Shown piece by piece: positions 1 through 64,000 of a stretch of DNA of 64,000 nucleotides. The DNA comes from Acetobacter sacchari (GTDB lineage Bacteria > Pseudomonadota > Alphaproteobacteria > Acetobacterales > Acetobacteraceae). The stretch is from NCBI RefSeq assembly GCF_017377715.1, contig NZ_JAFVMF010000004.1, forward strand, positions 1 through 64,000. Direction: 5' to 3'. Within the stretch, counting starts at the first letter, position 1. The number at the start of each line of letters is the position of its first letter. The notes beneath the pieces are model-generated. The model was not told the DNA's origin and did no database searches. It worked only from the letters and a program-made list of their open reading frames with translations. The position numbers and the translations under genes were made by a program.

Positions 1-72
1 AAGGTCAACAGGAACGTCAACACGGTCCAGCAACGGAAAACGACCCACCGTGGGGCAAGACGACGCGTTCAT
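1..72 (-). CDS. dxs: 1-deoxy-D-xylulose-5-phosphate synthase, N-terminus only (cut by window edge)
   Basis: Reading leftward from the ATG at 72 gives 24 codons that run off the window. The residues RFPLLDRVDVPVDL match the usual DXS N-terminal pattern (PLLD+V..P.DL). DXS is the thiamine-diphosphate enzyme that condenses pyruvate and glyceraldehyde-3-phosphate at the head of the MEP isoprenoid pathway. The order xseB-ispA-dxs on one strand is a common alphaproteobacterial operon, and ispA stops only 5 bases before this start. The call rests on this short stretch plus gene order. Confidence 0.75.
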   Translation of the reverse strand, partial: MNASSCPTVGRFPLLDRVDVPVDL

Positions 73-77
73 GACTG

Positions 78-1052
78 CTAGCTCCTGCGCTCGACGACGT
101 AACGCGCGAGATCGCGCAGGCGTTCAGCTTTTTCACCAAACGGGGCGAGAGCCTCCGCCGCTCGGAGCGCCAAAGCCTCGGCTTCGCGCCGGGCGCCGTC
201 GACGCCGAGCAACGCGACGAAGGTCGATTTTTCGGCGGCGAGGTCCTTGCCGGCGGTCTTGCCGAGTTCTTCGGCGCTTGCCGTCGCGTCGAGCACGTCG
301 TCGGCGATCTGGAAAGCCGCGCCGATGTCGCGACCATAAGCCGCAAGACGTTCCCGCTGCTCAGCCGTCGCCTGTCCGAGAATGGCGCCAGCTTCGGCTG
401 AATACTGGATCAGGCGACCAGTCTTCAGCGCGTGCAGATGCCGGACTTCGTCAAGGGAAAGCGAACGCCCCTCCCCTTCCATGTCGATCATCTGCCCGCC
501 GACCATGCCCGCCGCGCCCGAAGCGCGGGCGAGGGCCAGCACCAGATCGGTCCGCACCACGGCGTCGCTGTGCGTGGCCGTTTCCGCCAGAATTTCAAAG
601 GCGCGCGTCTGCAGGGCGTCTCCGGCCAAAATCGCAGTCGCCTCGTCGAACTTACGGTGCGTTGACGGTTGGCCACGCCGCAGATCGTCATCATCCATTG
701 CAGGCAGATCGTCGTGCACCAGAGAATAGGCGTGCAGCATCTCCACCGACGCCGAAACGCGGTAGGCGCGCGCATCGGCTTCCGCGCTTTCGGCGAACAG
801 AGCCGCCACTTCGGCGACCAGATAGCCGCGCAGACGCTTGCCGCCGCCGAGCGTCGCGTAACGCATGGCGTCGACCACGCGCGCCTCCGGCCCCGGCATT
901 GCGGGAATCAACGCATCCACGGCAGCTTCGATCGCCGCCGCCCTGTCGCGCAGGGAGGCGCGCAGGGCGACGCCGTCTCCCGCGCCGTTTCCTTCGAGGC
1001 CCTGACTGGCCACAGGGGAAGCTGTGCGCTGAACCGCGCCGGTGATGGTCAT
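78..1052 (-). CDS. ispA: Farnesyl/geranyl diphosphate synthase (polyprenyl synthetase)
   Basis: 324 residues, normal length for a short-chain trans-prenyltransferase that joins DMAPP/GPP with IPP in the cytosol. The first aspartate-rich motif, DDLPAMDDDD, is at residues 114-123 and the second, DDVLD, at 251-255. GGGKRLRG near residue 69 is the IPP-binding segment. The first 30 residues are Ala/Gly-rich and not conserved, so a later start is possible. It lies between xseB and dxs and would feed farnesyl-PP to quinone, hopanoid and undecaprenyl synthesis. Whether it makes FPP or GGPP cannot be read from the sequence. Confidence 0.93.
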   Translation of the reverse strand: MTITGAVQRTASPVASQGLEGNGAGDGVALRASLRDRAAAIEAAVDALIPAMPGPEARVVDAMRYATLGGGKRLRGYLVAEVAALFAESAEADARAYRVSASVEMLHAYSLVHDDLPAMDDDDLRRGQPSTHRKFDEATAILAGDALQTRAFEILAETATHSDAVVRTDLVLALARASGAAGMVGGQMIDMEGEGRSLSLDEVRHLHALKTGRLIQYSAEAGAILGQATAEQRERLAAYGRDIGAAFQIADDVLDATASAEELGKTAGKDLAAEKSTFVALLGVDGARREAEALALRAAEALAPFGEKAERLRDLARYVVERRS

Positions 1053-1059
1053 AACCCGT

Positions 1060-1293
1060 TCAATCCGCTATTTTTTTTGTATCGAGAGCGCCGTCCGTGC
1101 GCTGGACGATGGCCTGCACGCGCGCTTCGGCCGCACGAAGCTTGCTCTCGCAATGCTCGCGCAACGCGGCGCCGCGTTCATAGGCGGTGATCGCGTCTTC
1201 CAGCTTGAGCTGCCCGCCCTCGAGGCCCTTTACGATGCGCTCCAGCTCAGCCAAAGCTTCTTCGAAAGACATTGAGGCAATGTCGCCGCTCAT
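1060..1293 (-). CDS. xseB: Exodeoxyribonuclease VII small subunit
   Basis: 77 residues with the compact helical XseB pattern: MSFEEALAELERIVKGLEGG, then LKLEDAITAYERGAALR. It partners XseA to form exonuclease VII, which degrades single-stranded DNA in repair. It ends 7 bases before the ispA start, so the two are probably co-transcribed. xseA is not in the window, which is usual. Length and gene order both fit. Confidence 0.93.
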   Translation of the reverse strand: MSGDIASMSFEEALAELERIVKGLEGGQLKLEDAITAYERGAALREHCESKLRAAEARVQAIVQRTDGALDTKKIAD

Positions 1294-1450
1294 TTCCGTC
1301 CAACCATTCCGGATTGCGCTCCGCCATTCGTCAAGCCGTTGCCCTTACTCCCCGCGATCCCTCAAACGCAACCCTGCGGGGGTGGGAAACAGTCCAGCCA
1401 TGCGTGCTTCAGCGGCCGACGCCGACACCTGAACGGGCCACAGCTGGCTC

Positions 1451-1681
1451 TCAGTCCGGCTTTCTGCGAATTACAAAAGAAAGAACGCCGCCCTCTTCGC
1501 CAAACGCAACCAGCGCGTGCCCGCTCTCCCGACAAAACGCCTGAAAGTCGGACACGGAAGCGCGGTCCGTCGCAAGCACCCGCAGCCTGTCTCCAGCGCC
1601 GAGGCCACGAAGAGCCCGATTGGCTTTCAACACGGGCAACGGGCAGCTGAGGCCCCTTACATCCAGAATTGTCTCATTCAC
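1451..1681 (-). CDS. TusA/SirA-like sulfur-carrier protein
   Basis: 76 residues if translation starts at GTG 1681; an in-frame ATG at 1771 would add 30 residues with no homology-like character. DVRGLSCPLPVLKA is the TusA signature with the CPxP cysteine at residue 13, the site of persulfide carriage. Such proteins relay sulfur for tRNA thiolation, molybdenum cofactor or oxidative sulfur pathways. It is divergent from the ROK gene and not obviously in an operon, so the partner is unknown. The start is uncertain because only a weak GGAT lies upstream of the GTG. Confidence 0.75.
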   Translation of the reverse strand: MNETILDVRGLSCPLPVLKANRALRGLGAGDRLRVLATDRASVSDFQAFCRESGHALVAFGEEGGVLSFVIRRKPD

Positions 1682-1824
1682 GACGCGCGATCCATCTGCG
1701 GCAGATTGCGGCAAAGGTAGACATAAGAACCATCCTGCGCGATTCCTTACAATCCGACCTCCCCAATTCATGTGAAGTGGCCGTGCGCGGCAGAGCTTCC
1801 TACAAAAAACGAGGCTGAAGAGCT

Positions 1825-2751
1825 ATGAACGACTGGCGGCTTGGAATCGATGTTGGCGCCACGAAAATCGAAATCGTGGCCCTCGACCGCACAGGAGAGA
1901 TGAAGTTGCGTCGGCGCGTGCCGAATCCGGGGCAATATGACGCACTCCTCACTACAATTCGCGACCTTTCGAACTCGGCCGCCGACGAACTGGGCGCATC
2001 TTCCTCAAGCACCCCGCTACCAATCGGCGTAGGCATTCCGGGATCGACGGATGCGTCGAGCGGCCTTGTGAAGAACGCCAACGCCACATGGCTTAACGGC
2101 AAGCCTTTCGAGCGCGACCTTCCTGAAGTCGCGGGCCGTCCTGCCCGCGTCGAGAACGACGCGAACTGTTTCGCGCTGTCGGAGGCCATCGACGGTGCGG
2201 CTGCGGGAAAGAACGTCGTGTTCGGCGTGATCATCGGGTCCGGCATGGGCGGCGGTCTGGTGGTGAACGGCAAGCTGGTTTCGGGCCTCAACCATATCGC
2301 CGGAGAATGGGGCCATACGCCCCTGCCCTGGCCACGTCTGGAAGAGTTCCCCATGCCAAAGTGTTTCTGCGGCAACGAAGGCTGTCTGGAGCGTTTCCTG
2401 TGCGGGTCGGCGCTGGCCGAAGACTGGCAGGGACCGGGCCATCGTAGCGTGGAAGGCATTGAAGACGCCGCTGCGAATGGAGACGCCAGAGCCGTCGCGG
2501 CGATCGACCGCTACGTTGATCGGTTCGCCCGCGCCTGCGCGATGCTGATCAATATCCTCGACCCCGACGCAATCGTCCTCGGCGGCGGCGTGTCCAATCT
2601 CCGCGCCGTGCGCGAGCGCACGCAGGGGCTGTTGCAGCGCCACGTCATCACCCCCGGCTGCAAGACTCCGATTCTCGGCAACAAGCACGGAGACAGCTCC
2701 GGCGTACGGGGAGCCGCGTGGCTGTGGGAGCCTGCCGAAACGACCCGCTGA
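1825..2751 (+). CDS. ROK-family sugar kinase
   Basis: 308 residues. The ATP-binding DVGATK is at residues 9-14, the catalytic-base context ENDAN at 110-114 (Asp112), and the ROK zinc site is H164 with C180, C182 and C187 (CFCGNEGCLE). This set marks active ROK kinases such as fructokinase, N-acetylglucosamine or N-acetylmannosamine kinase; no helix-turn-helix is present, so it is not a NagC/Mlc-type repressor. Its 3' end overlaps the dinB start by 34 bases. Sugar specificity cannot be assigned. Confidence 0.88.
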   Translation: MNDWRLGIDVGATKIEIVALDRTGEMKLRRRVPNPGQYDALLTTIRDLSNSAADELGASSSSTPLPIGVGIPGSTDASSGLVKNANATWLNGKPFERDLPEVAGRPARVENDANCFALSEAIDGAAAGKNVVFGVIIGSGMGGGLVVNGKLVSGLNHIAGEWGHTPLPWPRLEEFPMPKCFCGNEGCLERFLCGSALAEDWQGPGHRSVEGIEDAAANGDARAVAAIDRYVDRFARACAMLINILDPDAIVLGGGVSNLRAVRERTQGLLQRHVITPGCKTPILGNKHGDSSGVRGAAWLWEPAETTR

Positions 2752-4028
2752 CGAGCGGAAGCGCTCCGGCGTTATGCCGGGATTGCGCCTCACTTCTGCC
2801 GCGCAACGCGCGTGTCGCGCGTTGCCCATCGTGTGGCTCGCGCAGAATTGTATCGCACCCGGATCTTGAGCGGCTGTCCATCGTCCATGTCGACTGCGAC
2901 GCCTTCTTCGCCAGCGTCGAGAAGCATCGACGGCCGGAACTGGCGGGCAAACCCCTGCTGGTCGGCGGAACCGGCGATCGGGGCGTCGTCAGCACCGCCT
3001 GCTACATCGCACGTCTGAGCGGAGCGCGGTCGGCGATGCCGATGCGGCAGGCGCGGCAGCTTTGCCCTGACGCCATCGTTCTCGAACCGGACATCGCCGC
3101 CTATCGCGCGGTCGCGAAGACGATGCGCGAGATGATGAGTGCGCTGACGCCGCTGGTCGAAGCCAAATCGATCGATGAAGCCGTGCTTGATTTGTCGGGA
3201 ACGATGCAGCTTCACGGGGCTCCGCCCTGCGTGGTGGCCGCCCGCCTTGCCCTGGCGGTTGAACAGGAGCTGGGCGTTTCGATCTCCGTGGGGCTCGCCG
3301 AGAACCCGATGATGGCCAAGCTGGCCGCCGAAATCGACAAGCCGCGAGGATATGGCGTCATCGGAGCCGAAGCGCCGGAGTGGCTCGCCCCGCGTTCAGT
3401 CCGCACCCTTCCAGGAGTCGGAGCCGCTCAGGAACGAGCTCTTGGCCGTGCAGGCTTCACCACGCTCGGCGCCATTGCCGCACTAAGCGACCACGACGCT
3501 GTGCGGCGGCTTGGCCCTCATGGTCCATCGCTCGCTGCGCGCGCACGAGGCGAGGATGCAAGGCGTGTGACCCCGTCTCGCCCCGCCAAATCGGTCAGCG
3601 TCGAAACAACGTTCGCAACAGATATCTCCGCTGTTGCGGAGCTGGAGCGCCGCCTGTGGCTGCTTTGCGAACGCCTCGGGGCGCGACTTCGCAAAGGCGA
3701 ACTCTCGGCGACAGGGATTTCGCTGAAGCTCCGCACCAGCCGTTTCGAGACGCGGACACGCGCTGCGCAGCTTTTCACGCCTACGATCTTGCCGGAGCGT
3801 CTGTTCGCGCTCGCTCGCGAACTGCTGACGAAAGAAATCGATGGCTCGGCATACCGCCTGCTGGGGATAGGGACCAACGGGCTGGCTCCATTGGCCGCAG
3901 CGGACCCGCCTGACCTCGCTGACCCGAACTCAGGCCGCCGCGCCGCCATGCAGAACGCCATAGATTCGATTCGGACGCGCTTTGGCGACACGATGCTCAA
4001 TCGGGGGCGAGCGCTGGACCGCAAGTGA
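2718..4028 (+). CDS. dinB: DNA polymerase IV with N-terminal zinc finger
   Basis: 436 residues from GTG 2718 (GTG 2724 also possible). A C-x2-C / C-x2-C zinc ribbon occupies residues 20-39, as in many alphaproteobacterial DinBs. The Y-family palm starts at HVDCDAFFASVE (Asp59, steric-gate Phe64); SIDEAVLDL at 151-159 supplies Asp153 and Glu154. Helix-hairpin-helix thumb residues (RTLPGVGAAQERALG) and a little-finger domain follow. Val156 replaces the Tyr usual in the SxDExYLD motif. Role: error-prone translesion synthesis. It overlaps the ROK gene, so it is probably read from the same transcript. Confidence 0.93.
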   Translation: MAVGACRNDPLTSGSAPALCRDCASLLPRNARVARCPSCGSRRIVSHPDLERLSIVHVDCDAFFASVEKHRRPELAGKPLLVGGTGDRGVVSTACYIARLSGARSAMPMRQARQLCPDAIVLEPDIAAYRAVAKTMREMMSALTPLVEAKSIDEAVLDLSGTMQLHGAPPCVVAARLALAVEQELGVSISVGLAENPMMAKLAAEIDKPRGYGVIGAEAPEWLAPRSVRTLPGVGAAQERALGRAGFTTLGAIAALSDHDAVRRLGPHGPSLAARARGEDARRVTPSRPAKSVSVETTFATDISAVAELERRLWLLCERLGARLRKGELSATGISLKLRTSRFETRTRAAQLFTPTILPERLFALARELLTKEIDGSAYRLLGIGTNGLAPLAAADPPDLADPNSGRRAAMQNAIDSIRTRFGDTMLNRGRALDRK

Positions 4029-4261
4029 CCCCGGCCCGGCAATACACAATCTGGCCGCGCAGACGTCCACACCCGGAGCGCGCGCACGCCGCGCGTCGGA
4101 AAAAAACGATGCGAAAACGACACAATGCGAGCCTAACCGAAAAATTCACACTCATTTCGATACAATAACACTTGCGTGCGCCACTGCACGATTTCGATAC
4201 TGGCGCGAGTCAGACACTGGCAGGCACACCCGCCAAGCGAAGCCGGTGAAAACGAAATGGA

Positions 4262-6883
4262 GTGTTCATGGTTCGCCGCCTTCTCCCGCGCAATAAAGTA
4301 TCCCGCATAGCGTTGTGGAGTTCGGTATTTATCGGCAGTTCCACTTTGGGAGGGCTTGCGGCGAATGCTGCTGCCGACACTACGGCGGTGAAGCATGTCG
4401 CACGTCACGGCAAAACACGATCAACGCATGGCGGCGTGGTCACGCCTGCTGCGTCAACCGGTTCAGTTCAGCGTCAGGCAGGAGTCGCTCCGGCCAAAAG
4501 ACCGGCGCACCTGGTCGCCAATGGCGACGAAGCTGTCGCCGTAACGGCGCAAAGACATATCTCGCACAATTCTGAAGTAGTGGTCGGACGAGCTGAAATC
4601 GAGCAGATGGTGTCCGGCTCCAATGTGCTTCGCATGCTGGCGCAGGTTCCCGGCGTGAGCTTCAGCGCAACCGACGCCCTTGGCATCGACACATGGGGCG
4701 CCAGCATCTACATGCGCGGCTTCTTCATGGACCAGTTGGGCGTAACCGTCGACGGAGTTCCGCTGAACGACCAGACATACACAAATATCAACGGGCTCAA
4801 CGTCAACAACGCCGTCATTTCCGACGATATCGATCACAGCAGCATCTCGCAGGGCGCTGGCGCCGTCGATCTGCCGTCGAACACCAATCTTGGCGGGACG
4901 ATGCAGTTTTTCATTACGCCCCCGAAAGACAAGTTTGGCGGCAAGGTGCTACAGGGCTTCGGCAGCTACGGCATGAAACGCACCTACGTTCGGATTGACA
5001 GCGGCATTCTCAACCCCAGCGGCACGAAGTTCTTCGTCGATTATTCACGGAGTTACGAGAAAAAATACGACGCGCCCAGCCCCGCCTTCATGCAGCAGAC
5101 CGACGCCAAGCTTGAGCAGCCGATCGGCGAGCGCAGCAAGATGACGGCGTTTTTCAACTGGACCAATGCTCAGGTCTGGGGATATGCGGACAAATCTCTT
5201 GATATTCTGAACACGGTCGGATGGCGAACGGAATCGTTCTATCCGAACTACGCTGGCGCCTATGCGGCCGCGCAGTGGAACTGGGCCTGCTCCGGGCTTT
5301 CCAATCCTGGAAATTCCTGCGCCTCAAGCGGACCAATCACGAATCCTCTGACCGGGCAACCTCTGGCGCAACGCGGCCCGAACCAGTTGCCCGCTGGCTG
5401 GGAGAATACGAACGAAACCGCTGGCGTCGCATATTATGACGCAGGGCAGGCGTCGACGGATTATATCGGCGGCATGACATTCGATCTCGCGCTTACCGAC
5501 AGGTTACGCTGGATTACGACGCTTTACGGACACAGCGACACATCCTACGCCACCTATGGCGACCCCTACGTACCGTCGTTGACCGGAGCGCCATTGTCCG
5601 AGCAGGTCTGGCAGTATCGACAGGAGCGTTACGGCTTCAATTCGGCGTTCGAGTACAAGATCGGAAAACATACGATCAACACCGGCGCCTGGTATGAAAA
5701 CAACAATCAGTGGGCCGGACAATTCTGGTATAACGAACCTGTTCTGGGCGAAGGGTCGCCGCTGAAGACCGTTGGCCCTTACACAACCTACGGCCCGGCC
5801 TTCGCCCAGAATTATGGATTCCAGTGGAACACCAACACGTTTCAATATCACGTCATGGACACGTGGCGTCCTCTGAACAACCTGACTGTGCTGCTTGGGT
5901 TCAAATCCATGTTGCAAACCACGTCTGGCGGATCAAACTACACAAATCAGGAATCGTACGACGGCACGCTGCCGACGTACGAAGGGAATTTGCCCAACGG
6001 TTCGATGACGGCAGCGTCTGCTTTCTTGCCGCATATCAACGTCAGCTGGCATTTCCTTCCGGGGCATGAACTCTACTTCGATATTGCGGAAAACATGCGC
6101 CCCTACACCGTGGCGCCCACCGGCGGCAGCGCATCGCCCTGGGCGATTTCGAGCCCTTCCGGCTCCGGCGTCACGAACCAGCAGCTTTTCGACAGCATTC
6201 GTCGATCCGTTCGACCCGAGCGAGACTGGATCTACCTGGTGGGATATCGTTACAACTCTCGCCTGCTGACTGCTTCGGTCGACGCGTATCACGCAGACAT
6301 CTCTCATCGCCTGATCTCGGCTTCGGTCGGCTCGCTCAACAACCCGCAGACATCGCTGCTCGACACCCGCAAGGCGACGATGTACGGCATGGACGCATCG
6401 GCGACGATACGGCCGTTCGCATCTGGACCGCTGCGTGGACTGTCGATCTACAACTCAGTCAGCTACAATCACTTCACATACAGTAAAAACGTCAGCATCA
6501 TGGACGGAAACGGGGATTATCACGATCTCCGTGGCGCCAAAATGACCGGCTATCCGCAGGTGATGTACAAGGCGAACGCCAGTTACTCTTACAAGCGCTT
6601 CAACGTTCATTTTGACGTCAATTATTATTCAAAACGCCCGTTCACGCTCATCAATAATCTTTATGTTCCGGCGTACTGGCTGGCCAACACAGGCGCTCAA
6701 TATTCTTTCGGCGATTACTGGGTTCTGAAAAACGTCACGTTCGGTTTCAACGTCTATAATCTCTTCAACGCCAAATACATCGCCATGATGGGCGAGAACG
6801 GATTCCCTGTGTCCACCGATTACCAGTCGATGGAGCGCGGCTCTGTCCGCGAATATTTCGGCACGGTCAGCACCGAGTTCTGA
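4262..6883 (+). CDS. TonB-dependent outer-membrane receptor
   Basis: 873 residues from GTG 4262 (ATG 4268 is two codons later). A signal peptide covers about residues 1-37 (hydrophobic core then AANA-A). The plug runs from roughly residue 110 (REIEQ-like GRAEIEQMVSGSNVLRMLAQ) to 220 and is followed by a beta-barrel rich in Tyr/Asn that ends in Phe, the usual barrel-assembly signal. No typical TonB box can be named with confidence. Ligand unknown: no siderophore gene, sensor or inner-membrane partner is adjacent, although a sulfonate-type importer starts 560 bases downstream. No Fur-box-like sequence was seen upstream. Confidence 0.9.
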   Translation: MFMVRRLLPRNKVSRIALWSSVFIGSSTLGGLAANAAADTTAVKHVARHGKTRSTHGGVVTPAASTGSVQRQAGVAPAKRPAHLVANGDEAVAVTAQRHISHNSEVVVGRAEIEQMVSGSNVLRMLAQVPGVSFSATDALGIDTWGASIYMRGFFMDQLGVTVDGVPLNDQTYTNINGLNVNNAVISDDIDHSSISQGAGAVDLPSNTNLGGTMQFFITPPKDKFGGKVLQGFGSYGMKRTYVRIDSGILNPSGTKFFVDYSRSYEKKYDAPSPAFMQQTDAKLEQPIGERSKMTAFFNWTNAQVWGYADKSLDILNTVGWRTESFYPNYAGAYAAAQWNWACSGLSNPGNSCASSGPITNPLTGQPLAQRGPNQLPAGWENTNETAGVAYYDAGQASTDYIGGMTFDLALTDRLRWITTLYGHSDTSYATYGDPYVPSLTGAPLSEQVWQYRQERYGFNSAFEYKIGKHTINTGAWYENNNQWAGQFWYNEPVLGEGSPLKTVGPYTTYGPAFAQNYGFQWNTNTFQYHVMDTWRPLNNLTVLLGFKSMLQTTSGGSNYTNQESYDGTLPTYEGNLPNGSMTAASAFLPHINVSWHFLPGHELYFDIAENMRPYTVAPTGGSASPWAISSPSGSGVTNQQLFDSIRRSVRPERDWIYLVGYRYNSRLLTASVDAYHADISHRLISASVGSLNNPQTSLLDTRKATMYGMDASATIRPFASGPLRGLSIYNSVSYNHFTYSKNVSIMDGNGDYHDLRGAKMTGYPQVMYKANASYSYKRFNVHFDVNYYSKRPFTLINNLYVPAYWLANTGAQYSFGDYWVLKNVTFGFNVYNLFNAKYIAMMGENGFPVSTDYQSMERGSVREYFGTVSTEF

Positions 6884-6910
6884 TCTCAGCACTTCTCGCT
6901 TTTCAATGCA

Positions 6911-6938
6911 GGGGCGGCGTCCGAGCGGCGGCCGCCCC
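6911..6938 (+). terminator. GC-rich hairpin after the TonB receptor
   Basis: The 8-bp stem GGGGCGGC/GCCGCCCC lies 28 bases beyond the receptor stop codon. No T-run follows, so it may act only as a transcript-stabilising or Rho-assisted end. Confidence 0.45.
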
Positions 6939-7445
6939 CTCCATGAACGGCGCCGGGCTTTACGCCCATCGCGGCGCTCAGACCTCGCATACTCACGATC
7001 GTCTCAGATACTTATTTTCTGAACTCCGCTAGAGAGCCACCTGGCCCATAGCGCCCCCGGGGCCGGCACCCTGGAAATTTCCCTGAATGTAATTTGCGCT
7101 CACGGCTCGCGACGTGGGTCCCCTCGCCTTCGCGAGAAACTTCCGACGCCTATTCGTTGGCCGCCATCCGAAATACGCTCAATATGTCAATTTCAACATC
7201 CCCCTGACCTCGTGAGCGCTTGACGCCAACAACTGCGCGCTCACGCACCTGAAGCATCCGTTACAATATTGAATATGATGCTTTATATTATTTACACTTT
7301 CCACTCATTGAATCACCGTCTCTCTGGCGCCATCGTTTGGTCTGCGCCAAAGAAGAAGCGTCTCTGATTTCGAAATATTCGTCACGAGCCGCCAATACTC
7401 GCATTGCGCCGCGCGCTCCTTCCCGTCATCCAAGAGAACACTTTC
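6939..7445. other. Non-coding gap before the first sulfonate-type cluster
   Basis: About 500 bases with no convincing gene on either strand. The last 180 bases are AT-rich (for example around 7260-7310) and probably carry the promoter of the binding protein at 7446. A CTCGCGA...TTCGCGAG inverted pair occurs near 7109-7141. Confidence 0.5.
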
Positions 7446-8432
7446 ATGCCAGAAATTTTAGCAACACCCATCAAACGTCGACAATTTCTTGGGGCGGCCG
7501 CACTGACCTGCGTTGGCGGAGCTTTGGGCGGACAGGCCCGCGCCGCCAATCCAGGCGTTACGTTGAGGGTGGCGACTTTTCGCGGCATGGACTCCACACT
7601 ACTACCAGCGGCGCACGTCGCGGATTTCCCTTACACCGTGGCTTACAGCGAATTCAATTCCGGCAACCTCATCGCGCAGGCCATCAACGCCGACGCCATC
7701 GATCTGGGCGGCTGGAGCGAGATTCCGATGGTGTTCGCCGCAGCCGCCAAATCGAATGTAGCCGTCGTGGCTACTCTCGAAGGTCCGACGACCGATCAGG
7801 CGGTGCTCACGCCCGCCAACTCTCCCTATAAATCCATCAGCGATCTGCGCGGCAAACGCGTCGGATACATCCGCGCCACTACAGCACATTACTTTCTGAT
7901 CCGGATGCTTGAGCAGGCCGGGCTTTCATGGACGGATATCCAGCCCGTCGCCCTTTCGATGAGCGAGGGATTGACCGCTATCAAATCCGGCAGCCTGGAT
8001 GCGTGGGCGACATACGGTTACGCAATCCAGATACTGGAAGCCGCTGGCGCGGCGCGGGTTCTGCAAAGCGCCGCCGATATTCTTTCCGGACATTACTTCA
8101 TCGGCGCCAACCCGCGCAAATTGGGGGATCCGGCTTTCCGCGCCGCCGCCGCCGATTATCTTGACAGACTCAACCGTGCATACGCCACGCTCGCAGCCGA
8201 CAAGGCGTTATGGGCCAAAGTCGTCTCGCCTGTCATCCACGTTCCCGAAGATGTCGTGCTCGCCTATTTGCGCGCGCAGAACCGGCCATATCGCGCCCGA
8301 GCCTGGCGACAGGACGATATCGTCAGCGCCGACGCAGTAGCAAGAACGTTTGCAAAAGCAGGTGTTTTACCGCAAGACGCCAACGTCGCCGCAGTTTTCT
8401 CACCCGCGCTTTCAAAGCTTCTTCCGGCTTGA
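7446..8432 (+). CDS. Periplasmic substrate-binding protein, SsuA/TauA-type
   Basis: 328 residues from ATG 7446, preceded by a purine-rich AAGAGA; the upstream ATG at 7404 has no such site and would bury the signal. The N-terminus has a twin-arginine signal, KRRQFLGAAAL, ending near AARA. The rest is an NMT1/SsuA-like fold: VATFRG...GNLIAQAINADAIDLGGWSEIP, then DLRGKRVGYIRATTAHYFL and LDAWATYGYAI. Such proteins bind aliphatic sulfonates, taurine or related anions. It is convergent with, and probably works with, the permease/ATPase pair at 8477-10080. Confidence 0.85.
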   Translation: MPEILATPIKRRQFLGAAALTCVGGALGGQARAANPGVTLRVATFRGMDSTLLPAAHVADFPYTVAYSEFNSGNLIAQAINADAIDLGGWSEIPMVFAAAAKSNVAVVATLEGPTTDQAVLTPANSPYKSISDLRGKRVGYIRATTAHYFLIRMLEQAGLSWTDIQPVALSMSEGLTAIKSGSLDAWATYGYAIQILEAAGAARVLQSAADILSGHYFIGANPRKLGDPAFRAAAADYLDRLNRAYATLAADKALWAKVVSPVIHVPEDVVLAYLRAQNRPYRARAWRQDDIVSADAVARTFAKAGVLPQDANVAAVFSPALSKLLPA

Positions 8433-8435
8433 CGG

Positions 8436-8476
8436 TCTGCGCGCCGCCACGATCGCGGCGCGCAGATTTAGATTTT
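8436..8476. terminator. Strong bidirectional terminator between binding protein and ATPase
   Basis: A perfect 12-bp stem, TCTGCGCGCCGC / GCGGCGCGCAGA, has a 7-base loop and is followed by TTTAGATTTT. It fills the 44-base gap between two convergent genes. The T-rich tail favours termination of the plus-strand gene. Confidence 0.85.
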
Positions 8477-9247
8477 CTAAATAGAAACACCAAGTGATTT
8501 AAGAAGCGTCTCGCGCATATCTTCAAAGACAGGATCGACGTGTTTACGGGGCCGCTCAAGGGCCACAGGCATATCCACCCTGATCCTGCCACGCTCCAGA
8601 ACAACAGCGCGGTCGGCCAGCAATAGCGCCTCGTCGACGTCGTGAGTCACGAGCAGAACGGCACAGCGACGGCGCTTCCACAGCTCTCCAACCAGCCCCT
8701 GCATTTTCAGACGCGTAAGGGCGTCCAGCGCGGCGAAGGGCTCATCCAACAGCAAAAACCCAGGCTCCCGCACAAGCGCGCGCGCAAGCGCTGCGCGCTG
8801 CGCCTCGCCGCCAGAAAGGGTAAGCGGCCACGCGTCGATCCGGTGCGCAAGTCCGACCTCCTCCAGAATCGCCGCCGCGCGATCTCGCCCGTCCTTTCCC
8901 TCCTGTCCCAGAACAACGTTCTCCCAGACGCGCTTCCATGGAAGCAGACGATGCTCCTGAAAGACGACCGAAACTTCCCGAGGACGCGACACCGCGCCTT
9001 CGACGACAGGATCGATACCCGCCAATGTGCGCAAGAGCGTCGATTTACCCGAACCGCTATGTCCCAGAAGCGCCACGAACTCACCAGGAGCAATGGCGAG
9101 ATCGAGCCTGTCCAGCACGGCGGGGCCATCCCCAAAACGCCGCGTCAGCCCTTCCACGATTACCGCGACGTTACCGTCCTCATGGCTCCCGGCATGGACG
9201 GCTACAGTTGCAAGCTCGCTCTGCGCACGCTTCAGCACCGCGCTCAT
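8477..9247 (-). CDS. ABC transporter ATP-binding protein, SsuB/TauB-type
   Basis: 256 residues. Walker A GHSGSGKST at 62-70, Q-loop FQEHRLLPW near 97, signature LSGGE at 144-148, Walker B FLLLDEP at 164-170 and the switch His in VTHDVDEAL. The Q-loop and 'LLPW' wording is typical of nitrate/sulfonate/taurine ATPases. Its ATG overlaps the stop codon of the permease upstream (ATGA), so the two are translationally coupled. It would power import of an organosulfur-type anion, with the binding protein at 7446 or 10256. Confidence 0.9.
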   Translation of the reverse strand: MSAVLKRAQSELATVAVHAGSHEDGNVAVIVEGLTRRFGDGPAVLDRLDLAIAPGEFVALLGHSGSGKSTLLRTLAGIDPVVEGAVSRPREVSVVFQEHRLLPWKRVWENVVLGQEGKDGRDRAAAILEEVGLAHRIDAWPLTLSGGEAQRAALARALVREPGFLLLDEPFAALDALTRLKMQGLVGELWKRRRCAVLLVTHDVDEALLLADRAVVLERGRIRVDMPVALERPRKHVDPVFEDMRETLLKSLGVSI

Positions 9248-10080
9248 CGTGCCGCTCCTCGCGCCAGCGGACGCCAGACGAGAAGCTTCGCTTCAAGGAA
9301 ACGAACGATCTGATCGGAAAGCAAACCGAGGACGCCGTAAACCAGCAAGCCGACCATAATGATGTCCGTTCGGAGGAAGTCTTCCGCGTCCATCATCATA
9401 TGACCGATGCCGCTTTCCGCGTTCACCTGTTCGGCGACCACCAACATCAGCCACGATACGCCGACAGCGTAGCGAATGCCGATGAGAAGATCTGGTAACG
9501 CGCCCGGCAAAATCACGTTACGGATCGTGTCCAGACGGGAGAGGCCCAGCGTGCGGGTCATTTCCAGCAACTTCGGATCGATCGACCGCACGCCCTTGTG
9601 GAGGTTCAGGTAGATCGGAAACGTGGCCCCAAGCGCGACGAGGAGCACTTTCGGCGTCTCACCGATGCCGAACCACAGAATGAACAGCGGCACGAGCGCC
9701 AGTGCGGGTAACGTGCGCATGATCTGCAGCGGCGCATCGACCAGATCCTCCCCGACGCGCGAAAGTCCGGAGAGCAGGGCCAACGTCACGCCGACGACCG
9801 CCGCAATGCCGAACCCGGCGCCCGCGCGCAGCAGGGAGACGCCGAGATTCGATGTCAGCGTCCCGTCAGCGATGAGAGAGGCGGCGGTCTGCGCAATCTG
9901 CCACGGCGACGCGACGAGGCGCGTCGACACGAAGCCGGATGCGCACGCGGCCTGCCATACCGCAACAAGAAGCAGAGGCGACAGGTACCGACGAAAGCGC
10001 CCCAACTCCCGAAGGGCGATCCGCCCACTTGCGCCTTGAGATCGTCCTCGGGACGCGAGGCTTATGAGGGTTTCCGACAT
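9244..10080 (-). CDS. ABC transporter permease, SsuC/TauC-type
   Basis: 278 residues from ATG 10080, chosen because GGAG sits 10 bases upstream; an upstream in-frame start at 10134 lacks a site. About six membrane segments are visible. The EAA cytoplasmic loop is LLEMTRTLGLSRLDTIRNV near the middle, followed by LPGALPDLLIGIR. Family members form the channel for sulfonate, taurine or nitrate import. It is the first gene of the leftward pair and is transcribed away from the binding protein at 10256. Confidence 0.9.
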   Translation of the reverse strand: MSETLISLASRGRSQGASGRIALRELGRFRRYLSPLLLVAVWQAACASGFVSTRLVASPWQIAQTAASLIADGTLTSNLGVSLLRAGAGFGIAAVVGVTLALLSGLSRVGEDLVDAPLQIMRTLPALALVPLFILWFGIGETPKVLLVALGATFPIYLNLHKGVRSIDPKLLEMTRTLGLSRLDTIRNVILPGALPDLLIGIRYAVGVSWLMLVVAEQVNAESGIGHMMMDAEDFLRTDIIMVGLLVYGVLGLLSDQIVRFLEAKLLVWRPLARGAAR

Positions 10081-10255
10081 GTTTCGCGCTCCGATTTCCA
10101 CGTTCAGGGCGCGAAGGTAGTGCATTATATACAATATCGAATGTTAAATTAATTAATCACATCCATTGATGTGTTTTATTTGCCCCCCTTCCCGTCGGTT
10201 GGCACTCTCTCCGCTGCAAGCCGCCCACAGCTGGAACAATTCAGGACCGCCCTTA
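10081..10255. promoter_or_regulatory. Divergent promoter region between two sulfonate-type transcription units
   Basis: This 175-base gap separates the leftward permease from a rightward binding protein. Its centre (about 10120-10165) is very AT-rich and includes TTAATTAATTAA and ATATACAATAT, in contrast with the GC-rich flanks. Promoters for both directions are expected here; no exact boxes are assigned. Confidence 0.5.
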
Positions 10256-11206
10256 ATGCCGCGCCCATTCTTTCATGCAGCCAATTTCTTCCTCGCCATC
10301 GCGGCCGCTCTGACAGTTACAGCGACAACGGCGCGCGCAGAGGGCGAACTGGTCGTCGCGGACCAGAGGGGGCTTCAGAAGGCGGTCCTGCAGGCGTCGA
10401 AGGCCGATCAGAATCTGCCGTACCGCGTGCGTTGGGTCGAATTCGACGCCGCAGCGCCGCTGCTGCAGGCGTTGGGCGCAGGCGCGGTGGACACGGGTGT
10501 CGCCGGCGACGGGCCTTTTCTCTTTGCGTGGGGCGCCGGGCAACCGATCAAGGCCGCTTACTGGCTCCCGCCGCGGGGTGCGGGCCATACGACCGCCGTC
10601 GTGACAGGCGAGCATTCCCCGATACGCACAGCAGCAGACCTGTCTGGCAAGACCATCGCGACGGGGCGCGGCTCCATCGGTCATTTGTTGCTGCTGCGTC
10701 TGATTCAGACCGGCGCGATTCCGGCTCCCGCCCCCCGTATCGTGTTTCTGCCTCCAGCGCAGGCGAAAGCGGCGCTGGACAGCGGCGCAGTCGACGCGTG
10801 GTCGACGTGGGAGCCGTATGTTTCCCTCAACCTTGTGCAGAATCATGGACATGTGGTCGCCGACGGGCAGACTGTGCTGCCCAACAACGGTTTCCTTGTC
10901 GCGACTGACTCCGCCCTGAAGAACAAGCGGGCCTTGCTGGCGGATTTCTATCGGCGCGTCAGCGACGCTTCGCGGTGGGCGGAGAACCACCAGAGCGAAT
11001 ACGCGGCCATCCTGTCCCGCCAGACGGGAATGCCGCAGGACGTTTCCGTGGCTGTGGCGAAGGAACTGATCTCCACCCCCGGCCCCGTCAACCCTTCCGT
11101 CGTTCAGGCCGAACAGGCGACGCTGGACGCCTATCGCGCCGCCAATCTTGTCGACCATGGCGGTTCGGTCGCCGCCGCATTCATCACCGGATTCGCAGCG
11201 CCGTGA
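10256..11206 (+). CDS. Periplasmic substrate-binding protein, SsuA-type
   Basis: 316 residues from ATG 10256, 8 bases after AGGACCG; the upstream start at 10166 would disrupt the signal peptide. A Sec-type signal runs FFLAIAAALTVTATTARA. The mature part has VVADQRGLQKAVLQASK, LGAGAVDTGVAGDGPFLFAW, ADLSGKTIATGRGSIGHLLLLRL and VDAWSTWEPY, all SsuA-like. Its stop overlaps the GTG start of the flavoprotein (GTGA), so transport and redox genes are one operon. It may deliver substrate to the permease encoded divergently. Confidence 0.87.
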   Translation: MPRPFFHAANFFLAIAAALTVTATTARAEGELVVADQRGLQKAVLQASKADQNLPYRVRWVEFDAAAPLLQALGAGAVDTGVAGDGPFLFAWGAGQPIKAAYWLPPRGAGHTTAVVTGEHSPIRTAADLSGKTIATGRGSIGHLLLLRLIQTGAIPAPAPRIVFLPPAQAKAALDSGAVDAWSTWEPYVSLNLVQNHGHVVADGQTVLPNNGFLVATDSALKNKRALLADFYRRVSDASRWAENHQSEYAAILSRQTGMPQDVSVAVAKELISTPGPVNPSVVQAEQATLDAYRAANLVDHGGSVAAAFITGFAAP

Positions 11207-12849
11207 CCGACCGGGTCCGAACATATGACACGGACGTCCTGATCATCGGCGGCGGCCTGGCCGGATGCTGGACCGCGATCTCGGCGAGGCGGGCCGGAGT
11301 CCGGGCCATCGTCGCAGAAAAAGGGTATTGCGGCACATCCGGCGTGGCCGCCTCCGCCGGTCCCGGACACTGGTTCGTTCCTCCCGAAGCGCGGTTGCGG
11401 GAAGAGGCGATCGCTCGTCGGATGGCGGGCGCCCAGGGGTTGGGCGACGCGCGATGGATGGAGCGCATCATAGACCGAACGTATCGGACTCTCCCCGATA
11501 TCGGCACGCATTATCACTACACGCCAGACGATTCCGGCGCCGTTCGGCGGCATGCCTTGCGCGGGCCGGAATATCTCCGCGCCCTCCGCGAGAAAGCGCT
11601 TGCTGCAGGCGCCGTCCTGCTCGACCACAGCCCTGCCTTGCAGCTTCTTGGACACCGTGACGGCCGCGTCTCCGGCGCGCAGGGCGTCTCCCGGCAGGGC
11701 GACGGCGACGAGTGGCTGGTGCGCGCCGGCGCGGTGGTTCTCGCAACAGGCGGCTGCGCGTTCCGCTCGCACCTTCTGGGCGGTTCGAACAATACCGGCG
11801 ACGGCCTGCTGATGGCGGTCGAAGCCGGAGCGGCGTTGTCCGGGATGGAATTCTCTTCCTTCTTTACTGTCGCCCCTGCAAACACGCCGTTGTCCCGCGC
11901 GATGATTTTCAGTTTCGCACGATATTACGACACGCAGGGGCGTGAGATCGCCAAACCCGCAGCGCCAAACGATCACAGCGCTATCGCCGTTGCGCTGCAA
12001 GGCGGGCCGGTCCTGTGCGACCTGTCAGCGACGCCGGAGATCGTCCGTCGTCAGCTGCCGCAGATCTCTCCGAACGTGACGCTCACATTTCGCAGGCTCG
12101 GTATAGATCCTTTCACGCAACGCTTTCCAATCTCGTTGCTGGGCGAGGGAACGATACGTGGCGTAGGCGGCGTGCGCGTCACAGGCGAAGACGCCGGAAC
12201 TGACGTGCCCGGCTTGTACGTGGCGGGCGACGTCGCGTCGCGAGAGCCCGTAACAGGACCGGTCACCGGCGGAGGCGCCGTCAACGCCGCATGGGCTTTG
12301 GCGTCAGGTTGCATCGCAGCCGAAGCCGCTGCTCGCAGCGCGCTGGAAAACCCTTTGGACCAGCGATCGATTTTAGAACCTCTGGGTGACGCCGGGTTGT
12401 CGACGCGACGTGACCGCACGAATTCGTCGACGACGCGATCCGCGTTTGCGAACACGCTGTCGAAAGGCCCGACGCGCCCGGACGCCAGCGCTTCGAGCGA
12501 AGTCGAGATCGTGCTGCGTGAGGAAATGCTGTCCCCGACGCGCCAGTACTTCAGAAACGCCGATACGCTCGCCGCAGCCTCCGCGCGCCTCTCCGCCGCA
12601 TGGGGTGCATTACGCGACGCGACGCCTCCTTCAGCCGGGCCGCGCGAACGCCAGCGGTTTCGAGAGCTTGCCGCCATGACCGCAACCGCGCGCTGGTGCA
12701 CCGCAAGCGCCGCGGCGCGCACGGAAAGTCTCGGCATGCACCGCCGCACCGACAGCAGCACTAACGGAAGCGACGTTCCGGCTTATGTAATTTCGGGCGG
12801 CGCAGACACCGTCTGGACGCGTCGCCAGGCTGCCGGAACCGTCTCATGA
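11203..12849 (+). CDS. FAD-dependent oxidoreductase, fumarate-reductase/AprA-like
   Basis: 548 residues from GTG 11203; a longer frame exists to 10975 but only by running through the upstream gene. The FAD dinucleotide fold LIIGGGLAGCWTA is near residue 13. Later come ATGGCAFRSHLLGGSNNTGDG (flavin-covering loop) and LYVAGDVASREPVTGP with GGAVNAAWA near residues 340-370; the C-terminus has ESLGMHRRTD. This is the FrdA/SdhA/AprA fold. With the 8-Cys ferredoxin directly downstream (ATGA overlap) the pair resembles AprAB-like modules that accompany organosulfur importers. The substrate is unknown; a simple succinate dehydrogenase is unlikely because no membrane anchor is present. Confidence 0.82.
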   Translation: MTDRVRTYDTDVLIIGGGLAGCWTAISARRAGVRAIVAEKGYCGTSGVAASAGPGHWFVPPEARLREEAIARRMAGAQGLGDARWMERIIDRTYRTLPDIGTHYHYTPDDSGAVRRHALRGPEYLRALREKALAAGAVLLDHSPALQLLGHRDGRVSGAQGVSRQGDGDEWLVRAGAVVLATGGCAFRSHLLGGSNNTGDGLLMAVEAGAALSGMEFSSFFTVAPANTPLSRAMIFSFARYYDTQGREIAKPAAPNDHSAIAVALQGGPVLCDLSATPEIVRRQLPQISPNVTLTFRRLGIDPFTQRFPISLLGEGTIRGVGGVRVTGEDAGTDVPGLYVAGDVASREPVTGPVTGGGAVNAAWALASGCIAAEAAARSALENPLDQRSILEPLGDAGLSTRRDRTNSSTTRSAFANTLSKGPTRPDASASSEVEIVLREEMLSPTRQYFRNADTLAAASARLSAAWGALRDATPPSAGPRERQRFRELAAMTATARWCTASAAARTESLGMHRRTDSSTNGSDVPAYVISGGADTVWTRRQAAGTVS

Positions 12850-13187
12850 TTACTTCTCTCGACACCGAGCGTTGCACCGCCTGCAATCAGTGCGTCGCAA
12901 CATGCCCACGTGACGTCTTCGAAAAGACCGAACACATCCCGACGATCGCCCGTCCGCAGGACTGCCAGACGTGCTTTCTCTGTGAACTCTATTGCACGGC
13001 GGACGCACTTTTTGTTCATCCTGAAGCTGAACCCGCGATGGCGGCGCGCCTCACGCCGTCAGACATCACGCCTCTGCTCGGCGAATACCGGCGGGAGTCG
13101 GGATGGGACGAATGGAGCGAGAACCCGCGCTACGCCAACCAGCACTGGCGTATGGAGGACGTGTTCCGGCTCGCCCGCGATGGATGA
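12846..13187 (+). CDS. 2x[4Fe-4S] ferredoxin, AprB-like partner
   Basis: 113 residues. Two cubane motifs are plain: C10, C13, C16 and C20, then C40, C43, C46 and C50. The tail WDEWSENPRYANQHWRMEDV is rich in aromatic and acidic residues and may dock on the flavoprotein. Its ATG overlaps the flavoprotein stop (ATGA). Adenylylsulfate reductase beta has the same two-cluster plan followed by a C-terminal tail, so an electron-transfer subunit is the natural reading. It is cytoplasmic: there is no signal peptide. Confidence 0.85.
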   Translation: MITSLDTERCTACNQCVATCPRDVFEKTEHIPTIARPQDCQTCFLCELYCTADALFVHPEAEPAMAARLTPSDITPLLGEYRRESGWDEWSENPRYANQHWRMEDVFRLARDG

Positions 13188-13281
13188 CCTCTTACCGATC
13201 AGCCGCGCCGCCCTGCAACATGAAGCGCCCGTCGTCGACGTATTCTGTTATCGTCCCGTCTGCCCTGCTTATCAGCAATAA
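13180..13281 (+). CDS. Tiny ORF overlapping the ferredoxin end (33 residues), doubtful
   Basis: An ATG at 13180 overlaps the ferredoxin stop and opens 33 codons ending CYRPVCPAYQQ. It shows the same overlap style as the genes upstream. There is no recognised family and no ribosome-binding site separate from the ferredoxin gene. It may be a coupled small protein, a leader, or chance. Confidence 0.25.
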   Translation: MDDLLPISRAALQHEAPVVDVFCYRPVCPAYQQ

Positions 13282-13334
13282 CTGCTCCGGCCTTTCATCA
13301 TGACCTTTTGGAACGTCACAACCACCGTCCTTCA

Positions 13335-13353
13335 CGCCCGCGACACGCGGGCG
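13335..13353 (+). promoter_or_regulatory. Perfect GC hairpin upstream of the acyl-CoA-dehydrogenase-fold gene
   Basis: CGCCCGCG-ACA-CGCGGGCG is an 8-bp stem with a 3-base loop, lying 24 bases before the ATG at 13377 and just before its GAGGAGA. It has no T-run. It could set differential expression inside the operon, pause transcription, or block upstream decay. Confidence 0.5.
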
Positions 13354-13376
13354 GCGCGACACGAGGAGATCACTCG

Positions 13377-14537
13377 ATGAATGTGCTCACGCCCCGACCA
13401 CATCGCCCGTCGGACGCGATCGAAGCTGCGTTGGACAGGCTGGTTCCGATCTTCGCTGAACGTGCTCCAGCATACGACCGTAGTGGAACGATTGCGCTCG
13501 ACAATCTTCTCGACCTGAAGGAAGCCGGACTGCTCGCTCTCGCGCTGCCGCACGATAAGGGCGGCGCTGGCATAGGCGTGGCCGAAATCTCGAGGATTGT
13601 GGGACGCGTAGCGACCGGCGATCCGACGACGGCGCTGATCCTTGCGATGCAATATCTTCAGACGGGCGCCATCGCGCGGGCCTCGGGCTGGTCGGAGGAG
13701 GTTCGTGACGAGCTGTTCGCCAGCGTCGTGCGCGACGGCGCTCTGGTGAACGCACTGCGTGTCGAGCCGGAACTTGGCACCCCCGCACGGGGCGGGTTGC
13801 CCGCCACAACGGTCCGCCGTGAAGGCGGGCGTTTCCTGATCAGCGGTCGCAAAATCTTTTCCACCGGATCGACCGCCCTTCGCTGGGGCGTCGTCTGGTC
13901 CCGCACCGACGAGGAAACGCCGCGCGTGGGGCAGGTTCTTGTGCCGCTGGACCTGCCGGGCGTGCGGATCGAAGAAAGCTGGCGTCATATGGGCATGCGC
14001 GCGACCGCCAGCCACACGATTGTTTTCGAGGACGTGGAAATCCCGGAACGTTACCTCGTGTCGCTGAAGGCGCCGGGCGCGTCCGTCGACGAAGCCGTCG
14101 CGTTGGCGAGTTGGCACGCCATCGTCATCGGCGCGCTCTACGACGGCGTGGCGCGCACGGCCCGCGACTGGCTGATCGGCTATTTGAAAGAGCGTACCCC
14201 GGCCAATCTAGGCGCGCCTTTGGCGACCCTGCCGCGCTTTCATGCCCTGCTGGGCGAGATTGACGCATTACTTCTCACCAATCGCGCATTGATCGAACAC
14301 GGGCTGGCGCGCGAAGCCGCTGGAGAACGAGGCGACGCCGACGCTGGCCTGATCAAATACACGGTGACGGAGAACGCCATCGCCGCCGTCGGCAAGGCCG
14401 TCGCGGCGATCGGAAATCCGGCGCTCAGTCAGGACAATCCACTCGAGCGCCACTATCGGGACGTGCTGTGCGGACGCATTCACACCCCGCAGGGGGATTC
14501 AGCGCTCGGCGGGGCGGGGCGGCTCGCTCTCACCTGA
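13377..14537 (+). CDS. Acyl-CoA-dehydrogenase-fold flavin enzyme (DszC/SfnB-like)
   Basis: 386 residues from ATG 13377 with GAGGAGA 9 bases upstream. The fold runs from LDNLLDLKEAGLLALALP through GDPTTALILAMQYLQTG and ISGRKIFSTGS to the C-terminal PLERHYRDVLCGRIHTPQGD and GGAGRLAL. That C-terminal block is the pattern of the two-component FMN monooxygenase branch (DszC, SfnB, SfnC), not of true fatty-acyl dehydrogenases. The flavin reductase at 18728 could supply reduced FMN. It follows the AprAB-like pair on the same strand, which supports a role in releasing sulfur from an organic donor; that role is inference. Confidence 0.8.
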   Translation: MNVLTPRPHRPSDAIEAALDRLVPIFAERAPAYDRSGTIALDNLLDLKEAGLLALALPHDKGGAGIGVAEISRIVGRVATGDPTTALILAMQYLQTGAIARASGWSEEVRDELFASVVRDGALVNALRVEPELGTPARGGLPATTVRREGGRFLISGRKIFSTGSTALRWGVVWSRTDEETPRVGQVLVPLDLPGVRIEESWRHMGMRATASHTIVFEDVEIPERYLVSLKAPGASVDEAVALASWHAIVIGALYDGVARTARDWLIGYLKERTPANLGAPLATLPRFHALLGEIDALLLTNRALIEHGLAREAAGERGDADAGLIKYTVTENAIAAVGKAVAAIGNPALSQDNPLERHYRDVLCGRIHTPQGDSALGGAGRLALT

Positions 14538-14778
14538 TACACAGTGGGCAATCTTCGCCGCGCTGGGCGCAGGTATAAATCAAGACATGCGTCGGACGGT
14601 TTTCAACACGGAGCCGGGCCTACTCTTCGAACTGGTCTAAGACTGACACTTCGCGCGCCCGGTAACGTCCTGAAACCCGGCGAGAATTATCCTCGACGTC
14701 AGTGCCGAAGCTTGAGTCTGACGGGTATCGATCCATCGTGCACAATGAGGCCAGCTTTTGTTAAACACGGCGACTGCG

Positions 14779-15159
14779 CTATATTTTTTTGTCAGATCTC
14801 GATAATTTCTCCTTTTTGTAGTGATCGAGTTTTGTCTTTATAAAAGCCTCGACCTCATGAAGAACTTTCAACTTACCCCTGATTACGTCGAGCCGCTCCT
14901 CAAGAAAGACGACCGTTTGTTCAGGCGTAAGGTTCGCAGCGCCATGCGCTTTCAGCAGCGGCCCAATCTCCTTGAGCGAAAAACCAAGGCGTTGCGCCTG
15001 ACGCACTTTTTCGATCGTGGTCAGCACGGCAGGGTCATATTCGCGATAGACGCGACTTCCGGCTCGCCGCTCGGTCGAGGCGATCAGGCCCATCTCTTCG
15101 TAATGACGGACGCCATCCTTCGACAGGCCAGCGATCCTCGCCACTTCACTGATCAGCAT
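14779..15159 (-). CDS. MerR-family transcriptional regulator
   Basis: 126 residues from ATG 15159 (the frame runs further upstream but the MerR domain begins MLISEVARIAGLSKDGVRHYEEMGLI-like right at this ATG). The winged HTH spans about 1-70 (YREYDPAVLTTIEKVRQAQRLGFSL follows), then a dimerisation helix with FLEERLDVIRGKLKVL. There is no cysteine in the effector region, so metal or Cys redox sensing by a typical MerR/SoxR site is unlikely. It faces the SDR gene across a classic 19-bp-spacer promoter at 15170-15200, so it probably controls SDR plus VOC and itself. Confidence 0.9.
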   Translation of the reverse strand: MLISEVARIAGLSKDGVRHYEEMGLIASTERRAGSRVYREYDPAVLTTIEKVRQAQRLGFSLKEIGPLLKAHGAANLTPEQTVVFLEERLDVIRGKLKVLHEVEAFIKTKLDHYKKEKLSRSDKKI

Positions 15160-15169
15160 TGCGCGCCTC

Positions 15170-15200
15170 TTGACTGTGGGGTTTCCCCACAGATTATCTG
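15170..15200 (+). promoter_or_regulatory. MerR-type promoter with operator dyad in a 19-bp spacer
   Basis: TTGACT (15170-15175) and TATCTG (15195-15200) are 19 bases apart, the over-long spacing MerR proteins correct by DNA distortion. The spacer holds the perfect inverted repeat CTGTGGGG-TTT-CCCCACAG (15174-15192). It points toward the SDR gene at 15240, and the MerR start is 11 bases away on the other side. Confidence 0.85.
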
Positions 15201-15239
15201 AATGGCCATGTGAATAAAGCCGCATGGAGCGATACTGAC

Positions 15240-16058
15240 ATGGCCAATGTTTCCAAACCCGTCGCCCTCGTATCGGGCGCATCGTCCGGCATCGGCAAGG
15301 ACATAGCCCTGCGCCTCATCCGGGAAGGCTACGTCGTCTACGGCGGCGCACGCCGCGTCGGAAATATGGCGGATATCGAAGCCGCCGGCGGTCACGCCAT
15401 TGCTCTGGACGTCACCGACGACGCTTCAATGACGCAGGCGGTCGACCGGATCATGCGCGAACAACGTCGCCTCGACGTGCTGGTCAACGGGACCGGTTAC
15501 GGCCAATACGGAGCGCTGGAAGACGTGCCCATGGCGGAAGCCCGCCGTCAGATGGAGACGAACCTGATCGGAGCCGCCCGGCTTGTTCAGCTTTGTCTTC
15601 CTCATATGCGCGCCGCTGGCGACGGCGCGATCCTCAATATTTCCTCGATCGGTGGAAAGTTCGCGCTGCCGCTCGGCGGCTGGTATCACGCATCCAAGTT
15701 CGCCCTTGAGGGATATTCAGACGCGCTGCGGAACGAAGTGCGCCAGTTCGGGATCGAGGTGATCGTGATCGAGCCGGGCGGAATTGCCTCCGAATGGGAG
15801 AGCATCGCAGCGGATGAAGCCGCACGCCTTTCGGGCGGCGGCGCCTACGCTGCGATGGTCGAGAAATTCCGCAACATGCGGGGCAAGCGTCAGGCCCCGC
15901 CGCCCGCAGTAGTGTCCAATCTGGTTGTCCGAGCGTTAAACGCACGACGCCCGGCCACCCGGTATAGTGGCGGGCTTATGGCGCGACCGTTGTTGTTCCT
16001 GCGGCGTCACCTGTCCGACCGGATGTTCGACCGCCTTATCATGTCAGCTTTTCGCTGA
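15240..16058 (+). CDS. Short-chain dehydrogenase/reductase
   Basis: 272 residues from ATG 15240; an in-frame ATG at 15210 lies before it with no ribosome site. Cofactor motif GASSGIGKD near residue 11, NGTGYG in the NNAG position, and the active site Ser...YHASK (residue about 145) are all in place, with the long C-terminal tail seen in classical SDRs that act on lipids or quinones. R-rich GARRVG after the second strand suggests NADP. It is the first gene under the MerR-type promoter, with VOC next. Substrate unknown; stress-aldehyde or quinone detoxification would fit the regulator. Confidence 0.88.
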   Translation: MANVSKPVALVSGASSGIGKDIALRLIREGYVVYGGARRVGNMADIEAAGGHAIALDVTDDASMTQAVDRIMREQRRLDVLVNGTGYGQYGALEDVPMAEARRQMETNLIGAARLVQLCLPHMRAAGDGAILNISSIGGKFALPLGGWYHASKFALEGYSDALRNEVRQFGIEVIVIEPGGIASEWESIAADEAARLSGGGAYAAMVEKFRNMRGKRQAPPPAVVSNLVVRALNARRPATRYSGGLMARPLLFLRRHLSDRMFDRLIMSAFR

Positions 16059-16101
16059 CTCGCCCCCGCGGCGGCGCATACAAAACCGAACAAGGATATG
16101 A

Positions 16102-16497
<396 letters not shown>

Positions 16498-17048
16498 CCC
16501 GGCGATGACGGTGCAGGCAGGTCGTCCGAGCAATTTCGACATACCAACTCTCCTCCCGTCGCCAAATCGCAACCGGAATCGTAAAATTCAAGACGATCAC
16601 TTGAGACGCCGCTCTATAAATCAAGCCACATTCAACGAAGAGACGTCATTGACCCAGCAGGTTTTGATGTCCAGCTGTCCCTGCTGAGAGACCCATTCCG
16701 GCTTTTCAAATCGCTCGGACCTGCCTGACGCAGGCATGCTCGAACTTCAGTAATGGCCTCTTCCCAGCTCCCAACCGGCGCTGAGGTCCAAGCCAGAGGC
16801 GCGCGACCGTCGCGCAGCACACATTCAACGAGGCTCGAACGTCGCGCCGTATTTGCCCTCCTGCCGTTCGGAACAAATTTCTTTGTTTAGCAATACGTTA
16901 ATGCAAGAAATTCATTTTCACTAACAAAAATAGTTAATTATATAAACACTTGTTAAATGTATTAATTTGGTCCATATATATTTATATAACTTATATTTTT
17001 AGTGAATTATCCGACGCGCGACAACCCGCGTCATCAGGAGACGTCCCC
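16498..17048. other. Gap with a 12-bp direct repeat and a very AT-rich end
   Basis: No convincing gene. CACATTCAACGA occurs twice in the same orientation (16627-16638 and 16820-16831). The minus strand between them carries a 62-codon frame whose product I do not recognise. From about 16870 to 17005 the sequence is extremely AT-rich and likely holds the LysR promoter. Confidence 0.45.
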
Positions 17049-17942
17049 GTGTCGCAATCGTCCCAGTCCACGCTCCCTCAACGGATGGCGCGCAATGTTC
17101 CTACGGAACTGTTGCGATCGTTCGTCGCGATCGTCGAGGCTGGCTCGATGGCGCAGGCGACGGAGACAATTTTCCTCACGCAATCCGCCCTGAGCCTGCA
17201 GATGAAGCGGCTTGAGGATGTGCTGCAACAGAAACTGTTCCGGCGGGACGGGCGTCGCCTGACCCTCACGGCGCCAGGCGAAGAACTCATCTCATACGCG
17301 CGCCAGCTTCTGGCGCTCAACGACCGGATCATGCACACGCTCGGACAGAGCGTGGATGAAGACCCGATCACCGTGGGGATGGTGCAGGATTTCGCCGACA
17401 CGGTTCTTCCCGATGTGCTCAACCGTTTCCGCCTCGAACACCCCCGCGCACGCCTTATCGTCCGCGTTGGCGGGTCGGCGGAGCTTCTGGAGATGTTCGA
17501 CCGCTCCCGCCTCGACGTCGTGCTGTGCCTCGGTCAGCACGGAGATCGACCGGGCGCGAGCTGGCGCGTCGTTGGCCACGATCAGATGGTCTGGCTGGGC
17601 GATACCGCGTTGACCGAACTCGACGAACTTCCGCTTGCCCTGCTCGAACCGCCGTGCCGTTTTCGTGACGCTGCGCTACGGACTTTGACGGAAGCGCGAC
17701 GTGATTACCGGATCGTGCTGGAGACGCCCAACCTCCCGGCGATGCGCGCAGGGGTGCGCGGACGCCTTGGCCTGAGTTGCCGCACGCGTCGTTTCGCCGC
17801 CGCCGAAAGGCTGCCGATCATGGCTCCGGATGCTTTGCCGCCATTACCGGAAATCGAAACGGTGCTGGTCGAACGGGAAGGTCTATCGGAAGCCGCGCGC
17901 GATCTCGGCGACCTTCTCGCCCGCACAATCGGCAATCGTTGA
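17049..17942 (+). CDS. LysR-family transcriptional regulator
   Basis: 297 residues from GTG 17049, 8 bases after CAGGAGA; the ATG at 16950 lies in AT-rich DNA with no site. The winged HTH is at about 18-75 (LLRSFVAIVEAGSMAQATET...LTQSALSLQMKRLE). The C-terminal co-inducer domain has DLLARTIG-type closing helices. Placed before the redoxin, flavin-reductase and second importer genes, it is the natural regulator of that unit; CysB/Cbl-like control by sulfur status is inference. Confidence 0.87.
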   Translation: MSQSSQSTLPQRMARNVPTELLRSFVAIVEAGSMAQATETIFLTQSALSLQMKRLEDVLQQKLFRRDGRRLTLTAPGEELISYARQLLALNDRIMHTLGQSVDEDPITVGMVQDFADTVLPDVLNRFRLEHPRARLIVRVGGSAELLEMFDRSRLDVVLCLGQHGDRPGASWRVVGHDQMVWLGDTALTELDELPLALLEPPCRFRDAALRTLTEARRDYRIVLETPNLPAMRAGVRGRLGLSCRTRRFAAAERLPIMAPDALPPLPEIETVLVEREGLSEAARDLGDLLARTIGNR

Positions 17943-18030
17943 GCTGGGCCCAAGAGCGTGATGACAAAAACTTCGTGGTCCGTGCGCTCTTCGGTCCTTC
18001 ATAAGAAATGGCGCGAAAACACCGATCAGG

Positions 18031-18738
18031 ATGAACGCCGTGGCCAATAACCAGAAAGACAGCACCCCGAGCCTCAACGCCCTCTTCCGCGAACTCGACG
18101 CCGAGCGCCGCAGGACATGGGCTCCGGAGGCTTTGGCGATCAACGTCAACCAGCGCGCGACGCTGCGCCGCGACCACGGCGCGTCTCCCCATGTGCAGAT
18201 TGGCGACACGCTGGAGCCCGCCACGCTGCGCAACGCCGCTGGAGAATCCGTTTCCCTGGACTCGCTGACCGAAAAAGGGCCTGCCGTCATTGTCCTGTTT
18301 CGTTTTGCGACCTGTCCGGCGTGTAATATCGCCCTCCCGTATTATCGCGATACTCTCTGGCCGTCGCTTCAGGCCGCAGGGGTCGCGCTCGCGGCGGTTT
18401 CGCCGCAGCCCTTCCCGGCTCTGAACGACATCGCCACGGCGCATGCTTTGCCGTTTCCCGTGCTGTCCGACCCGCAACTTGCTTTCGGTCGGGCCCTCGG
18501 CGTGACCTACCAGTTTGACGACGCATCCCGCGCGGCTGCGGAAGCCAAGGGGGGGACGCCGCACGCGCTCAACGGCGTCGACATATGGGAACTGCCGAAG
18601 CCCGCTGTCCTGATCATCTCTCCGGATCGCAAGGTTCTGTTCGCCGATGTTTCTCCGGACTGGATGGAGCGAACGGAGACCTCGACGATTCTGAAGGCCC
18701 TCGGCCTGACGCCAACGGAAATATCCCATGCTGCGTGA
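18031..18738 (+). CDS. Redoxin (AhpC/TSA-type, CxxC)
   Basis: 235 residues. The thioredoxin fold has VIVLFRFATCPACNIALPYY with Cys95 and Cys98, then VSPQPFPALND and VLSDPQLAFGRALGV as in peroxiredoxins of the PRX-like2 / AhpC-TSA family. A 60-residue helical N-terminus precedes it. It overlaps the flavin reductase by 11 bases and heads the rightward run toward the second importer. It could remove peroxide made by an FMN monooxygenase or handle released sulfite/sulfur; both are guesses from context. Confidence 0.82.
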   Translation: MNAVANNQKDSTPSLNALFRELDAERRRTWAPEALAINVNQRATLRRDHGASPHVQIGDTLEPATLRNAAGESVSLDSLTEKGPAVIVLFRFATCPACNIALPYYRDTLWPSLQAAGVALAAVSPQPFPALNDIATAHALPFPVLSDPQLAFGRALGVTYQFDDASRAAAEAKGGTPHALNGVDIWELPKPAVLIISPDRKVLFADVSPDWMERTETSTILKALGLTPTEISHAA

Positions 18739-19273
18739 TGCGGACACGCCCACCGCCACAATTTCTCCCGGCGATGTAACGCAAGACGATTTTCGGCGCG
18801 CCATGAGCCTGCTCGGCGCGCCGGTCGTACTGGTGACGACGGATGGCCCGCACGGGCGGCACGGGCTGACGGTCTCGGCCATATGCAGCGTCAGCGACAC
18901 CCCGCCCACCGTTCTGGTCTGCCTCAACCGGTCCAATCGGTCGCACGCCGCCTTTCTGCTCAACGGCGCGATCGGGATCAGCCTGCTCGCCGAAGGACAG
19001 GAAGCGATCGCGGGCGCGTTCGCCAGCAGTCGCCTGAGTTCGGAAGAACGTTTCGCCAATGGCGTGTGGCGCGTGGGCGCAAGCGGCGCGCCCCTGCTCG
19101 AACAGGCGGTCGCGACGCTCGATTGCGCCGTTGCGTCTGTGCAGACCTCCGGCAGCCATGACGTTCTGTTCTGTCGCGTCAACGCCATCGCTCACCCGTC
19201 GGACGACGGACACGGCCTTGCCTGGTTCGACCGTCGCTTTCACGTCCTTCCCCGTTTCACGACGCAATTTTGA
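18728..19273 (+). CDS. Flavin reductase (HpaC/DszD-like)
   Basis: 181 residues. FRRAMSLLGAPVVLVTTDG opens the FMN-binding split barrel, with GLTVSAICSVSDTPPTVLVCLNRSN forming the flavin site and the C-terminal AWFDRRFHVL typical of this family. It would use NAD(P)H to reduce FMN and pass it to a two-component monooxygenase such as the DszC/SfnB-like enzyme at 13377. Overlaps the redoxin gene upstream and abuts the binding protein downstream. Confidence 0.87.
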   Translation: MLRDADTPTATISPGDVTQDDFRRAMSLLGAPVVLVTTDGPHGRHGLTVSAICSVSDTPPTVLVCLNRSNRSHAAFLLNGAIGISLLAEGQEAIAGAFASSRLSSEERFANGVWRVGASGAPLLEQAVATLDCAVASVQTSGSHDVLFCRVNAIAHPSDDGHGLAWFDRRFHVLPRFTTQF

Positions 19274-19293
19274 AGACACAGGTTCGGTCGACG

Positions 19294-20340
19294 ATGAAAT
19301 CTTCCTATGCTCTTTCCCGCCGATCGACGCTCGGCCTGCTCGCGGGCGCGGCGCTCCCCTTCGCCGCGCGCGCCGATGGTCCCCACGACATGAACTGCAT
19401 GCCGGCGTCCGGCGACAGCCCGGCGCCTGCGCCATCCGGCCCGCCGCGTAAGGTGACGATTGCGTGGAACGAAACTGCCGTCTGCACGGCCGCCGTTCCG
19501 GTTGCGAAGGCAAAGGGATTTTTCGCGCGTCGTAATATCGACGTCGATTACGTAAATTTTGCAGGATCCACCGATCAGTTGCTGGAGGCGCTGTCCACCG
19601 GCAAGGCGGACGGAGCGCCGGGGATGGCCCTGCGCTGGCTGAAGCCATTGCAGCAGGGATTCGACGTCAAGCTGGTCGCGGGGCTGCACGCGGGATGCAT
19701 GTTCCTCATGACCACGCCGACCTCGGGCCTATTCAAACTTCAGGACCTGCGTGGGAAGACCATCGGCGTCACAGATATTGGCGGCCCGGATCGCAACTTT
19801 TTCTCCATTCGCCTGAAAGAGGCGGGCGTCGATCCGGAAACGGACGTGCAGTGGCGGCAGTTTCCGGTCGACCTGCTGCCCGTCGCGCTGCAACGCGGCG
19901 AGGTGCAGGCCTTTTCTGACGGCGATCCGTTCTCGACCATGCAAAAGAAGCAATTCGGACTGATCGAGATCGACAGCAATATGCGCGACAAATGGGCGCA
20001 CACGACATGCTGCGTCGTCGGATTGCGCGGGTCGCTGATCCGGGATGACCCCACGACCGCCACGGGCGTTGCACGCGCGATTCTTGAAGCAGGCGCCTGG
20101 CTCTCCTGCAATCCGGACGAGGCTGCCGAAATCTTCAAGCCATACGCGCCGAAAGCGAACGCCGCCGATCTGGCTGCCATCATCCGCGCGCAGGGCCATC
20201 ATCACCAGACGTCGGGCGCAGCTTTCCGGGACGAGATCGTGCTTTACGCCGACGCTTTGAAGCAGGTCGGCGTCTTCCGACCGTCGCTCGACTCCCACCG
20301 CTACGCCGAGCGATTTACTCAGGATCTGTTCAGCTCATGA
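19294..20340 (+). CDS. Substrate-binding protein of second importer (NMT1/SsuA-type, Tat signal)
   Basis: 348 residues from ATG 19294; a TTG at 19270 overlapping the flavin reductase stop would add 8 residues. A Tat signal SRRSTLGLLAGAALPFAARA is followed by HDMNCMPASGD. The binding fold has VPVAKAKGFFARRNIDVDYV, STGKADGAPGMALRWLKPL and DLRGKTIGVTDIGG. GHHHQTSGAAF near residue 305 is an unusual His cluster. Its stop overlaps the permease ATG (ATGA). A closely related orphan copy lies at 27490-28536. Confidence 0.85.
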   Translation: MKSSYALSRRSTLGLLAGAALPFAARADGPHDMNCMPASGDSPAPAPSGPPRKVTIAWNETAVCTAAVPVAKAKGFFARRNIDVDYVNFAGSTDQLLEALSTGKADGAPGMALRWLKPLQQGFDVKLVAGLHAGCMFLMTTPTSGLFKLQDLRGKTIGVTDIGGPDRNFFSIRLKEAGVDPETDVQWRQFPVDLLPVALQRGEVQAFSDGDPFSTMQKKQFGLIEIDSNMRDKWAHTTCCVVGLRGSLIRDDPTTATGVARAILEAGAWLSCNPDEAAEIFKPYAPKANAADLAAIIRAQGHHHQTSGAAFRDEIVLYADALKQVGVFRPSLDSHRYAERFTQDLFSS

Positions 20341-21329
20341 GCCAGCGCCTCGCCTCATCCGTCCGGTTCGTACCCTCCCCGAACGCCACGACCGTCCGGC
20401 GTGCGTTTCCGCTGGCGCAGACGCTCCCATGGCTCGCCGGTCCGGTGTGGCTTGTGGCGGCGCTCGTAACGTGGCGCGTTCCCGACGCAGACGATTTTCC
20501 CGCCACGAATGACCTCGCCGTTCTGTTCGCGGCCGTCGGCGTCGTCCTTATGGTCGCAGCAGCTGGTCGCCGCCTGTCCGCCCGCGCGCCATGGGCCATC
20601 GCGCTTGGCGTAGGGTTCGGATTGTGGGAAGTCGCGCAAGCCAAGCTGCTCTGGCTTCCCCGCCCCTTCTTTGGAACGCCTCAGGACCTGCTCGACGTGT
20701 TTCAGAGCGACTGGCGCAAGCTCGGCGATAGCCTGCTGCATTCGCTCGCATTGCTGGCGACAGGATATCTGGGTGGGGCGACGCTGGGGATCGCCGTCGG
20801 CGCTGGACTGGGGCGGTCGCCGCGCTTCCGCTACTGGGTGCGTCCGATCATGCGGTTGGTTGGGCCGCTGCCGCCGGTCGCCCTGTTGCCGCTTGCATTC
20901 GTCCTGATCCCATCGAGCAGAGTTGCCGGAGACGCGTTGATGGCGCTTGCGGCTGGATTTCCGGTCGCGGTGCTCACATGGTCCGGCATCGCCGCCGTGG
21001 ACCCGGCCTATTATGACGTGGCCCGCACGATGGGCGCGAAACAGCGCTTCCTGCTGTTTCACGTCGCCTTACCCGCGGCTACGCCGCAGATTTTCGTCGG
21101 GCTGTTCATGGGCCTCGGCGCGTCTTTCTCGATGCTCGTCGTCGCTGAAATGCTGGGTGTGAAATCCGGCCTCGGGTTCTATCTGCAGTGGGCGCAGGGA
21201 TGGGCGGCCTATCCGAACATGTATGCTGCGCTGCTTGTCATGTCGTTGATGTGCTCTGCATTGATGACGGTTCTGTTCAAACTGCGCGACCATTTGCTGA
21301 ACTGGCAGAAGGACGGCCTGAAATGGTGA
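20337..21329 (+). CDS. ABC transporter permease of second importer
   Basis: 330 residues, longer than usual SsuC because of two extra N-terminal membrane segments (residues about 28-80). The EAA loop is YYDVARTMGAKQRFLLFHVALPAA near residue 225. Start overlaps the binding-protein stop and stop overlaps the ATPase start, so all three are coupled. It is predicted to import the same class of ligand as the system at 7.4-11.2 kb. Confidence 0.88.
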   Translation: MSQRLASSVRFVPSPNATTVRRAFPLAQTLPWLAGPVWLVAALVTWRVPDADDFPATNDLAVLFAAVGVVLMVAAAGRRLSARAPWAIALGVGFGLWEVAQAKLLWLPRPFFGTPQDLLDVFQSDWRKLGDSLLHSLALLATGYLGGATLGIAVGAGLGRSPRFRYWVRPIMRLVGPLPPVALLPLAFVLIPSSRVAGDALMALAAGFPVAVLTWSGIAAVDPAYYDVARTMGAKQRFLLFHVALPAATPQIFVGLFMGLGASFSMLVVAEMLGVKSGLGFYLQWAQGWAAYPNMYAALLVMSLMCSALMTVLFKLRDHLLNWQKDGLKW

Positions 21330-22096
21330 TCTCCCCCAGCCGGACGACGCCCCTCGCCCTGCGTCTCGAACACGTAAGCCATGCCTTCCATTCGGACGGC
21401 GCGGTCGTCCCTGTTATCGACAATGTATCGTTGCAGGCGGCGCCTGGAGAGTTTGTGGCGCTTCTCGGACCGTCCGGGTGCGGCAAGTCAACGCTGCTGC
21501 GTCTGATCGCAGGGCTGGAAGCCCCTAAGGAAGGGGCAATCTATGGCGACGACTCGCCCGTGACAGGCCCCGGCCCCGATCGCATCATCATGTTTCAGGA
21601 TCCGACGCTTTATCCGTGGCGGAGAGTTCGCGGCAATGTCGCGCTGGGGCACGACATAAACGGACGCGCCGACGACGAAGCAGTCACCACTGCGCTGAAA
21701 CTCGTCGATCTGCTCGACTTCGAACGCGCATGGCCACACCAGTTGTCGGGCGGCATGGCTCAGCGGGTGGCGCTTGCCCGCGCGTTGGTGAATGACCCGC
21801 GGTTGCTGTTGCTCGACGAGCCTCTAGGCAAGCTGGATAGTTTGACGCGCCTGACCATGCAGACAGAGATTCTGCGCGTTTGGCGTGAAAAGCAGTTCAC
21901 GGCCCTGATGGTCACCCATGACGTCGAGGAAGCGTTGTTGCTGGCGACAAGAATCGTCGTATTCAGCCCCAGACCGGCGCGTGTGCTGGCGGATATCCCC
22001 GTATCTCTCCCCGAGCGACGCCATCGCGACGATCCTAAACTTTTATCTCTCAGGAAAGATATTTTAGCGCAGCTAGGACATCGGGAAGACTGGTAG
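21323..22096 (+). CDS. ABC transporter ATP-binding protein of second importer
   Basis: 257 residues from ATG 21323, overlapping the permease stop. Walker A GPSGCGKST at 49-57, Q-loop FQDPTLYPWRRV near 90, signature LSGGMAQRVALARAL near 137, Walker B LLLLDEP and VTHDVEEALLLA. The 'YPW' Q-loop is characteristic of the nitrate/taurine/sulfonate ATPases. It is the last gene of the rightward run; a CCCGACG...CGTCGGG hairpin lies 40 bases after its stop. Confidence 0.9.
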   Translation: MVISPSRTTPLALRLEHVSHAFHSDGAVVPVIDNVSLQAAPGEFVALLGPSGCGKSTLLRLIAGLEAPKEGAIYGDDSPVTGPGPDRIIMFQDPTLYPWRRVRGNVALGHDINGRADDEAVTTALKLVDLLDFERAWPHQLSGGMAQRVALARALVNDPRLLLLDEPLGKLDSLTRLTMQTEILRVWREKQFTALMVTHDVEEALLLATRIVVFSPRPARVLADIPVSLPERRHRDDPKLLSLRKDILAQLGHREDW

Positions 22097-22675
22097 GCCG
22101 CTCAGGATTTAGCTGCCAGATTCGTCAATCACCAGACCCGACGACGTCAGTTCTCGCGAAAACGTCGGGACTGGTTGCAGGACGCCCCGGCGCCTTCGCG
22201 AGATTCTGCGGGAAGGTGTGCCCGTGGGTTAAGGCACATTTTGTATATATGTTATTCTAATTCGGTTTAACAGCGATTAATGGCGCAATCGCGATAGCGT
22301 GATGGTCGCGGCGAGGCCGCCATAAGCGGCGCTTTTTGGACGGTCAGGAGTCCAAAAACAAACTTCGCCTTCAGTTTCGCCTCACATGCCGAAGACGGAC
22401 TGGCCGTCATCTTTCCTCTTTCAGCGAGGGAAGTTTCCGCTAACCGGCGAAAGCGCATAAAACTGCCGCGACAACCTTCTATAGCACGGCCATCTCGAAT
22501 CGTGTTGCGCCTGACATCCGCTGCTCTCGCTGAAAAAGATCTGCGCTCAGAGCAGCGAGCCCCTGCGAAACGCCCAAAGCAGGCTTTCAGTCGTTGCATT
22601 CCGTGACAAGCGCCGACGCGCCGCCGCCACGATTGTATTGCAACGATGCGCCGGGATTAAGCGAAGGATGATTCT
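22097..22675. other. Non-coding gap after the second importer
   Basis: 580 bases without a credible gene. CCCGACG/CGTCGGG (22137-22170) encloses a TCTCGCGA element, and TTCGCGAGA recurs about 30 bases on, resembling the element near 7130. The stretch 22235-22270 is AT-rich (TTGTATATATGTTATTC) and may be a promoter. Confidence 0.4.
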
Positions 22676-22894
22676 ATGAAGAAGATAATTGTGCTGGCTC
22701 TCGCGACTCTCAGCCTCGCCGCATGCTTCCCGCCCGGAGGCCCGGGGGGGCCCGGAGGCGGTGGCCCAGGTGGTGGAGGCGGTTACGGTCGTGGGCAGGG
22801 CGGCGGAGGCGGCTACGGTGGAGGAGGACAAGGGGGTGGCCAGGGTGGCGGCTACGGCGCCTACGGCGGCGGCCAACAGGGCGGCGGTTACTGA
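22676..22894 (+). CDS. Small glycine-rich lipoprotein
   Basis: 72 residues. A lipoprotein signal MKKIIVLALATLSLAAC puts the lipidated Cys at residue 17. The mature part is almost wholly Gly with Pro, Gln and Tyr (GGGGGYGRGQ, GGYGAYGGGQQ). AAGGATG lies just upstream of the ATG. Probably anchored to the inner or outer membrane facing the periplasm; no function can be named. The low-complexity body is encoded by near-repetitive GGN codons, so length may vary between strains. Confidence 0.8.
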   Translation: MKKIIVLALATLSLAACFPPGGPGGPGGGGPGGGGGYGRGQGGGGGYGGGGQGGGQGGGYGAYGGGQQGGGY

Positions 22895-23232
22895 TCCACC
22901 GTCATATCTATAACTGTGTGGGCCCGGCGCTCAGTCGGGACCACGCGGTCGCCAGATGTCTAGCGGGCGCTTCATCACACACATGCTGACGAGAACTGCC
23001 CCCAGCCCCTGGCGCGCACATCGACCGTCGCCAGCACGATCACCCCCTCGGCGCGCATTATCCAGAACCCAAACATTACGGACAGGATTAATAATTCCCG
23101 ATTGCGCTGATGCTCGGGCGCCCGTTGGGGTGGGGGGGTACAGACCAATCGTCCACCGCCGTAACCTGATCGTCCTCCAGTTGGGCGACGAACGCGGATA
23201 CCGGCAGGCTCCTGCAACCGAAATCCTGATTT
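22895..23232. other. Convergent gap between Gly-rich and Pro-rich protein genes
   Basis: About 340 bases. I see no gene, tRNA or clear terminator. A run of seven G's occurs near 23133. Confidence 0.4.
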
Positions 23233-23586
23233 TCAGTTCGCTGCCGCATCGCGCGGCGGCGGAGGTGGGGGACACCCATCTCGTGGCGGCGGCGGAGGAG
23301 GACGACCATTCCCGGAAGGTGGCGGCCCTCCGTCAGGCGGTGGCGGCATATCGCGACCACCGGGCGGAGGTCCGCGCTTTCCATCTGGCGGCGGTGGCGG
23401 GCGTTTGCAGCGCCCTTCCCCGTGCCTGAACCCTGGTTGCGCTTCTCCAGACGCCGCCGACTGCGCGGACGTGTAATTCTCCCCGTTGTAGACGGTACTC
23501 GTCTGCGCCGAAGCGACGCTGCTCAGTGCTACAGTTTGCGCGCCGAGCAGGCTGACCGTTGCACAAACACCCAATACGCGCTTCAT
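23233..23586 (-). CDS. Small secreted proline-rich protein
   Basis: 117 residues from ATG 23586, with GGAG upstream; the longer frame to 23658 places non-signal sequence before the signal. The signal peptide is MKRVLGVCATVSLLGAQTVA ending ASA-Q. The mature C-terminal half is Pro/Gly/Asp/Arg repeats (RPPPPPPRDGCPPPPPPRD). Two cysteines may pair. Likely periplasmic or outer-membrane associated. It is not recognised beyond composition. Confidence 0.7.
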   Translation of the reverse strand: MKRVLGVCATVSLLGAQTVALSSVASAQTSTVYNGENYTSAQSAASGEAQPGFRHGEGRCKRPPPPPDGKRGPPPGGRDMPPPPDGGPPPSGNGRPPPPPPRDGCPPPPPPRDAAAN

Positions 23587-24309
23587 CTGAACTCCGCCGG
23601 GGAAATACTCCCGGCACGTTGCCCGCATCGCGGCGGGCGCGCGAGTTACGAAGAGCAAGTGTCGGTAACATCGCGTGATGCGATGACGGTGACGCCATTA
23701 GCAGATGTCTAGTAGGAGTCGTTCGTTATAAATTTCATCCGCCAAACGACAGACGGAACAATCGTCTCAAACTCTGCTGAAGCAGGCTCACTCTATACTG
23801 AAGCCCGCGCCTGTCGTCCGCCTCAATTTTCTGTGACACAGGCGCTAGTAGCGGGAACTTCAGGGAGCGGGCCAATGCAGCCAGCGAGCACTTGACCAAA
23901 GCTTTCAAATAGCGAAGAACGCGGAATAATTATTATAAAGCACCTTTTTATAACAAAGAAAATTATAAACAATCCAGATTCATGACTATAAGTGTTCATG
24001 CGACCCCGAGCATTGACAGCCGGATTAACGGCTCCCTCCATTTGCCGAAGCAAGCAACAAAAATACTGCTTTCCCGGCAGTTTAAATCATTGCGATTTGC
24101 AAACAAATATCACACCATGCTGCGGGCGACGCAGCAAATCGGGGATGGATCGCGTCGCCCGCCCGAACCCCGGCGCAGTCACAGCGTTGAGGGGTTCAGG
24201 ACGGCGCCAGAATATGCCTCATCTGTCACCGGCTCACCGGCGTCGTCCAACAAAAAAACTATACATATGACCGGCAATGGCCATTGGGTGCCTTCGAGCA
24301 TATTTTCAG
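23587..24309. other. Gene-poor, partly AT-rich stretch
   Basis: About 720 bases with no convincing gene. 23920-23980 is very AT-rich (for example AATTATTATAAAGC). Base composition differs from the surrounding chromosome, suggesting acquired or decayed DNA. Confidence 0.4.
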
Positions 24310-24342
24310 TTGACTCTAATTGAGAATGATATACGTTCTCAA
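24310..24342 (+). promoter_or_regulatory. Fur-box-like operator within a promoter
   Basis: GAGAATGATATACGTTCTC (24322-24340) matches the classical 19-base Fur consensus at 14 positions and is flanked by T...A to give 7-base inverted arms. TTGACT at 24310-24315 with TACGTT 16 bases on would form the promoter it overlaps. Confidence 0.65.
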
Positions 24343-24416
24343 CTGTCCCCGACAGGACATCGACTTCCCTCGGCAGTAAAGATGCCGCAAAGGTTAGCCT
24401 TTGCGGCATCTTTGCG
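24343..24416 (+). ncRNA. Candidate iron-regulated small RNA
   Basis: A transcript begun just after the Fur-box-like promoter would be about 70-75 nt. It would contain a small hairpin TGTCC...GGACA and end in the perfect 16-bp stem AAAGATGCCGCAAAGG / CCTTTGCGGCATCTTT with loop TTAG (24378-24413). No ORF worth the name lies between promoter and terminator. The arrangement (Fur box, short RNA, intrinsic terminator) is that of RyhB-like RNAs; sequence identity to RyhB is not claimed. The weak U-run is the main doubt. Confidence 0.45.
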
Positions 24417-24714
24417 TGCGTCTCTGTAGAGGCGTAAATGTGAACGCGCCGGATCAGCGGCGGGCTTCATCTCCGACTCAACAAATCGCCCCGACATCTG
24501 GACGCTTCGAAAACTTCCAGATGGATTGAATCCAACAAAAAATTCCAATAAATCACGACACAGGTTCAAGCGAAAAAGAGAATAACGACCTGAAGGTGGC
24601 AAAGCTTTAAAGTGGATCGTCGCAGGACGAAATTTCGCGAGTTTGAGCGCCTGTCAGGTCAAGCACGAAGCCCCAAAAATCAACTGCGGCTCCTCACCTC
24701 TCCACCGCCAACCA

Positions 24715-24894
24715 TCACAGTTCAGTCGCCGCATTGTGGTGGTGAGGCGCGACCTCATGTTTGTAGTAACCTATCGCCCATAGAACCAATATCACTACCA
24801 AGATCGGCTTCCACAGCACCCGCAGCGCCGCGAACAGAACCATGGCCAGCAGGATCGAGATGGTGAGGGGAATTATGATGAAAAAGAAGAGCAT
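24715..24894 (-). CDS. 59-residue membrane protein
   Basis: From ATG 24894 the frame gives 59 residues. Two hydrophobic segments are present: residues 1-22 (MLFFFIIIPLTISILLAM) and about 30-44 (ILVVILVLWAIGYY), then a charged, His-rich tail KHEVAPHHHN. The upstream GGCGGCAAG could serve as a weak ribosome site. Clean hydrophobic segments and an acidic/His tail suggest a real small inner-membrane protein; family unknown. It lies in the gene-poor block before tRNA-Asn. Confidence 0.5.
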   Translation of the reverse strand: MLFFFIIIPLTISILLAMVLFAALRVLWKPILVVILVLWAIGYYKHEVAPHHHNAATEL

Positions 24895-25285
24895 CTTGCC
24901 GCCGTGCCGGGAGTAGTGAATCCGACGAGCATCCTACCTCGAAAACACACGGCTCAATAGGCTTTGCTTATTCTTGTGTGCTGGACTACAGGGGCCGCCG
25001 GAAGCCGTTGGTCCAGTCACGTGTTCACAGATAGCGCGCTGAAAAGACATTGTTGGCAAGCGACCGGGTCGCACCTCCGGCGCCACGTTCCTGCCGAGCA
25101 GAGAGCCGCCTTGGGAGCCAACCTGCAAGATACACCCGACTTAGATCGTTCTCAGAGCGATCTGGGCTCTGCGCGGTTCATGAAACCAGGGAAAGCCTGC
25201 GGTTAATCGAATTCACAGGCGAAAGAGGATGGCTCCGGGTCAGGCTAGGTGTGCCGTGACCAGACATTTGCACGAGCTCTTCTCA
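24895..25285. other. Gap upstream of the broken hydrolase-like ORF
   Basis: 390 bases. No gene seen; short frames on either strand lack family features or ribosome sites. AGATCG...CGATCT near 25144-25164 is a small dyad. Confidence 0.35.
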
Positions 25286-25585
25286 ATGCCGCTTGATCTT
25301 CACGGCCTTCCATAACTCGCGGATATTGACAGAGATAGACGCCACGATCTTGCTGATGAGATTGAGGTTTCGCGCGTTGCGCTCTGGACTGGCCTCCCGA
25401 CGTCGACAGTTCCTCAAGCTGGCGACGTGGCGGTGATCTAGGCAGTTGAGAGGCATCCTGCCGGTCACGCTTGCATGTATGACGGCAAAATATGGATATC
25501 GAATTTCAAACAGCTTCATGGCCTTTATCCAGGACCGGCTTACCGCGCCAAGAAGCCCGCTTACGTGATCTACAGGCACAGGTGA
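25286..25585 (+). pseudogene. Broken peptidoglycan-hydrolase-like ORF (CHAP/NlpC-type C-terminus)
   Basis: One plus-strand frame from ATG 25286 to TGA 25585 is interrupted by TAA at 25313 and TAG at 25439. Its C-terminal part reads PQAGDVAVI-stop-AVERHPAGHACMYDGK, then IWISNFKQLHGLYPGPAYR and KPAYVIYRHR. This pattern (GDV, GH.xMYDG..W.SDF, PGP.YR..P.Y.IYR) is what I know from phage-lysin and interbacterial amidase domains with a catalytic His after GDV. The expected N-terminal Cys block is not legible. The stop is 3 bases before the DUF3828-type gene, as in effector-immunity pairs. Family call is from memory. Confidence 0.5.
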
Positions 25586-25588
25586 AAA

Positions 25589-26077
25589 ATGAGAGCGTCT
25601 GTTTTATCTGCTTTGGCTATCTTGTGCGGCGGGGCCTTGGGATCGCCAGCTATTGCGAGTGAGGCGTCTCCGGCCACGCAGGCATCCGACTTCTACCATT
25701 GGTATCTTGCCCAGCCCGGCGCGGCAGAGCCCGCATTTATGGAAACGAAGATTAAAGAATTCGTGACACCTGAACTGGTGACGAAGCTCCGCGCAATCTA
25801 CAAGGCAAATGACTTTGCCGAGGGGGCAGACTACTTTTTAAAGGTTCAAGACTACGATGAGAAATACTGGAAGAAGCACATAGACGTTTCCACACCAATA
25901 ACATCGGGCCAGCAAATCTTGGAACTGGTAACGCTAGGGAGCGTCGGAAAAGCGGCACTTTGCGTCCATTTCCGCAAAGTGGGCACCTCATGGAAGATCT
26001 TCGGGGTTGATGAGCCTGACCTAAAGACTGCGCCGGCAAACTGTCGCACACACATAACGGAAGAGCCCGCACAATAA
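25589..26077 (+). CDS. Exported DUF3828-type protein (possible immunity protein)
   Basis: 162 residues. The signal peptide is MRASVLSALAILCGGALGSPAIA. The mature protein begins ASDFYHWYLAQ and continues with FVTPELVTKLRAIYKAN, DYFLKVQDYDEKYWKKHI and VHFRKVGTSWKIFGVDEP, the pattern of DUF3828/YbjP-like periplasmic proteins. It starts 3 bases after the broken hydrolase-like ORF, and the AGGTG before it would be its ribosome site. Intact immunity genes often outlast their effectors. Two cysteines (mature, near 128 and 153) could form a disulfide. Confidence 0.68.
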   Translation: MRASVLSALAILCGGALGSPAIASEASPATQASDFYHWYLAQPGAAEPAFMETKIKEFVTPELVTKLRAIYKANDFAEGADYFLKVQDYDEKYWKKHIDVSTPITSGQQILELVTLGSVGKAALCVHFRKVGTSWKIFGVDEPDLKTAPANCRTHITEEPAQ

Positions 26078-26455
26078 CGGTGCCGGGCTTACTCGCGTTC
26101 GTTTAATGCTTCGGTCACGGTGCGACTTGAAGGGTTCTAAAGGCTTCTGTCTTCAGTCATGTCCGAATTATAACCAATAAATATTGCTGCTGGCACCAGA
26201 GTCTCGACGAAGAGACCTGTTCGAGAAACGGCGGGAGATGATGGGGGAGCCGGGCACTCTCATCATCGAAAAGGCTTCGACCTAATGAGTTTTTGCATGC
26301 AAAAAATCGAGGCTGGAATTCAAGACTCCACGCACTTGAACTGGGTATCCACGGTGACGCCGGAAGAGCGGAAGCAGGATAGGCCGAGGCCACGATGCCG
26401 GGGCGGTTCGCACTAGGTGTGGCTCAAGTCACACGAGGCACGACTTGATAATAGC
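26078..26455. other. Gap with a 16-bp palindrome and a possible integrase-tail remnant
   Basis: No intact gene. The plus frame at 26202-26250 reads SRRRDLFEKRREMMGE, which resembles the last helix of tyrosine integrases, but a stop lies 20 bases upstream and the rest is lost. TTTTTGCATGCAAAAA at 26290-26305 is a perfect palindrome. Confidence 0.35.
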
Positions 26456-26899
26456 TTACTTCAGTTCACCAGGGGTCGAAGACACTTTAACCACGCCATT
26501 AATTCGCGACATTTTCAGAAAAGCACAGTCTGGTGGAAATTCCATCCGCTGCTCTCCAAAATCAAAATCCGCATTCATAGCTGCCCTGACAATCGAGTCG
26601 GCGATATACGCGAACAATTCTCTTCCTTCAGAGGTCGTTTTCCCGCCGTCATTGAAGCCATTTCCGTAATTTTCAGTTCGAAAGAAAAAATTATTGCCTG
26701 CTCGAATTTGCATTTGGATCTGCGTCCAGTGTCCCGGCAGGCCCCGTGCGGTTAGAAACAAATCGGCAATACGCAAGGTAGATAATTCGCGCGCCCAGAG
26801 ACCTGAATTTTGCTCAACGGCTGTCGGTAGATGGCGATCTCCACTGGACGCCTCGTGTCTAGCCGCTCTGACGCTATCCGGTTTTCTTGCCATATGCAT
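26456..26899 (-). CDS. Hypothetical protein, 147 residues
   Basis: From ATG 26899, preceded by GGGGAGA; a second ATG two codons later is equally placed. Composition is mixed and soluble, with no signal peptide or membrane segment: ...ELSTLRIADLFLTARGLPGH..., GNNFFFRTENYGNGFNDGGK, ...FPPDCAFLKMSR. I do not recognise the family. The good ribosome site and lack of low complexity favour a real gene. It stands alone in the gene-poor block and runs away from the tRNA. Confidence 0.5.
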   Translation of the reverse strand: MHMARKPDSVRAARHEASSGDRHLPTAVEQNSGLWARELSTLRIADLFLTARGLPGHWTQIQMQIRAGNNFFFRTENYGNGFNDGGKTTSEGRELFAYIADSIVRAAMNADFDFGEQRMEFPPDCAFLKMSRINGVVKVSSTPGELK

Positions 26900-27269
26900 T
26901 TCTCCCCGAAAGCTTGATTGAAAGGAATCCAAATTGTTTCATATAGTTATATCTCGTTTACCAAGAAGAACCAGATAAAACCACAAAAAGCTGTGCTGAA
27001 GTCCCCCATGCAGTATCGTCGGGGGTATCCTAATTACGCAAGGGACACAGCGTGGGTAGCGCCGATCGCGCCACAGAAGCCCGTCATGGCCGGTGAACCA
27101 CATTTTGGTCCGCGACGCGAACAGTAAAAGCGCGATGCAACCCGGATCGCACGTCAGAGGGGCGAACGGACGCTCCCCAAAGCGCAATCAGCATGAGGGA
27201 CCACATGGGGAGCGAGCAAGCGAACGAAATCGCCGATTTTTTGATCTTATAATATATTTTTGGAGAGGC
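26900..27269. other. Gap between hypothetical gene and tRNA-Asn
   Basis: 370 bases, no gene seen. It lies beyond the 3' end of tRNA-Asn, the usual side for integrated elements, but no second copy of the tRNA 3' end was found by eye. Confidence 0.4.
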
Positions 27270-27345
27270 TGGCTCCCGAAGTAGGACTCGAACCTACGAC
27301 CCAGCGATTAACAGTCGCTTGCTCTACCAACTGAGCTATTCGGGA
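27270..27345 (-). tRNA. tRNA-Asn (GTT)
   Basis: On the minus strand: acceptor TCCCGAA/TTCGGGA, D-arm AGCTCAGTTGGTAGAGC, anticodon loop CTGTTAA with GTT, T-arm GGTTCGAGTCC, discriminator G and encoded CCA. All four arms pair. The 3' end faces the gene-poor block at 22.1-27.2 kb. Confidence 0.97.
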
Positions 27346-27489
27346 CCAGCGGGGCACCGTATAGCCAAGGCAGCCCGGCGCCGTAAAGCCCCTCTGGCAA
27401 AGATTTTTTCACCCGGCGTTTTTGACATCCGGCGCGGCTGAGGGCAGCAAGGAACCTGCAGGGCGCAGCCGGAGACGCATCAGAAGCCT

Positions 27490-28536
27490 ATGACCGCGCA
27501 GGACGGAAAGAAACCGGCGACCGGACGCAGGCGCGCCTTAATGCTGGCAGGCGGCGTAGCTGGCGCGGCGGCGGCGTATGGCGTGGCGACGCAGTGGCGC
27601 CACCCGACGAAGAGCCACCGTGAGCCGGATGGCCGCTTCAGGACCCTGACCCTGCACTGGCCACACGCGGATCGCGATCCGGTGCTGATCGTCGCGCGAG
27701 AGCGCGGGTTCTTCGCGAACTACAGCCTCGACGTCAAAACGCCCGGAGAGACACCCACGGGCAACAGCGCCATCAGCGAAATCGCTCAGGACCACGCGAT
27801 CGGCGCGGTCGCCCCCGCCCTCTCCTGGCTGCCCCGGTTGCATGACGGAATGCCGGCAAAACTGGTCGCTGGCCTTACGGCGGGCTCCTTCCGGGTTCTT
27901 GTCCGTGTCAAAAGCGGCGTGACGCGTCTGGAGAGCATCGTCGGGAAGACGATAGCGACGACAGACGAGGACAGCGCCGACCGGCGTTTTTTCTCGGTGC
28001 TGCTCCGCCGCAAAGGCATAGACGCAGACCGGAGCGTGAACTGGACCCTGCTCCCCATGAACGAGGTGTCGGGCGCCCTTGCCTCGGGAGATGTCGACGG
28101 CGTCGTGGCGCATGATCCGTTCGCCTGGACGCTGCTCACCGCGCCGGGCGCCGGGCTTAAGGAACTGGCGGGTTCAACCACTGGATTGTATGCCGAGCGC
28201 GTAAATCTCGTGCTCGGCCTTACGGACGAATTTCTCGACAGCGACCCGGACGGAAGCGTCGCCCTCACCCTTGCGCTACGCGATACCTGTCGATGGATCG
28301 CGGCGCATACGGACGAAGTTTCCACGCTTCTCTCGCATCACCTGACTGACATGGATGACGACGCCGTCGATGCGATGCTGGCCCATGAACCTCGGCCGGT
28401 TCATCTGCTTGGGCGATGGCTGCGCGACCAGATGGCCCAGTACGCGGACGAACTGAAGCTGATCGGTCGTCTCCCTGACGCTCTGGATTCCGGCGCATTC
28501 GCGAAATCGATCTGCCGCAACGTCCTGCACGTCTGA
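27490..28536 (+). CDS. Orphan substrate-binding protein (NMT1/SsuA-type, Tat signal)
   Basis: 348 residues, the same length as the binding protein at 19294 and similar along the body (VARERGFFANYSLDVKT, AVAPALSWLPRLHDGMPAKLVAGL, IVGKTIATTDEDSADRRFFSVLLRRKGID). The N-terminus GRRRALMLAGGVAGAAAAYG is a twin-arginine-like signal that may stay as an anchor. No permease or ATPase is adjacent, so it could share the 20.3-22.1 kb transporter or be a leftover duplicate. The GHHHQ motif of the paralogue is not present here. Confidence 0.82.
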   Translation: MTAQDGKKPATGRRRALMLAGGVAGAAAAYGVATQWRHPTKSHREPDGRFRTLTLHWPHADRDPVLIVARERGFFANYSLDVKTPGETPTGNSAISEIAQDHAIGAVAPALSWLPRLHDGMPAKLVAGLTAGSFRVLVRVKSGVTRLESIVGKTIATTDEDSADRRFFSVLLRRKGIDADRSVNWTLLPMNEVSGALASGDVDGVVAHDPFAWTLLTAPGAGLKELAGSTTGLYAERVNLVLGLTDEFLDSDPDGSVALTLALRDTCRWIAAHTDEVSTLLSHHLTDMDDDAVDAMLAHEPRPVHLLGRWLRDQMAQYADELKLIGRLPDALDSGAFAKSICRNVLHV

Positions 28537-28583
28537 GCGCAACTCCGGGCCATAGCCGGATGCGGCCCTGCACCGCGACCCGA

Positions 28584-29447
28584 TTAGCCTACGGCTCCGT
28601 AACGCACGCCCGCGGCCTTGAGCCAGCGGCGATAGGCGACTGAAACCGAGTCGGCGCGGGTGGGAATCTCCGCCTTGGGCGAAAGCGGCAGGCGCGCGGG
28701 GCGTTGGTTTTCCAAGATGATCCGGTCCTGCACGAAAATACGCTGCTGGAACTGCGCCAGTTCGGCTTGTGAAGAGGTTCCATCGATCAGAAACATCACC
28801 GGATAGGCGACCGAACGCTCCTGATCGACCGGCCTGACGAACAGACAAATCACATCCGGACGCGTCGGGTCGTTCGGGCAGGATTTGTAAAGCAAGGTCA
28901 GAAACGGCGCCGCCACGCGATAGGCGTAATCCGTGGTCATGCCGCCAACCGACGACCGCGCCGCCTGCGGCTGCTCGAACCGACACTCCGTCGCCCAGAT
29001 TTCATCGACGTCGACACGGTGCTCCGTTCGGTAAGGCGCGACCTCGGTGATTGGCTCCGCGCCGAGGATATTGGTGTGGACGAACGGAAAATGCGCCATG
29101 TCGAGAAAATTCTCGACGACCCGCAGGCCTGACGTCCGCACATTGATGGCCCCACAGGGCACGACGCGACGATCGGGTTCCGCAGCTTCCGCAATCTCGA
29201 CGACATCACCTTTCGGTCGCCCCAGCGTTGTCCACAGACAGGCGTGAGCCTTGCGCGCTGGCAGTAAAGCGGCCGTGCCCGCGCGCCGCACCGCGACCCC
29301 ATCGTCATCGCCTGAAACCAGAAGATCGTAGCCCAACAGACGAACACTCGTTTCACTCGCCTTCAGGGATGCGAGAAACGCAACGGGATACCATTGGTCC
29401 AAAATCGCCCTGTCGTCATCTTCCGGTCGCGCCGCCAAGTCGGTCAT
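28584..29447 (-). CDS. Ring-hydroxylating oxygenase alpha-like protein lacking the Rieske cluster
   Basis: 287 residues from ATG 29447 with GGGAGA upstream; the open frame continues to 29873 but shows no homology-like sequence. The catalytic non-haem iron pattern NFLDMAHFPFVHTN gives Asp116, His119 and His124, and IFVQDRIILENQRP matches the VanA-type C-terminal helix with the third ligand Asp. The N-terminal 100 residues have no CxH...CxxH, so no Rieske [2Fe-2S] site. It may receive electrons from another subunit. It sits 131 bases after the BMP-type transporter genes. Confidence 0.75.
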   Translation of the reverse strand: MTDLAARPEDDDRAILDQWYPVAFLASLKASETSVRLLGYDLLVSGDDDGVAVRRAGTAALLPARKAHACLWTTLGRPKGDVVEIAEAAEPDRRVVPCGAINVRTSGLRVVENFLDMAHFPFVHTNILGAEPITEVAPYRTEHRVDVDEIWATECRFEQPQAARSSVGGMTTDYAYRVAAPFLTLLYKSCPNDPTRPDVICLFVRPVDQERSVAYPVMFLIDGTSSQAELAQFQQRIFVQDRIILENQRPARLPLSPKAEIPTRADSVSVAYRRWLKAAGVRYGAVG

Positions 29448-29578
29448 CGTGCGTTCTCCCTGTCGGTGATCGGCCTTCTGCAACCGCTTAGACTCCCTCC
29501 GGCCCGCTGTCGGCGACGACGCGCCCCGAATGACACGCCCCAATGACCTGAATAGCCGGCCCGCGGATGCGACGCCCC

Positions 29579-30517
29579 TTAGCGCACCGAACGGTAATAC
29601 GGGGCGCCAAGCGCTGCGGGGGCCGCCATGGCGCGACGCATACGTTTCCACAACACCACAGGAAGGATGATGAAAGCCAACGTGCCGAGATAAGGAAGCA
29701 TGTTCAGCACCGGCGCCGCGATCGGCCAGCCGCGCGCCTGCCCCAGAAAGCCGATGGCGCTGATTAGCCCGAACAGCAATCCTGCTCCGGCGGCGTTGAA
29801 TGGCCGGTAACCGGAGAAAATCACCAGCGCGACGGCAATCCAGCCGCGACCCGACACCATCCCTTCCGACCAACTCGGGATGACGGCGAGACTGAGATAC
29901 GCTCCCGCCGCACCCGCGAATGCGCCGCCCAAGACCGTATACCAGAACCGGATCGCCTGCACCGGAACGCCCACGGCGTCCGCAGCCGCCGGATTCTCGC
30001 CAACCGCGCGCATGTTGAGACCATGACGCGTATGGAACAGCAGCATATGCAAAAGAGCTGGAAGGACCAGATAGATCGGGAACACCAGAAGGTTCTGTCC
30101 GAAAAATGCAGGACCGATCACCGGTATCGACGACAGCAGAGGAACGGGTTCAGGACCGAAAGTCACGGGTAGCGGCAAACCGGCCACTGAATGGCCGATC
30201 GTCGCCGACAGGCCAAGTCCGAGAAACGTCGTCGCCAGCCCGCACAGAACCTGATTGGCCCGCATGACCACGGTGGCGAAGGCGAAGGCCGCGGCGCCCG
30301 CAGCGCCGACACAAATCGCCGCCAGCAACCCGACCCACGGGCTCCCGGAGGCAATCGCCGCAAGCGCCGCCGTCGCCGCGCCGATCGACATCAGCCCTTC
30401 CACGCCGAGGTCGGTCACGCCGACCCGCTCCGCCAGCACCTCACCAAGCGCCGCGAGCGAGAGCACACCGCCCGCCAGCGCCGCCGTCGTCAGAAGACCA
30501 GTCAGAAGCATGATCAT
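29579..30517 (-). CDS. BMP-type ABC importer permease 2 (NupQ/YufQ-like)
   Basis: 312 residues, about eight membrane segments, with the characteristic LAERVGVTDLGVEGLMSIGA near the N-terminus and HTRHGLNMRAVGENPAAADAV in the middle. This is the simple-sugar/nucleoside permease type that works with basic-membrane-protein (BMP) binding proteins. Start overlaps the stop of the preceding permease (ATGA). It is the last transporter gene; the oxygenase-like gene follows. Confidence 0.9.
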   Translation of the reverse strand: MIMLLTGLLTTAALAGGVLSLAALGEVLAERVGVTDLGVEGLMSIGAATAALAAIASGSPWVGLLAAICVGAAGAAAFAFATVVMRANQVLCGLATTFLGLGLSATIGHSVAGLPLPVTFGPEPVPLLSSIPVIGPAFFGQNLLVFPIYLVLPALLHMLLFHTRHGLNMRAVGENPAAADAVGVPVQAIRFWYTVLGGAFAGAAGAYLSLAVIPSWSEGMVSGRGWIAVALVIFSGYRPFNAAGAGLLFGLISAIGFLGQARGWPIAAPVLNMLPYLGTLAFIILPVVLWKRMRRAMAAPAALGAPYYRSVR

Positions 30518-31578
30518 GCTGCAGCCCCCGATCGAGTAGACGAAGCGGGCGCGACCGGTCGGTAATGCGCCAGTTCGTCGCCAATCGCGATCAGCAACAG
30601 CACGAGTCCTGTAATCGCGAGGACCGCCGTGGCAGCAAGCTGCTGCGTCTGCAACACAATGCCCGCGTCAAGGATCAGCGCCATCAGCAACGCCGCAGGA
30701 ATAACCGCGAGGCAGGACCGCCGCGCCAGCACCGCCACAACAATCCCGAGATAGCCGAAATTATCCGCCATTCCGCCCTGCAGCCGATGCACCGTCCCGG
30801 CGACCTCGAACATGCCCGCCAGCGCCGCAAGCGCGCCGGAGAGCAGCATCACGGCGATCACCCGGCCGCGCATCGGCATCCCGGCATAGCGTGCTGCGCC
30901 CGGATTGGCGCCGCTGACGCGCACTTCGTAACCCCAGCCAGTCCAGGTCATGATTGCCGCCAGCCCCGCCGCGATCGCCAGAGAAAGCGGAAATCCCCAA
31001 TGCACGACGCCCCATAATTCGGGGATTGCGTCCGATATGCGGCCAGAAGACGCAAGAGCCCCCGTTACCCTGTCGCGCCATGGACCGGTCGCCAGCCAGT
31101 ACGTAAGCAGCCCGGCCACGAAGTTGAGCAGCAATGTGGTGATGATCTCGCTGACGCCCGCATAAGCGCGCGCAAGGGTCGGCACGACAATCCACGCCAT
31201 GCCACAGGCGATCGCGGCAAGAGCCATAAGCGGCAGCACGATGATTTGCGGGCCGGGCAGGTACAACCCCACGCCCGCCGCGCCGATCGCGCCAAGGTAG
31301 AACTGCCCCTCGCCGCCGATGTTCCACAATCCGATGCGGCTGGTGACCGTGACGGCGGCGCCGGTCAACACCAAGGGCGTCATGAAAAGCGCAAGATCTT
31401 CCAGCCCAAAACGGGAACCAACCGTCGAGCGCAACACCAGTTCGCCCAGAACGAACACATCGCGCCCGGACAGCGCCAACAACACGCCGACGATCAACGC
31501 CGCAGCGACAAGCGCCGCAGCCCGCCACGCAAGCACCAGCCGGGCTGGCGCTGTGGGAAATCGCTGAAACCGCGTCAT
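30514..31578 (-). CDS. BMP-type ABC importer permease 1 (NupP/YufP-like)
   Basis: 354 residues, roughly ten membrane segments. TPLVLTGAAVTVTSRIGLWNIGGEGQ and EVRVSGANPGAARYAGM are the family's conserved blocks. ATG overlaps the ATPase stop codon (ATGA) with GGAGG just upstream. Together with permease 2 it forms the heterodimeric channel of a nucleoside- or purine-like importer; the actual ligand is not known. Confidence 0.9.
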   Translation of the reverse strand: MTRFQRFPTAPARLVLAWRAAALVAAALIVGVLLALSGRDVFVLGELVLRSTVGSRFGLEDLALFMTPLVLTGAAVTVTSRIGLWNIGGEGQFYLGAIGAAGVGLYLPGPQIIVLPLMALAAIACGMAWIVVPTLARAYAGVSEIITTLLLNFVAGLLTYWLATGPWRDRVTGALASSGRISDAIPELWGVVHWGFPLSLAIAAGLAAIMTWTGWGYEVRVSGANPGAARYAGMPMRGRVIAVMLLSGALAALAGMFEVAGTVHRLQGGMADNFGYLGIVVAVLARRSCLAVIPAALLMALILDAGIVLQTQQLAATAVLAITGLVLLLIAIGDELAHYRPVAPASSTRSGAAA

Positions 31579-33152
31579 CCCACGCCTCCTCCCGACGCCG
31601 CATCCTCGCCCACATTGCGACCGCCCATCAGCAGCCCGATCCGTTCGATATCCGCGCCCTCCGCGTCGAGCGTCGCCATCAACCGCCCGTGGAACATCAC
31701 CCCGATCCGATCCGAGAGGTTGAGCAGTTCCTCCAGATCCTCGGAAACCAGCACAATGGCGACTCCCTTGTCCCGCAACTCAGCGAAATAGCGGTGCATG
31801 GTCGCGATGGCGCCGATATCCAGCCCCCGGCTCGGGTAGGCGGCCACCAGCACGCGGCTGGCGATGCGCATTTCGCGACGCGCGACCAGACGTTGCTGGT
31901 TGCCGCCGGACAGGTTGCGTACAGGAGCGCCGAAATCAGGAATGCGAACCTCCGCGAGGCCCGCGATCTCGCGCGCCAACGCAAGCGCCGCGTCAGCGCG
32001 AAAGAGCCCGGAACCGCCAATCGGCGGCGCCCGGTATTCACGAAGCGCCATATTGTCCGTAGTCCCCAGCGACGGCGCGAGGGCGCTGTGCAGACGATCC
32101 TGTGGAATATGTCCGACGCCGGATCGGGCGAAAGCGTCCGCTCCGGGCGGCGCCGTCCGGCCGCCAAGCAGCACCTCGCCCCGTTCCGGAGACAGCAACC
32201 CCGTCAGAACCTCGGTCAGTTCGCGTTGCCCGTTGCCCGCCACGCCTGCGATCCCGAGAATTTCTCCGCCGAACACGTCAAGCGTCACGTCCGACAGCGT
32301 CTCGACCCCGCGCTCGTCGCGGATCGAAACGCTGCGCAGGCTCAATTCCGGCGCGGTGCCGCGTCCTGCGGCCCCCTCGGCGCGGGCGCGCATGTCCTGG
32401 GGAACGATCTCCCGCCCGACCATCCTCGCCGCCAGCATGCGCGGGGAACACTCCCGCGTCTCCCACGTCCCGACATTGCGGCCACCGCGAAGGATTGTGA
32501 CGCGGTCTGAAATCTCCATGACCTCGTCAAGCTTGTGACTGATGATGATGACCGCGTTGCCTCCGGCGCGAAACGCCCGCAGCGCCGAGAACAGGTCGCG
32601 CGCTTCCGCCGGGGTCAGAACCGCCGTCGGTTCGTCAAGGATCAGAAGCCGAGCCCGACGGGCGAGCACGCGCAGGATTTCGACGCGCTGCTGCTCGCCC
32701 GCCGACAGGTCCTCAACCCGCGCCGATGGGTTGACAGGAAACCCGAACTGTTCGGACAACGCCCGCGTTCTGGCCTCCAGAACGGCGGGGGATGCGTTGC
32801 GCGGCGTCTCCGACCAGCCAAGATGGATATTCTCGGCGACCGTGAAGGCGGGCACGAGCTTGAAGTGCTGATGCACCATGCCGACGCCTGCACGGATCGC
32901 CTCCTGAGGGGATGCGAACTCGGCGCCGTAGCCGTCCAGAATCATCTCGCCCGCGTCAGGCTGATAGATGCCCGTCACCACGTTCATCAACGTGGATTTG
33001 CCCGCGCCGTTCTCGCCCAGAAGAGCAAGAATCTCGCCCGGACGAACGTCGAGACTAACGTCCTCGTTCGCAATCACGCCTGGAAAATATTTGCATATGC
33101 CGACAAGTTGCAAAACCGGCGGTGTGCCTGGCGCAGCGGAAGGCATCTCCAT
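31575..33152 (-). CDS. BMP-type ABC importer ATPase with two nucleotide-binding domains (NupO/YufO-like)
   Basis: 525 residues from ATG 33152, chosen because AGGAGG stands 5 bases upstream; the further TTG at 33182 has none. First domain: Walker A GENGAGKST at 46-54, signature LSAGEQQRVEILRVL, Walker B LLILDEP. Second domain has the family's degenerate Walker A (GVAGNGQREL) and LSGGNQQRLVARREM. Such duplicated ATPases drive uptake of ribose, nucleosides or related ligands. Coupled with the permeases downstream and 22 bases after the binding protein. Confidence 0.92.
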   Translation of the reverse strand: MEMPSAAPGTPPVLQLVGICKYFPGVIANEDVSLDVRPGEILALLGENGAGKSTLMNVVTGIYQPDAGEMILDGYGAEFASPQEAIRAGVGMVHQHFKLVPAFTVAENIHLGWSETPRNASPAVLEARTRALSEQFGFPVNPSARVEDLSAGEQQRVEILRVLARRARLLILDEPTAVLTPAEARDLFSALRAFRAGGNAVIIISHKLDEVMEISDRVTILRGGRNVGTWETRECSPRMLAARMVGREIVPQDMRARAEGAAGRGTAPELSLRSVSIRDERGVETLSDVTLDVFGGEILGIAGVAGNGQRELTEVLTGLLSPERGEVLLGGRTAPPGADAFARSGVGHIPQDRLHSALAPSLGTTDNMALREYRAPPIGGSGLFRADAALALAREIAGLAEVRIPDFGAPVRNLSGGNQQRLVARREMRIASRVLVAAYPSRGLDIGAIATMHRYFAELRDKGVAIVLVSEDLEELLNLSDRIGVMFHGRLMATLDAEGADIERIGLLMGGRNVGEDAASGGGVG

Positions 33153-33174
33153 CCCCGCCTCCTGCGCGGCCGTG

Positions 33175-34353
33175 TCAACCAAGGCCGGTCATCCCTTGCA
33201 CGCCCCAATCCCATTGATAAATGGCGTCATCGTTCATCACCGTTCCCTCGGGCACGCGGATCGCGCCGGTGTTGTCGCGGATGGGACCGCGAAACGGGTT
33301 ATATCCGGACAGAATGCGCTCGCGCATCGCATCCGCCCTCGCCGCGATGTTCGGCGGCACGGTCTCGCCCCATGCGTCGCGATCAACCCCGTCCGACAAG
33401 GTCAGGAAATGCGGCGCCGCACGCCAGGATCCGTTGAGCCGAGCACGGACCTGTTCAACGTAAAAACGAGAAAAATCCAGCGTGACCGAGCTGACATAGG
33501 CTTTCGGCCCGAACTGCCGCATGCCCAGATTCCACATCGCCGCCTTGATCCCGCGGGCCTCCGCCACGCGAAGATAGGCAGGTTCGTCCGTAATGCCGCA
33601 CAGAAAATCGCATCCGCTGTCCACCAGCGCGCTGGCCGCCTGCGTTGCGGCCTGCGGGTCGAACCATGCGTTGATGGCTATGGCGCGCATCGTGCACGCC
33701 GGATTGACGGATTGCGCGCCCAGCAAGGTCGCATTGGCGCTTGCGTAGACGGACGGAATCGGAAACGTTCCGACATAACCAAGCTGATTCGTTTTCGTCA
33801 TTAAACCTGCGGCGATGCCGATGATGTAGCTCGCATACCAGTGGGTGATGTAATACCACCCCAGATTGCCGGTCACCGTGTGCCCGTCGCACTCCAGAAA
33901 TCCGACATCCGGCGCCCTGTCGGCCACGTCCTTTATGAAGTCGCCGTAGTTCGACGTGGAGATGACCAGTTGCGCGCCCTCGGCGACGAATTGCCGAAAT
34001 ATGCGCGTCGCATCCGCCGAGTAAGGGATACTTTCGACGAAAACCGTTTTCAGTTTTGGAAAAGCCTTGCGTACCGCCTGTACGCCAAGGTCATGCGCCG
34101 TCGTCCACCCACCATCGGTGATCGGCCCAGTGTGACCGAATGCGACCAGCGCATCCTCTTCAGCGACAGGTTTCAGGGGAGAGGCGCCGAACGCAGGACG
34201 CAGCACGCCCGGGATCAAGCCTGCGCCGAAACTCGCCGCAGCGCCGCGCAACAGGGAGCGGCGACCGGACGGCACAGACGACCCGTCCCAGGGTCCTCTC
34301 TCCACACCCTCTGGCCGACGACGCTCCGTAAAGACTCCCCCCGGACCCTTCAC
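33175..34353 (-). CDS. BMP-family substrate-binding protein, Tat signal
   Basis: 392 residues from GTG 34353; an internal GTG at 34302 would shorten the N-terminus to a more normal signal. GRRSLLRGAAASFGAGLIPG is a twin-arginine signal. The mature protein has the BMP pattern: FGHTGPITDGGWTTAHDLGVQAV, VIST.NYGDFIKDVADRAPDVGFL, GYVGTFPIPSVYASANATLLGAQ. No lipobox is present, unlike many BMPs. It leads the operon and would select the ligand for import. Confidence 0.88.
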   Translation of the reverse strand: MKGPGGVFTERRRPEGVERGPWDGSSVPSGRRSLLRGAAASFGAGLIPGVLRPAFGASPLKPVAEEDALVAFGHTGPITDGGWTTAHDLGVQAVRKAFPKLKTVFVESIPYSADATRIFRQFVAEGAQLVISTSNYGDFIKDVADRAPDVGFLECDGHTVTGNLGWYYITHWYASYIIGIAAGLMTKTNQLGYVGTFPIPSVYASANATLLGAQSVNPACTMRAIAINAWFDPQAATQAASALVDSGCDFLCGITDEPAYLRVAEARGIKAAMWNLGMRQFGPKAYVSSVTLDFSRFYVEQVRARLNGSWRAAPHFLTLSDGVDRDAWGETVPPNIAARADAMRERILSGYNPFRGPIRDNTGAIRVPEGTVMNDDAIYQWDWGVQGMTGLG

Positions 34354-34473
34354 GCGCCGGCTTTCCGCTCAGAACGCATACTGTCCCCCTTGCCGCAACG
34401 TCGTCCCGGACTTAGCCCCCCGGCATGTCGTTCCGAAAACGTTGCGATCCCCTTGTTGCGACAATTAACGCGA

Positions 34474-35055
34474 TCAGGCAAGCGCGGCGCTTTCGACAAC
34501 GCCGACGCCTGCCGCCTCAAGCTTCTGCAGCGCTTCGTCGTAAGGTCCGATGCCGCGACAGGCGTCGACGATCACGACGCTTTCAAAGCCCGCGCTTTTC
34601 GCATCGATCGCGGTGGCCGATACGCAATAGTCAAGCGCGAGCCCGGTCACGAACACACGTTCGACGCCGACCTCCCGCAACCACGACGCCAACCCCGTGG
34701 CGCTGACCTGGTCGTTGTCCAGAAAAGCGGAGTAGCTGTCGACGGTCTTGCTGCGTCCTTTTCTCAGAACCAGCGCTACTGGAGCGGAAACGATTCCTGT
34801 AGCGAGGGCCGCCCCCTCCGTCCCTGCGACGCAGTGCTGCGGCCAGGGGCCGGCTGGCTCGCTAGTCTGAAACGACACATGGCCGGGCGGATGCCAATCC
34901 TGAGTGGCGACGACGGCGCCGAACGGCAGCGTCGCAAGGCGGTTGATCAACGGGATCACGGCATCTCCGTCGGGCACCGCAAGCGCGCCACCGGGAAGGA
35001 AGTCGTTCTGGACGTCGATGATGAGCAAGGCGTCGCGGGATGAGATCGGCATCAT
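34474..35055 (-). CDS. pncA: Nicotinamidase-like cysteine hydrolase (isochorismatase superfamily)
   Basis: 193 residues from ATG 35055 (a second ATG follows at once). Catalytic Asp14 in IIDVQNDF, metal ligands in DWHPPGHVSF, catalytic Lys in LRKGRSKTVDSYSAF, and nucleophile Cys in GLALDYCVSATA with the preceding cis-peptide context. This full set is that of nicotinamidase/pyrazinamidase. Role: nicotinamide to nicotinate in NAD salvage. In the context of the BMP importer and oxygenase a related amide substrate is also possible, so the symbol is a best guess. Confidence 0.8.
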   Translation of the reverse strand: MMPISSRDALLIIDVQNDFLPGGALAVPDGDAVIPLINRLATLPFGAVVATQDWHPPGHVSFQTSEPAGPWPQHCVAGTEGAALATGIVSAPVALVLRKGRSKTVDSYSAFLDNDQVSATGLASWLREVGVERVFVTGLALDYCVSATAIDAKSAGFESVVIVDACRGIGPYDEALQKLEAAGVGVVESAALA

Positions 35056-35128
35056 GACCCGAGTGTGTCGCCCTGCGCCAAAGCGCGTCAATCCGCAGCC
35101 CAGATTAAAGACGGAGCCAGCGCTTCCG

Positions 35129-36100
35129 TCAGACCAGCACGTCCAGTTCAGGCGGCTCCCGTCCCTCCGCCACACAGAGTATGTTGTGAAGCATACGCTC
35201 GACGTTGCCTGCATAGGCGTCCGCCGATATCGCACCGACATGTGGCGTGACGATCATTCGATCCACCTTCAGGAAAGGATGATCCGACCCGATCGGCTCG
35301 ACGGAATAGACGTCGATCGCCGCTCCTCCGAGACGCCCATTACGCACTGCCTCTGCGAGGTCATCCTCGACGACGAGCCCCCCGCGCGCCGTGTTGACGA
35401 CGAATGCGCCCTTCTTCATCCGCGCGATCGCGGTCCTGTCGATCAGCCCTTCCGTCTCCTTCGAAAGCGCGCAGTGCAACGAGATGATATCCGAGGTCGC
35501 GATCACCTCGTCGAGCGGCGCGTAGCGCACGCCGAGTTCACGCTCCTCGACCGAGGAGAGCGGCGTGCGCTTGTAATAGAGGACCGTGCAGGAAAATCCT
35601 CGCAAAAAACGGGCAAGTTGCTTGCCGATGTATCCAAGTCCGATCAGACCCACGGTTTTTCCCGTAAGTTGTCGCGACGTTCCGCCCAGTGCGCCCTTGA
35701 GCCATCGACCGTCATGCAACCCGACATGTCCTGCGACGATATTGCGTCCCAGCGACAGGATCAGCCCCAAAGCGGTCTCCGCAACCGCGACCGCATTGCT
35801 TCCCGTCGTGCGCATGACGCGCACGCCATGTTGGCAAGCGGCCTCAAGGTCGATGTTGTCGTAGCCGACGCCCCATTTCTGCACGCCCTTGAGCCGCGCA
35901 GCAGCGCCGACGCGTATCATGTCCGCCGTTACCGGAACGTCCCCTGTGATTGCGAAGTCAGCGTCCGCAATGGCCGCCAACTGATCTTCCACAGAGCGGC
36001 TCCTTGTTGTCGCAAGCGTAAAACCCTCTGGCAGATAACGAGAGAACCTGGCAATTCCCTCTTCCGGCATCGGGTCTAAAATCACGAGACGCAGGGACAT
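35129..36100 (-). CDS. D-isomer-specific 2-hydroxyacid dehydrogenase
   Basis: 323 residues. NAD fold GLIGLGYIGKQLARFL near residue 151, catalytic Arg in NTARGGLVVEDDLAEAV, Glu in DVYSVEP, and His in TPHVGAISADAY. Both domains are complete. Related to phosphoglycerate, glyoxylate and hydroxypyruvate reductases; no ACT domain, so not a regulated SerA. Same direction as the nicotinamidase-like gene, 73 bases upstream of it. Substrate not deducible. Confidence 0.88.
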   Translation of the reverse strand: MSLRLVILDPMPEEGIARFSRYLPEGFTLATTRSRSVEDQLAAIADADFAITGDVPVTADMIRVGAAARLKGVQKWGVGYDNIDLEAACQHGVRVMRTTGSNAVAVAETALGLILSLGRNIVAGHVGLHDGRWLKGALGGTSRQLTGKTVGLIGLGYIGKQLARFLRGFSCTVLYYKRTPLSSVEERELGVRYAPLDEVIATSDIISLHCALSKETEGLIDRTAIARMKKGAFVVNTARGGLVVEDDLAEAVRNGRLGGAAIDVYSVEPIGSDHPFLKVDRMIVTPHVGAISADAYAGNVERMLHNILCVAEGREPPELDVLV

Positions 36101-36227
36101 CAGCTTCCGTATCTCCGTTATCAGACCGAAACCACATCGGCCTGAAAATTAAGAACTTTGATAAATATCTAAAAAGCGATCACAAGGCAGAACGACAGAT
36201 CAACATTCCGTTCACATCAAAACGTTA

Positions 36228-37964
36228 TCACTGCTTACCGGCCGAAGCGCCCGTCCCATCGTCCTCGGTCGTCTCCTTCGCGGCGCTTTCCGGCGCGCGA
36301 TCGGGCCAGAAGCGCACGCCGGGTTTCGCAAGACCGCCGCCAAGCGCGATCGCCACGCCGTCCGCGCGCCAGCAGGCCGCGCCTTCCATAGCGCCGTCTG
36401 CCCTGAACCCGATTGCGTTCATCCCTCCGCCAATGTGCGGTTTCTGCCGCACGTCGTATCCGGACTGTGCAAGCGCGTCCTCCCGCAGCCGGTAAGCTGG
36501 CTCAATCTCGACCTCCGCCCCCTGCGTCCAGAGACGCGGCGCCTCGACCGCTTCCTGCAAGGACATGCCGTGATCGAGAAGATTGACGATGGCCTGAAAC
36601 ACTGAGGGAAAGATTCTCAACCCGCCTGGCATGCCAAGAGCGAAACGAGGAGCGCCGTCGCGCAACACCATCATCGGCGCCATCGACGTCGGAACGCGCT
36701 TCCCCGGCTGGATTGAAAGCGCATGCCCCGGATGAGGGTCGAAATTGCTCATGTAGTTATTGGGAATGATCCCCGTTTCAGGGTCCATGAAACGGGCGCC
36801 GAACAGACCGTTGATCGTATGCGTCGCCGCCACGACGTTTCCTTCCCCGTCCGCAACCGTAACGTGCGTCGTGTCCGCGCTTTCCCGTCCGTATGCAGGA
36901 ATATCGGCAAGCGCACCGCCCGCGCCGTGAAGGCGCGCAACGCAATCGCGCGCGTAATCTTTGGCTGTCAACCGCGCAACGGGGACATCCACGAAAGCTG
37001 GGTCGCCGCTGAACCGACGACGATCCTCGAAGGCGATTTTAATGATTTCAGTCAGGACGCGCAGACTCTCAACACTGCCGAAACCCATGGCTGCAACGTC
37101 GAATTCCTCGAGCATGTTCAGCATCTGCGCGACATGCACGCCGGACGACGCAGGCGGAGGCGGCCCCACGATATCGAAACCTCGATACCGCCCGACGATC
37201 GGCGCCCGGTCTACGGTCCGGTAATCCCGCAGATCGGCCTCGGTCAGCCAGCCCGGATCATCCCCGGAAGCAATGCGCCGCACCAGCGCCTCGCCCAACG
37301 CCCCACCGTGCAGCGCCGAGGCCCCGTCAGCGGCGATCAGTTCAAGCGCCTCCCCGTAAACAGGCTGACGCAGGCGCGAACCGACCGGCAACGCCCGCCC
37401 GTCCGGCAGGAACAGCGAACGCATCACCGGGTCAGCGAGCAGATCCTCGCCGTTCTCATTGATAGCGCCTGAGAGATAATGCGTGACTTGAAAACCCGAT
37501 TTGGCAAGCCTGATGGCGGGGGCGACAACATCCGCGAATGGCAGTTTGCCAAAGCGCGTCTGCATCGCGTGCCAGCCCAACAGATTTCCCGGAACGGCCA
37601 CGGCGGTTGGTCCGACAAGATTGCGCCGCCCCACCGCATCCATATAACGCGGCCCCTCATCTCCCAGAGGCTCATAAATCTCAGGCGTCATAGAGGCAGC
37701 CGCGCAGGACAGCGCATCGATGACGATGTGTTCGCCGGAAGCCAGACGCAGATGCGACAGGCCGCCGCCCATCACGCCGACCATCATGGGTTCGACCACC
37801 GTGAGCGCCAGCAACGTCGCCGCCGCCGCGTCGAAAGCGTTCCCGCCAGCGGCGAGCATCTCCGCACCCGCCGCGGCGCCCATCGGATGATTGGCGACGA
37901 CGACGCCCTTCTTTCCAACGACAGGAGTCTTGTCGCATGTGAAAAGTGGCGGATGAACGATCAT
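36228..37964 (-). CDS. Gamma-glutamyltransferase family protein without signal peptide
   Basis: 578 residues, full family length. The autoprocessing nucleophile Thr365 is in ADTTHVTVAD; PVGSRLRQP, GPPPPASSGVH and PGKRVPTSMAPMMVL (substrate loop) are present. AAGGAGAA precedes the ATG. Classical bacterial GGTs are exported, but MIVHPPLFTCDKTPVVG is not a signal sequence, so this one is likely cytosolic, like oxamate-amidohydrolase (HpxW)-type or acylase-type relatives. It lies between the hydroxyacid dehydrogenase and the divergent creatininase-family gene. Confidence 0.87.
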   Translation of the reverse strand: MIVHPPLFTCDKTPVVGKKGVVVANHPMGAAAGAEMLAAGGNAFDAAAATLLALTVVEPMMVGVMGGGLSHLRLASGEHIVIDALSCAAASMTPEIYEPLGDEGPRYMDAVGRRNLVGPTAVAVPGNLLGWHAMQTRFGKLPFADVVAPAIRLAKSGFQVTHYLSGAINENGEDLLADPVMRSLFLPDGRALPVGSRLRQPVYGEALELIAADGASALHGGALGEALVRRIASGDDPGWLTEADLRDYRTVDRAPIVGRYRGFDIVGPPPPASSGVHVAQMLNMLEEFDVAAMGFGSVESLRVLTEIIKIAFEDRRRFSGDPAFVDVPVARLTAKDYARDCVARLHGAGGALADIPAYGRESADTTHVTVADGEGNVVAATHTINGLFGARFMDPETGIIPNNYMSNFDPHPGHALSIQPGKRVPTSMAPMMVLRDGAPRFALGMPGGLRIFPSVFQAIVNLLDHGMSLQEAVEAPRLWTQGAEVEIEPAYRLREDALAQSGYDVRQKPHIGGGMNAIGFRADGAMEGAACWRADGVAIALGGGLAKPGVRFWPDRAPESAAKETTEDDGTGASAGKQ

Positions 37965-38514
37965 AGGCGGTTCTCCTTGGGCCGTAACGCGTCGGAACGC
38001 CGTGCTTCCAATCCGTGACGCAGTTCACACTCCGGCGCGCTCATCCACTCGAACGAGCATCGACGGGCCGCATCAGTCGAAGCAACGGCAATTACCCCAC
38101 CGGTCCGACACTCAACCAGCCGGCGGCGGGATCGCCATTCGCTTCGTTACGACGGTCGTGAATGTCGAGGGCGCCGAGCGCTTTGGTCAAGGGAGACGGC
38201 GTCGATTTTTCAGTTCGGCGCGAAAAAGCCCTGCTCCTTCGACCATGCCTCTCCTGCGCCTTCGTATCCGCCAATGCCTCGACCGGTCTGGCAAAAGCAG
38301 GGTAAAGCATGCTCCCGATCCTGTCGCAGCCCTGTGCGCCATGTCGCGCCGCACCAAGGAGAACCGTACGCAAGGCTCGCCAACGCCTCGGCAAGCTGGC
38401 CGGCGTCAGCGGCTTGCGCCCCTTACCACCTCTGACGGAATGACATTCGTTTTGGCGTCGCCACCTTCCAACCAGTCTCCCGCCCACCGTCACCTTTGAA
38501 ACAAGGACTTCGCA
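37965..38514. other. Divergent intergenic region between GGT-like and creatininase-family genes
   Basis: 550 GC-rich bases with open frames on both strands but none with family features or ribosome sites. Probably holds both promoters; no operator could be picked out. Confidence 0.45.
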
Positions 38515-39345
38515 ATGCCTTCGTCGTATTACCTCGCCGAGCTCTGCGCCGCCGAAATGCGCGAAGCTGCAGCCCGCAAACCAGTCATCCTGCTGCCCAT
38601 GGGCAGTTTTGAGGATCAGGGCCCCCACGCGCCCATGGGGGATTACCTCAGCGCTGCGAAAATCGCTGAAAAAATCGCGGAGCGCGCGACGCGGGACGGG
38701 CGAGAGACCTATGTCGCTCCGGTCGTCCCGTTCGGCGGAGAAGATTTCTTCGGCTATATGCCGGGAGGAATCTCTCTGTCGCAGTCAACGCTTCGCGCTG
38801 TGGTCGACGATATGCTGCGCTGCCTGCTCCGCCACGACCTTACGCGCGTCATCTTCATCAACGGACATGGCGGCAATTGCGGCGTGATCAACGACGCCAC
38901 TCAAAAGGTCTGGCTTGAACGGCAGGTGATTATGCCATCCTTTTATCTCTGGCGCGTCGCACAAGACCTGTTGCCAGGCATCATCGGCGAAGAACAGGCC
39001 GCCAGATCAAGCGGCCACGGCTGCAACCCGCTGACCAGCGTCGTGATGCATCTTTTCCCTGATTTGATCAGGCCCGAACATCTCCACGCCGCCCGCACAC
39101 CGAGTGACGTCTGGGGCCTGCCCGTCACCGGCTTTACGTCGCTTGCCATTGGCGACGGCGGCACAATCACAGTTCCTCTGGAAGGCGGCGACACGGTACC
39201 CGGTGGCGTGTGGGGAGGAGACCCTCGGCTCTGTTCCGCCGAAACAGGAGCGCAACTGGTCGAGAAACTGGTCTCGATCGGCTCCGAAATCGTGCAACAT
39301 GTAACCGATCATTCCGACCCGCAGACAGGCAAGGCCATTCTATAA
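38515..39345 (+). CDS. Creatininase-family amidohydrolase
   Basis: 276 residues with AAGGA before the ATG. Family blocks: LPMGSFEDQGPHAPMGDYL (residues 27-45), PFGGEDFFGYMPG, and RVIFINGHGGNCGVINDA. The usual metal pattern E-x-H in the first block reads Glu33-Asp34-Gln35 here, so one His ligand is replaced by Gln; His38 and Asp43 follow. Related enzymes open cyclic amides (creatinine, mycofactocin or FAPy-type compounds). A very strong hairpin terminates the gene. The substrate is unknown, but it faces a cluster with other amide hydrolases. Confidence 0.85.
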   Translation: MPSSYYLAELCAAEMREAAARKPVILLPMGSFEDQGPHAPMGDYLSAAKIAEKIAERATRDGRETYVAPVVPFGGEDFFGYMPGGISLSQSTLRAVVDDMLRCLLRHDLTRVIFINGHGGNCGVINDATQKVWLERQVIMPSFYLWRVAQDLLPGIIGEEQAARSSGHGCNPLTSVVMHLFPDLIRPEHLHAARTPSDVWGLPVTGFTSLAIGDGGTITVPLEGGDTVPGGVWGGDPRLCSAETGAQLVEKLVSIGSEIVQHVTDHSDPQTGKAIL

Positions 39346-39363
39346 ATATTCCTTGCGAAGAAA

Positions 39364-39415
39364 AGGAAAGATCGACGCTGCAAATGATCCGTCATTTGCG
39401 GCGTCGATCTTTCCT
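39364..39415. terminator. Very long hairpin between convergent genes
   Basis: A 24-base stem with a single G-T pair (AGGAAAGATCGACGC... on the left arm) encloses the loop TCCG. It lies 19 bases after the creatininase-family stop and 48 before the convergent hydrolase stop, so it serves as a bidirectional terminator. Confidence 0.85.
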
Positions 39416-39463
39416 CAAGGGGCAGGCGAAATTTGGCTACGGACGCCGCCACACATCAGGGCG

Positions 39464-40312
39464 TCAAAAAATGGCGCCTGCGACCTCGTCTGGATTTTCC
39501 AACGAAGCGAAATGCCCCGTGTTTGGCAATATCCGCATATTGCTTCCACGTATCAATTTTTTTACCGCTTCGCGCTCGGATGGTTTCGACCAGTCGTGAT
39601 CGCCATAGACCAACGTGACCGGAACGCTGATGCGCCCATAAAGCGCCCGGGCCGCCATAAAACTCGGAAGGCTTCTGAAATACGACGTTTCGACCGTCGG
39701 ATAGCCACGCCTCTTCCCGCTTCGGATCAACTCCGACACAAAATCCGATGGCAATTTGCGCCGGTCGTAAAACCCGCCACCGAGAATGCCCGACAAAACC
39801 TGCTCGTTCTCGATACTCGAAATGACTTTTCCGACACCGGGAATACGCATTCCCTTGACGACGAACGACGCGAGAGCGTTCGCTCTTTCTACCCCTTGCG
39901 GATAATCATACGTGTTGACCGCTACGACCGAGCGGATACCCTCCCCCCGCTGCGCCGCGATGCTCAGCGCCAGCGTCGCCCCCATCGACTCTCCGGCGAG
40001 GACAAGATTTTTCAAGGACAGGCGGTCGATGAAATCGAGCACGTCCCGCCGTACAGAAGGCTCGTCATAAACTGCTTGAGGGCGGATGTCGGACCAACCC
40101 ATGCCCGGCAGATCCACGGCGTAGACGGTGAAACGTTCCGCCAGAAGAGGTATAAGGCGCTGAAAATAATCCAGTTGCGTCCGCAATGTATGCATCAGCA
40201 GAAGCGGAGCGCCGCTGCCCGTCACAAGATATCGGATCCTGTTTCCGGACGAGAGAACGACATGGCGAACCTCGCCTTCTCCCGACCACCTAGGTGTGTA
40301 TTCATCGCTCAT
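39464..40312 (-). CDS. Alpha/beta hydrolase
   Basis: 282 residues from ATG 40312 with AAGGA upstream; the frame to 40381 adds nothing recognisable. GSGAPLLLMHTLRTQ is the oxyanion strand, VDLPGMGWSD follows, nucleophile Ser in LAGESMGATLAL, acid Asp in VYGDHDWSKP and His in NTGHFASLENPDEV. A complete catalytic triad. Soluble; no signal. Substrate unknown. Confidence 0.87.
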   Translation of the reverse strand: MSDEYTPRWSGEGEVRHVVLSSGNRIRYLVTGSGAPLLLMHTLRTQLDYFQRLIPLLAERFTVYAVDLPGMGWSDIRPQAVYDEPSVRRDVLDFIDRLSLKNLVLAGESMGATLALSIAAQRGEGIRSVVAVNTYDYPQGVERANALASFVVKGMRIPGVGKVISSIENEQVLSGILGGGFYDRRKLPSDFVSELIRSGKRRGYPTVETSYFRSLPSFMAARALYGRISVPVTLVYGDHDWSKPSEREAVKKLIRGSNMRILPNTGHFASLENPDEVAGAIF

Positions 40313-40412
40313 TTTCGGAATCCTTCCCTGTTCACACAACCCGCCGCGGTCGCCGGAATACGTATCTGCAGCCCGATCCATTCAAGAGAAAATCGTCGGG
40401 CCATTTTTCATC

Positions 40413-40598
40413 TTACCTTTTCCAATCGTGCATTTGCTCGTAAACGGCATACGACATCGGCGTTGTGGCGGCGAAGGCCAGATCTTGCGTCGTCACACTA
40501 CGAGGCTTGATGTCGGAACACGCCGCCAGCAGCAGGGAAGACAGAGAGGCAAGAACGAAAGCCGCATTTGCACGGCTATGATTTTTAACGCGTGACAT
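40413..40598 (-). CDS. Small lipoprotein, 61 residues
   Basis: A positively charged N-terminus, hydrophobic core and lipobox LLLAAC place the lipidated Cys at residue 27, leaving only 34 mature residues (SDIKPRSVTTQDLAFAATTP...). No family recognised. It lies 100 bases upstream of the hydrolase on the same strand and may share its transcript. Confidence 0.7.
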   Translation of the reverse strand: MSRVKNHSRANAAFVLASLSSLLLAACSDIKPRSVTTQDLAFAATTPMSYAVYEQMHDWKR

Positions 40599-40647
40599 TT
40601 CTACTATCCTTTACGATAAACGATGACATGAAGATGAGATTACGATC

Positions 40648-41469
40648 TCATTCGGCTCTGTGGCCGTCTACAGGCGTCGCCGCGTAACGAGCGGCAGGCG
40701 AAGAACGAGAAAGATTCGGCGCCAGGGTCTGGCGTGCGGCTTCATAGGCGCTCCAGTCCGCAACATCCGGCAGCGACGGGATCGTCACCAGTTCGCCCTG
40801 ATCAAGCCCGGCCAACGCCGCGTCGACCATGTCTTCCGCTTTCATGACGATTTCAGACGGCAGATGCTCTACTGGCGTGCCTGCGACATTCCAGAATTCC
40901 GTCGCCGTAGCGCCCGGCAGCACCGCCTGAACCGTGACGCCGGTCTCCGACAGTTCCTTGTGCAAAGACTGCGTCAGCGCCAGCACGAAAGCCTTGGAGC
41001 CGCCATACACGCCGTTCAGGATTTCCGGAGCAATAGCCGCAATCGACGCAATATTGATGATCACGCCCCGATCCCGCGTGACGAAACCGGGCAGTGCGGC
41101 GTAGGTCAACCGCGTCAGTGCGACGACGTTCAGGTCGATCATCGCTTCCATAGCGTCGATATTTGACTGTAGAGCCGGCGCCGACGAGCCGACGCCAGCG
41201 TTATTGACCAGCGCGGTGATGCTGTGATCGGTCTTCAGGATATCCGCCACCCGGCGCACGTCGGCGCTCTGGCCCAGATCGGCCGCCACGACTTCGACGG
41301 ACCGACCGGTCGCGTCCGTGATCCGCGCGGCCATTTCGTCAAGCCGCTCCCGATTGCGGGCGACCAGAATCAGGTCATAACCGCGGCGCGCCAACCGGTC
41401 CGCGTAGATCGCGCCAATGCCCGACGATGCGCCCGTCACCAACGCCGTTCCCAGATGTTTCGTTGTCAT
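40648..41469 (-). CDS. Short-chain dehydrogenase/reductase
   Basis: 273 residues from ATG 41469. TGASSGIGAIYADRLARRG, NNAGVGS, and Ser...YGGSKAF (Tyr about 151) are intact. RNRERL after strand 2 suggests NADP. It is divergent from the GlxA-type regulator at 41588, which probably controls it. The last 25 residues are Ala/Pro-rich and likely disordered. Confidence 0.88.
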   Translation of the reverse strand: MTTKHLGTALVTGASSGIGAIYADRLARRGYDLILVARNRERLDEMAARITDATGRSVEVVAADLGQSADVRRVADILKTDHSITALVNNAGVGSSAPALQSNIDAMEAMIDLNVVALTRLTYAALPGFVTRDRGVIINIASIAAIAPEILNGVYGGSKAFVLALTQSLHKELSETGVTVQAVLPGATATEFWNVAGTPVEHLPSEIVMKAEDMVDAALAGLDQGELVTIPSLPDVADWSAYEAARQTLAPNLSRSSPAARYAATPVDGHRAE

Positions 41470-41489
41470 TGCCGTGGTTCCTTTTCGTT

Positions 41490-41508
41490 CGAAGGCCCGT
41501 CGCCTTCG
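41490..41508. promoter_or_regulatory. Inverted repeat in the SDR-GlxA divergent region
   Basis: CGAAGGC-CCGTC-GCCTTCG is a perfect 7-bp dyad, 21 bases before the SDR start and 79 before the regulator start. It may be an operator for the divergent AraC-type regulator or a 5' leader hairpin of the SDR message. Confidence 0.45.
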
Positions 41509-41587
41509 TCTGAAGCAACCATAGGCGGGCTGGTGTTTGTCTTGAATGTCGTATATGCGTCTTTTTAGGACAAAGAGGATCGCAGCC

Positions 41588-42523
41588 ATGCAGCGTGTCG
41601 GCTTCATCATCTATCCCGGCTTCCAGATCATCGGCCTCGCCGCCGCGACAGCGTTCGAAGTCGCCAACCTCGTCAGCGACCCGCCGGTCTACGACGTATC
41701 CGTCCGCTCGGAGGCCGGCGGCACGATCCGTGGATCAGACGCCGTGTCCGTCGACAGCGAGGCGTTGGACGACACGCATTTCGACACCCTGATCGTTCTG
41801 GGCGGAACGGGAATTCCCGTTTCTTCGCCCAATTTGTTGGAATATATCCGAGCCGCATCCGGAAGCGTCCGGCGCCTCGCCTCGATCTGCACCGGCGCGT
41901 TCGTCCTTGCCGACGCCGGATTGCTCGACGGGCGACGCGCGACCACGCACTGGCTCATGTCCCCCGAACTGCGCACCCGGTTTCCCGCGATCAAGGTAGA
42001 GGAAGACAGGATATTCCTGATCGACGGCGCGATCTGGACCTCCGCCGGGATGAGCGCCGGGATCGACCTTGCGCTGGCGATGATCGAAAAGGATCTGGGT
42101 CGCGACATCGCAAGATCGGTGGCGCAGAAACTGGTGCTCTACCACCGCCGCGCGGGCGGGCAGTCCCAGCATTCGACCCTGCTGGCGCTGGAGCCCAAAT
42201 CTGACCGGATTCAAAGCGCTATGGACTACGCCCGGCGTAACCTGAGGAACACTCTGGCGGTGGAGGAACTCGCCGAGGCCGCGCATCTCAGTCCCCGCCA
42301 GTTCAGCCGCCTCTTCCGCGCTGAAACAGGGGACTCTCCAGCCAAGGCCATCGAAAAACTACGCCTTGAAGCTGCACGACTTATGCTGGAACAGGGACGG
42401 CATCCTATCGAGGTCATCGCGCGAGAAACCGGCTTCGACGACCGTAACCGCATGCGCAGGGCCTTTCTGCGGGCCTATGGCGTGCCGCCGCAGGATATCA
42501 GGCGCAATCTTGCGGAGGCGTAG
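41588..42523 (+). CDS. GlxA-type AraC-family regulator (DJ-1/PfpI domain plus HTH)
   Basis: 311 residues from ATG 41588 with AGAGGA upstream. The N-terminal DJ-1/PfpI-like domain (FIIYPGFQIIGLAAATAFEVAN) includes SICTGAFVLADAGLLDGRRATTHW, with Cys in the nucleophile-elbow position. Two AraC HTH motifs follow: VEELAEAAHLSPRQFSRLF and PIEVIARETGFDDRNRMRRAF. Such proteins sense small metabolites and usually act on neighbours, here the divergent SDR. Confidence 0.9.
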   Translation: MQRVGFIIYPGFQIIGLAAATAFEVANLVSDPPVYDVSVRSEAGGTIRGSDAVSVDSEALDDTHFDTLIVLGGTGIPVSSPNLLEYIRAASGSVRRLASICTGAFVLADAGLLDGRRATTHWLMSPELRTRFPAIKVEEDRIFLIDGAIWTSAGMSAGIDLALAMIEKDLGRDIARSVAQKLVLYHRRAGGQSQHSTLLALEPKSDRIQSAMDYARRNLRNTLAVEELAEAAHLSPRQFSRLFRAETGDSPAKAIEKLRLEAARLMLEQGRHPIEVIARETGFDDRNRMRRAFLRAYGVPPQDIRRNLAEA

Positions 42524-42723
42524 TGGGGAGATTCGCAGGTGTCGGTCCATGAAGCCTCAGTTAAGGCTGTGAACGCACCTCAACGATGCGATTGGGCTTA
42601 AACTTGCTGAACAAGTGGCGCGTCGACCGGTTCAAGGTAGACTCGTTTGAACTAGAGTTAGCTATCTCTCTAGGCCAACAAAAAGCGAAACCGCGCCAAC
42701 CAACCATTTTCTGAGGGAAACCG

Positions 42724-42798
42724 TGGTGGGTGCGACAGGGATTGAACCTGTGACCCCCGCCGTGTGAAGGCGATGCTCTACCGCTGAGCTACGCACCC
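42724..42798 (-). tRNA. tRNA-Val (CAC)
   Basis: On the minus strand: GGGTGCG/CGCACCC acceptor, AGCTCAGCGGTAGAGC D-arm, anticodon loop TTCACAC giving CAC, T-arm GGTTCAATCC, discriminator A and encoded CCA. The arms pair well. Confidence 0.97.
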
Positions 42799-42925
42799 GG
42801 TCTCGGTGAGGCGCTGTTTAGCCAGTTGAGACGCGCGACGCAAGCCGTCGCGCGTCATTTTCCTCCCCGCTCCCGCATCCGAAACCTCGGACCGTCATGA
42901 AACGGGGAACGGGGCCGGTTCCGCG

Positions 42926-44893
42926 TTACTTTCGCGCGGCGAGAATCGTCCCGAGCACATCGTCCTTACCTTCGAGTCGGACGAGGTGCGGATATCGCAA
43001 GCCGCCGTGGTAATCGATGGAGACCGTGCGGAACCGGTCGCCCGAACGAACGAGCAATGAGATCGGTGTCTTCCCGTCTTTCGCCTGCGCGATGGCGTCG
43101 GAGAGGTCGTCGGCGTCATACGCCTGCCCGTTCACCGCGACGATAGTCTCCCCGGCGGCAATCCCTGCCTTCCACGACGGGCCACCCCACAAAACGTTCG
43201 TCAGCATAGCTTTGCTGTTGATCGAGAAGCCGATGGAAAAGTCGAACAGGCGCATTTTTCGCATCGTTTCGTACGCCTTGATGTAGGGCGTCGGCTCGTC
43301 TGTGTAGGTCAGCGCGTAGCCGCCACGCGCAAGCCCGTCGAGCGGCGCATGGGCGCTGACGGCGTCCAGCCTCTGCCGCAGGAACGTCGCCCAGTCATAA
43401 GGCTGAACGCCGTTAAGCGCCGCGACCACGTCTTCGAACTTGTAAGTATGCGTGACGACGCTGCCGTTATCGACACCAAAGAACGCGCGGGCGAAGTCGT
43501 CGAGCGAGCGTTTGCCGCCCGAGAGCGAGCGGATCAGCGTGTCGGCGTCGAGCCAGACAAGCTGCCCCTCGGAATAATAATCCTCACTGCGCTGCCAGCT
43601 CCGCCACGACAGGGCGGCGCGCTGGGCGATGACCGGATCGTTGGTGGTGTCCTGCAGCGGACGCCATGTGCGTCCGGCGCGCGTGTCGTAAGTGGCGGCG
43701 ACCATCGCGATCGCGTCTTTCGCCTGATCGGCGGTCATCAACCCGGCGCGCGCGGCCAGCACGTATCCCCAGTATTGGGTCTGACCTTCATAGACCCACA
43801 GCAGGGAGCCGCGTTGCGGCGTGTTGAAGTCCGGCGCCCACAGGTCGGCGGGGCGACGGAATTTTCCGTTCCAGCTATGGGTGTATTCGTGCGCGAGAAG
43901 ATCGCGCGCCGGAAAGGTCTTGTCCCATTTGGTGAAATAGCCGGTGGGGCCGCTGTTCTCGCTGGACTGGTGATGCTCCAGACCGATCCGCCCAAGCTCG
44001 TTCGTCAACGCGAGCAGAAAATCGTAGTGGTCGTAATGATGCGAACCGAACAACATCTGCGCTTGCTCGACCAGCGCGCGGTGGACCGCGATCTGCTCGT
44101 CGGTCGCGGCAAGGTCTTCCGGTCGATCGGCCACAAGATCAAGCGACACGGGGGCGTCGCCGGTTTTGGTCAGCTCTATGTGACGGAAATACCGTCCCGC
44201 GAAAAGCGGTGAATCGACCAGGGTATTGAACGGAACGACGCCGAACGTGACCTCGTCTCCGCTGGCGGCCTGCGTTCCCTTGTGGGCGGCGTCCGGACGC
44301 AGGGCCGTCCCGTAGCCCCAGCCGTGTGGAAGCGTCAGGCTCGTGCGGAACGGAATGTCGCGCGTGTAGTATCCGGCCGGGTAAAGGGCGGTCTGGTTCC
44401 ACTGCACGTTGACGATGGCCGGCGTCATCACGACGCGCCCTATTTCGGGCGTGATCGGGCTGAGCGTCTGAAAAGAAACGTCCAGCGCCTGTGCGCCCGC
44501 AGGAACCGCAATGTGAAAGGCGTTGACGTCCACCGTGTCGCGCGTCCAGGTCGCCGTTCTGGCGCCCGCTTTAACCACCAGACCGCCCAACTGCGTGATC
44601 GGGCCGGTCGGCGAGTGATTGCCCGGCAACCAGGAGGGATAGAGCAGGACCATGTCGCCGCCCCTGGCGGAGAGCGCCGCCGGAATCGGAACATGCTCGG
44701 ACACTGAAAGAATATGCCGGTCGAGATCCGTCGCCACGACGTGCAGGTCGATGGTTCCGGGATAGGGCGCGTCCTGTGCGACGGGCGGCTTGGCCGGGAG
44801 AGGCAGTGGTTGCGGGCCATCGGAGGCGAAAGAGGCGGAAACTGGCGCCAGAAGGGCTGCCGAGGTCAGGAGGAAGAGTGCTCTCTTGCGCAC
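42926..44893 (-). CDS. M61-family zinc aminopeptidase-like protein with PDZ domain
   Basis: 655 residues from GTG 44893 with AAGGA upstream. Signal peptide MRKRALFLLTSAALLAPVSASFA. N-terminal M61 beta domain, then zinc site HEYTHSWNGK near residue 340 with Glu further on (WVYEGQTQYWG), and a C-terminal PDZ-like domain (AGIAAGETIVAVNGQAYDADDL). Glycyl-aminopeptidase activity is known for the family. Exported to the periplasm. Single gene, no operon partner. Confidence 0.9.
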   Translation of the reverse strand: MRKRALFLLTSAALLAPVSASFASDGPQPLPLPAKPPVAQDAPYPGTIDLHVVATDLDRHILSVSEHVPIPAALSARGGDMVLLYPSWLPGNHSPTGPITQLGGLVVKAGARTATWTRDTVDVNAFHIAVPAGAQALDVSFQTLSPITPEIGRVVMTPAIVNVQWNQTALYPAGYYTRDIPFRTSLTLPHGWGYGTALRPDAAHKGTQAASGDEVTFGVVPFNTLVDSPLFAGRYFRHIELTKTGDAPVSLDLVADRPEDLAATDEQIAVHRALVEQAQMLFGSHHYDHYDFLLALTNELGRIGLEHHQSSENSGPTGYFTKWDKTFPARDLLAHEYTHSWNGKFRRPADLWAPDFNTPQRGSLLWVYEGQTQYWGYVLAARAGLMTADQAKDAIAMVAATYDTRAGRTWRPLQDTTNDPVIAQRAALSWRSWQRSEDYYSEGQLVWLDADTLIRSLSGGKRSLDDFARAFFGVDNGSVVTHTYKFEDVVAALNGVQPYDWATFLRQRLDAVSAHAPLDGLARGGYALTYTDEPTPYIKAYETMRKMRLFDFSIGFSINSKAMLTNVLWGGPSWKAGIAAGETIVAVNGQAYDADDLSDAIAQAKDGKTPISLLVRSGDRFRTVSIDYHGGLRYPHLVRLEGKDDVLGTILAARK

Positions 44894-45039
44894 AAGCGAT
44901 CCTTACGCAGGTATTTCAGGTGCCGCATGCAACCACGCCACGACTCCCCGGGCAATGGAGCTGTTCACCCACCGACCAACTTCTCGCTGGACGGACGGCC
45001 TTTGAAAATCGCCGCTCGCGCCAGGTTTCACGAACCGGG

Positions 45040-46344
45040 TCAGCCCCGGTCAGGCGAAAACCACAAGGCGCACGCGCCGAACGCGGCTGTAAGCGCGACA
45101 TACGCCGCAGGCGCGAGCGGCGTTTGCGGCGTCAACGCGGAAATCGCGGCGGGCGTTAGGCCGCCAAAGATCGCGTATGAGACATTGTAGGAAAGCGACA
45201 GGCCGGAAAACCGCACGGCGGCCGGGAACGCCCGGAGCATGCCCACCGGCACCAGCCCGACAAAGCCGGAGCAAATTCCGCTAAGCGCCGCCCACGCGAC
45301 AAGCGATGACAGATGCGACGGCGCTATGGCGTATAACCCAAAGGCGCCAAGAACCAGTAACGCCCCATAGATCACCGCCAACAGCCGCAGAGGCAGCACG
45401 TCCGACAACGCTCCGGCGATGATCACACTGAGGGTTAGCGTGATCGTGGCGACAAGGCTGGCGGTCATCGTTGTTTGCGCTGGCGCGTGATGAAGCGTTT
45501 GCATCAGCGGCGGCATCATCAGGACGAGCACCACGATGGCCGCGGTCAGGGTCCAGGTCGTCGCCATTGAGCACAGGATGGCGCGGCGATGCTGGCGCAG
45601 CAGAATCGCGACGGGCAGCGTTTCGGCGGTCTCCGCACGCGCATGCATCTCGCGAAACACCGGCGTTTCGTCGAGCCAGCGACGCAGAATCATCGACCCC
45701 ACGCCGAAAATACCGCCGACGACAAACGGAATGCGCCACCCCCACGCGGCGATCTGCGCGTCGGACATCACGCCGTGCAGCGCAAGAATCAACGCCGAAC
45801 CAAGGAAGATGCCACCGGTCAATCCGCCGGTCAGCAGACCGATCCCAAGACCGGCCCGTCCCGGTCGCGCGTGTTCGGAGACGAACACCCAGCCGCCCGG
45901 CGCCTCCCCGCCGATTGCAGCCCCCTGCGCCATGCGCAGCACCAACAGCAGCAACGGCGCGCCGACGCCCAGCACGTCGTATCCGGGCAGCAGGCCGATC
46001 GCCAGCGTCGGCAGCGCCATGAGCAGAACGCTGAATGTAAAGACTTTCTTGCGGCCCGAAATATCACCGAAATGCGCCATGATCAGGCCGCCCAACGGTC
46101 GCGCCAGGTACCCTGCGCCGAACAACCCGAAGGTCTCGGTTTGACGCAGCCATTCGGCCTGACTTGCGGGAAAGAAGTGCGCAGCGATCACCTTCGCCAA
46201 AAAGGCGAAGATGACGAAATCATAGAACTCCAGTGCGCCGCCCAACGACGCGAGGGCGAAGGTGCGCATTTGCGACGCGCCGCCGGACATGGGTGAAGGC
46301 AGCGTCGTTGATGACGGGGGCTGCGCGCCCACGGTGCAAGACAT
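45040..46344 (-). CDS. MFS transporter, metabolite:H+ symporter type
   Basis: 434 residues, about twelve membrane segments. Signature ARPLGGLIMAHFGDISGRKKVF between segments 2 and 3 and EFYDFVIFAFLAKVIAAHFFP at the first segment are those of the MHS family (ProP, ShiA, KgtP, citrate/dicarboxylate carriers). The substrate cannot be assigned. A soluble 25-residue N-terminus precedes the first segment; an internal ATG at 46290 would remove most of it. Confidence 0.88.
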   Translation of the reverse strand: MSCTVGAQPPSSTTLPSPMSGGASQMRTFALASLGGALEFYDFVIFAFLAKVIAAHFFPASQAEWLRQTETFGLFGAGYLARPLGGLIMAHFGDISGRKKVFTFSVLLMALPTLAIGLLPGYDVLGVGAPLLLLVLRMAQGAAIGGEAPGGWVFVSEHARPGRAGLGIGLLTGGLTGGIFLGSALILALHGVMSDAQIAAWGWRIPFVVGGIFGVGSMILRRWLDETPVFREMHARAETAETLPVAILLRQHRRAILCSMATTWTLTAAIVVLVLMMPPLMQTLHHAPAQTTMTASLVATITLTLSVIIAGALSDVLPLRLLAVIYGALLVLGAFGLYAIAPSHLSSLVAWAALSGICSGFVGLVPVGMLRAFPAAVRFSGLSLSYNVSYAIFGGLTPAAISALTPQTPLAPAAYVALTAAFGACALWFSPDRG

Positions 46345-46365
46345 GAAACCCGGTCCATTTCTACG

Positions 46366-46389
46366 AAAAGGCCGGGCTTGTGGCCCGGC
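46366..46389 (-). terminator. Terminator of the metallopeptidase gene
   Basis: GCCGGGC-(5)-GCCCGGC, a 7-bp perfect stem, is followed on the minus strand by TTTT. It lies 68 bases after the metallopeptidase stop and 22 before the MFS start. Confidence 0.7.
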
Positions 46390-46457
46390 GGGAAGGGGTA
46401 GCGCTTATAGAGGACCGGAACGCCTTTCGTCCAACCCCGCCCGCACGACGCTGCCGG

Positions 46458-47345
46458 CTAGAGGGTGGACGCGCTGAAGGTGTCGCATTGGCGGACATCG
46501 CCAGAGCTGAGACCTCGCCGAAACCAGCTCGCTCTTTGTGCGGACGTGCCGTGCGTGAAACTGTCAGGCACGACGTAGCCTTGAGCCTGCCGCTCCAGCC
46601 GATCGTCGCCAACGGCTGCGGCGGCGTTGAGCCCTTCCTCCACGTCGCCGGTTTGCAGGATGCGTTTGGCGTCATCTGCGCGACGCGCCCAGACTCCCGC
46701 GAAACAATCCGCCTGCAGTTCCGTGCGGACCGAAGTCCCGGTCGCGCCTTTCGCCGCTGCCCCGCTGCGATTCACCTGCTCCATGATGCCCAACTCGTTC
46801 TGGACATGGTGGCCGATCTCATGCGCGACGACATACGCCTGCGCGAAGTCGCCTCCGGCTCCCAACCTGTCCTTGAGCTCACGGAAGAAGGTCAGGTCCA
46901 GATACACTTTCTGGTCCGCCGGGCAATAAAATGGCCCGACGGAGGTTTCCGCGTAGCCGCAGGCAGAGCGGACGCCGCCAGAGAACAGCACCAGACGCGG
47001 ATCGTGATAGGTTTTCCCCATCTGCTGGAAATAGGCTGTCCACACGTCCTCCGTAGACGCCAGAACGCGGGAGATGAATTGTTTCTGCGGATCGCTGGCC
47101 GGGGCCGTCGGCGACGGCGATGAGGCCTGCTGCTGCGCAACCACCGCTGGAGCGCCGCCCGATCCCTGATCGAGCAGATTGAGGACGATCCGCGGATCGA
47201 CGCCGAAATACATCGCCCCCAGAACCAGCAACACCCCGCCTATGCCGCCAATCCGGATCGGCGTCCGTCCACGCCCGCCGCCTCCGCCGCCGCTTCCACG
47301 GATATCGTCGATGTTGTTGCTTTCACGTTCGTCGTCCAGACGCAT
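46458..47345 (-). CDS. YpfJ-type neutral zinc metallopeptidase
   Basis: 295 residues from ATG 47345. MRLDDERESNNIDDIRG then Gly-rich linker and a single membrane segment IGGIGGVLLVLGAMYFGV. The ectodomain has ACGYAETSVGPFYCPADQKVYLDL, zinc motif VVAHEIGHHVQ near residue 173 and ELQADCFAGVWA. All landmarks of the YpfJ/KPN_02809 family are present; anchored in the inner membrane with the enzyme domain in the periplasm. Role in bacteria poorly defined. Confidence 0.92.
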   Translation of the reverse strand: MRLDDERESNNIDDIRGSGGGGGGRGRTPIRIGGIGGVLLVLGAMYFGVDPRIVLNLLDQGSGGAPAVVAQQQASSPSPTAPASDPQKQFISRVLASTEDVWTAYFQQMGKTYHDPRLVLFSGGVRSACGYAETSVGPFYCPADQKVYLDLTFFRELKDRLGAGGDFAQAYVVAHEIGHHVQNELGIMEQVNRSGAAAKGATGTSVRTELQADCFAGVWARRADDAKRILQTGDVEEGLNAAAAVGDDRLERQAQGYVVPDSFTHGTSAQRASWFRRGLSSGDVRQCDTFSASTL

Positions 47346-47973
47346 GCCGTCACCCTGTGATGCCGTTGCAGACCGCATCGGGGCCTGTCGCATGGTTCAT
47401 GCGGCGAGAAGGCGAAAAGTTCCACCACAATCGTCGTGCCCGAACTCCAGCCTGAGGGATGCTCACCGAACGAACCGGATTTACGAACGGTTGGCCTGAC
47501 GAAACCCGTGGGCCAGGCAACGACACCCTCGCGACGGCTCAACCGCTTTGGCCGGGTCGTTTACGGTATAATTCGCCAGCAGCCGCTGCGCCTGCCTTTG
47601 GGCCTCCAACCTTACTTTGGTGTTGTAAGGGGTTAGAAGGCTTGAAGTTGATAGTGTTTAGATCACGCGGGTGAGAGCGACAGACGTCCGCAGGACGGTT
47701 CATGGCGACCGCTTGAGCCAAGCGGACAGCTACCAAAGAGGTCATAGCGTCTATTATTTGAGTACTAAATTAGCTAACTTCACAAATATTTATTGTGATT
47801 ATCTCACTATATTTACCACAAACCAACAACCGCTTGTGGAGCTTTCGGCATCTTAAACACAGAAAAACGATTGACGATGGTTGCCCTCCAACTCATTTTC
47901 ACTTACTTTTCATGTCTTTGCACCATTGACGTTCTGGTAATCGCCCCACCTCACGCGCGACCCAGATTATCTC
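47346..47973. other. Long gap leading into AT-rich DNA
   Basis: 630 bases without a gene. Two small dyads are visible, CCTTAC...GTAAGG (about 47609-47629) and CCGCTT-GAGCC-AAGCGG (about 47711-47727). Base composition turns AT-rich from 47750 on, matching the gene that follows. Confidence 0.45.
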
Positions 47974-49269
47974 ATGATCACGCCTTCGCCCCACTTCGCA
48001 GCGACACACAATCCGTCCATCGCTGCTGACGCCACGCCACGGCGCAATCTGAAATATATTATCGATTTTCACGGGAAAATACTTTCAAACAAAAATAACG
48101 CACTTCATTTCTGCGAAATTGTCGATATCTGCGTGAATGAAGTCGATGGCGTTTTTCGCGCATTGGCGTCAAACGAGGACGGTCAACTGCTTCTCACGAA
48201 ACTTCGCGAAAAATGGGAAAAGTTTCTTCCCACAACAGAAGACATGTTTTTGTTTCTTCGCTCCATATCTCTTCGTGGATTACATTACACCGACAATGAC
48301 CAGATTATCGACAAGGGAAGCATAGAACTGAAATATTTTGCAATTCAGGATGGGATTAATAATTTTCCCATGGAATATAATCTGGATATATCCGTCAAAA
48401 ACAGAAATATTTACATCGCCGATAAATTCGCCTGCATAAGAAAAATTTCTTTCAGAAATCCAGCTGTTTATTTTTGCGCTCTTTCGTCAAAAGAAATCCT
48501 CACTTCGGTATTTACGTCCATAGAATCTTATTCTCTTTACTCCGAAGTTGATTTTTCCTACGTGATATTTACGAATTTAGGAAACGTAAAAATACCACAC
48601 GCTATTTCTCACAATCGTATAGAAATCATAAATGTCGAATCTATCGGCCTCATAGACCACGTATACAAAAGATATGAAAAAGAAGTGATTGAAAAAATGC
48701 ATCTATATAATCCGGTCATTTACTCAGATGCAGACGTCGTGTGCAATAACTTCCTTAAAAACATCGAGAATTATCTGACAAAAACCGAAAATATAATCGT
48801 CAATACGGAAGATCGATACGACGCAGCGACTATAGAAAACAGCGGATGGTTCATCGCCAGTTTCAAGAAGGATGACGCACTTCTCCGCGATACCGAAATC
48901 GACGCTATCAATTCTGGATTTTTCGGATACTCATCCAAAGAAAACATGATGGATATTTCTCGCATGATCGGTATCATATCGAAGAATATCATCAAGAGGC
49001 ACGGCCTGTCTCACTGGGCCTATGACCAATCCGCCTTCAATTATGCGATTATAAAAAATGGGAACTATGATAAAGAATACCTAAAACCCCTTGTGCAGAA
49101 CTGGCCTTCGGAGAATTTTCACGAAATTCCGCTTTGCGGCCTCGTTCATTTTTGCGGGGGCGTTGGAAATTTCTCATCAAAATCAGAAAAAATGCGTTCT
49201 TATATGATGTATTTGAAAAGTATACACAAACGGAACCCTGCAAGCGACCCGCCAGCGCAACCCCAATAA
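47974..49269 (+). CDS. AT-rich glycosyltransferase-like protein
   Basis: 431 residues. From about residue 163 it reads VYFCALSSKEILTSVFTSIESYSLYSEVDF, then IYSDADVVCNNFLKNIENYL with a DxD motif, INSGFFGYSS and HWAYDQSAFNYAI, the layout of GT8/GT-A nucleotide-sugar transferases. The first 160 residues are unassigned. Codon use is strikingly AT-rich (Asn, Ile, Lys, Tyr) against GC-rich neighbours, so recent transfer is likely. No ribosome site is obvious. It is convergent with a GT4 gene, which supports a glycan role. Confidence 0.72.
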   Translation: MITPSPHFAATHNPSIAADATPRRNLKYIIDFHGKILSNKNNALHFCEIVDICVNEVDGVFRALASNEDGQLLLTKLREKWEKFLPTTEDMFLFLRSISLRGLHYTDNDQIIDKGSIELKYFAIQDGINNFPMEYNLDISVKNRNIYIADKFACIRKISFRNPAVYFCALSSKEILTSVFTSIESYSLYSEVDFSYVIFTNLGNVKIPHAISHNRIEIINVESIGLIDHVYKRYEKEVIEKMHLYNPVIYSDADVVCNNFLKNIENYLTKTENIIVNTEDRYDAATIENSGWFIASFKKDDALLRDTEIDAINSGFFGYSSKENMMDISRMIGIISKNIIKRHGLSHWAYDQSAFNYAIIKNGNYDKEYLKPLVQNWPSENFHEIPLCGLVHFCGGVGNFSSKSEKMRSYMMYLKSIHKRNPASDPPAQPQ

Positions 49270-49300
49270 CCCGCTGACGCGGCATTTCGCCGCTAGCGGG
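49270..49300. terminator. Hairpin between convergent glycosyltransferase genes
   Basis: CCCGCT...AGCGGG encloses an inner GCGGC/GCCGC stem around ATTTC. It occupies the 40-base gap between two stop codons and would serve both strands. Confidence 0.6.
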
Positions 49301-49309
49301 CGCCGTCAG

Positions 49310-50425
49310 TCATCGCATCTCAGCCGCTGCGCGGCGCGCTCGCGCTTGCGCCAGATCGTAACTGGCCGCGCGCGCGACACCGCGCGCGGCTAAGTCCGCC
49401 CGCAAAGCCCGATCTCTGGCGAGACGCATGATGGCGTCTCTGAAAACGTCTGGACGATCCGGGTCCACCAAGATTCCAGCCTCTCCGACAACTTCCGGCA
49501 ATGCTCCGCGATCTGACGCGATCAGCGCGGCGCCACAGGCCATCGCCTCCAACGCCACAAGCCCGAACGGTTCGGACCAACGGCTTGGCGCCGCCACTAT
49601 CGCGGCAGAGGCCATCGCCTCCAACACCGCGTCGTGAGGTTTATATCCCGCCATGGCAACGCCCGCCGACGCGGCCTGCATGCGCAGGGTCGACAGAAAC
49701 GGCGTCTCAGGCGAGTCCGGCCCAAAACGATCAGCGCCGATAATCTCCGCCCGCCAGCCCGGAAGTTGCGGCAGCGCCTCCGCGCAGGCTGCGACGAACG
49801 CATCCACCCCTTTATCGGCCACGACACGCCCGGCAAACAAAATCAACTTTTCACGGTTGGGTTCCACCCTCAAAGACGGCAGGGCCGCGAGGTCAACACA
49901 ATTCGGCAAAACTGTAACATCAGAAACTGGCAAAGACGTTTCAGAAACATAACGGTCCCGGAGCCAGCCGGAAACGCACGCTACGGCGACCCGACGCGCA
50001 AGCGTCTCCCTGTCCAGTGCAGACCCCGCCTTCCGCATCCCCAAAGGGTCGTTATGCAGGACAAGACGCATCGGGATATCGGGAAACCAGCGTCGCAAGG
50101 CCAGGGCGATTTCGGGTCGGTTATGAATTTCAACGCCAGTCGGCCGTAACGTGTCGAGAACAGCCGCAACCGAAGCGGCGTATCGAAGCGGACCAAACCG
50201 GACGCCGAACGGCGGGGACAGCCGACGCGGCCACCGGGAACGCCACGGCCCCCGATCAATGGCAGCTAAAAATCGGACATCCTGAAACGGCCGTCCCGTG
50301 GTCGGGCCGCCAACAACAGTCTCGCCGGGCTCCGCAAGGCTACGCACAAGCAGCGCCACCGCCCCGGCTTCGCCCGGCGCAAAGCGTTCGCGTGGAGGAA
50401 GAACCGTGACAAGACCGCCAGACAC
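49310..50425 (-). CDS. GT4-family glycosyltransferase
   Basis: 371 residues, GTG start. GT-B fold: N-terminal half with EIHNRPEIALALRRWFP, C-terminal half with LILFAGRVVADKGVDAFVAA and EX7E motif EPFGLVALEAMACGAALIASD. Typical retaining transferase of lipopolysaccharide or exopolysaccharide synthesis using a nucleotide sugar. It follows the GST gene by 21 bases. Donor and acceptor unknown. Confidence 0.88.
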   Translation of the reverse strand: MSGGLVTVLPPRERFAPGEAGAVALLVRSLAEPGETVVGGPTTGRPFQDVRFLAAIDRGPWRSRWPRRLSPPFGVRFGPLRYAASVAAVLDTLRPTGVEIHNRPEIALALRRWFPDIPMRLVLHNDPLGMRKAGSALDRETLARRVAVACVSGWLRDRYVSETSLPVSDVTVLPNCVDLAALPSLRVEPNREKLILFAGRVVADKGVDAFVAACAEALPQLPGWRAEIIGADRFGPDSPETPFLSTLRMQAASAGVAMAGYKPHDAVLEAMASAAIVAAPSRWSEPFGLVALEAMACGAALIASDRGALPEVVGEAGILVDPDRPDVFRDAIMRLARDRALRADLAARGVARAASYDLAQARARRAAAEMR

Positions 50426-50446
50426 GCGCGCCGCCGACCGCCGCCG

Positions 50447-51115
50447 TCAGTCAGCAGATTCGTAGCGTTCGGCAAGCCACTCTGTCGGCTCCGCCTCGGC
50501 TTCGGCATACCAGCGTGCGACGAGGGGATGCGCGCGCACGGCCTCCGCATAGCGTTGCGCTGTCGTCGACAAGGGAACGCCATAACTCAGGAACCGAGCG
50601 ACGACCGGCGCGAACGCCACGTCCGCATTGCCGAACTCCGCTCCGAACAGATAATGGCCTCCGCCGCCAAAGCGATCCCGAGCTTCCGTCCACAATGCGT
50701 CGATCCGCGCGATGTCGGCGCTGACCGCGTCTGGAACCCCGTTGGCCAGCCCTCGCCCGCCACGGCCGAGATTCATCGGCATCGCCACACGCAGAGCCTG
50801 AAAACCGGAATGCATTTCTGCAGAGATGGATCGGGCAAACCCACGTTTCACCGGATCGACGGGCCACAACGACGGCTCGATGTCCGCGCAGTATTCGGCG
50901 ATCGCCAGGCTGTCCCACACGCTGACGCCAAGATGCTCCAGATAAGGCGCCCGGGCGCTGGGAGACAGCGCAGTAAGACGCTCAGCGGTGTCAGGCTGAG
51001 CGAGCGCCACGAGTTCTTCTACGACATCCAGACCAGCCAGATGAACGGATAGCCATCCCCGCATGGACCATGACGAATAACGCTTCGTGCCGATAACAAG
51101 ACGTCCGTCAGCCAT
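50447..51115 (-). CDS. Glutathione S-transferase family protein
   Basis: 222 residues from ATG 51115 with GGAG upstream; the long open frame beyond it is GC-driven. The thioredoxin-like domain has IGTKRYSSWSMRGWLSVHLAG with the Ser/Tyr glutathione site, and APYLEHLGVSVWDSLAIAEY carries the conserved D/S pair. The C-terminal helical domain is complete. Probably co-transcribed with the GT4. Confidence 0.87.
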   Translation of the reverse strand: MADGRLVIGTKRYSSWSMRGWLSVHLAGLDVVEELVALAQPDTAERLTALSPSARAPYLEHLGVSVWDSLAIAEYCADIEPSLWPVDPVKRGFARSISAEMHSGFQALRVAMPMNLGRGGRGLANGVPDAVSADIARIDALWTEARDRFGGGGHYLFGAEFGNADVAFAPVVARFLSYGVPLSTTAQRYAEAVRAHPLVARWYAEAEAEPTEWLAERYESAD

Positions 51116-51406
51116 GGCCGCGCTCCACTGAGGATTAATGCCGGACGACGTAATGCGTCCCGCAGACCGAACAGGATCAGTCCGCGTCGCTTGTAGCGCG
51201 GTCCTTGACGTTCCCCAAGCGGCAGACGCACGCTCAGGGCCTGTTTGGCTGCGCGCCAGCATAAAGAGAGCCGCCCGGCTCAAGCCGCGGCCAGCATGTA
51301 ATTTCAAGCACCGGAATAGAGCCGTTTCGTTGATCGAGAGCGGCGAAGCACAGACAATGTGCCCGGATCGCCACCAGCGCACATTCCCAACTCGATTTTC
51401 TGACCG

Positions 51407-52336
51407 TCAGACTTGCTCACGCAACGCCTTTATTTTTCTGTGCAATGTGGAACGGCTGACGCCCAGAAGCCGCGCCGCCGGACTCACCTTCCCGCCCGCC
51501 ATGGCCAGCGCGCCTTCGATTACCGCCCGCTCCGCCTCCATGAAATCCGGCGCCCCCATACCCCGGGCGCCGAGGTCGAAACACACGTCCCCGCCAGGAC
51601 GGTCGCCCAGCCCCAGTTTGACGCGTGCGGCGTGCGTGGCGCCCACCACCACCTTCGCATCGTCCAGCGCGACCATCGGCAGGGACACTCCGTCGCCTTC
51701 CCCCAAAAGCACGATCGAGTGCGCGCTGAACGCCTCGATAAAGCTTCTGCGTTCGATGCGCCGCGCCGCGTCGATCAGCACGGCCTCCATCATCACCGCC
51801 ACTCGTCCGGTTGGATCCGGCCGGATCGAACTCGCATCCAGCGCCCCGGCCACACGCCCGTCCGGACCAAAAAATGGAACGGCCGTGCACGCAAGATAAC
51901 GCAGGCCCAGCCGCCAGTGCTGCTCCATATGCACCGTCACCGGCGCGCCCTCGACCAGACAGGTGCCGATTCCATTGGTGCCCGCCTCGCCCTCGCCCCA
52001 ACGGGCGCCGGGCCACAGATGCCACCGGCGACACCCCTTTTCGAACGGACCATCGCCCCGTCGCGAGACGACGACCCCTTCCGCGTCCGACAGCAGCACC
52101 GTGTACTCAAGCGTCGAGACAATGCCATGCAGGCGATCAAGCTCCGGGTCGGCGGTTTTCATCAGTGCGCCCATCCGCGAGCAGGCCTGTCTCAACTCGG
52201 CGCCGCACAGAAGATCAGCCCCAACCTGATGCGCCGGATCCATCCGATAATCCCCGGCGCAACGGCTCCAGGACGCCCGAAGCGGCGGCTTCAGTCCTGC
52301 GAAGCGCTCCTCCGGGATCGTGATCACATCGTGCAT
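51407..52336 (-). CDS. acoR: AcoR-like regulator: GAF sensor plus Fis-type HTH, no AAA+ domain
   Basis: 309 residues from ATG 52336. AcoR-like N-terminus (LRASWSRCAGDYRMDP), a GAF domain (GEGEAGTNGIGTCLVEGAPVTVHMEQHW...) and a C-terminal Fis-type helix-turn-helix (GKVSPAARLLGVSRSTLHRKI). The central sigma-54 ATPase (GESGTGKE, GAFTGA) is absent, so it cannot open a sigma-54 promoter itself. It is divergent from acoABC across 200 bases with two inverted repeats. Most likely the acetoin-responsive regulator acting with the housekeeping polymerase; inference from position. Confidence 0.82.
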   Translation of the reverse strand: MHDVITIPEERFAGLKPPLRASWSRCAGDYRMDPAHQVGADLLCGAELRQACSRMGALMKTADPELDRLHGIVSTLEYTVLLSDAEGVVVSRRGDGPFEKGCRRWHLWPGARWGEGEAGTNGIGTCLVEGAPVTVHMEQHWRLGLRYLACTAVPFFGPDGRVAGALDASSIRPDPTGRVAVMMEAVLIDAARRIERRSFIEAFSAHSIVLLGEGDGVSLPMVALDDAKVVVGATHAARVKLGLGDRPGGDVCFDLGARGMGAPDFMEAERAVIEGALAMAGGKVSPAARLLGVSRSTLHRKIKALREQV

Positions 52337-52368
52337 TGCTTCGGTCCGTTCCTGACCCAAACCATGTG

Positions 52369-52417
52369 TGTCGCATATCCGCGACAGTTAGGGCCGCTAA
52401 AGGTCACATGCGCGTGA
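52369..52417. promoter_or_regulatory. Paired inverted repeats upstream of acoABC
   Basis: TGTCGC-ATATCC-GCGACA (52369-52386) and GTCAC-ATGCGC-GTGAC (52402-52417) are perfect dyads with 6-base spacers whose centres are 32 bases apart, three helical turns. They lie between the AcoR-like gene and acoA and look like a two-site operator. No -24/-12 GG/GC element was found. Confidence 0.6.
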
Positions 52418-52538
52418 CATTGATTATCCGGCGTCTTAACCGCGCCGCTTTGAAGTCGTTCACATCGCCTGACGCTGGCGCTCGTGACGAATTCATGGCG
52501 CAGCCGGACGACGCGGTCAATCGACCACCGAACCTCTG

Positions 52539-53522
52539 ATGAATAAGGCGCAATCAATGCAAATCGCCAGAGATATACTTCTTCGTTCCTACCGATCCAT
52601 GCGCACGATCCGCGATTTTGAAGAACGCCTGCATGTCGAGTTCGCCACGGGCGAAATCCCGGGATTCGTTCATCTTTATTGCGGCGAAGAAGCCTCCGGG
52701 GTTGGCGTCTGCGCCAACCTGACGGACACCGACACCATCGCCAGCACCCACCGCGGACACGGCCACTGCATCGCAAAGGGCGTCGGCGTGGATGGCATGA
52801 TGGCCGAAATCTATGGCCGCAGCACAGGCGTCTGTCGCGGCAAGGGCGGATCGATGCACATCGCCGACCTTTCGCTGGGAATGCTCGGAGCTAACGGCAT
52901 TGTTGGTGGCGGACCACCGCTCATCTGCGGCGCCGCCCTGTCGCACAAACTGCTGAAGGACGGCGGCGTGGCCGTTGCGTTCTACGGCGACGGCGCATCT
53001 AACGAAGGCTCGACGCTGGAGAGCCTGAATCTGGCGACGGTCTGGCAGTTGCCTGCGATATTTGTTGTCGAAGACAACGGTTATGGCGAAGCGACCGGCG
53101 CATCCTACGCCGTCGCCGGGACTCAGAAAGCCCGTGCGGAAGGCTTCGGCATGCCTTACTACGAATGTGACGGCACGGACTTCTTCTCAGTCTACGAGAC
53201 CGCCGGAGAGGCGATTAGACGGGCACGTGCCGGCGAAGGCCCGGCCATGGTCCACGTCCACCTCTCCCGCTGGTATGGGCACTTCGAAGGCGATTCCATG
53301 AGCTATCGCATCGATGGAGAAGTCGCACGCGAACGCGCCGAACGCGACTGTCTGGTCAATTTCCGCAGGCGCACGACCGAAGCCGGACTCCTGGACGCCG
53401 CTGCGCTCGACGAAATCGACGCCGCCGTAAAAGCGGAAGTCGAACAATCCGTCATCTCCGCCAAAGCGGCTCCGACGCCGGAAGACGCGGATCTCCTTAA
53501 AGACGTTTACGTCGCCTACTGA
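52539..53522 (+). CDS. acoA: Acetoin dehydrogenase E1 alpha subunit
   Basis: 327 residues. Thiamine-diphosphate motif GDGASNEGSTLESLNLA...VEDN near 147, with GHGHCIAKGVGVDGMMAEIYGRSTGVCRGKGG before it. With AcoB it cleaves acetoin to acetaldehyde and an acetyl group passed to lipoate. ATG 52557 has a better ribosome site (AAGG) than ATG 52539, so the true start may be six codons later. First gene of acoABC. Confidence 0.93.
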   Translation: MNKAQSMQIARDILLRSYRSMRTIRDFEERLHVEFATGEIPGFVHLYCGEEASGVGVCANLTDTDTIASTHRGHGHCIAKGVGVDGMMAEIYGRSTGVCRGKGGSMHIADLSLGMLGANGIVGGGPPLICGAALSHKLLKDGGVAVAFYGDGASNEGSTLESLNLATVWQLPAIFVVEDNGYGEATGASYAVAGTQKARAEGFGMPYYECDGTDFFSVYETAGEAIRRARAGEGPAMVHVHLSRWYGHFEGDSMSYRIDGEVARERAERDCLVNFRRRTTEAGLLDAAALDEIDAAVKAEVEQSVISAKAAPTPEDADLLKDVYVAY

Positions 53523-53552
53523 TTCCGCAGACGCACACGGAGACCTGAACCA

Positions 53553-54581
53553 ATGAGCAAAAAAAGCTTTCGCCAGGCGATCAACGAGGCGCTGCGGCTG
53601 GAAATGCGACGCGATCCGCGCGTCATCCTGATGGGCGAAGACGTCGCGGGCGGCCGAGGCGGCACGTCCGGCGTGACCGACGCATGGGGCGGCGTGCTGG
53701 GCGTCACCAAGGGATTGCAGACCGAATTCGGCGAAGATCGCGTCTTCGACACGCCGATCAGCGAAGCGTCGTATATCGGCGCCGCAGCAGGCGCCGCCGC
53801 CACTGGATTGCGCCCGGTGGCCGAGTTGATGTTCGTCGATTTCGTCGGCTGCTGCCTCGACCAGATTATGAATCAGGCTGCAAAATTCCGTTACATGTTC
53901 GGTGGAAAAGCCCGCACGCCGCTGGTCATCCGCGCCATGTACGGCGCCGGATTCAACGCAGCCGCCCAACATAGCCAGGCGCTCTACCCGCTGTTCACGC
54001 ATATTCCCGGCCTGAAAGTCGTTATCCCCTCGTCCCCATATGAGGCGAAGGGCCTATTGATCGAAGCGATCCGCGATGACGATCCGGTTATCTTCCTTGA
54101 AAACAAGGTCATGTATGATGACGAGGAAGACGTTCCGGACGGTTCCTACACCATCCCCTTCGGTGAGGCGAACCTGACCCGCGAGGGCGACGACGTGACC
54201 ATCGTCGCGTTCGGACGCATGGTGAACTTCGCGAACGAAGCGGCCGATCGTCTGGAAAAATCCGGAATCTCCTGCACCGTTATCGACCCGCGCACGACGT
54301 CTCCGCTCGACACCGGAACAATCCTCGATTGCGTGGCGGACACGGGACGTCTTGTGATCGTCGATGAATCAAGTCCGCGCTGCAATCTGGCGACTGATGT
54401 CGCGGCCCTTGTCGCGGAAGAGGCGTTCGACGCCCTGAAAGCTCCGATCCGCCGCGTAGTGCCGCCGCACACCCCGGTTCCGTTCTCATCGACGCTCGAA
54501 GCGCTGTACATGCCCAACGCAGACAAGATCGAAGCGGCGGTGAAATCCGTCATGTCCTATCGGATGAAAGAGGAGGCGTAG
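53553..54581 (+). CDS. acoB: Acetoin dehydrogenase E1 beta subunit
   Basis: 342 residues, GGAGA before ATG. MSKKSFRQAINEALRLEMRRDPRVILMGEDVAGGRGG-like opening (transketolase pyrimidine domain), FDTPISEASYIGAAAGAAATG, and the C-terminal transketolase domain with IDPRTTSPLDTGTIL. It pairs with AcoA to form the alpha2beta2 E1. 30 bases from acoA and 3 from acoC. Confidence 0.94.
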   Translation: MSKKSFRQAINEALRLEMRRDPRVILMGEDVAGGRGGTSGVTDAWGGVLGVTKGLQTEFGEDRVFDTPISEASYIGAAAGAAATGLRPVAELMFVDFVGCCLDQIMNQAAKFRYMFGGKARTPLVIRAMYGAGFNAAAQHSQALYPLFTHIPGLKVVIPSSPYEAKGLLIEAIRDDDPVIFLENKVMYDDEEDVPDGSYTIPFGEANLTREGDDVTIVAFGRMVNFANEAADRLEKSGISCTVIDPRTTSPLDTGTILDCVADTGRLVIVDESSPRCNLATDVAALVAEEAFDALKAPIRRVVPPHTPVPFSSTLEALYMPNADKIEAAVKSVMSYRMKEEA

Positions 54582-54584
54582 TCC

Positions 54585-55718
54585 ATGTCCGGCGCCATTA
54601 CCCCCGTCACCATGCCCAAGTTTGGCCTTGCCATGACGGAAGGCAAACTTGCCGACTGGCTCATCCAGGTCGGCGAAACAGTCAGCGCAGGTCAGGAACT
54701 AGCCGATATCGAGACGAGCAAGATCACAAACGGCTACGAGAGCCCGGTCTCGGGCGTTCTACGGCGTCAGGTCGTCGCAGCAGGCGAAACGCTGCCGGTC
54801 GGCGCGCTGCTCGGCGTTGTGGCGGACGCCAGCGTCGCTGACGACGCCATCGACGCGTTCATCGCCGAATTTCAGGCCAATAATGCCTCTGCGGACACGG
54901 AAGCGTCCGCCGCCGACGCCGAACCCTCTGTCGTCGCCGTCGACGGGCTCGACATTCGTGTGAAAGACGTGGGCGCGGCCGAAGGGTCGCAACTCCCCGT
55001 TCTTCTGATCCACGGCTTCGGCGGCGATCTGACCAGCTGGATGCTGAACCAGAGCGCTCTTTCCCATGACCGTCGCGTAATTGCCTTCGATCTTCCCGGT
55101 CACGGCGAGTCCAGCAAGAACGTCGGCGAAGGCAAGCCCTCCAGTTTCGCCGGAACCGTCGCGAAGCTTCTGGAAACTCTCGACGCAGACAAAGTTCACG
55201 TCATTGGTCACTCCCTCGGCGGCGCGATCTCGCTGGAGCTGGCGCGACTTGCCCCTGAAAAAGTCGCCTCCCTGTCTCTGATTGCCCCGGCCGGGCTTGG
55301 TCCCGACGTGAACATGACGTTCATCAACGGCTTCATCTCGGAAGATCGACGCAAAACCCTTGAGCCGATCCTTCAGCTTCTTGTTCACGACAAGTCACTG
55401 ATTTCGCGCCGTATGATCGAAAATATCATACGCTTCAAACGACTGGACGGCGCAACAGGGGCGCTGCGCACTATCGCAGACGCATGCTTCCCCGACGGAA
55501 AGCAGGCCGACAATCTCCGCGCCACCCTTGAAAACTACCCGGGCCCTGTGCAGGTCATCTGGGGCGAGAATGACGAGATCCTGTCATCGGCGCCAGCGCA
55601 GTCGCTGCCTGACAAAGTCGCCGTCAGCGTGCTGTCCGAAACCGGACATATGCCGCAGATGGAAAAAGTCAGTGACGTCAACAAGGCGATCAGCGCCTTC
55701 CTCGAAAAGAACGACTGA
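54585..55718 (+). CDS. acoC: Acetoin dehydrogenase E2: lipoyl domain fused to alpha/beta hydrolase fold
   Basis: 377 residues with GAGGAGG upstream. Residues 1-80 are a lipoyl domain (MPKFGLAMTEGKLADWL; lipoyl Lys in DIETSKITNGYES). An Ala/Asp-rich linker follows, then an alpha/beta hydrolase with VLLIHGFGGDLTSWM, nucleophile GHSLGGAISLELA and SETGHMPQMEK. This fused form is typical of AcoC rather than of pyruvate dehydrogenase E2. It transfers the acetyl group to CoA. No E3 (lpd) gene is adjacent, so a shared dihydrolipoamide dehydrogenase is presumed. Confidence 0.93.
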   Translation: MSGAITPVTMPKFGLAMTEGKLADWLIQVGETVSAGQELADIETSKITNGYESPVSGVLRRQVVAAGETLPVGALLGVVADASVADDAIDAFIAEFQANNASADTEASAADAEPSVVAVDGLDIRVKDVGAAEGSQLPVLLIHGFGGDLTSWMLNQSALSHDRRVIAFDLPGHGESSKNVGEGKPSSFAGTVAKLLETLDADKVHVIGHSLGGAISLELARLAPEKVASLSLIAPAGLGPDVNMTFINGFISEDRRKTLEPILQLLVHDKSLISRRMIENIIRFKRLDGATGALRTIADACFPDGKQADNLRATLENYPGPVQVIWGENDEILSSAPAQSLPDKVAVSVLSETGHMPQMEKVSDVNKAISAFLEKND

Positions 55719-55727
55719 CGAGAACAG

Positions 55728-55764
55728 CCCCCTCTCTCCATATTTGCTATGGAGAGGGGGGGGG
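55728..55764. terminator. Terminator after acoC
   Basis: CCCCCTCTCTCCATA pairs with TATGGAGAGGGGG (one bulged A) around TTTGC, 10 bases past the acoC stop. No T-run follows. A second small dyad, ACGCATC...GATGCGT, lies just beyond. Confidence 0.7.
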
Positions 55765-56011
55765 CCAACGCATCTACTTTGGGGATGCGTCGATCCTGCG
55801 ATGAATAAAGCGACACAACCGCTGGGAATATTTTCAAAATAACCTTTTGCGAATTTTCCTTGACTCTACAGGCGACGACGACGCCGCGGTCCGTTGAGAT
55901 TCATTCCCTCCAGACATTTGGCGCACTGAAAACGGGAATGAAATATCAAGAGAACATAGCCTTCGTCCTGATATTCCAAAAATCAATGCCGTCGGCCCTT
56001 ATCGTCGCGCG

Positions 56012-56791
56012 CTAGCGATAAACCAATCCGCCATCGCTAATGATCGCCTGACCAGTGATGTAATCAGAGTCCGGACCGGCGAGAAATGAAACCAGCGCGG
56101 CCACGTCGTCCGGCGTCTGGGATCGACCAAGCGCAATTCCGGAAACATATTTTTCGTAGGTGGAACCCAGGGGAGCGCCGGTAACTTCGGCGAAGCGGCG
56201 GTCGATCTCGACCCACATGTCGGTGCCCACGATACCAGGACAATACGCCGTCACTGTAATTCCGTCCGACGCATATTCACGCGCCGCCGCCTGCGTCAGC
56301 CCACGCACTGCGAATTTCGTCGCAGAGTAAACGCCCAACATCGCAAATCCGTCGTGACCGGCGACCGAAGACGCATTGATGATCTTGCCCTTCTGTTTAC
56401 GCGCCTTGAACTTGGCCGCAGCCGCCTGAATGCCCCAGAGCACGCCAAGCATGTTAATGTGCAGAATCCGTTCGGCCTCTTCAGGTTGTACGTCCGCGAC
56501 CGGACCGACAAGCGCGACACCAGCATTATTGACCATCACGTCAAACCCGCCGAGTTCCGCCTCGGCATGCTCGATTGCAGCATATACCTGCGCCCGATCA
56601 CCGACATCAGCCCGAAATGTCGTGGCTTTTCGACCCAAGGCGCGAATTTCGTCGGCAACCGACTCAGCCTTGTCATCCTTCATGTCGATGATCGCGACAT
56701 CGGCGCCATCTGTCGCGAGACGCAATGCGATACCGCGTCCAATACCCTGCGCTCCACCAGTAATAACAGCGATTTTTCCAAGTAGAGACAT
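56012..56791 (-). CDS. budC: Acetoin/diacetyl reductase (butanediol dehydrogenase), SDR type
   Basis: 259 residues from ATG 56791; a TTG start further up has no support. [39 protein letters not shown] (Tyr about 152) and the BudC-type closing [20 protein letters not shown] preference is suggested by IIDMKDDKA after strand 2. It would interconvert acetoin and 2,3-butanediol. It is convergent with acoABC, which supports acetoin metabolism as the theme. Symbol by pattern; substrate not tested. Confidence 0.85.
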
Positions 56792-57666
56792 GATGACGCT
56801 CCCCTGCGCGCGCAGCCATGGACACCGACTCCTCGCGATCAATCTTGGGCGGCCATTAGAAAATCCACCGAAGACACTGCCGAAGTTTCAATGAAACATG
56901 GGATGTAGAATCAAATTTATTATCACTTACATCTTAGACGAGATGACCATACGCCAGGTGACGAGTCCATACCTTTCTTAACTCATCAACATTTTTGTCA
57001 AAGCTTCTCACACTTCACGTTAAATAACATCACCACAAAACAAACGGCGCAACGCAAAACTTCTGACAAAATGCACTTTTTACACGGTGATTTTTATAAA
57101 AAAAGACGCACGAATAGGACCATCCAACACGGAAGTCTTTTTTCTGACACTCGCATCGATCCAAGCGGAGCATCGCCCTCAAAAAAGCGTCTCAAACACG
57201 TCTAGGATAATCTGGCCCCTTAACAGACCTTGGTAAATGTCAGAGCCATTCTTCCTTACCGTGATCCATAGTCAACGCACTGATCCACTTCCTGTATCTG
57301 GATACCAGCCACATGGATGAATGGCCCGATCACATGCAGCGATCACATTCCGTATCGCAATTTTTAAGCAGGATGCCATTCTGACATCTCTCACCGCCGT
57401 GACGTTAAGTATGCAAAAAAGGGAGTGAGAAGGCCACCACGGCGCTGGTCTCATCAAACCGTCACACGCATTCAGCCCCTGACAACCAGCCGCGCACCAC
57501 CCCTCGGTCAGCTCGCTCGCCAATTCGAGCATTCGAGCCGAATCACGCTCCCTAATTTAGGAACTGCCGGAACGCAGGTTAATGATGCTAGAGGGTCTCG
57601 ACGCGCCTGTGCGGCGCAACCCGAGCGGTCACATGACCGCAGCCAGAACAAAAGGAAGACAAACCC
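56792..57666. other. Long intergenic region between acetoin reductase and bioA
   Basis: 870 bases. AT-rich from about 56895 to 57240; no gene, tRNA or clear operator is seen. No BirA- or BioR-like box was found before bioA. Confidence 0.45.
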
Positions 57667-58929
57667 GTGCCGTCATCGGAGTGGTATGAAACCGGCCTTC
57701 CACATATCTGGCTCCCCTACGCCCAGATGAAAACTGCGCCAGCTCCCCTACCCGCACGCTCGACCCAGGGCAGCGTCATAACGCTCCATGACGGAAGGGA
57801 ACTCATCGACGGCGTCGCCGCATGGTGGACAGCCTGCCATGGATATAACCACCCCCATATCCGCGCCTGCGCCGAAGCACAGCTTGCGCGGATGCCGCAT
57901 GTCATGTTCGGCGGCATGGTTCACGAGCCCGCGCTATGTCTGGCCGCACGGCTGGCCGCCATCTTGCCGGGAGACCTTGAGCGGGTCTTCTACACGGACT
58001 CAGGCTCCGTCGCGGTCGAAGTCGCGATGAAGATGGCGATCCAGTATCGCATCAACCGGGGTGAGCCGGAGCGGCGACGGCTGCTGGCCTTCAAGGGCGG
58101 CTATCATGGCGACACTCTGGCGACGATGGCGATCTGCGATCCTGAAGAAGGTATGCACCATCTGTTTTCCGGCGTGATGCCGGAGCAGGCCGTTATCGAC
58201 CTACCCCGCGACGATGCGACCCGGGCAGCGTTCGAAAACTTCCTGCAGGCACATGCATCGACTCTTACCGCCATTGTCGTGGAGCCGCTGGTGCAGGGCG
58301 CGGGCGGCATGGTGTTTCATGACCCGGAGACACTGTCGTTCTTGCGAAGCGCGGCCGACCGGCATGGTCTGCTTTTGATTCTGGACGAAATATTCACCGG
58401 CTTCGGCCGCACGGGAACGATGTTCGCCTGTCAGCAGGCAAACATCGTTCCCGATATCGTCACCCTGTCCAAGGCGCTGACCGGTGGAACCATGGCCCTC
58501 GCCGCGACGGTTGCCCGGAGGCATGTCTACGAAGCGTTTCTCTCGGACGATCCTGAGAAGGCGCTGATGCACGGGCCAACCTTTATGGCGAACCCGCTCG
58601 CCTGCGCATGCGCGAACGCGTCTCTCGACCTGTTTGAACGGGAGCCGCGTCTGGAGCAGGTCGCGACCATCGCGGCTCAACTCAGCACGGCGCTGGAACC
58701 CTGTCGTACCTTGCCTGGCGTGCGCGACGTGCGTGTCATGGGCGCTATCGGCGTCGTGGAAATGGATCGTATCGCCGACCCAGCCAGTTTGCGGACGCGT
58801 TTTGCGGCGGAAGGCGCGTGGATCCGGCCGTTCAGGAATATCGTTTACCTGACGCCCGCATTCACAATCAGCGAACAGCAACTCGACTTTCTCGCGAACG
58901 CCATACGCCGTGTGCTGAAGGACGGGTAG
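57667..58929 (+). CDS. bioA: Adenosylmethionine-8-amino-7-oxononanoate aminotransferase
   Basis: 420 residues from GTG 57667 with AAGGAAGA upstream. WLPYAQMKTAPAPLP near the start is the BioA signature; DSGSVAVEVAMKMA and GGYHGDTLATMAICD bind PLP phosphate; LILDEIFTGFGRTG has the PLP Asp and LSKALTGG the Schiff-base Lys. It makes 7,8-diaminononanoate in biotin synthesis, using SAM as amino donor. It stands alone; other bio genes are not in the window. It ends 4 bases from the moaE stop, tail to tail. Confidence 0.92.
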   Translation: MPSSEWYETGLPHIWLPYAQMKTAPAPLPARSTQGSVITLHDGRELIDGVAAWWTACHGYNHPHIRACAEAQLARMPHVMFGGMVHEPALCLAARLAAILPGDLERVFYTDSGSVAVEVAMKMAIQYRINRGEPERRRLLAFKGGYHGDTLATMAICDPEEGMHHLFSGVMPEQAVIDLPRDDATRAAFENFLQAHASTLTAIVVEPLVQGAGGMVFHDPETLSFLRSAADRHGLLLILDEIFTGFGRTGTMFACQQANIVPDIVTLSKALTGGTMALAATVARRHVYEAFLSDDPEKALMHGPTFMANPLACACANASLDLFEREPRLEQVATIAAQLSTALEPCRTLPGVRDVRVMGAIGVVEMDRIADPASLRTRFAAEGAWIRPFRNIVYLTPAFTISEQQLDFLANAIRRVLKDG

Positions 58930-58933
58930 ACCT

Positions 58934-59407
58934 TCACCACCCAGCGGCGGCCGCGTCATCCTCGGCGCAGCTTTCTACCCAGACAGAACTACCGTCGGAG
59001 AACTCTTCCCGCTTCCAGAACGGCGCGCCCGTCTTGAGGCGGTCGATCAGAAAGCGTGTCGCATCCAGTGCTGCGGCCCGGTGCGCGGCGGAGGTCAATA
59101 CGAGCACGATCGGCGCGCCGACAGGAAGACGCCCGACACGGTGGATAACCGTGCACCCCGCCAGATCGAAACGCGCGACAGCCTGCTCCGCCAAGTCGTT
59201 TAGCGCAGCCTCCGACATCCCAGGATAATGCTCCAGACACAGCGCCGTCAGGCCGCCCCCACCCCGCACCACGCCGAGGAATGAACCCAGGCCACCCACC
59301 TCGTCGCTGTCCGCAAGCAGGCGAGCAGTTTCAGCGCCCACATCGAACGTCTCCTCCTGAACGAGGACACGCACAACGATCTCACTTGTTTGCGGAGTGA
59401 CAGTCAT
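58934..59407 (-). CDS. moaE: Molybdopterin synthase catalytic subunit
   Basis: 157 residues. GSFLGVVRGGGGLTALCLEHYPGM (family substrate loop), VIHRVGRLPVGAPIVLVLTSAAHR and LKTGAPFWKREEF with the catalytic Lys pair. MoaE with MoaD converts precursor Z to molybdopterin. It follows moaD on the same strand by 42 bases. Confidence 0.95.
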   Translation of the reverse strand: MTVTPQTSEIVVRVLVQEETFDVGAETARLLADSDEVGGLGSFLGVVRGGGGLTALCLEHYPGMSEAALNDLAEQAVARFDLAGCTVIHRVGRLPVGAPIVLVLTSAAHRAAALDATRFLIDRLKTGAPFWKREEFSDGSSVWVESCAEDDAAAAGW

Positions 59408-59449
59408 ATCGCGTGCGCTCCCGAAACGTCAGGCGCGGCCTATCCCGCC

Positions 59450-59704
59450 CTAACCACCCGTCATTGGCGGAAACAGAGCCAGCTCGTCACCGTCAGTCAG
59501 GGGAGCATGCAAATCGGCCAGCGTCTTGTTAACCGCCACACGGATCGCACCCGGCCCCGCGAAAGCATCCGCCAGCGCAGGATCAACGCGGCCTTGCGCA
59601 GCGATCCATTCGCCCACGGTGGTGGCGTCATGCAGCGACGCGGTCTCGGACGATTTACCCAGCCGTTCGCGCAATGCTGCAAAATATAGGACGGTGACGC
59701 TCAT
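59450..59704 (-). CDS. moaD: Molybdopterin synthase sulfur-carrier subunit
   Basis: 84 residues of ubiquitin-like fold (VTVLYFAALRERLGKSSE...) ending GDELALFPPMTGG. The C-terminal Gly-Gly is the thiocarboxylate site. Partner of MoaE. Confidence 0.95.
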   Translation of the reverse strand: MSVTVLYFAALRERLGKSSETASLHDATTVGEWIAAQGRVDPALADAFAGPGAIRVAVNKTLADLHAPLTDGDELALFPPMTGG

Positions 59705-59758
59705 GCGCCACTCTTAGCCAATCGCCTTCGGGTCGCCAACTGTGGCTGAGAGTCCTTC

Positions 59759-60313
59759 TTATGGCTGCTTCGCCGGGGTCGCCGTCGATTCCGCAGCCTT
59801 GGCGGGAGCGCCAGCCTTCTCCTTGTGAACTTCGCCGTTCTTCAACGTGGCGATCGAACCGTCGGGGTGAATGACGGTGGTCGTGCCGTCGCCATTCGGG
59901 ATTTCAATGTTGGAGCCGGAGGCCTTGCCAGCGCCGTATTTGGCCGCCACGTCAGGCTCGCTGCTCGGCAGTCCGGCACCGGAGAAACTGGCGCCAGCGT
60001 CCGGAACGTCGTCGCCGATGGCCATATCGCCGCCATCATGCAGGTCGTGGCCGGGCACAACGCTGGAACGCTCGGACGCCACGTCCGAGAGCGACGGAAG
60101 AGGCTCGGGAGCGCCCGGCCAGATATTGCCATTTTGCGGAAGCATCGGCGTCTCCGCCGTGCTGTAGCCGCGTACGCGGCGCATGGTCTCGGAATCGCCG
60201 TGAGGCGCATTCGGATTCGCGCCCGGAAGCGTGGCTGTATCTGAAAGCCATTCGCCGAACCCGGAACAACCGCTCAACAGAAGAAGAAACCCAACAAGAG
60301 CGGCATTCCGCAT
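59759..60313 (-). CDS. Lipoprotein of unknown function
   Basis: 184 residues from ATG 60313 with AGGTAGA upstream; earlier frame to 60358 is not a signal. Lipobox LLLSGC. The mature part is low in secondary structure, rich in Gly, Asp, Pro and Ser, with a short repeat-like IEIPNGDGTTTVIHPDGSIATLKNGE and an Ala/Lys-rich tail. Probably periplasmic-facing and membrane anchored. Its position between pgsA and moaD seems common in acetic acid bacteria, from memory; function unknown. Confidence 0.8.
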   Translation of the reverse strand: MRNAALVGFLLLLSGCSGFGEWLSDTATLPGANPNAPHGDSETMRRVRGYSTAETPMLPQNGNIWPGAPEPLPSLSDVASERSSVVPGHDLHDGGDMAIGDDVPDAGASFSGAGLPSSEPDVAAKYGAGKASGSNIEIPNGDGTTTVIHPDGSIATLKNGEVHKEKAGAPAKAAESTATPAKQP

Positions 60314-60516
60314 CAGTTCTACCTCGCCGATATCGGTCCCGCGCGACATGAGCGTCACCTAACTATCGGGTCCTATTGATACCGTTGTCGCGTGATCAGG
60401 TAAATTACCGCTTAGCAGAAGAACGAAGTATTTGCGTTTTTACCAAGCCGTCAGGTTCCCGCGCAGCGAAAGAGCCTGCCTGCCCGGCACCACGCGGTCG
60501 CGTCGAAAGAGACTGG

Positions 60517-61119
60517 TTACCCTGCCGAATCGACAGCCCCCTTGGGCGTAGCGCGACCGACGTGACGCAATCCGGCGCTAAGGTAATCCCACCCGGTGAT
60601 AAGCGTCAGGATCGCCGCGATCCAGAGCATCACCGCTCCGCACATCCCAACATGCAGCCACAGCATCCCCAGCAACTCTCCGGTGCTGTCCCCCGCCAGC
60701 AGAAAACCGATCGCAGTCATCTGAAAACCTGTCTTCCACTTGGCAAGACGTGTCACGGGAAGGCTGATGCGCGTCGCGGCAAGATATTCCCTCAACCCGC
60801 TGACAAGAATCTCCCGACACAGGATGACGATCGCTGGCCAGAGCGAGTCGAACGGAAGCCTGCCCATTCCGGCGAGCGTCATCAGCGACGCGCCGACAAG
60901 CAGTTTATCGGCGATCGGGTCCATCATTCGCCCCAGATCGGACTGCATCTTCCATGATCTGGCGAGTTGTCCGTCGAAATAGTCCGTGACCGCCGCCGCA
61001 ATGAACAGAAGGCACGCAGCGGCGTCCGCGCCGGGCCGGGCCATCGCCACAAGGGCGACCAGAACCGGGATGGCGACGATCCGCGACAACGTGAGCAGGT
61101 TCGGCAGATCGGTGATCAT
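60517..61119 (-). CDS. pgsA: CDP-diacylglycerol-glycerol-3-phosphate 3-phosphatidyltransferase
   Basis: 200 residues, several membrane segments. The CDP-alcohol phosphotransferase motif DG-x2-AR-x8-G-x3-D-x3-D is met by DYFDGQLARSWKMQSDLGRM followed by MDPIADK. Makes phosphatidylglycerophosphate in the inner membrane. It follows uvrC, a linkage common in proteobacteria. Confidence 0.94.
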   Translation of the reverse strand: MITDLPNLLTLSRIVAIPVLVALVAMARPGADAAACLLFIAAAVTDYFDGQLARSWKMQSDLGRMMDPIADKLLVGASLMTLAGMGRLPFDSLWPAIVILCREILVSGLREYLAATRISLPVTRLAKWKTGFQMTAIGFLLAGDSTGELLGMLWLHVGMCGAVMLWIAAILTLITGWDYLSAGLRHVGRATPKGAVDSAG

Positions 61120-61219
61120 GGCGGCAGGCTACTCCACTTCGCGTCTCCCCGGAACGGTAACTACCACAAAAGTGTTATTACAAAGGCTATGGAAGACGAT
61201 TTCATCGCCCCGCGCTCCC

Positions 61220-63304
61220 TCACCCGCCGGTCCATCCGGGATGGAAATGACCGTAGATGGACCGGGCCGTTTCCCGGTTGATCCCCGGAGCGGCCTCCAG
61301 TTCGGTCAAACCCGCCTGACTGACGCCCCGCGCGGACCCGAACCGGTTCAGCAACGCCCGCTTTCGCGCGGCCCCGATGCCCGGAATGTCGTCCAGCTCC
61401 GACTTCACCAGCGCCTTGGACCGCCCGGCCCGGTGTGTTGTAATGGCGAAGCGATGCGCCTCGTCCCGCAGGCGCTGGAGATAGTAGAGCACCGGATCGC
61501 GTGGCTCGAACTGAAACGGCGGCTGGTCGTCGGTGTGAAACCATTCGCGCCCTGCGTCGCGATCTGGCCCCTTGGCGATCGCCACCAGCTTCACCCCCGA
61601 GACGCCCAGAGCGTCCAGCACGCTGCGAACGGCCGAGAACTGCCCCGCGCCGCCGTCGATCAGCAATACGTCGGGCCAGTCGGCGCCTGCGCCCGCAGGC
61701 CTGCCCGCGCTGGAGGGAGCCACTGACTTCGCCTCACTCACCACAGCATTGCTCGACGTCTTTGCTCGCGACGACAATCCCGGCGAAGCGTCCTCCGCCT
61801 CAGCTTCGCCTGCGACGTCCTCTCCCGACACCGCACCCGCCTTCTCCGCCGCCTCTCGCAAGGCGCGTCCAAACCGGCGTTCGAGCACTTCCCGCATCAT
61901 CGCGAAATCGTCTCCGGGCGTGATCGGTCCCTTGATGCCGTATTTTCGGTAAGCGCGACGCTCGAAGCCCTCCGGGCCGCCCACGATCATCACGCCATAG
62001 GGGTTGGTCCCCATGATATGGCTGTTGTCGTAAACCTCGATCCGCAACGGCGGCGCGGACAGCCCGAACGCCTTCGCCACGCCCTCAAGCAGCTTCGCCT
62101 GACCGGCGCTTTCCGCCAACTTGCGCTCCAAAGCCTCCCGGGCGTTCGTTTCGGCGTGCTCGACGACCTCCCGCCGCTCGCCACGCTGCGGCCGCAGAAT
62201 TTCCACCTTGCGGCCGCGCCGGATCGACAGGGCCTCCGCCAGAAGCGTTTCTTCCGGCATCTCGCAATTGACCAGAACAAGTGGCGGCGGCGGTTTGTCG
62301 TCGTAGAACTGCGCCAGAAACGCCTGCAGGATGTCGGCGTCGGTTTCGTCGCGCGTGTGCGCGGGGAAGAACGCCCGATTGCCGTTGTTGCGGCCGCCAC
62401 GAATGAAGAACACCTGGATGCAGGCCTGTCCGGCGTCCTGCCAGACCGCAATCACGTCGCCGTCGCCGATCGACGCCGGGTTCACCACATTGGAATCCTG
62501 CATCTGCGCCAGTGCGCGAATGCGATCGCGCAACATGGCCGCGCGCTCGTAGTCGAGCGCCTCGGCCGCGCGCTCCATCTCCGCAGCGAACTCCGCCTTG
62601 ATCTCCTTGTCGTTTCCCGACAGGAACTCCCGCGCCTGCGTCACCAGATGCGCGTAATCCTCCTGACTGATCCGGTCGACGCAGGGGGCCGAACATCGCT
62701 TGATCTGGAACAGCAGACATGGACGAGTCCGCGATGCGAACATCGAGTCCGTGCAGGTCCGCAGCAGGAACACCCGCTGCATGATCGCCACCGTCTGATT
62801 CACCGCCCATGCCGACGCAAACGGCCCCCAATAGCTGGCGCCCTTCTCCATTTTGCCGCGATGCTTGGCGATCTGCGGGAACGGATGCTGCTCCGTCAGC
62901 ACCAGCCATGGGTATGTCTTGTCGTCGCGCAACAGGATGTTGAAGCGCGGCTTCATGCGCTTGATGTAGTTGGCCTCAAGCAGCAGGGCTTCGGCTTCGG
63001 TATGCGTCGTCACGATCTCCATCGCGACGGTTTCCGAAACCATCCTGCGTATTCGCTCGGGCAGGCGCGAAAGCTGCGTGTAGGACGTGACCCGCTTCTT
63101 CAGCGCGCGCGCCTTGCCGACGTAAAGCACCTCTCCAGTCGAGCCGATCATCCGGTAAACGCCGGGCGACAACGGCATTGTCTTCAGCGCTTCGGCGATG
63201 ACCCCGACGCCGCGCTGAGTCGGCACGCCGCCCGTTTCCTCCACAGGAAGCGAGGCCTCCTGTTCATGCGTTTCCGTAGCGGAAAGATCGGAGGGTTCAG
63301 GCAT
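61220..63304 (-). CDS. uvrC: UvrABC nuclease subunit C, with an Ala/Ser-rich insert
   Basis: 694 residues, some 50-70 longer than usual. GIY-YIG domain ([20 protein letters not shown]) near residue 47, UVR motif near 230 ([20 protein letters not shown]), and the RNase H-like 5' nuclease with VYDNSHIMG and LLIDGGAGQ supplying Asp residues and [12 protein letters not shown] the His. Between the two Asp blocks lies a low-complexity stretch (about residues 497-547). C-terminal tandem helix-hairpin-helix. Role: dual incision in nucleotide excision repair. Confidence 0.95.
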
Positions 63305-63621
63305 TCGAATTCATCCACCGAACTTGTGGATAAGTCTGTGGAATCAAAGATGACAGATTTATGGAGGTCCCGGTCTTCCTCGCCATCCCTCGGATTGCAT
63401 AAAATTTAGCCAAGAATACTAACCCTTTGAAATATATAAATTTAACCACTTATTAGTCGCCCAATCTCGACGACGTCTCCGAAACCTTCTGAAAAAAACT
63501 CGTGTCAATCCCGGGAGTGGACAAAATTCACAGAGCTTGGTCGAAAAGCTGATCCTGATTTGTTCCAGCTCCCCACACCAGAACGTTCCAGGGCCTTTTC
63601 AGCCGGCCCAGAGAGCCTAGG
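63305..63621. other. AT-rich gap with a perfect DnaA box
   Basis: TGTGGATAA (63325-63333) is the exact complement of the DnaA box TTATCCACA; TCATCCACC (63311-63319) and TGTGGAATC (63338-63346) are degenerate neighbours. An AT-rich stretch (63398-63455) contains TTAACCACTTATTAG, one base off the CtrA half-site pair TTAA-N7-TTAA. It may be a replication or cell-cycle control region, or simply a DnaA-regulated uvrC promoter. Confidence 0.45.
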
Positions 63622-64000
63622 TCAGGCCGCCGTAGCGGCGCGCTCGGCGGCACGAAGCACGCGACGGAAATTCCCTCCCCAGAACGCCTCAATCTCGCTT
63701 CGGTCGTAGCCCCGGCTGACCAGTTCGGCCGTCAGGGAGAGCGACTCGCCCGCGTTCCGCCAGCCGTCCAGCTCTCCACCGCCGTCGAAATCGGATGAGA
63801 TCCCGACGTGCTCCGGGCCTATGCGGCGGACGACATAATCGAGATGATCCATGTAATCCGCCACGGTCGCTCTACGGGAGCCAAGTTCCGCACGCGGACG
63901 CAGGAACCCGCCCACGGCGGTGATCTGAATCACACCGCCGCTGGCCTTCAGCGCGTCAAGCTGTGCGTCATCCAGATTGCGCGGATGGTCGCACAAGGCC
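63622..64000 (-). CDS. M19 (membrane) dipeptidase, C-terminal part, cut by window end
   Basis: The frame runs off the right edge. ALCDHPRNLDDAQLDALKASGG and HVGISSDFDGGGEL-type sequence (metal Asp) and IEAFWGGNFRRVL at the C-terminus are M19 dipeptidase landmarks. The enzyme cleaves dipeptides with two zinc ions. The N-terminal HxD metal site would be outside the window. Confidence 0.88.
   Translation of the reverse strand, partial: ALCDHPRNLDDAQLDALKASGGVIQITAVGGFLRPRAELGSRRATVADYMDHLDYVVRRIGPEHVGISSDFDGGGELDGWRNAGESLSLTAELVSRGYDRSEIEAFWGGNFRRVLRAAERAATAA

Follow-up and report, generated by a model that had tools for sequence, protein, structure and literature searches.

The asfRABC genes of Pseudomonas putida S-313 are presented, in the sections of the published accounts used here, as an aryl desulfonation kit (PMC4267179, PMC10441942, PMC2864759). 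According to the same sections, a reductase/ferredoxin pair, a substrate-binding protein, an ABC transporter and a LysR regulator stand alongside an Ssu-type monooxygenase, and AsfA, described as belonging to an electron-transfer system, serves as an accepted marker gene of aryl-sulfonate desulfurisation. Other systems that invite comparison are the ssuEADCB alkanesulfonate system, APS/PAPS reductase (AprAB, 8a8o) and the group D flavin monooxygenases (DszC, SfnB and MsuC).

Here we describe a cluster at 7446–22096 of the window, the whole 64,000-nucleotide stretch of Acetobacter sacchari DNA that was analysed; the host genome is a close relative of Acetobacter nitrogenifigens. Like asfRABC, the window contains an AprA/FrdA-type flavoprotein gene adjacent to that of a small 2[4Fe-4S] ferredoxin, together with an SsuA-like binding protein and an ABC transporter. 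Unlike asfRABC, its LysR gene does not adjoin asfA, it adds an acyl-CoA-dehydrogenase-fold (ACAD) enzyme, a redoxin and a second importer, and its flavoprotein stands apart from a presumptive Cupriavidus AsfA, the protein used for this comparison. With ssuEADCB it shares an SsuABC-like importer and a flavin reductase, but the cluster is without SsuD, and LLM_X, an SsuD-like luciferase-like monooxygenase (LLM) encoded elsewhere, falls below the SsuD cut-off. As in APS/PAPS reductase, an FAD flavoprotein of fumarate-reductase fold has a 2[4Fe-4S] partner, although identity to AprAB by structure alignment is only 16–22%. The group D enzymes resemble the locus in their ACAD fold and in the nearby flavin reductase gene, but the window protein scores far under the DszC and SfnB cut-offs. 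We consider it probable that the cluster is a variant of known Ssu/Asf sulfonate scavenging, with its SsuD-like operon on another contig; the predicted role of the cluster is sulfonate import and assistance in freeing the sulfur as sulfite.

Layout of the cluster

Gene identities in 7446–22096 were assigned from Pfam and NCBIfam profile scans, which gave two SsuABC-like importers, the flavoprotein/ferredoxin pair, the ACAD-fold enzyme, a flavin reductase, a redoxin and a LysR regulator. All 16 compared proteins are colinear and 94–100% identical in the relatives L001 and L002, and since the components also recur together across the family, the arrangement is non-random. A sequence-only reading had stated that most joints overlap by 4 bases; such overlaps occur at four to six of the 10 same-strand neighbouring pairs, varying with start choice, the sure ones being SsuC/SsuB, SBP2/AsfA, AsfA/AsfB and SBP3/PERM3. 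Gaps of 189 and 88 bases separate AsfB from ACAD and LysR from the redoxin, respectively. A small open reading frame at 13180–13281 was rejected as a conserved Cys-rich peptide, since the cysteines are not the same in L001 and L002 lacks the stop. Cys+Met content below 2% was found in 6/13 module proteins vs. 1/25 other window proteins, a difference in favor of sulfonate scavenging but a weak one (p 0.05), with a threshold set post hoc.

The gene for the LysR-type regulator (17049–17942, plus strand; PF00126/PF03466) lies 4.2 kb beyond the end of the AsfA gene. The whole 15 kb had been placed under this regulator; the gene is indeed present, but it heads the second operon only, because the 15 kb is split by a block (14779–16497) comprising a MerR regulator (14779–15282, minus strand, core start ~15159), an SDR oxidoreductase (15210–16058, plus strand, ATG at 15240) and a glyoxalase-fold protein (16105–16497, plus strand). 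Neither the MerR nor the SDR protein has a relative at E ≤ 1e-15 in any of the 21 other family AsfA loci; at E ≤ 1e-10 the SDR protein has a single SDR relative (31%), in L120. Downstream of LysR, the predicted CxxC redoxin and flavin reductase were both recovered: an AhpC/TSA-type redoxin with a CPAC motif (18031–18738, plus strand; profile scan) and a RutF/HpaC-type flavin reductase (18728–19273, plus strand; PF01613 130 bits, RutF 176/254.75 bits, where the second figure of such a pair is the cut-off), the predicted supplier of FMNH2.

Importers and the upstream receptor

The proposal of two importers was borne out. The first includes SBP1, an SsuA-like periplasmic binding protein (7446–8432, plus strand; NMT1; TIGR01728 109 bits, below the cut-off of 163.5) whose RRQFLG signal we take to be a Tat-like motif, and SBP2, an SsuA-family binding protein (10256–11206, plus strand) that exceeds the same cut-off with 166 bits. 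SBP2 has a Cys+Met content of 0.32%, with one Met and no Cys past its start. Between them, on the minus strand, lie an SsuB-like ATPase (8477–9247; ABC_tran; best NCBIfam match PRK11247, aliphatic sulfonate ATPase, 233/395 bits) and an SsuC-like permease (9244–10134, ATG start possibly 10080; BPD_transp_1; best NCBIfam match SsuC, 246/347 bits); the equivalog cut-offs are not reached, yet in each case this is the top match. The second importer, at 19270–22096 on the plus strand, consists of SBP3 (19270–20340, ATG at 19294; NMT1_2; TIGR01728 86 bits, under the cut-off), the permease PERM3 (20337–21329) and an ATPase (21323–22096), the last two assigned by profile scan and having copies, 52–59% and 57–61% identical, respectively, beside AsfAB in L058, L082 and L083. 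With 3.9% Cys+Met, SBP3 is not sulfur-poor, which speaks against sulfonate scavenging.

A TonB-dependent outer-membrane receptor encoded upstream of SBP1 (4262–6883, plus strand; PF00593/PF07715) possibly belongs to the sulfonate system. TonB receptors occur near the cluster in L113, L114, L123 and L003 and near three LLM loci of the own genome. The window receptor has relatives of 30–36% identity in the AsfA loci L125 and L126, and none at E ≤ 1e-15 in L113, L114, L123 or L003. A repeated box was found upstream of SBP1 (TACAATATTGAATAT, 7262–7276, plus strand) and between the divergent SsuCB and SBP2–AsfAB units (TACAATATCGAATGT, 10130–10144, plus strand). Both match TACAATATYGAATRT exactly, as no other site of the 4.55-Mb genome does; at ≤2 mismatches the genome holds 12 matches, 10 of them outside the cluster, vs. 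6 for the reversed control.

The flavoprotein/ferredoxin pair and the ACAD-fold enzyme

The FAD flavoprotein (11203–12849, plus strand) has the fumarate reductase/APS–PAPS reductase fold, and the ferredoxin (12846–13187, plus strand; Fer4) carries two CxxCxxCxxxC motifs, an eight-Cys pattern also seen in all 16 relatives displayed. The pair had been called AprAB-like. Both genes are there, but the AprA identity did not hold, the NCBIfam AprA model giving 33.6/557 bits, and the pair is AsfAB-like instead. Assignment as fumarate reductase, succinate dehydrogenase or L-aspartate oxidase was likewise rejected (best NCBIfam score 80/718 bits; L-aspartate oxidase 75/453). HYTMGG and GANRLGSN of FrdA, which presumably hold its dicarboxylate-binding His and Arg, are paired in the profile alignment with EGTVRGVGG and GAISGGGAVN of the consensus.

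The window flavoprotein is 43% identical to the presumptive Cupriavidus AsfA. This C. metallidurans protein (sole match on CHR2; candidate Rmet_4334) falls outside the 99/100-supported clade of the window protein in the tree, and no LysR gene was found among the nine neighbour genes scanned, contrary to what an asfRAB locus would lead one to expect. The tie to published AsfA is thus an indirect one. Among the matches listed, no source name mentions AsfA.

The product of 13377–14537 (plus strand) is probably a flavin monooxygenase. The nearest structure to its model bears the title flavin-containing monooxygenase, and the protein has the ACAD fold of the group D flavin monooxygenases. In the collection of papers searched, none mentions PDB 5z8t or 5gj7. 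Of the earlier description as a DszC/SfnB-type monooxygenase-fold enzyme, the fold stands, but both NCBIfam scores are under their cut-offs (DszC 51/850 bits, SfnB 101.7/430.9 bits). ACAD without AsfA was found in 92/397 family genomes, and among 20 such loci a binding protein was present at eight and at least two importer parts at five; ACAD may therefore have wider uses.

The SsuD-like operon

As first reported, neither SsuD nor TauD is among the proteins scanned in the range. The TauD family (PF02668) has no match in the own genome, which is 99.68% complete; in L003, a TauD-family dioxygenase gene immediately follows AsfAB. The sulfur-releasing step had been regarded as unexplained, and a candidate now exists in an SsuD/MsuD-like monooxygenase operon that lies within the cluster in relatives and on contig C72 here. 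Six related loci have an SsuD-like LLM between the ACAD gene and LysR, five of them with aldolase, cysteine-dioxygenase-like and rhodanese genes. The order in L113 and L114 is SBP1 (followed in L113 only by an LLM), SsuB and SsuC on the minus strand, SBP2, AsfA, AsfB and ACAD, and then LLM_Y, rhodanese, dioxygenase, aldolase, 2-hydroxyacid dehydrogenase and LLM_X, all on the minus strand, before LysR. Copies of the window LysR, 76–81% identical, are divergent from an SsuD-like LLM in seven loci (L113, L114, L123, L127, L133, L183 and L184). The MerR–SDR–glyoxalase block occupies the place held by the LLM operon in the six loci. A relic of the LLM was sought there by tblastn, with six LLM proteins against 14401–17100, and gave chance-level matches only (best ~21 bits).

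Contig C72 carries LLM_X, aldolase (89% to L183), dioxygenase (70%) and rhodanese (68%), and both nearest relatives have the LLM–aldolase–dioxygenase–rhodanese set grouped on contigs apart from that of the cluster. The best solved relatives of LLM_X are MsuD (195 bits) and SsuD (187 bits). Against the SsuD model TIGR03565 it scores 226/518 bits, far under the cut-off, though SsuD is still the nearest kind by sequence. That score weighs against sulfonate scavenging, as does the reading HSNSPES in LLM_X where SsuD and MsuD have GRSCED. The probable desulfonase is encoded in the genome but outside the locus.

Association across the family

AsfA was found in 22/397 family genomes and ACAD in 112/397, with both in 20 (Fisher p 3.7e-10, uncorrected for kinship). 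The co-occurrence check advised by the sequence-only reading was run on the 21 other AsfA-bearing family genomes and 20 control stretches from the same genomes. An LLM lies around AsfA in 18/21 vs. 2/20, at least two of binding protein, permease and ATPase in 16/21 vs. 0/20, and ACAD in 8/21 vs. 0/20. Three of the 21 AsfA loci are without an LLM and five have fewer than two importer parts, which counts against sulfonate scavenging.

Discussion

Sulfur scavenging by the cluster is well supported by gene context, since LLMs and SsuABC-like importer parts flank AsfA far above controls, and the passing of the SsuA cut-off by SBP2 adds to this. Organosulfur uptake and desulfurisation, as first proposed, thus stands, and its description as a new route is unsupported: the flavoprotein/ferredoxin pair resembles AsfAB as described in the cited sections of PMC4267179 and PMC2864759, and the SsuD/MsuD-like operon is on C72. 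What the analysis shows is the gene content, the synteny, the unlinked operon and the modelled folds; that sulfonates are the substrate, that sulfur starvation induces the genes, and what each enzyme does, AsfAB and ACAD included, is inferred. SBP1 and SBP2 with SsuBC, and SBP3 with its own permease and ATPase, would carry sulfonates across the inner membrane. With O2 and reduced FMN from the flavin reductase, the SsuD/MsuD-like LLM on C72, and perhaps an NtaA/DmoA-type LLM pair on C111, would cleave the C–S bond. For sulfonates that the LLM cannot process on its own, AsfAB would donate electrons to an intermediate or act on it, and the ACAD-fold enzyme, likely a second flavin monooxygenase, would perform an adjacent oxidation step.

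The locus could instead be self-sufficient, with ACAD and the flavin reductase forming the desulfonating monooxygenase of this clade in place of the SsuD-like LLM, which would now serve other genes. ACAD is retained in the cluster while LLM_X is unlinked, its model resembles a flavin-containing monooxygenase, and group D enzymes of Acinetobacter oxidise small organosulfur compounds according to the cited part of PMC13352529; we nevertheless regard this as unlikely. It is very unlikely that AsfAB itself releases sulfur by APS/PAPS-reductase-like flavin chemistry. The pair shares its fold family and the 2[4Fe-4S] partner with those reductases, and PMC10322725 puts forward an N5-FAD adduct on sulfur for PAPS reductase, but FrdA and L-aspartate oxidase score as high as these reductases or higher, the NCBIfam APS reductase model matches poorly, the neighbours seen imply no nucleotide-sulfate substrate, and the cluster members are of O2-dependent monooxygenase types. 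We give equally little credence to a combined version, in which the window-type AsfAB is a separate enzyme clade that, with its ACAD partner, frees sulfonate sulfur by such flavin–sulfur chemistry as an SsuD-independent module, leaving the unlinked SsuD-like operon to other substrates.

The sulfur theme might also be accidental, the importers carrying thiamine precursors, nitrate or another NMT1-type ligand, as the breadth of the NMT1/THI5 fold and the sub-cut-off scores of SBP1 and SBP3 would allow. The score of SBP2, the SsuB and SsuC best matches of the first importer, the recurring SsuD-like LLM, cysteine-dioxygenase-like and rhodanese neighbours and one TauD neighbour all argue against this, and we hold it to be the least probable reading.

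For the variant of Ssu/Asf sulfonate scavenging that we favor, the family comparison yields a parts list: AsfAB, ACAD, SsuD-like LLM, 2-hydroxyacid dehydrogenase, aldolase, dioxygenase-like protein, rhodanese, redoxin, flavin reductase and two importers. The asfA-type genes form at least two deep clades, which calls for caution. The unlinking of the LLM operon from AsfAB in one clade is a natural experiment, in which the role of AsfAB would be separable by deletion.

Gene content of the cluster

The window comprises the first 64,000 bases of C122 (261,287 bases), one of the 166 contigs into which a 4.55-Mb genome (99.68% complete) is assembled. The same 16 genes were found in colinear order, with 94–100% protein identity, in Acetobacter nitrogenifigens DSM 23921 (L001) and Acetobacter sp. 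DsW_063 (L002), from which we infer that the host is a close relative of these strains. Pfam and NCBIfam searches bore out the gene kinds named in the sequence-only reading. The first importer (7446–11206) contains two binding proteins and the second (19270–22096) one; SBP2 exceeded the NCBIfam SsuA-family cut-off (166 vs. 163.5 bits), which SBP1 (109 bits) and SBP3 (86 bits) did not reach. For the first importer, SsuB and SsuC were the best NCBIfam matches of ATPase and permease, both under their equivalog cut-offs.

In addition, a block missing from that reading (14779–16497), consisting of MerR on the minus strand, SDR and glyoxalase, parts the plus-strand unit of AsfAB (flavoprotein, 11203–12849; ferredoxin, 12846–13187) and the acyl-CoA-dehydrogenase-fold enzyme ACAD (13377–14537) from the LysR–redoxin–flavin reductase–importer unit. 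The 4-base overlaps said to mark most joints are real, with their number reduced to 4 to 6 of 10 same-strand joints as read from the sequence. A 33-codon ORF (13180–13281) ending in CYRPVCPAYQQ runs across the ferredoxin stop and is not conserved in L001 or L002.

Gene company of AsfA

Using the same kind of search for both proteins, AsfA was found in 22 and ACAD in 112 of 397 Acetobacteraceae genomes. Both were present in 20 of the 22 AsfA-bearing genomes (Fisher p 3.7e-10, kinship ignored), and lay <25 kb apart on a single contig in 13 of the 22. The surroundings of AsfA (18.5–19.9 kb) in each of the remaining 21 genomes with AsfA were then compared with 20 controls of 19.9 kb drawn from the same contigs in 20 of those genomes (15 of 20 being contig starts; G387 had no control, its AsfA contig measuring only 18.5 kb), with proteins of the window and its relatives as queries (E ≤ 1e-20). 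A luciferase-like monooxygenase (LLM) was found in 18/21 AsfA loci vs. 2/20 controls, at least two of binding protein, permease and ATPase in 16/21 vs. 0/20, and ACAD in 8/21 vs. 0; LysR (5/21), redoxin (4/21) and flavin reductase (3/21) were each absent from the controls. Some of the queries stem from the compared loci themselves, LLM_Y from locus L113 and four others (rhodanese, dioxygenase, aldolase, 2-hydroxyacid dehydrogenase) from L183, which favours their counts; with a single Rhizobium query (E ≤ 1e-15), LLM was found in 13/21 AsfA loci vs. 2/20 controls. Relatives of MerR, SDR and glyoxalase were found in none of the 21 loci (E ≤ 1e-15).

Of the 92 genomes with ACAD but no AsfA, 20 contributed one ACAD locus each; 8 of these 20 loci held a binding protein and 9 an LLM, indicating that ACAD has sulfonate-type company without AsfAB in some, not most, loci. 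TonB receptors recurred near LLM/Asf genes (window 4262–6883; L138:14152–16536; L135:11094–13589; L136:9964–12600), and an outer-membrane step may be part of these systems.

In named genomes, 80 loci were kept from 214 relatives, L001 and L002 among them; at least two importer parts were present in 47 and LLM in 37. AsfAB-like pairs are common among the cyanobacterial genomes of this set (59 of the 80 loci by title, within L008–L080), often close to SsuABC-type genes and a 2-hydroxyacid dehydrogenase. In Paracoccus and Rhizobium plasmids, LLM, importer and AsfAB adjoin, with a second importer 45–61% identical to SBP3/PERM3/ATP3. CopC-family genes lie between the two sulfonate-type importers of these plasmids (L082/L083), joined there in L083 by DUF1775. 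On a Caulobacteraceae contig (L003), a TauD-family dioxygenase (8141–9103) directly follows AsfAB and is followed by a window-like redoxin. Five Bradyrhizobium loci (L007, L009, L011, L012 and L015) hold two nearby asfAB pairs (at positions 2.9–12 kb), 43–44% and 45–48% identical to the window's, a layout that suggests two asfAB kinds working together.

The LLM operon lies elsewhere in this genome

In L113 and L114, the ACAD-to-LysR interval is taken up by minus-strand genes in the order LLM_Y, rhodanese, a dioxygenase-like gene, aldolase, 2-hydroxyacid dehydrogenase and the SsuD/MsuD-like LLM_X. L183 and L184, where AsfAB is absent, show the same order without LLM_Y at that place; LLM_X also occupies this interval in L187 and L198, in the latter with all four other genes, and in L127 the rhodanese-to-LLM_X run precedes LysR. 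The window's interval is MerR–SDR–glyoxalase, and no trace of an LLM remnant was detected in it. Contig C72 of the same genome carries LLM_X, a class II aldolase, a CDO-like protein and a rhodanese of four tandem domains, then a TonB receptor; identities to L183 were 89% (aldolase), 70% (CDO-like) and 68% (rhodanese). In the two nearest relatives, LLM_X (98–99%), aldolase, dioxygenase-like gene and rhodanese are likewise grouped, on contigs of 37,466 and 423,545 bases, and the cluster sits on others (35,918 and 163,835 bases), these being draft contigs that do not give the chromosomal distance between the two sets. A. nitrogenifigens has a second SsuD-like LLM (G397:C25:1187–2254), 60% identical to LLM_X, for which the window's genome gave no match at E ≤ 1e-80.

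The closest solved structures to LLM_X were MsuD and SsuD (195 and 187 bits), and its nearest NCBIfam models were SsuD-type, with a score far under cut-off. None of the seven LLM matches in the genome reached the SsuD cut-off, four exceeded that of NtaA/DmoA, and TauD gave no match in this 99.68% complete genome. An LLM pair on contig C111 is 75–80% identical to the pair adjoining AsfAB in two congeners. Four matches to the sulfite/nitrite reductase ferredoxin-like half-domain were found, making a reduction of released sulfite plausible.

Candidate sulfur control and predicted role

Cys+Met content was below 2% in 6/13 module proteins vs. 1/25 other window proteins, the overall test being weak (p 0.05); SBP2 contained 0.32%, and SBP3 was not sulfur-poor. 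A second candidate sign is a 15-base box whose only two exact copies in the genome stand ahead of SBP1 and in the SsuC–SBP2 interval. Among the matches listed from open-licence literature, no title or abstract opening named asf/ssu genes of Acetobacteraceae, and other papers could cover them. Judged by gene company and homology, on which its predicted role rests, the cluster is a putative Asf/Ssu-type sulfonate-scavenging system that one clade of Acetobacter has in rearranged form.
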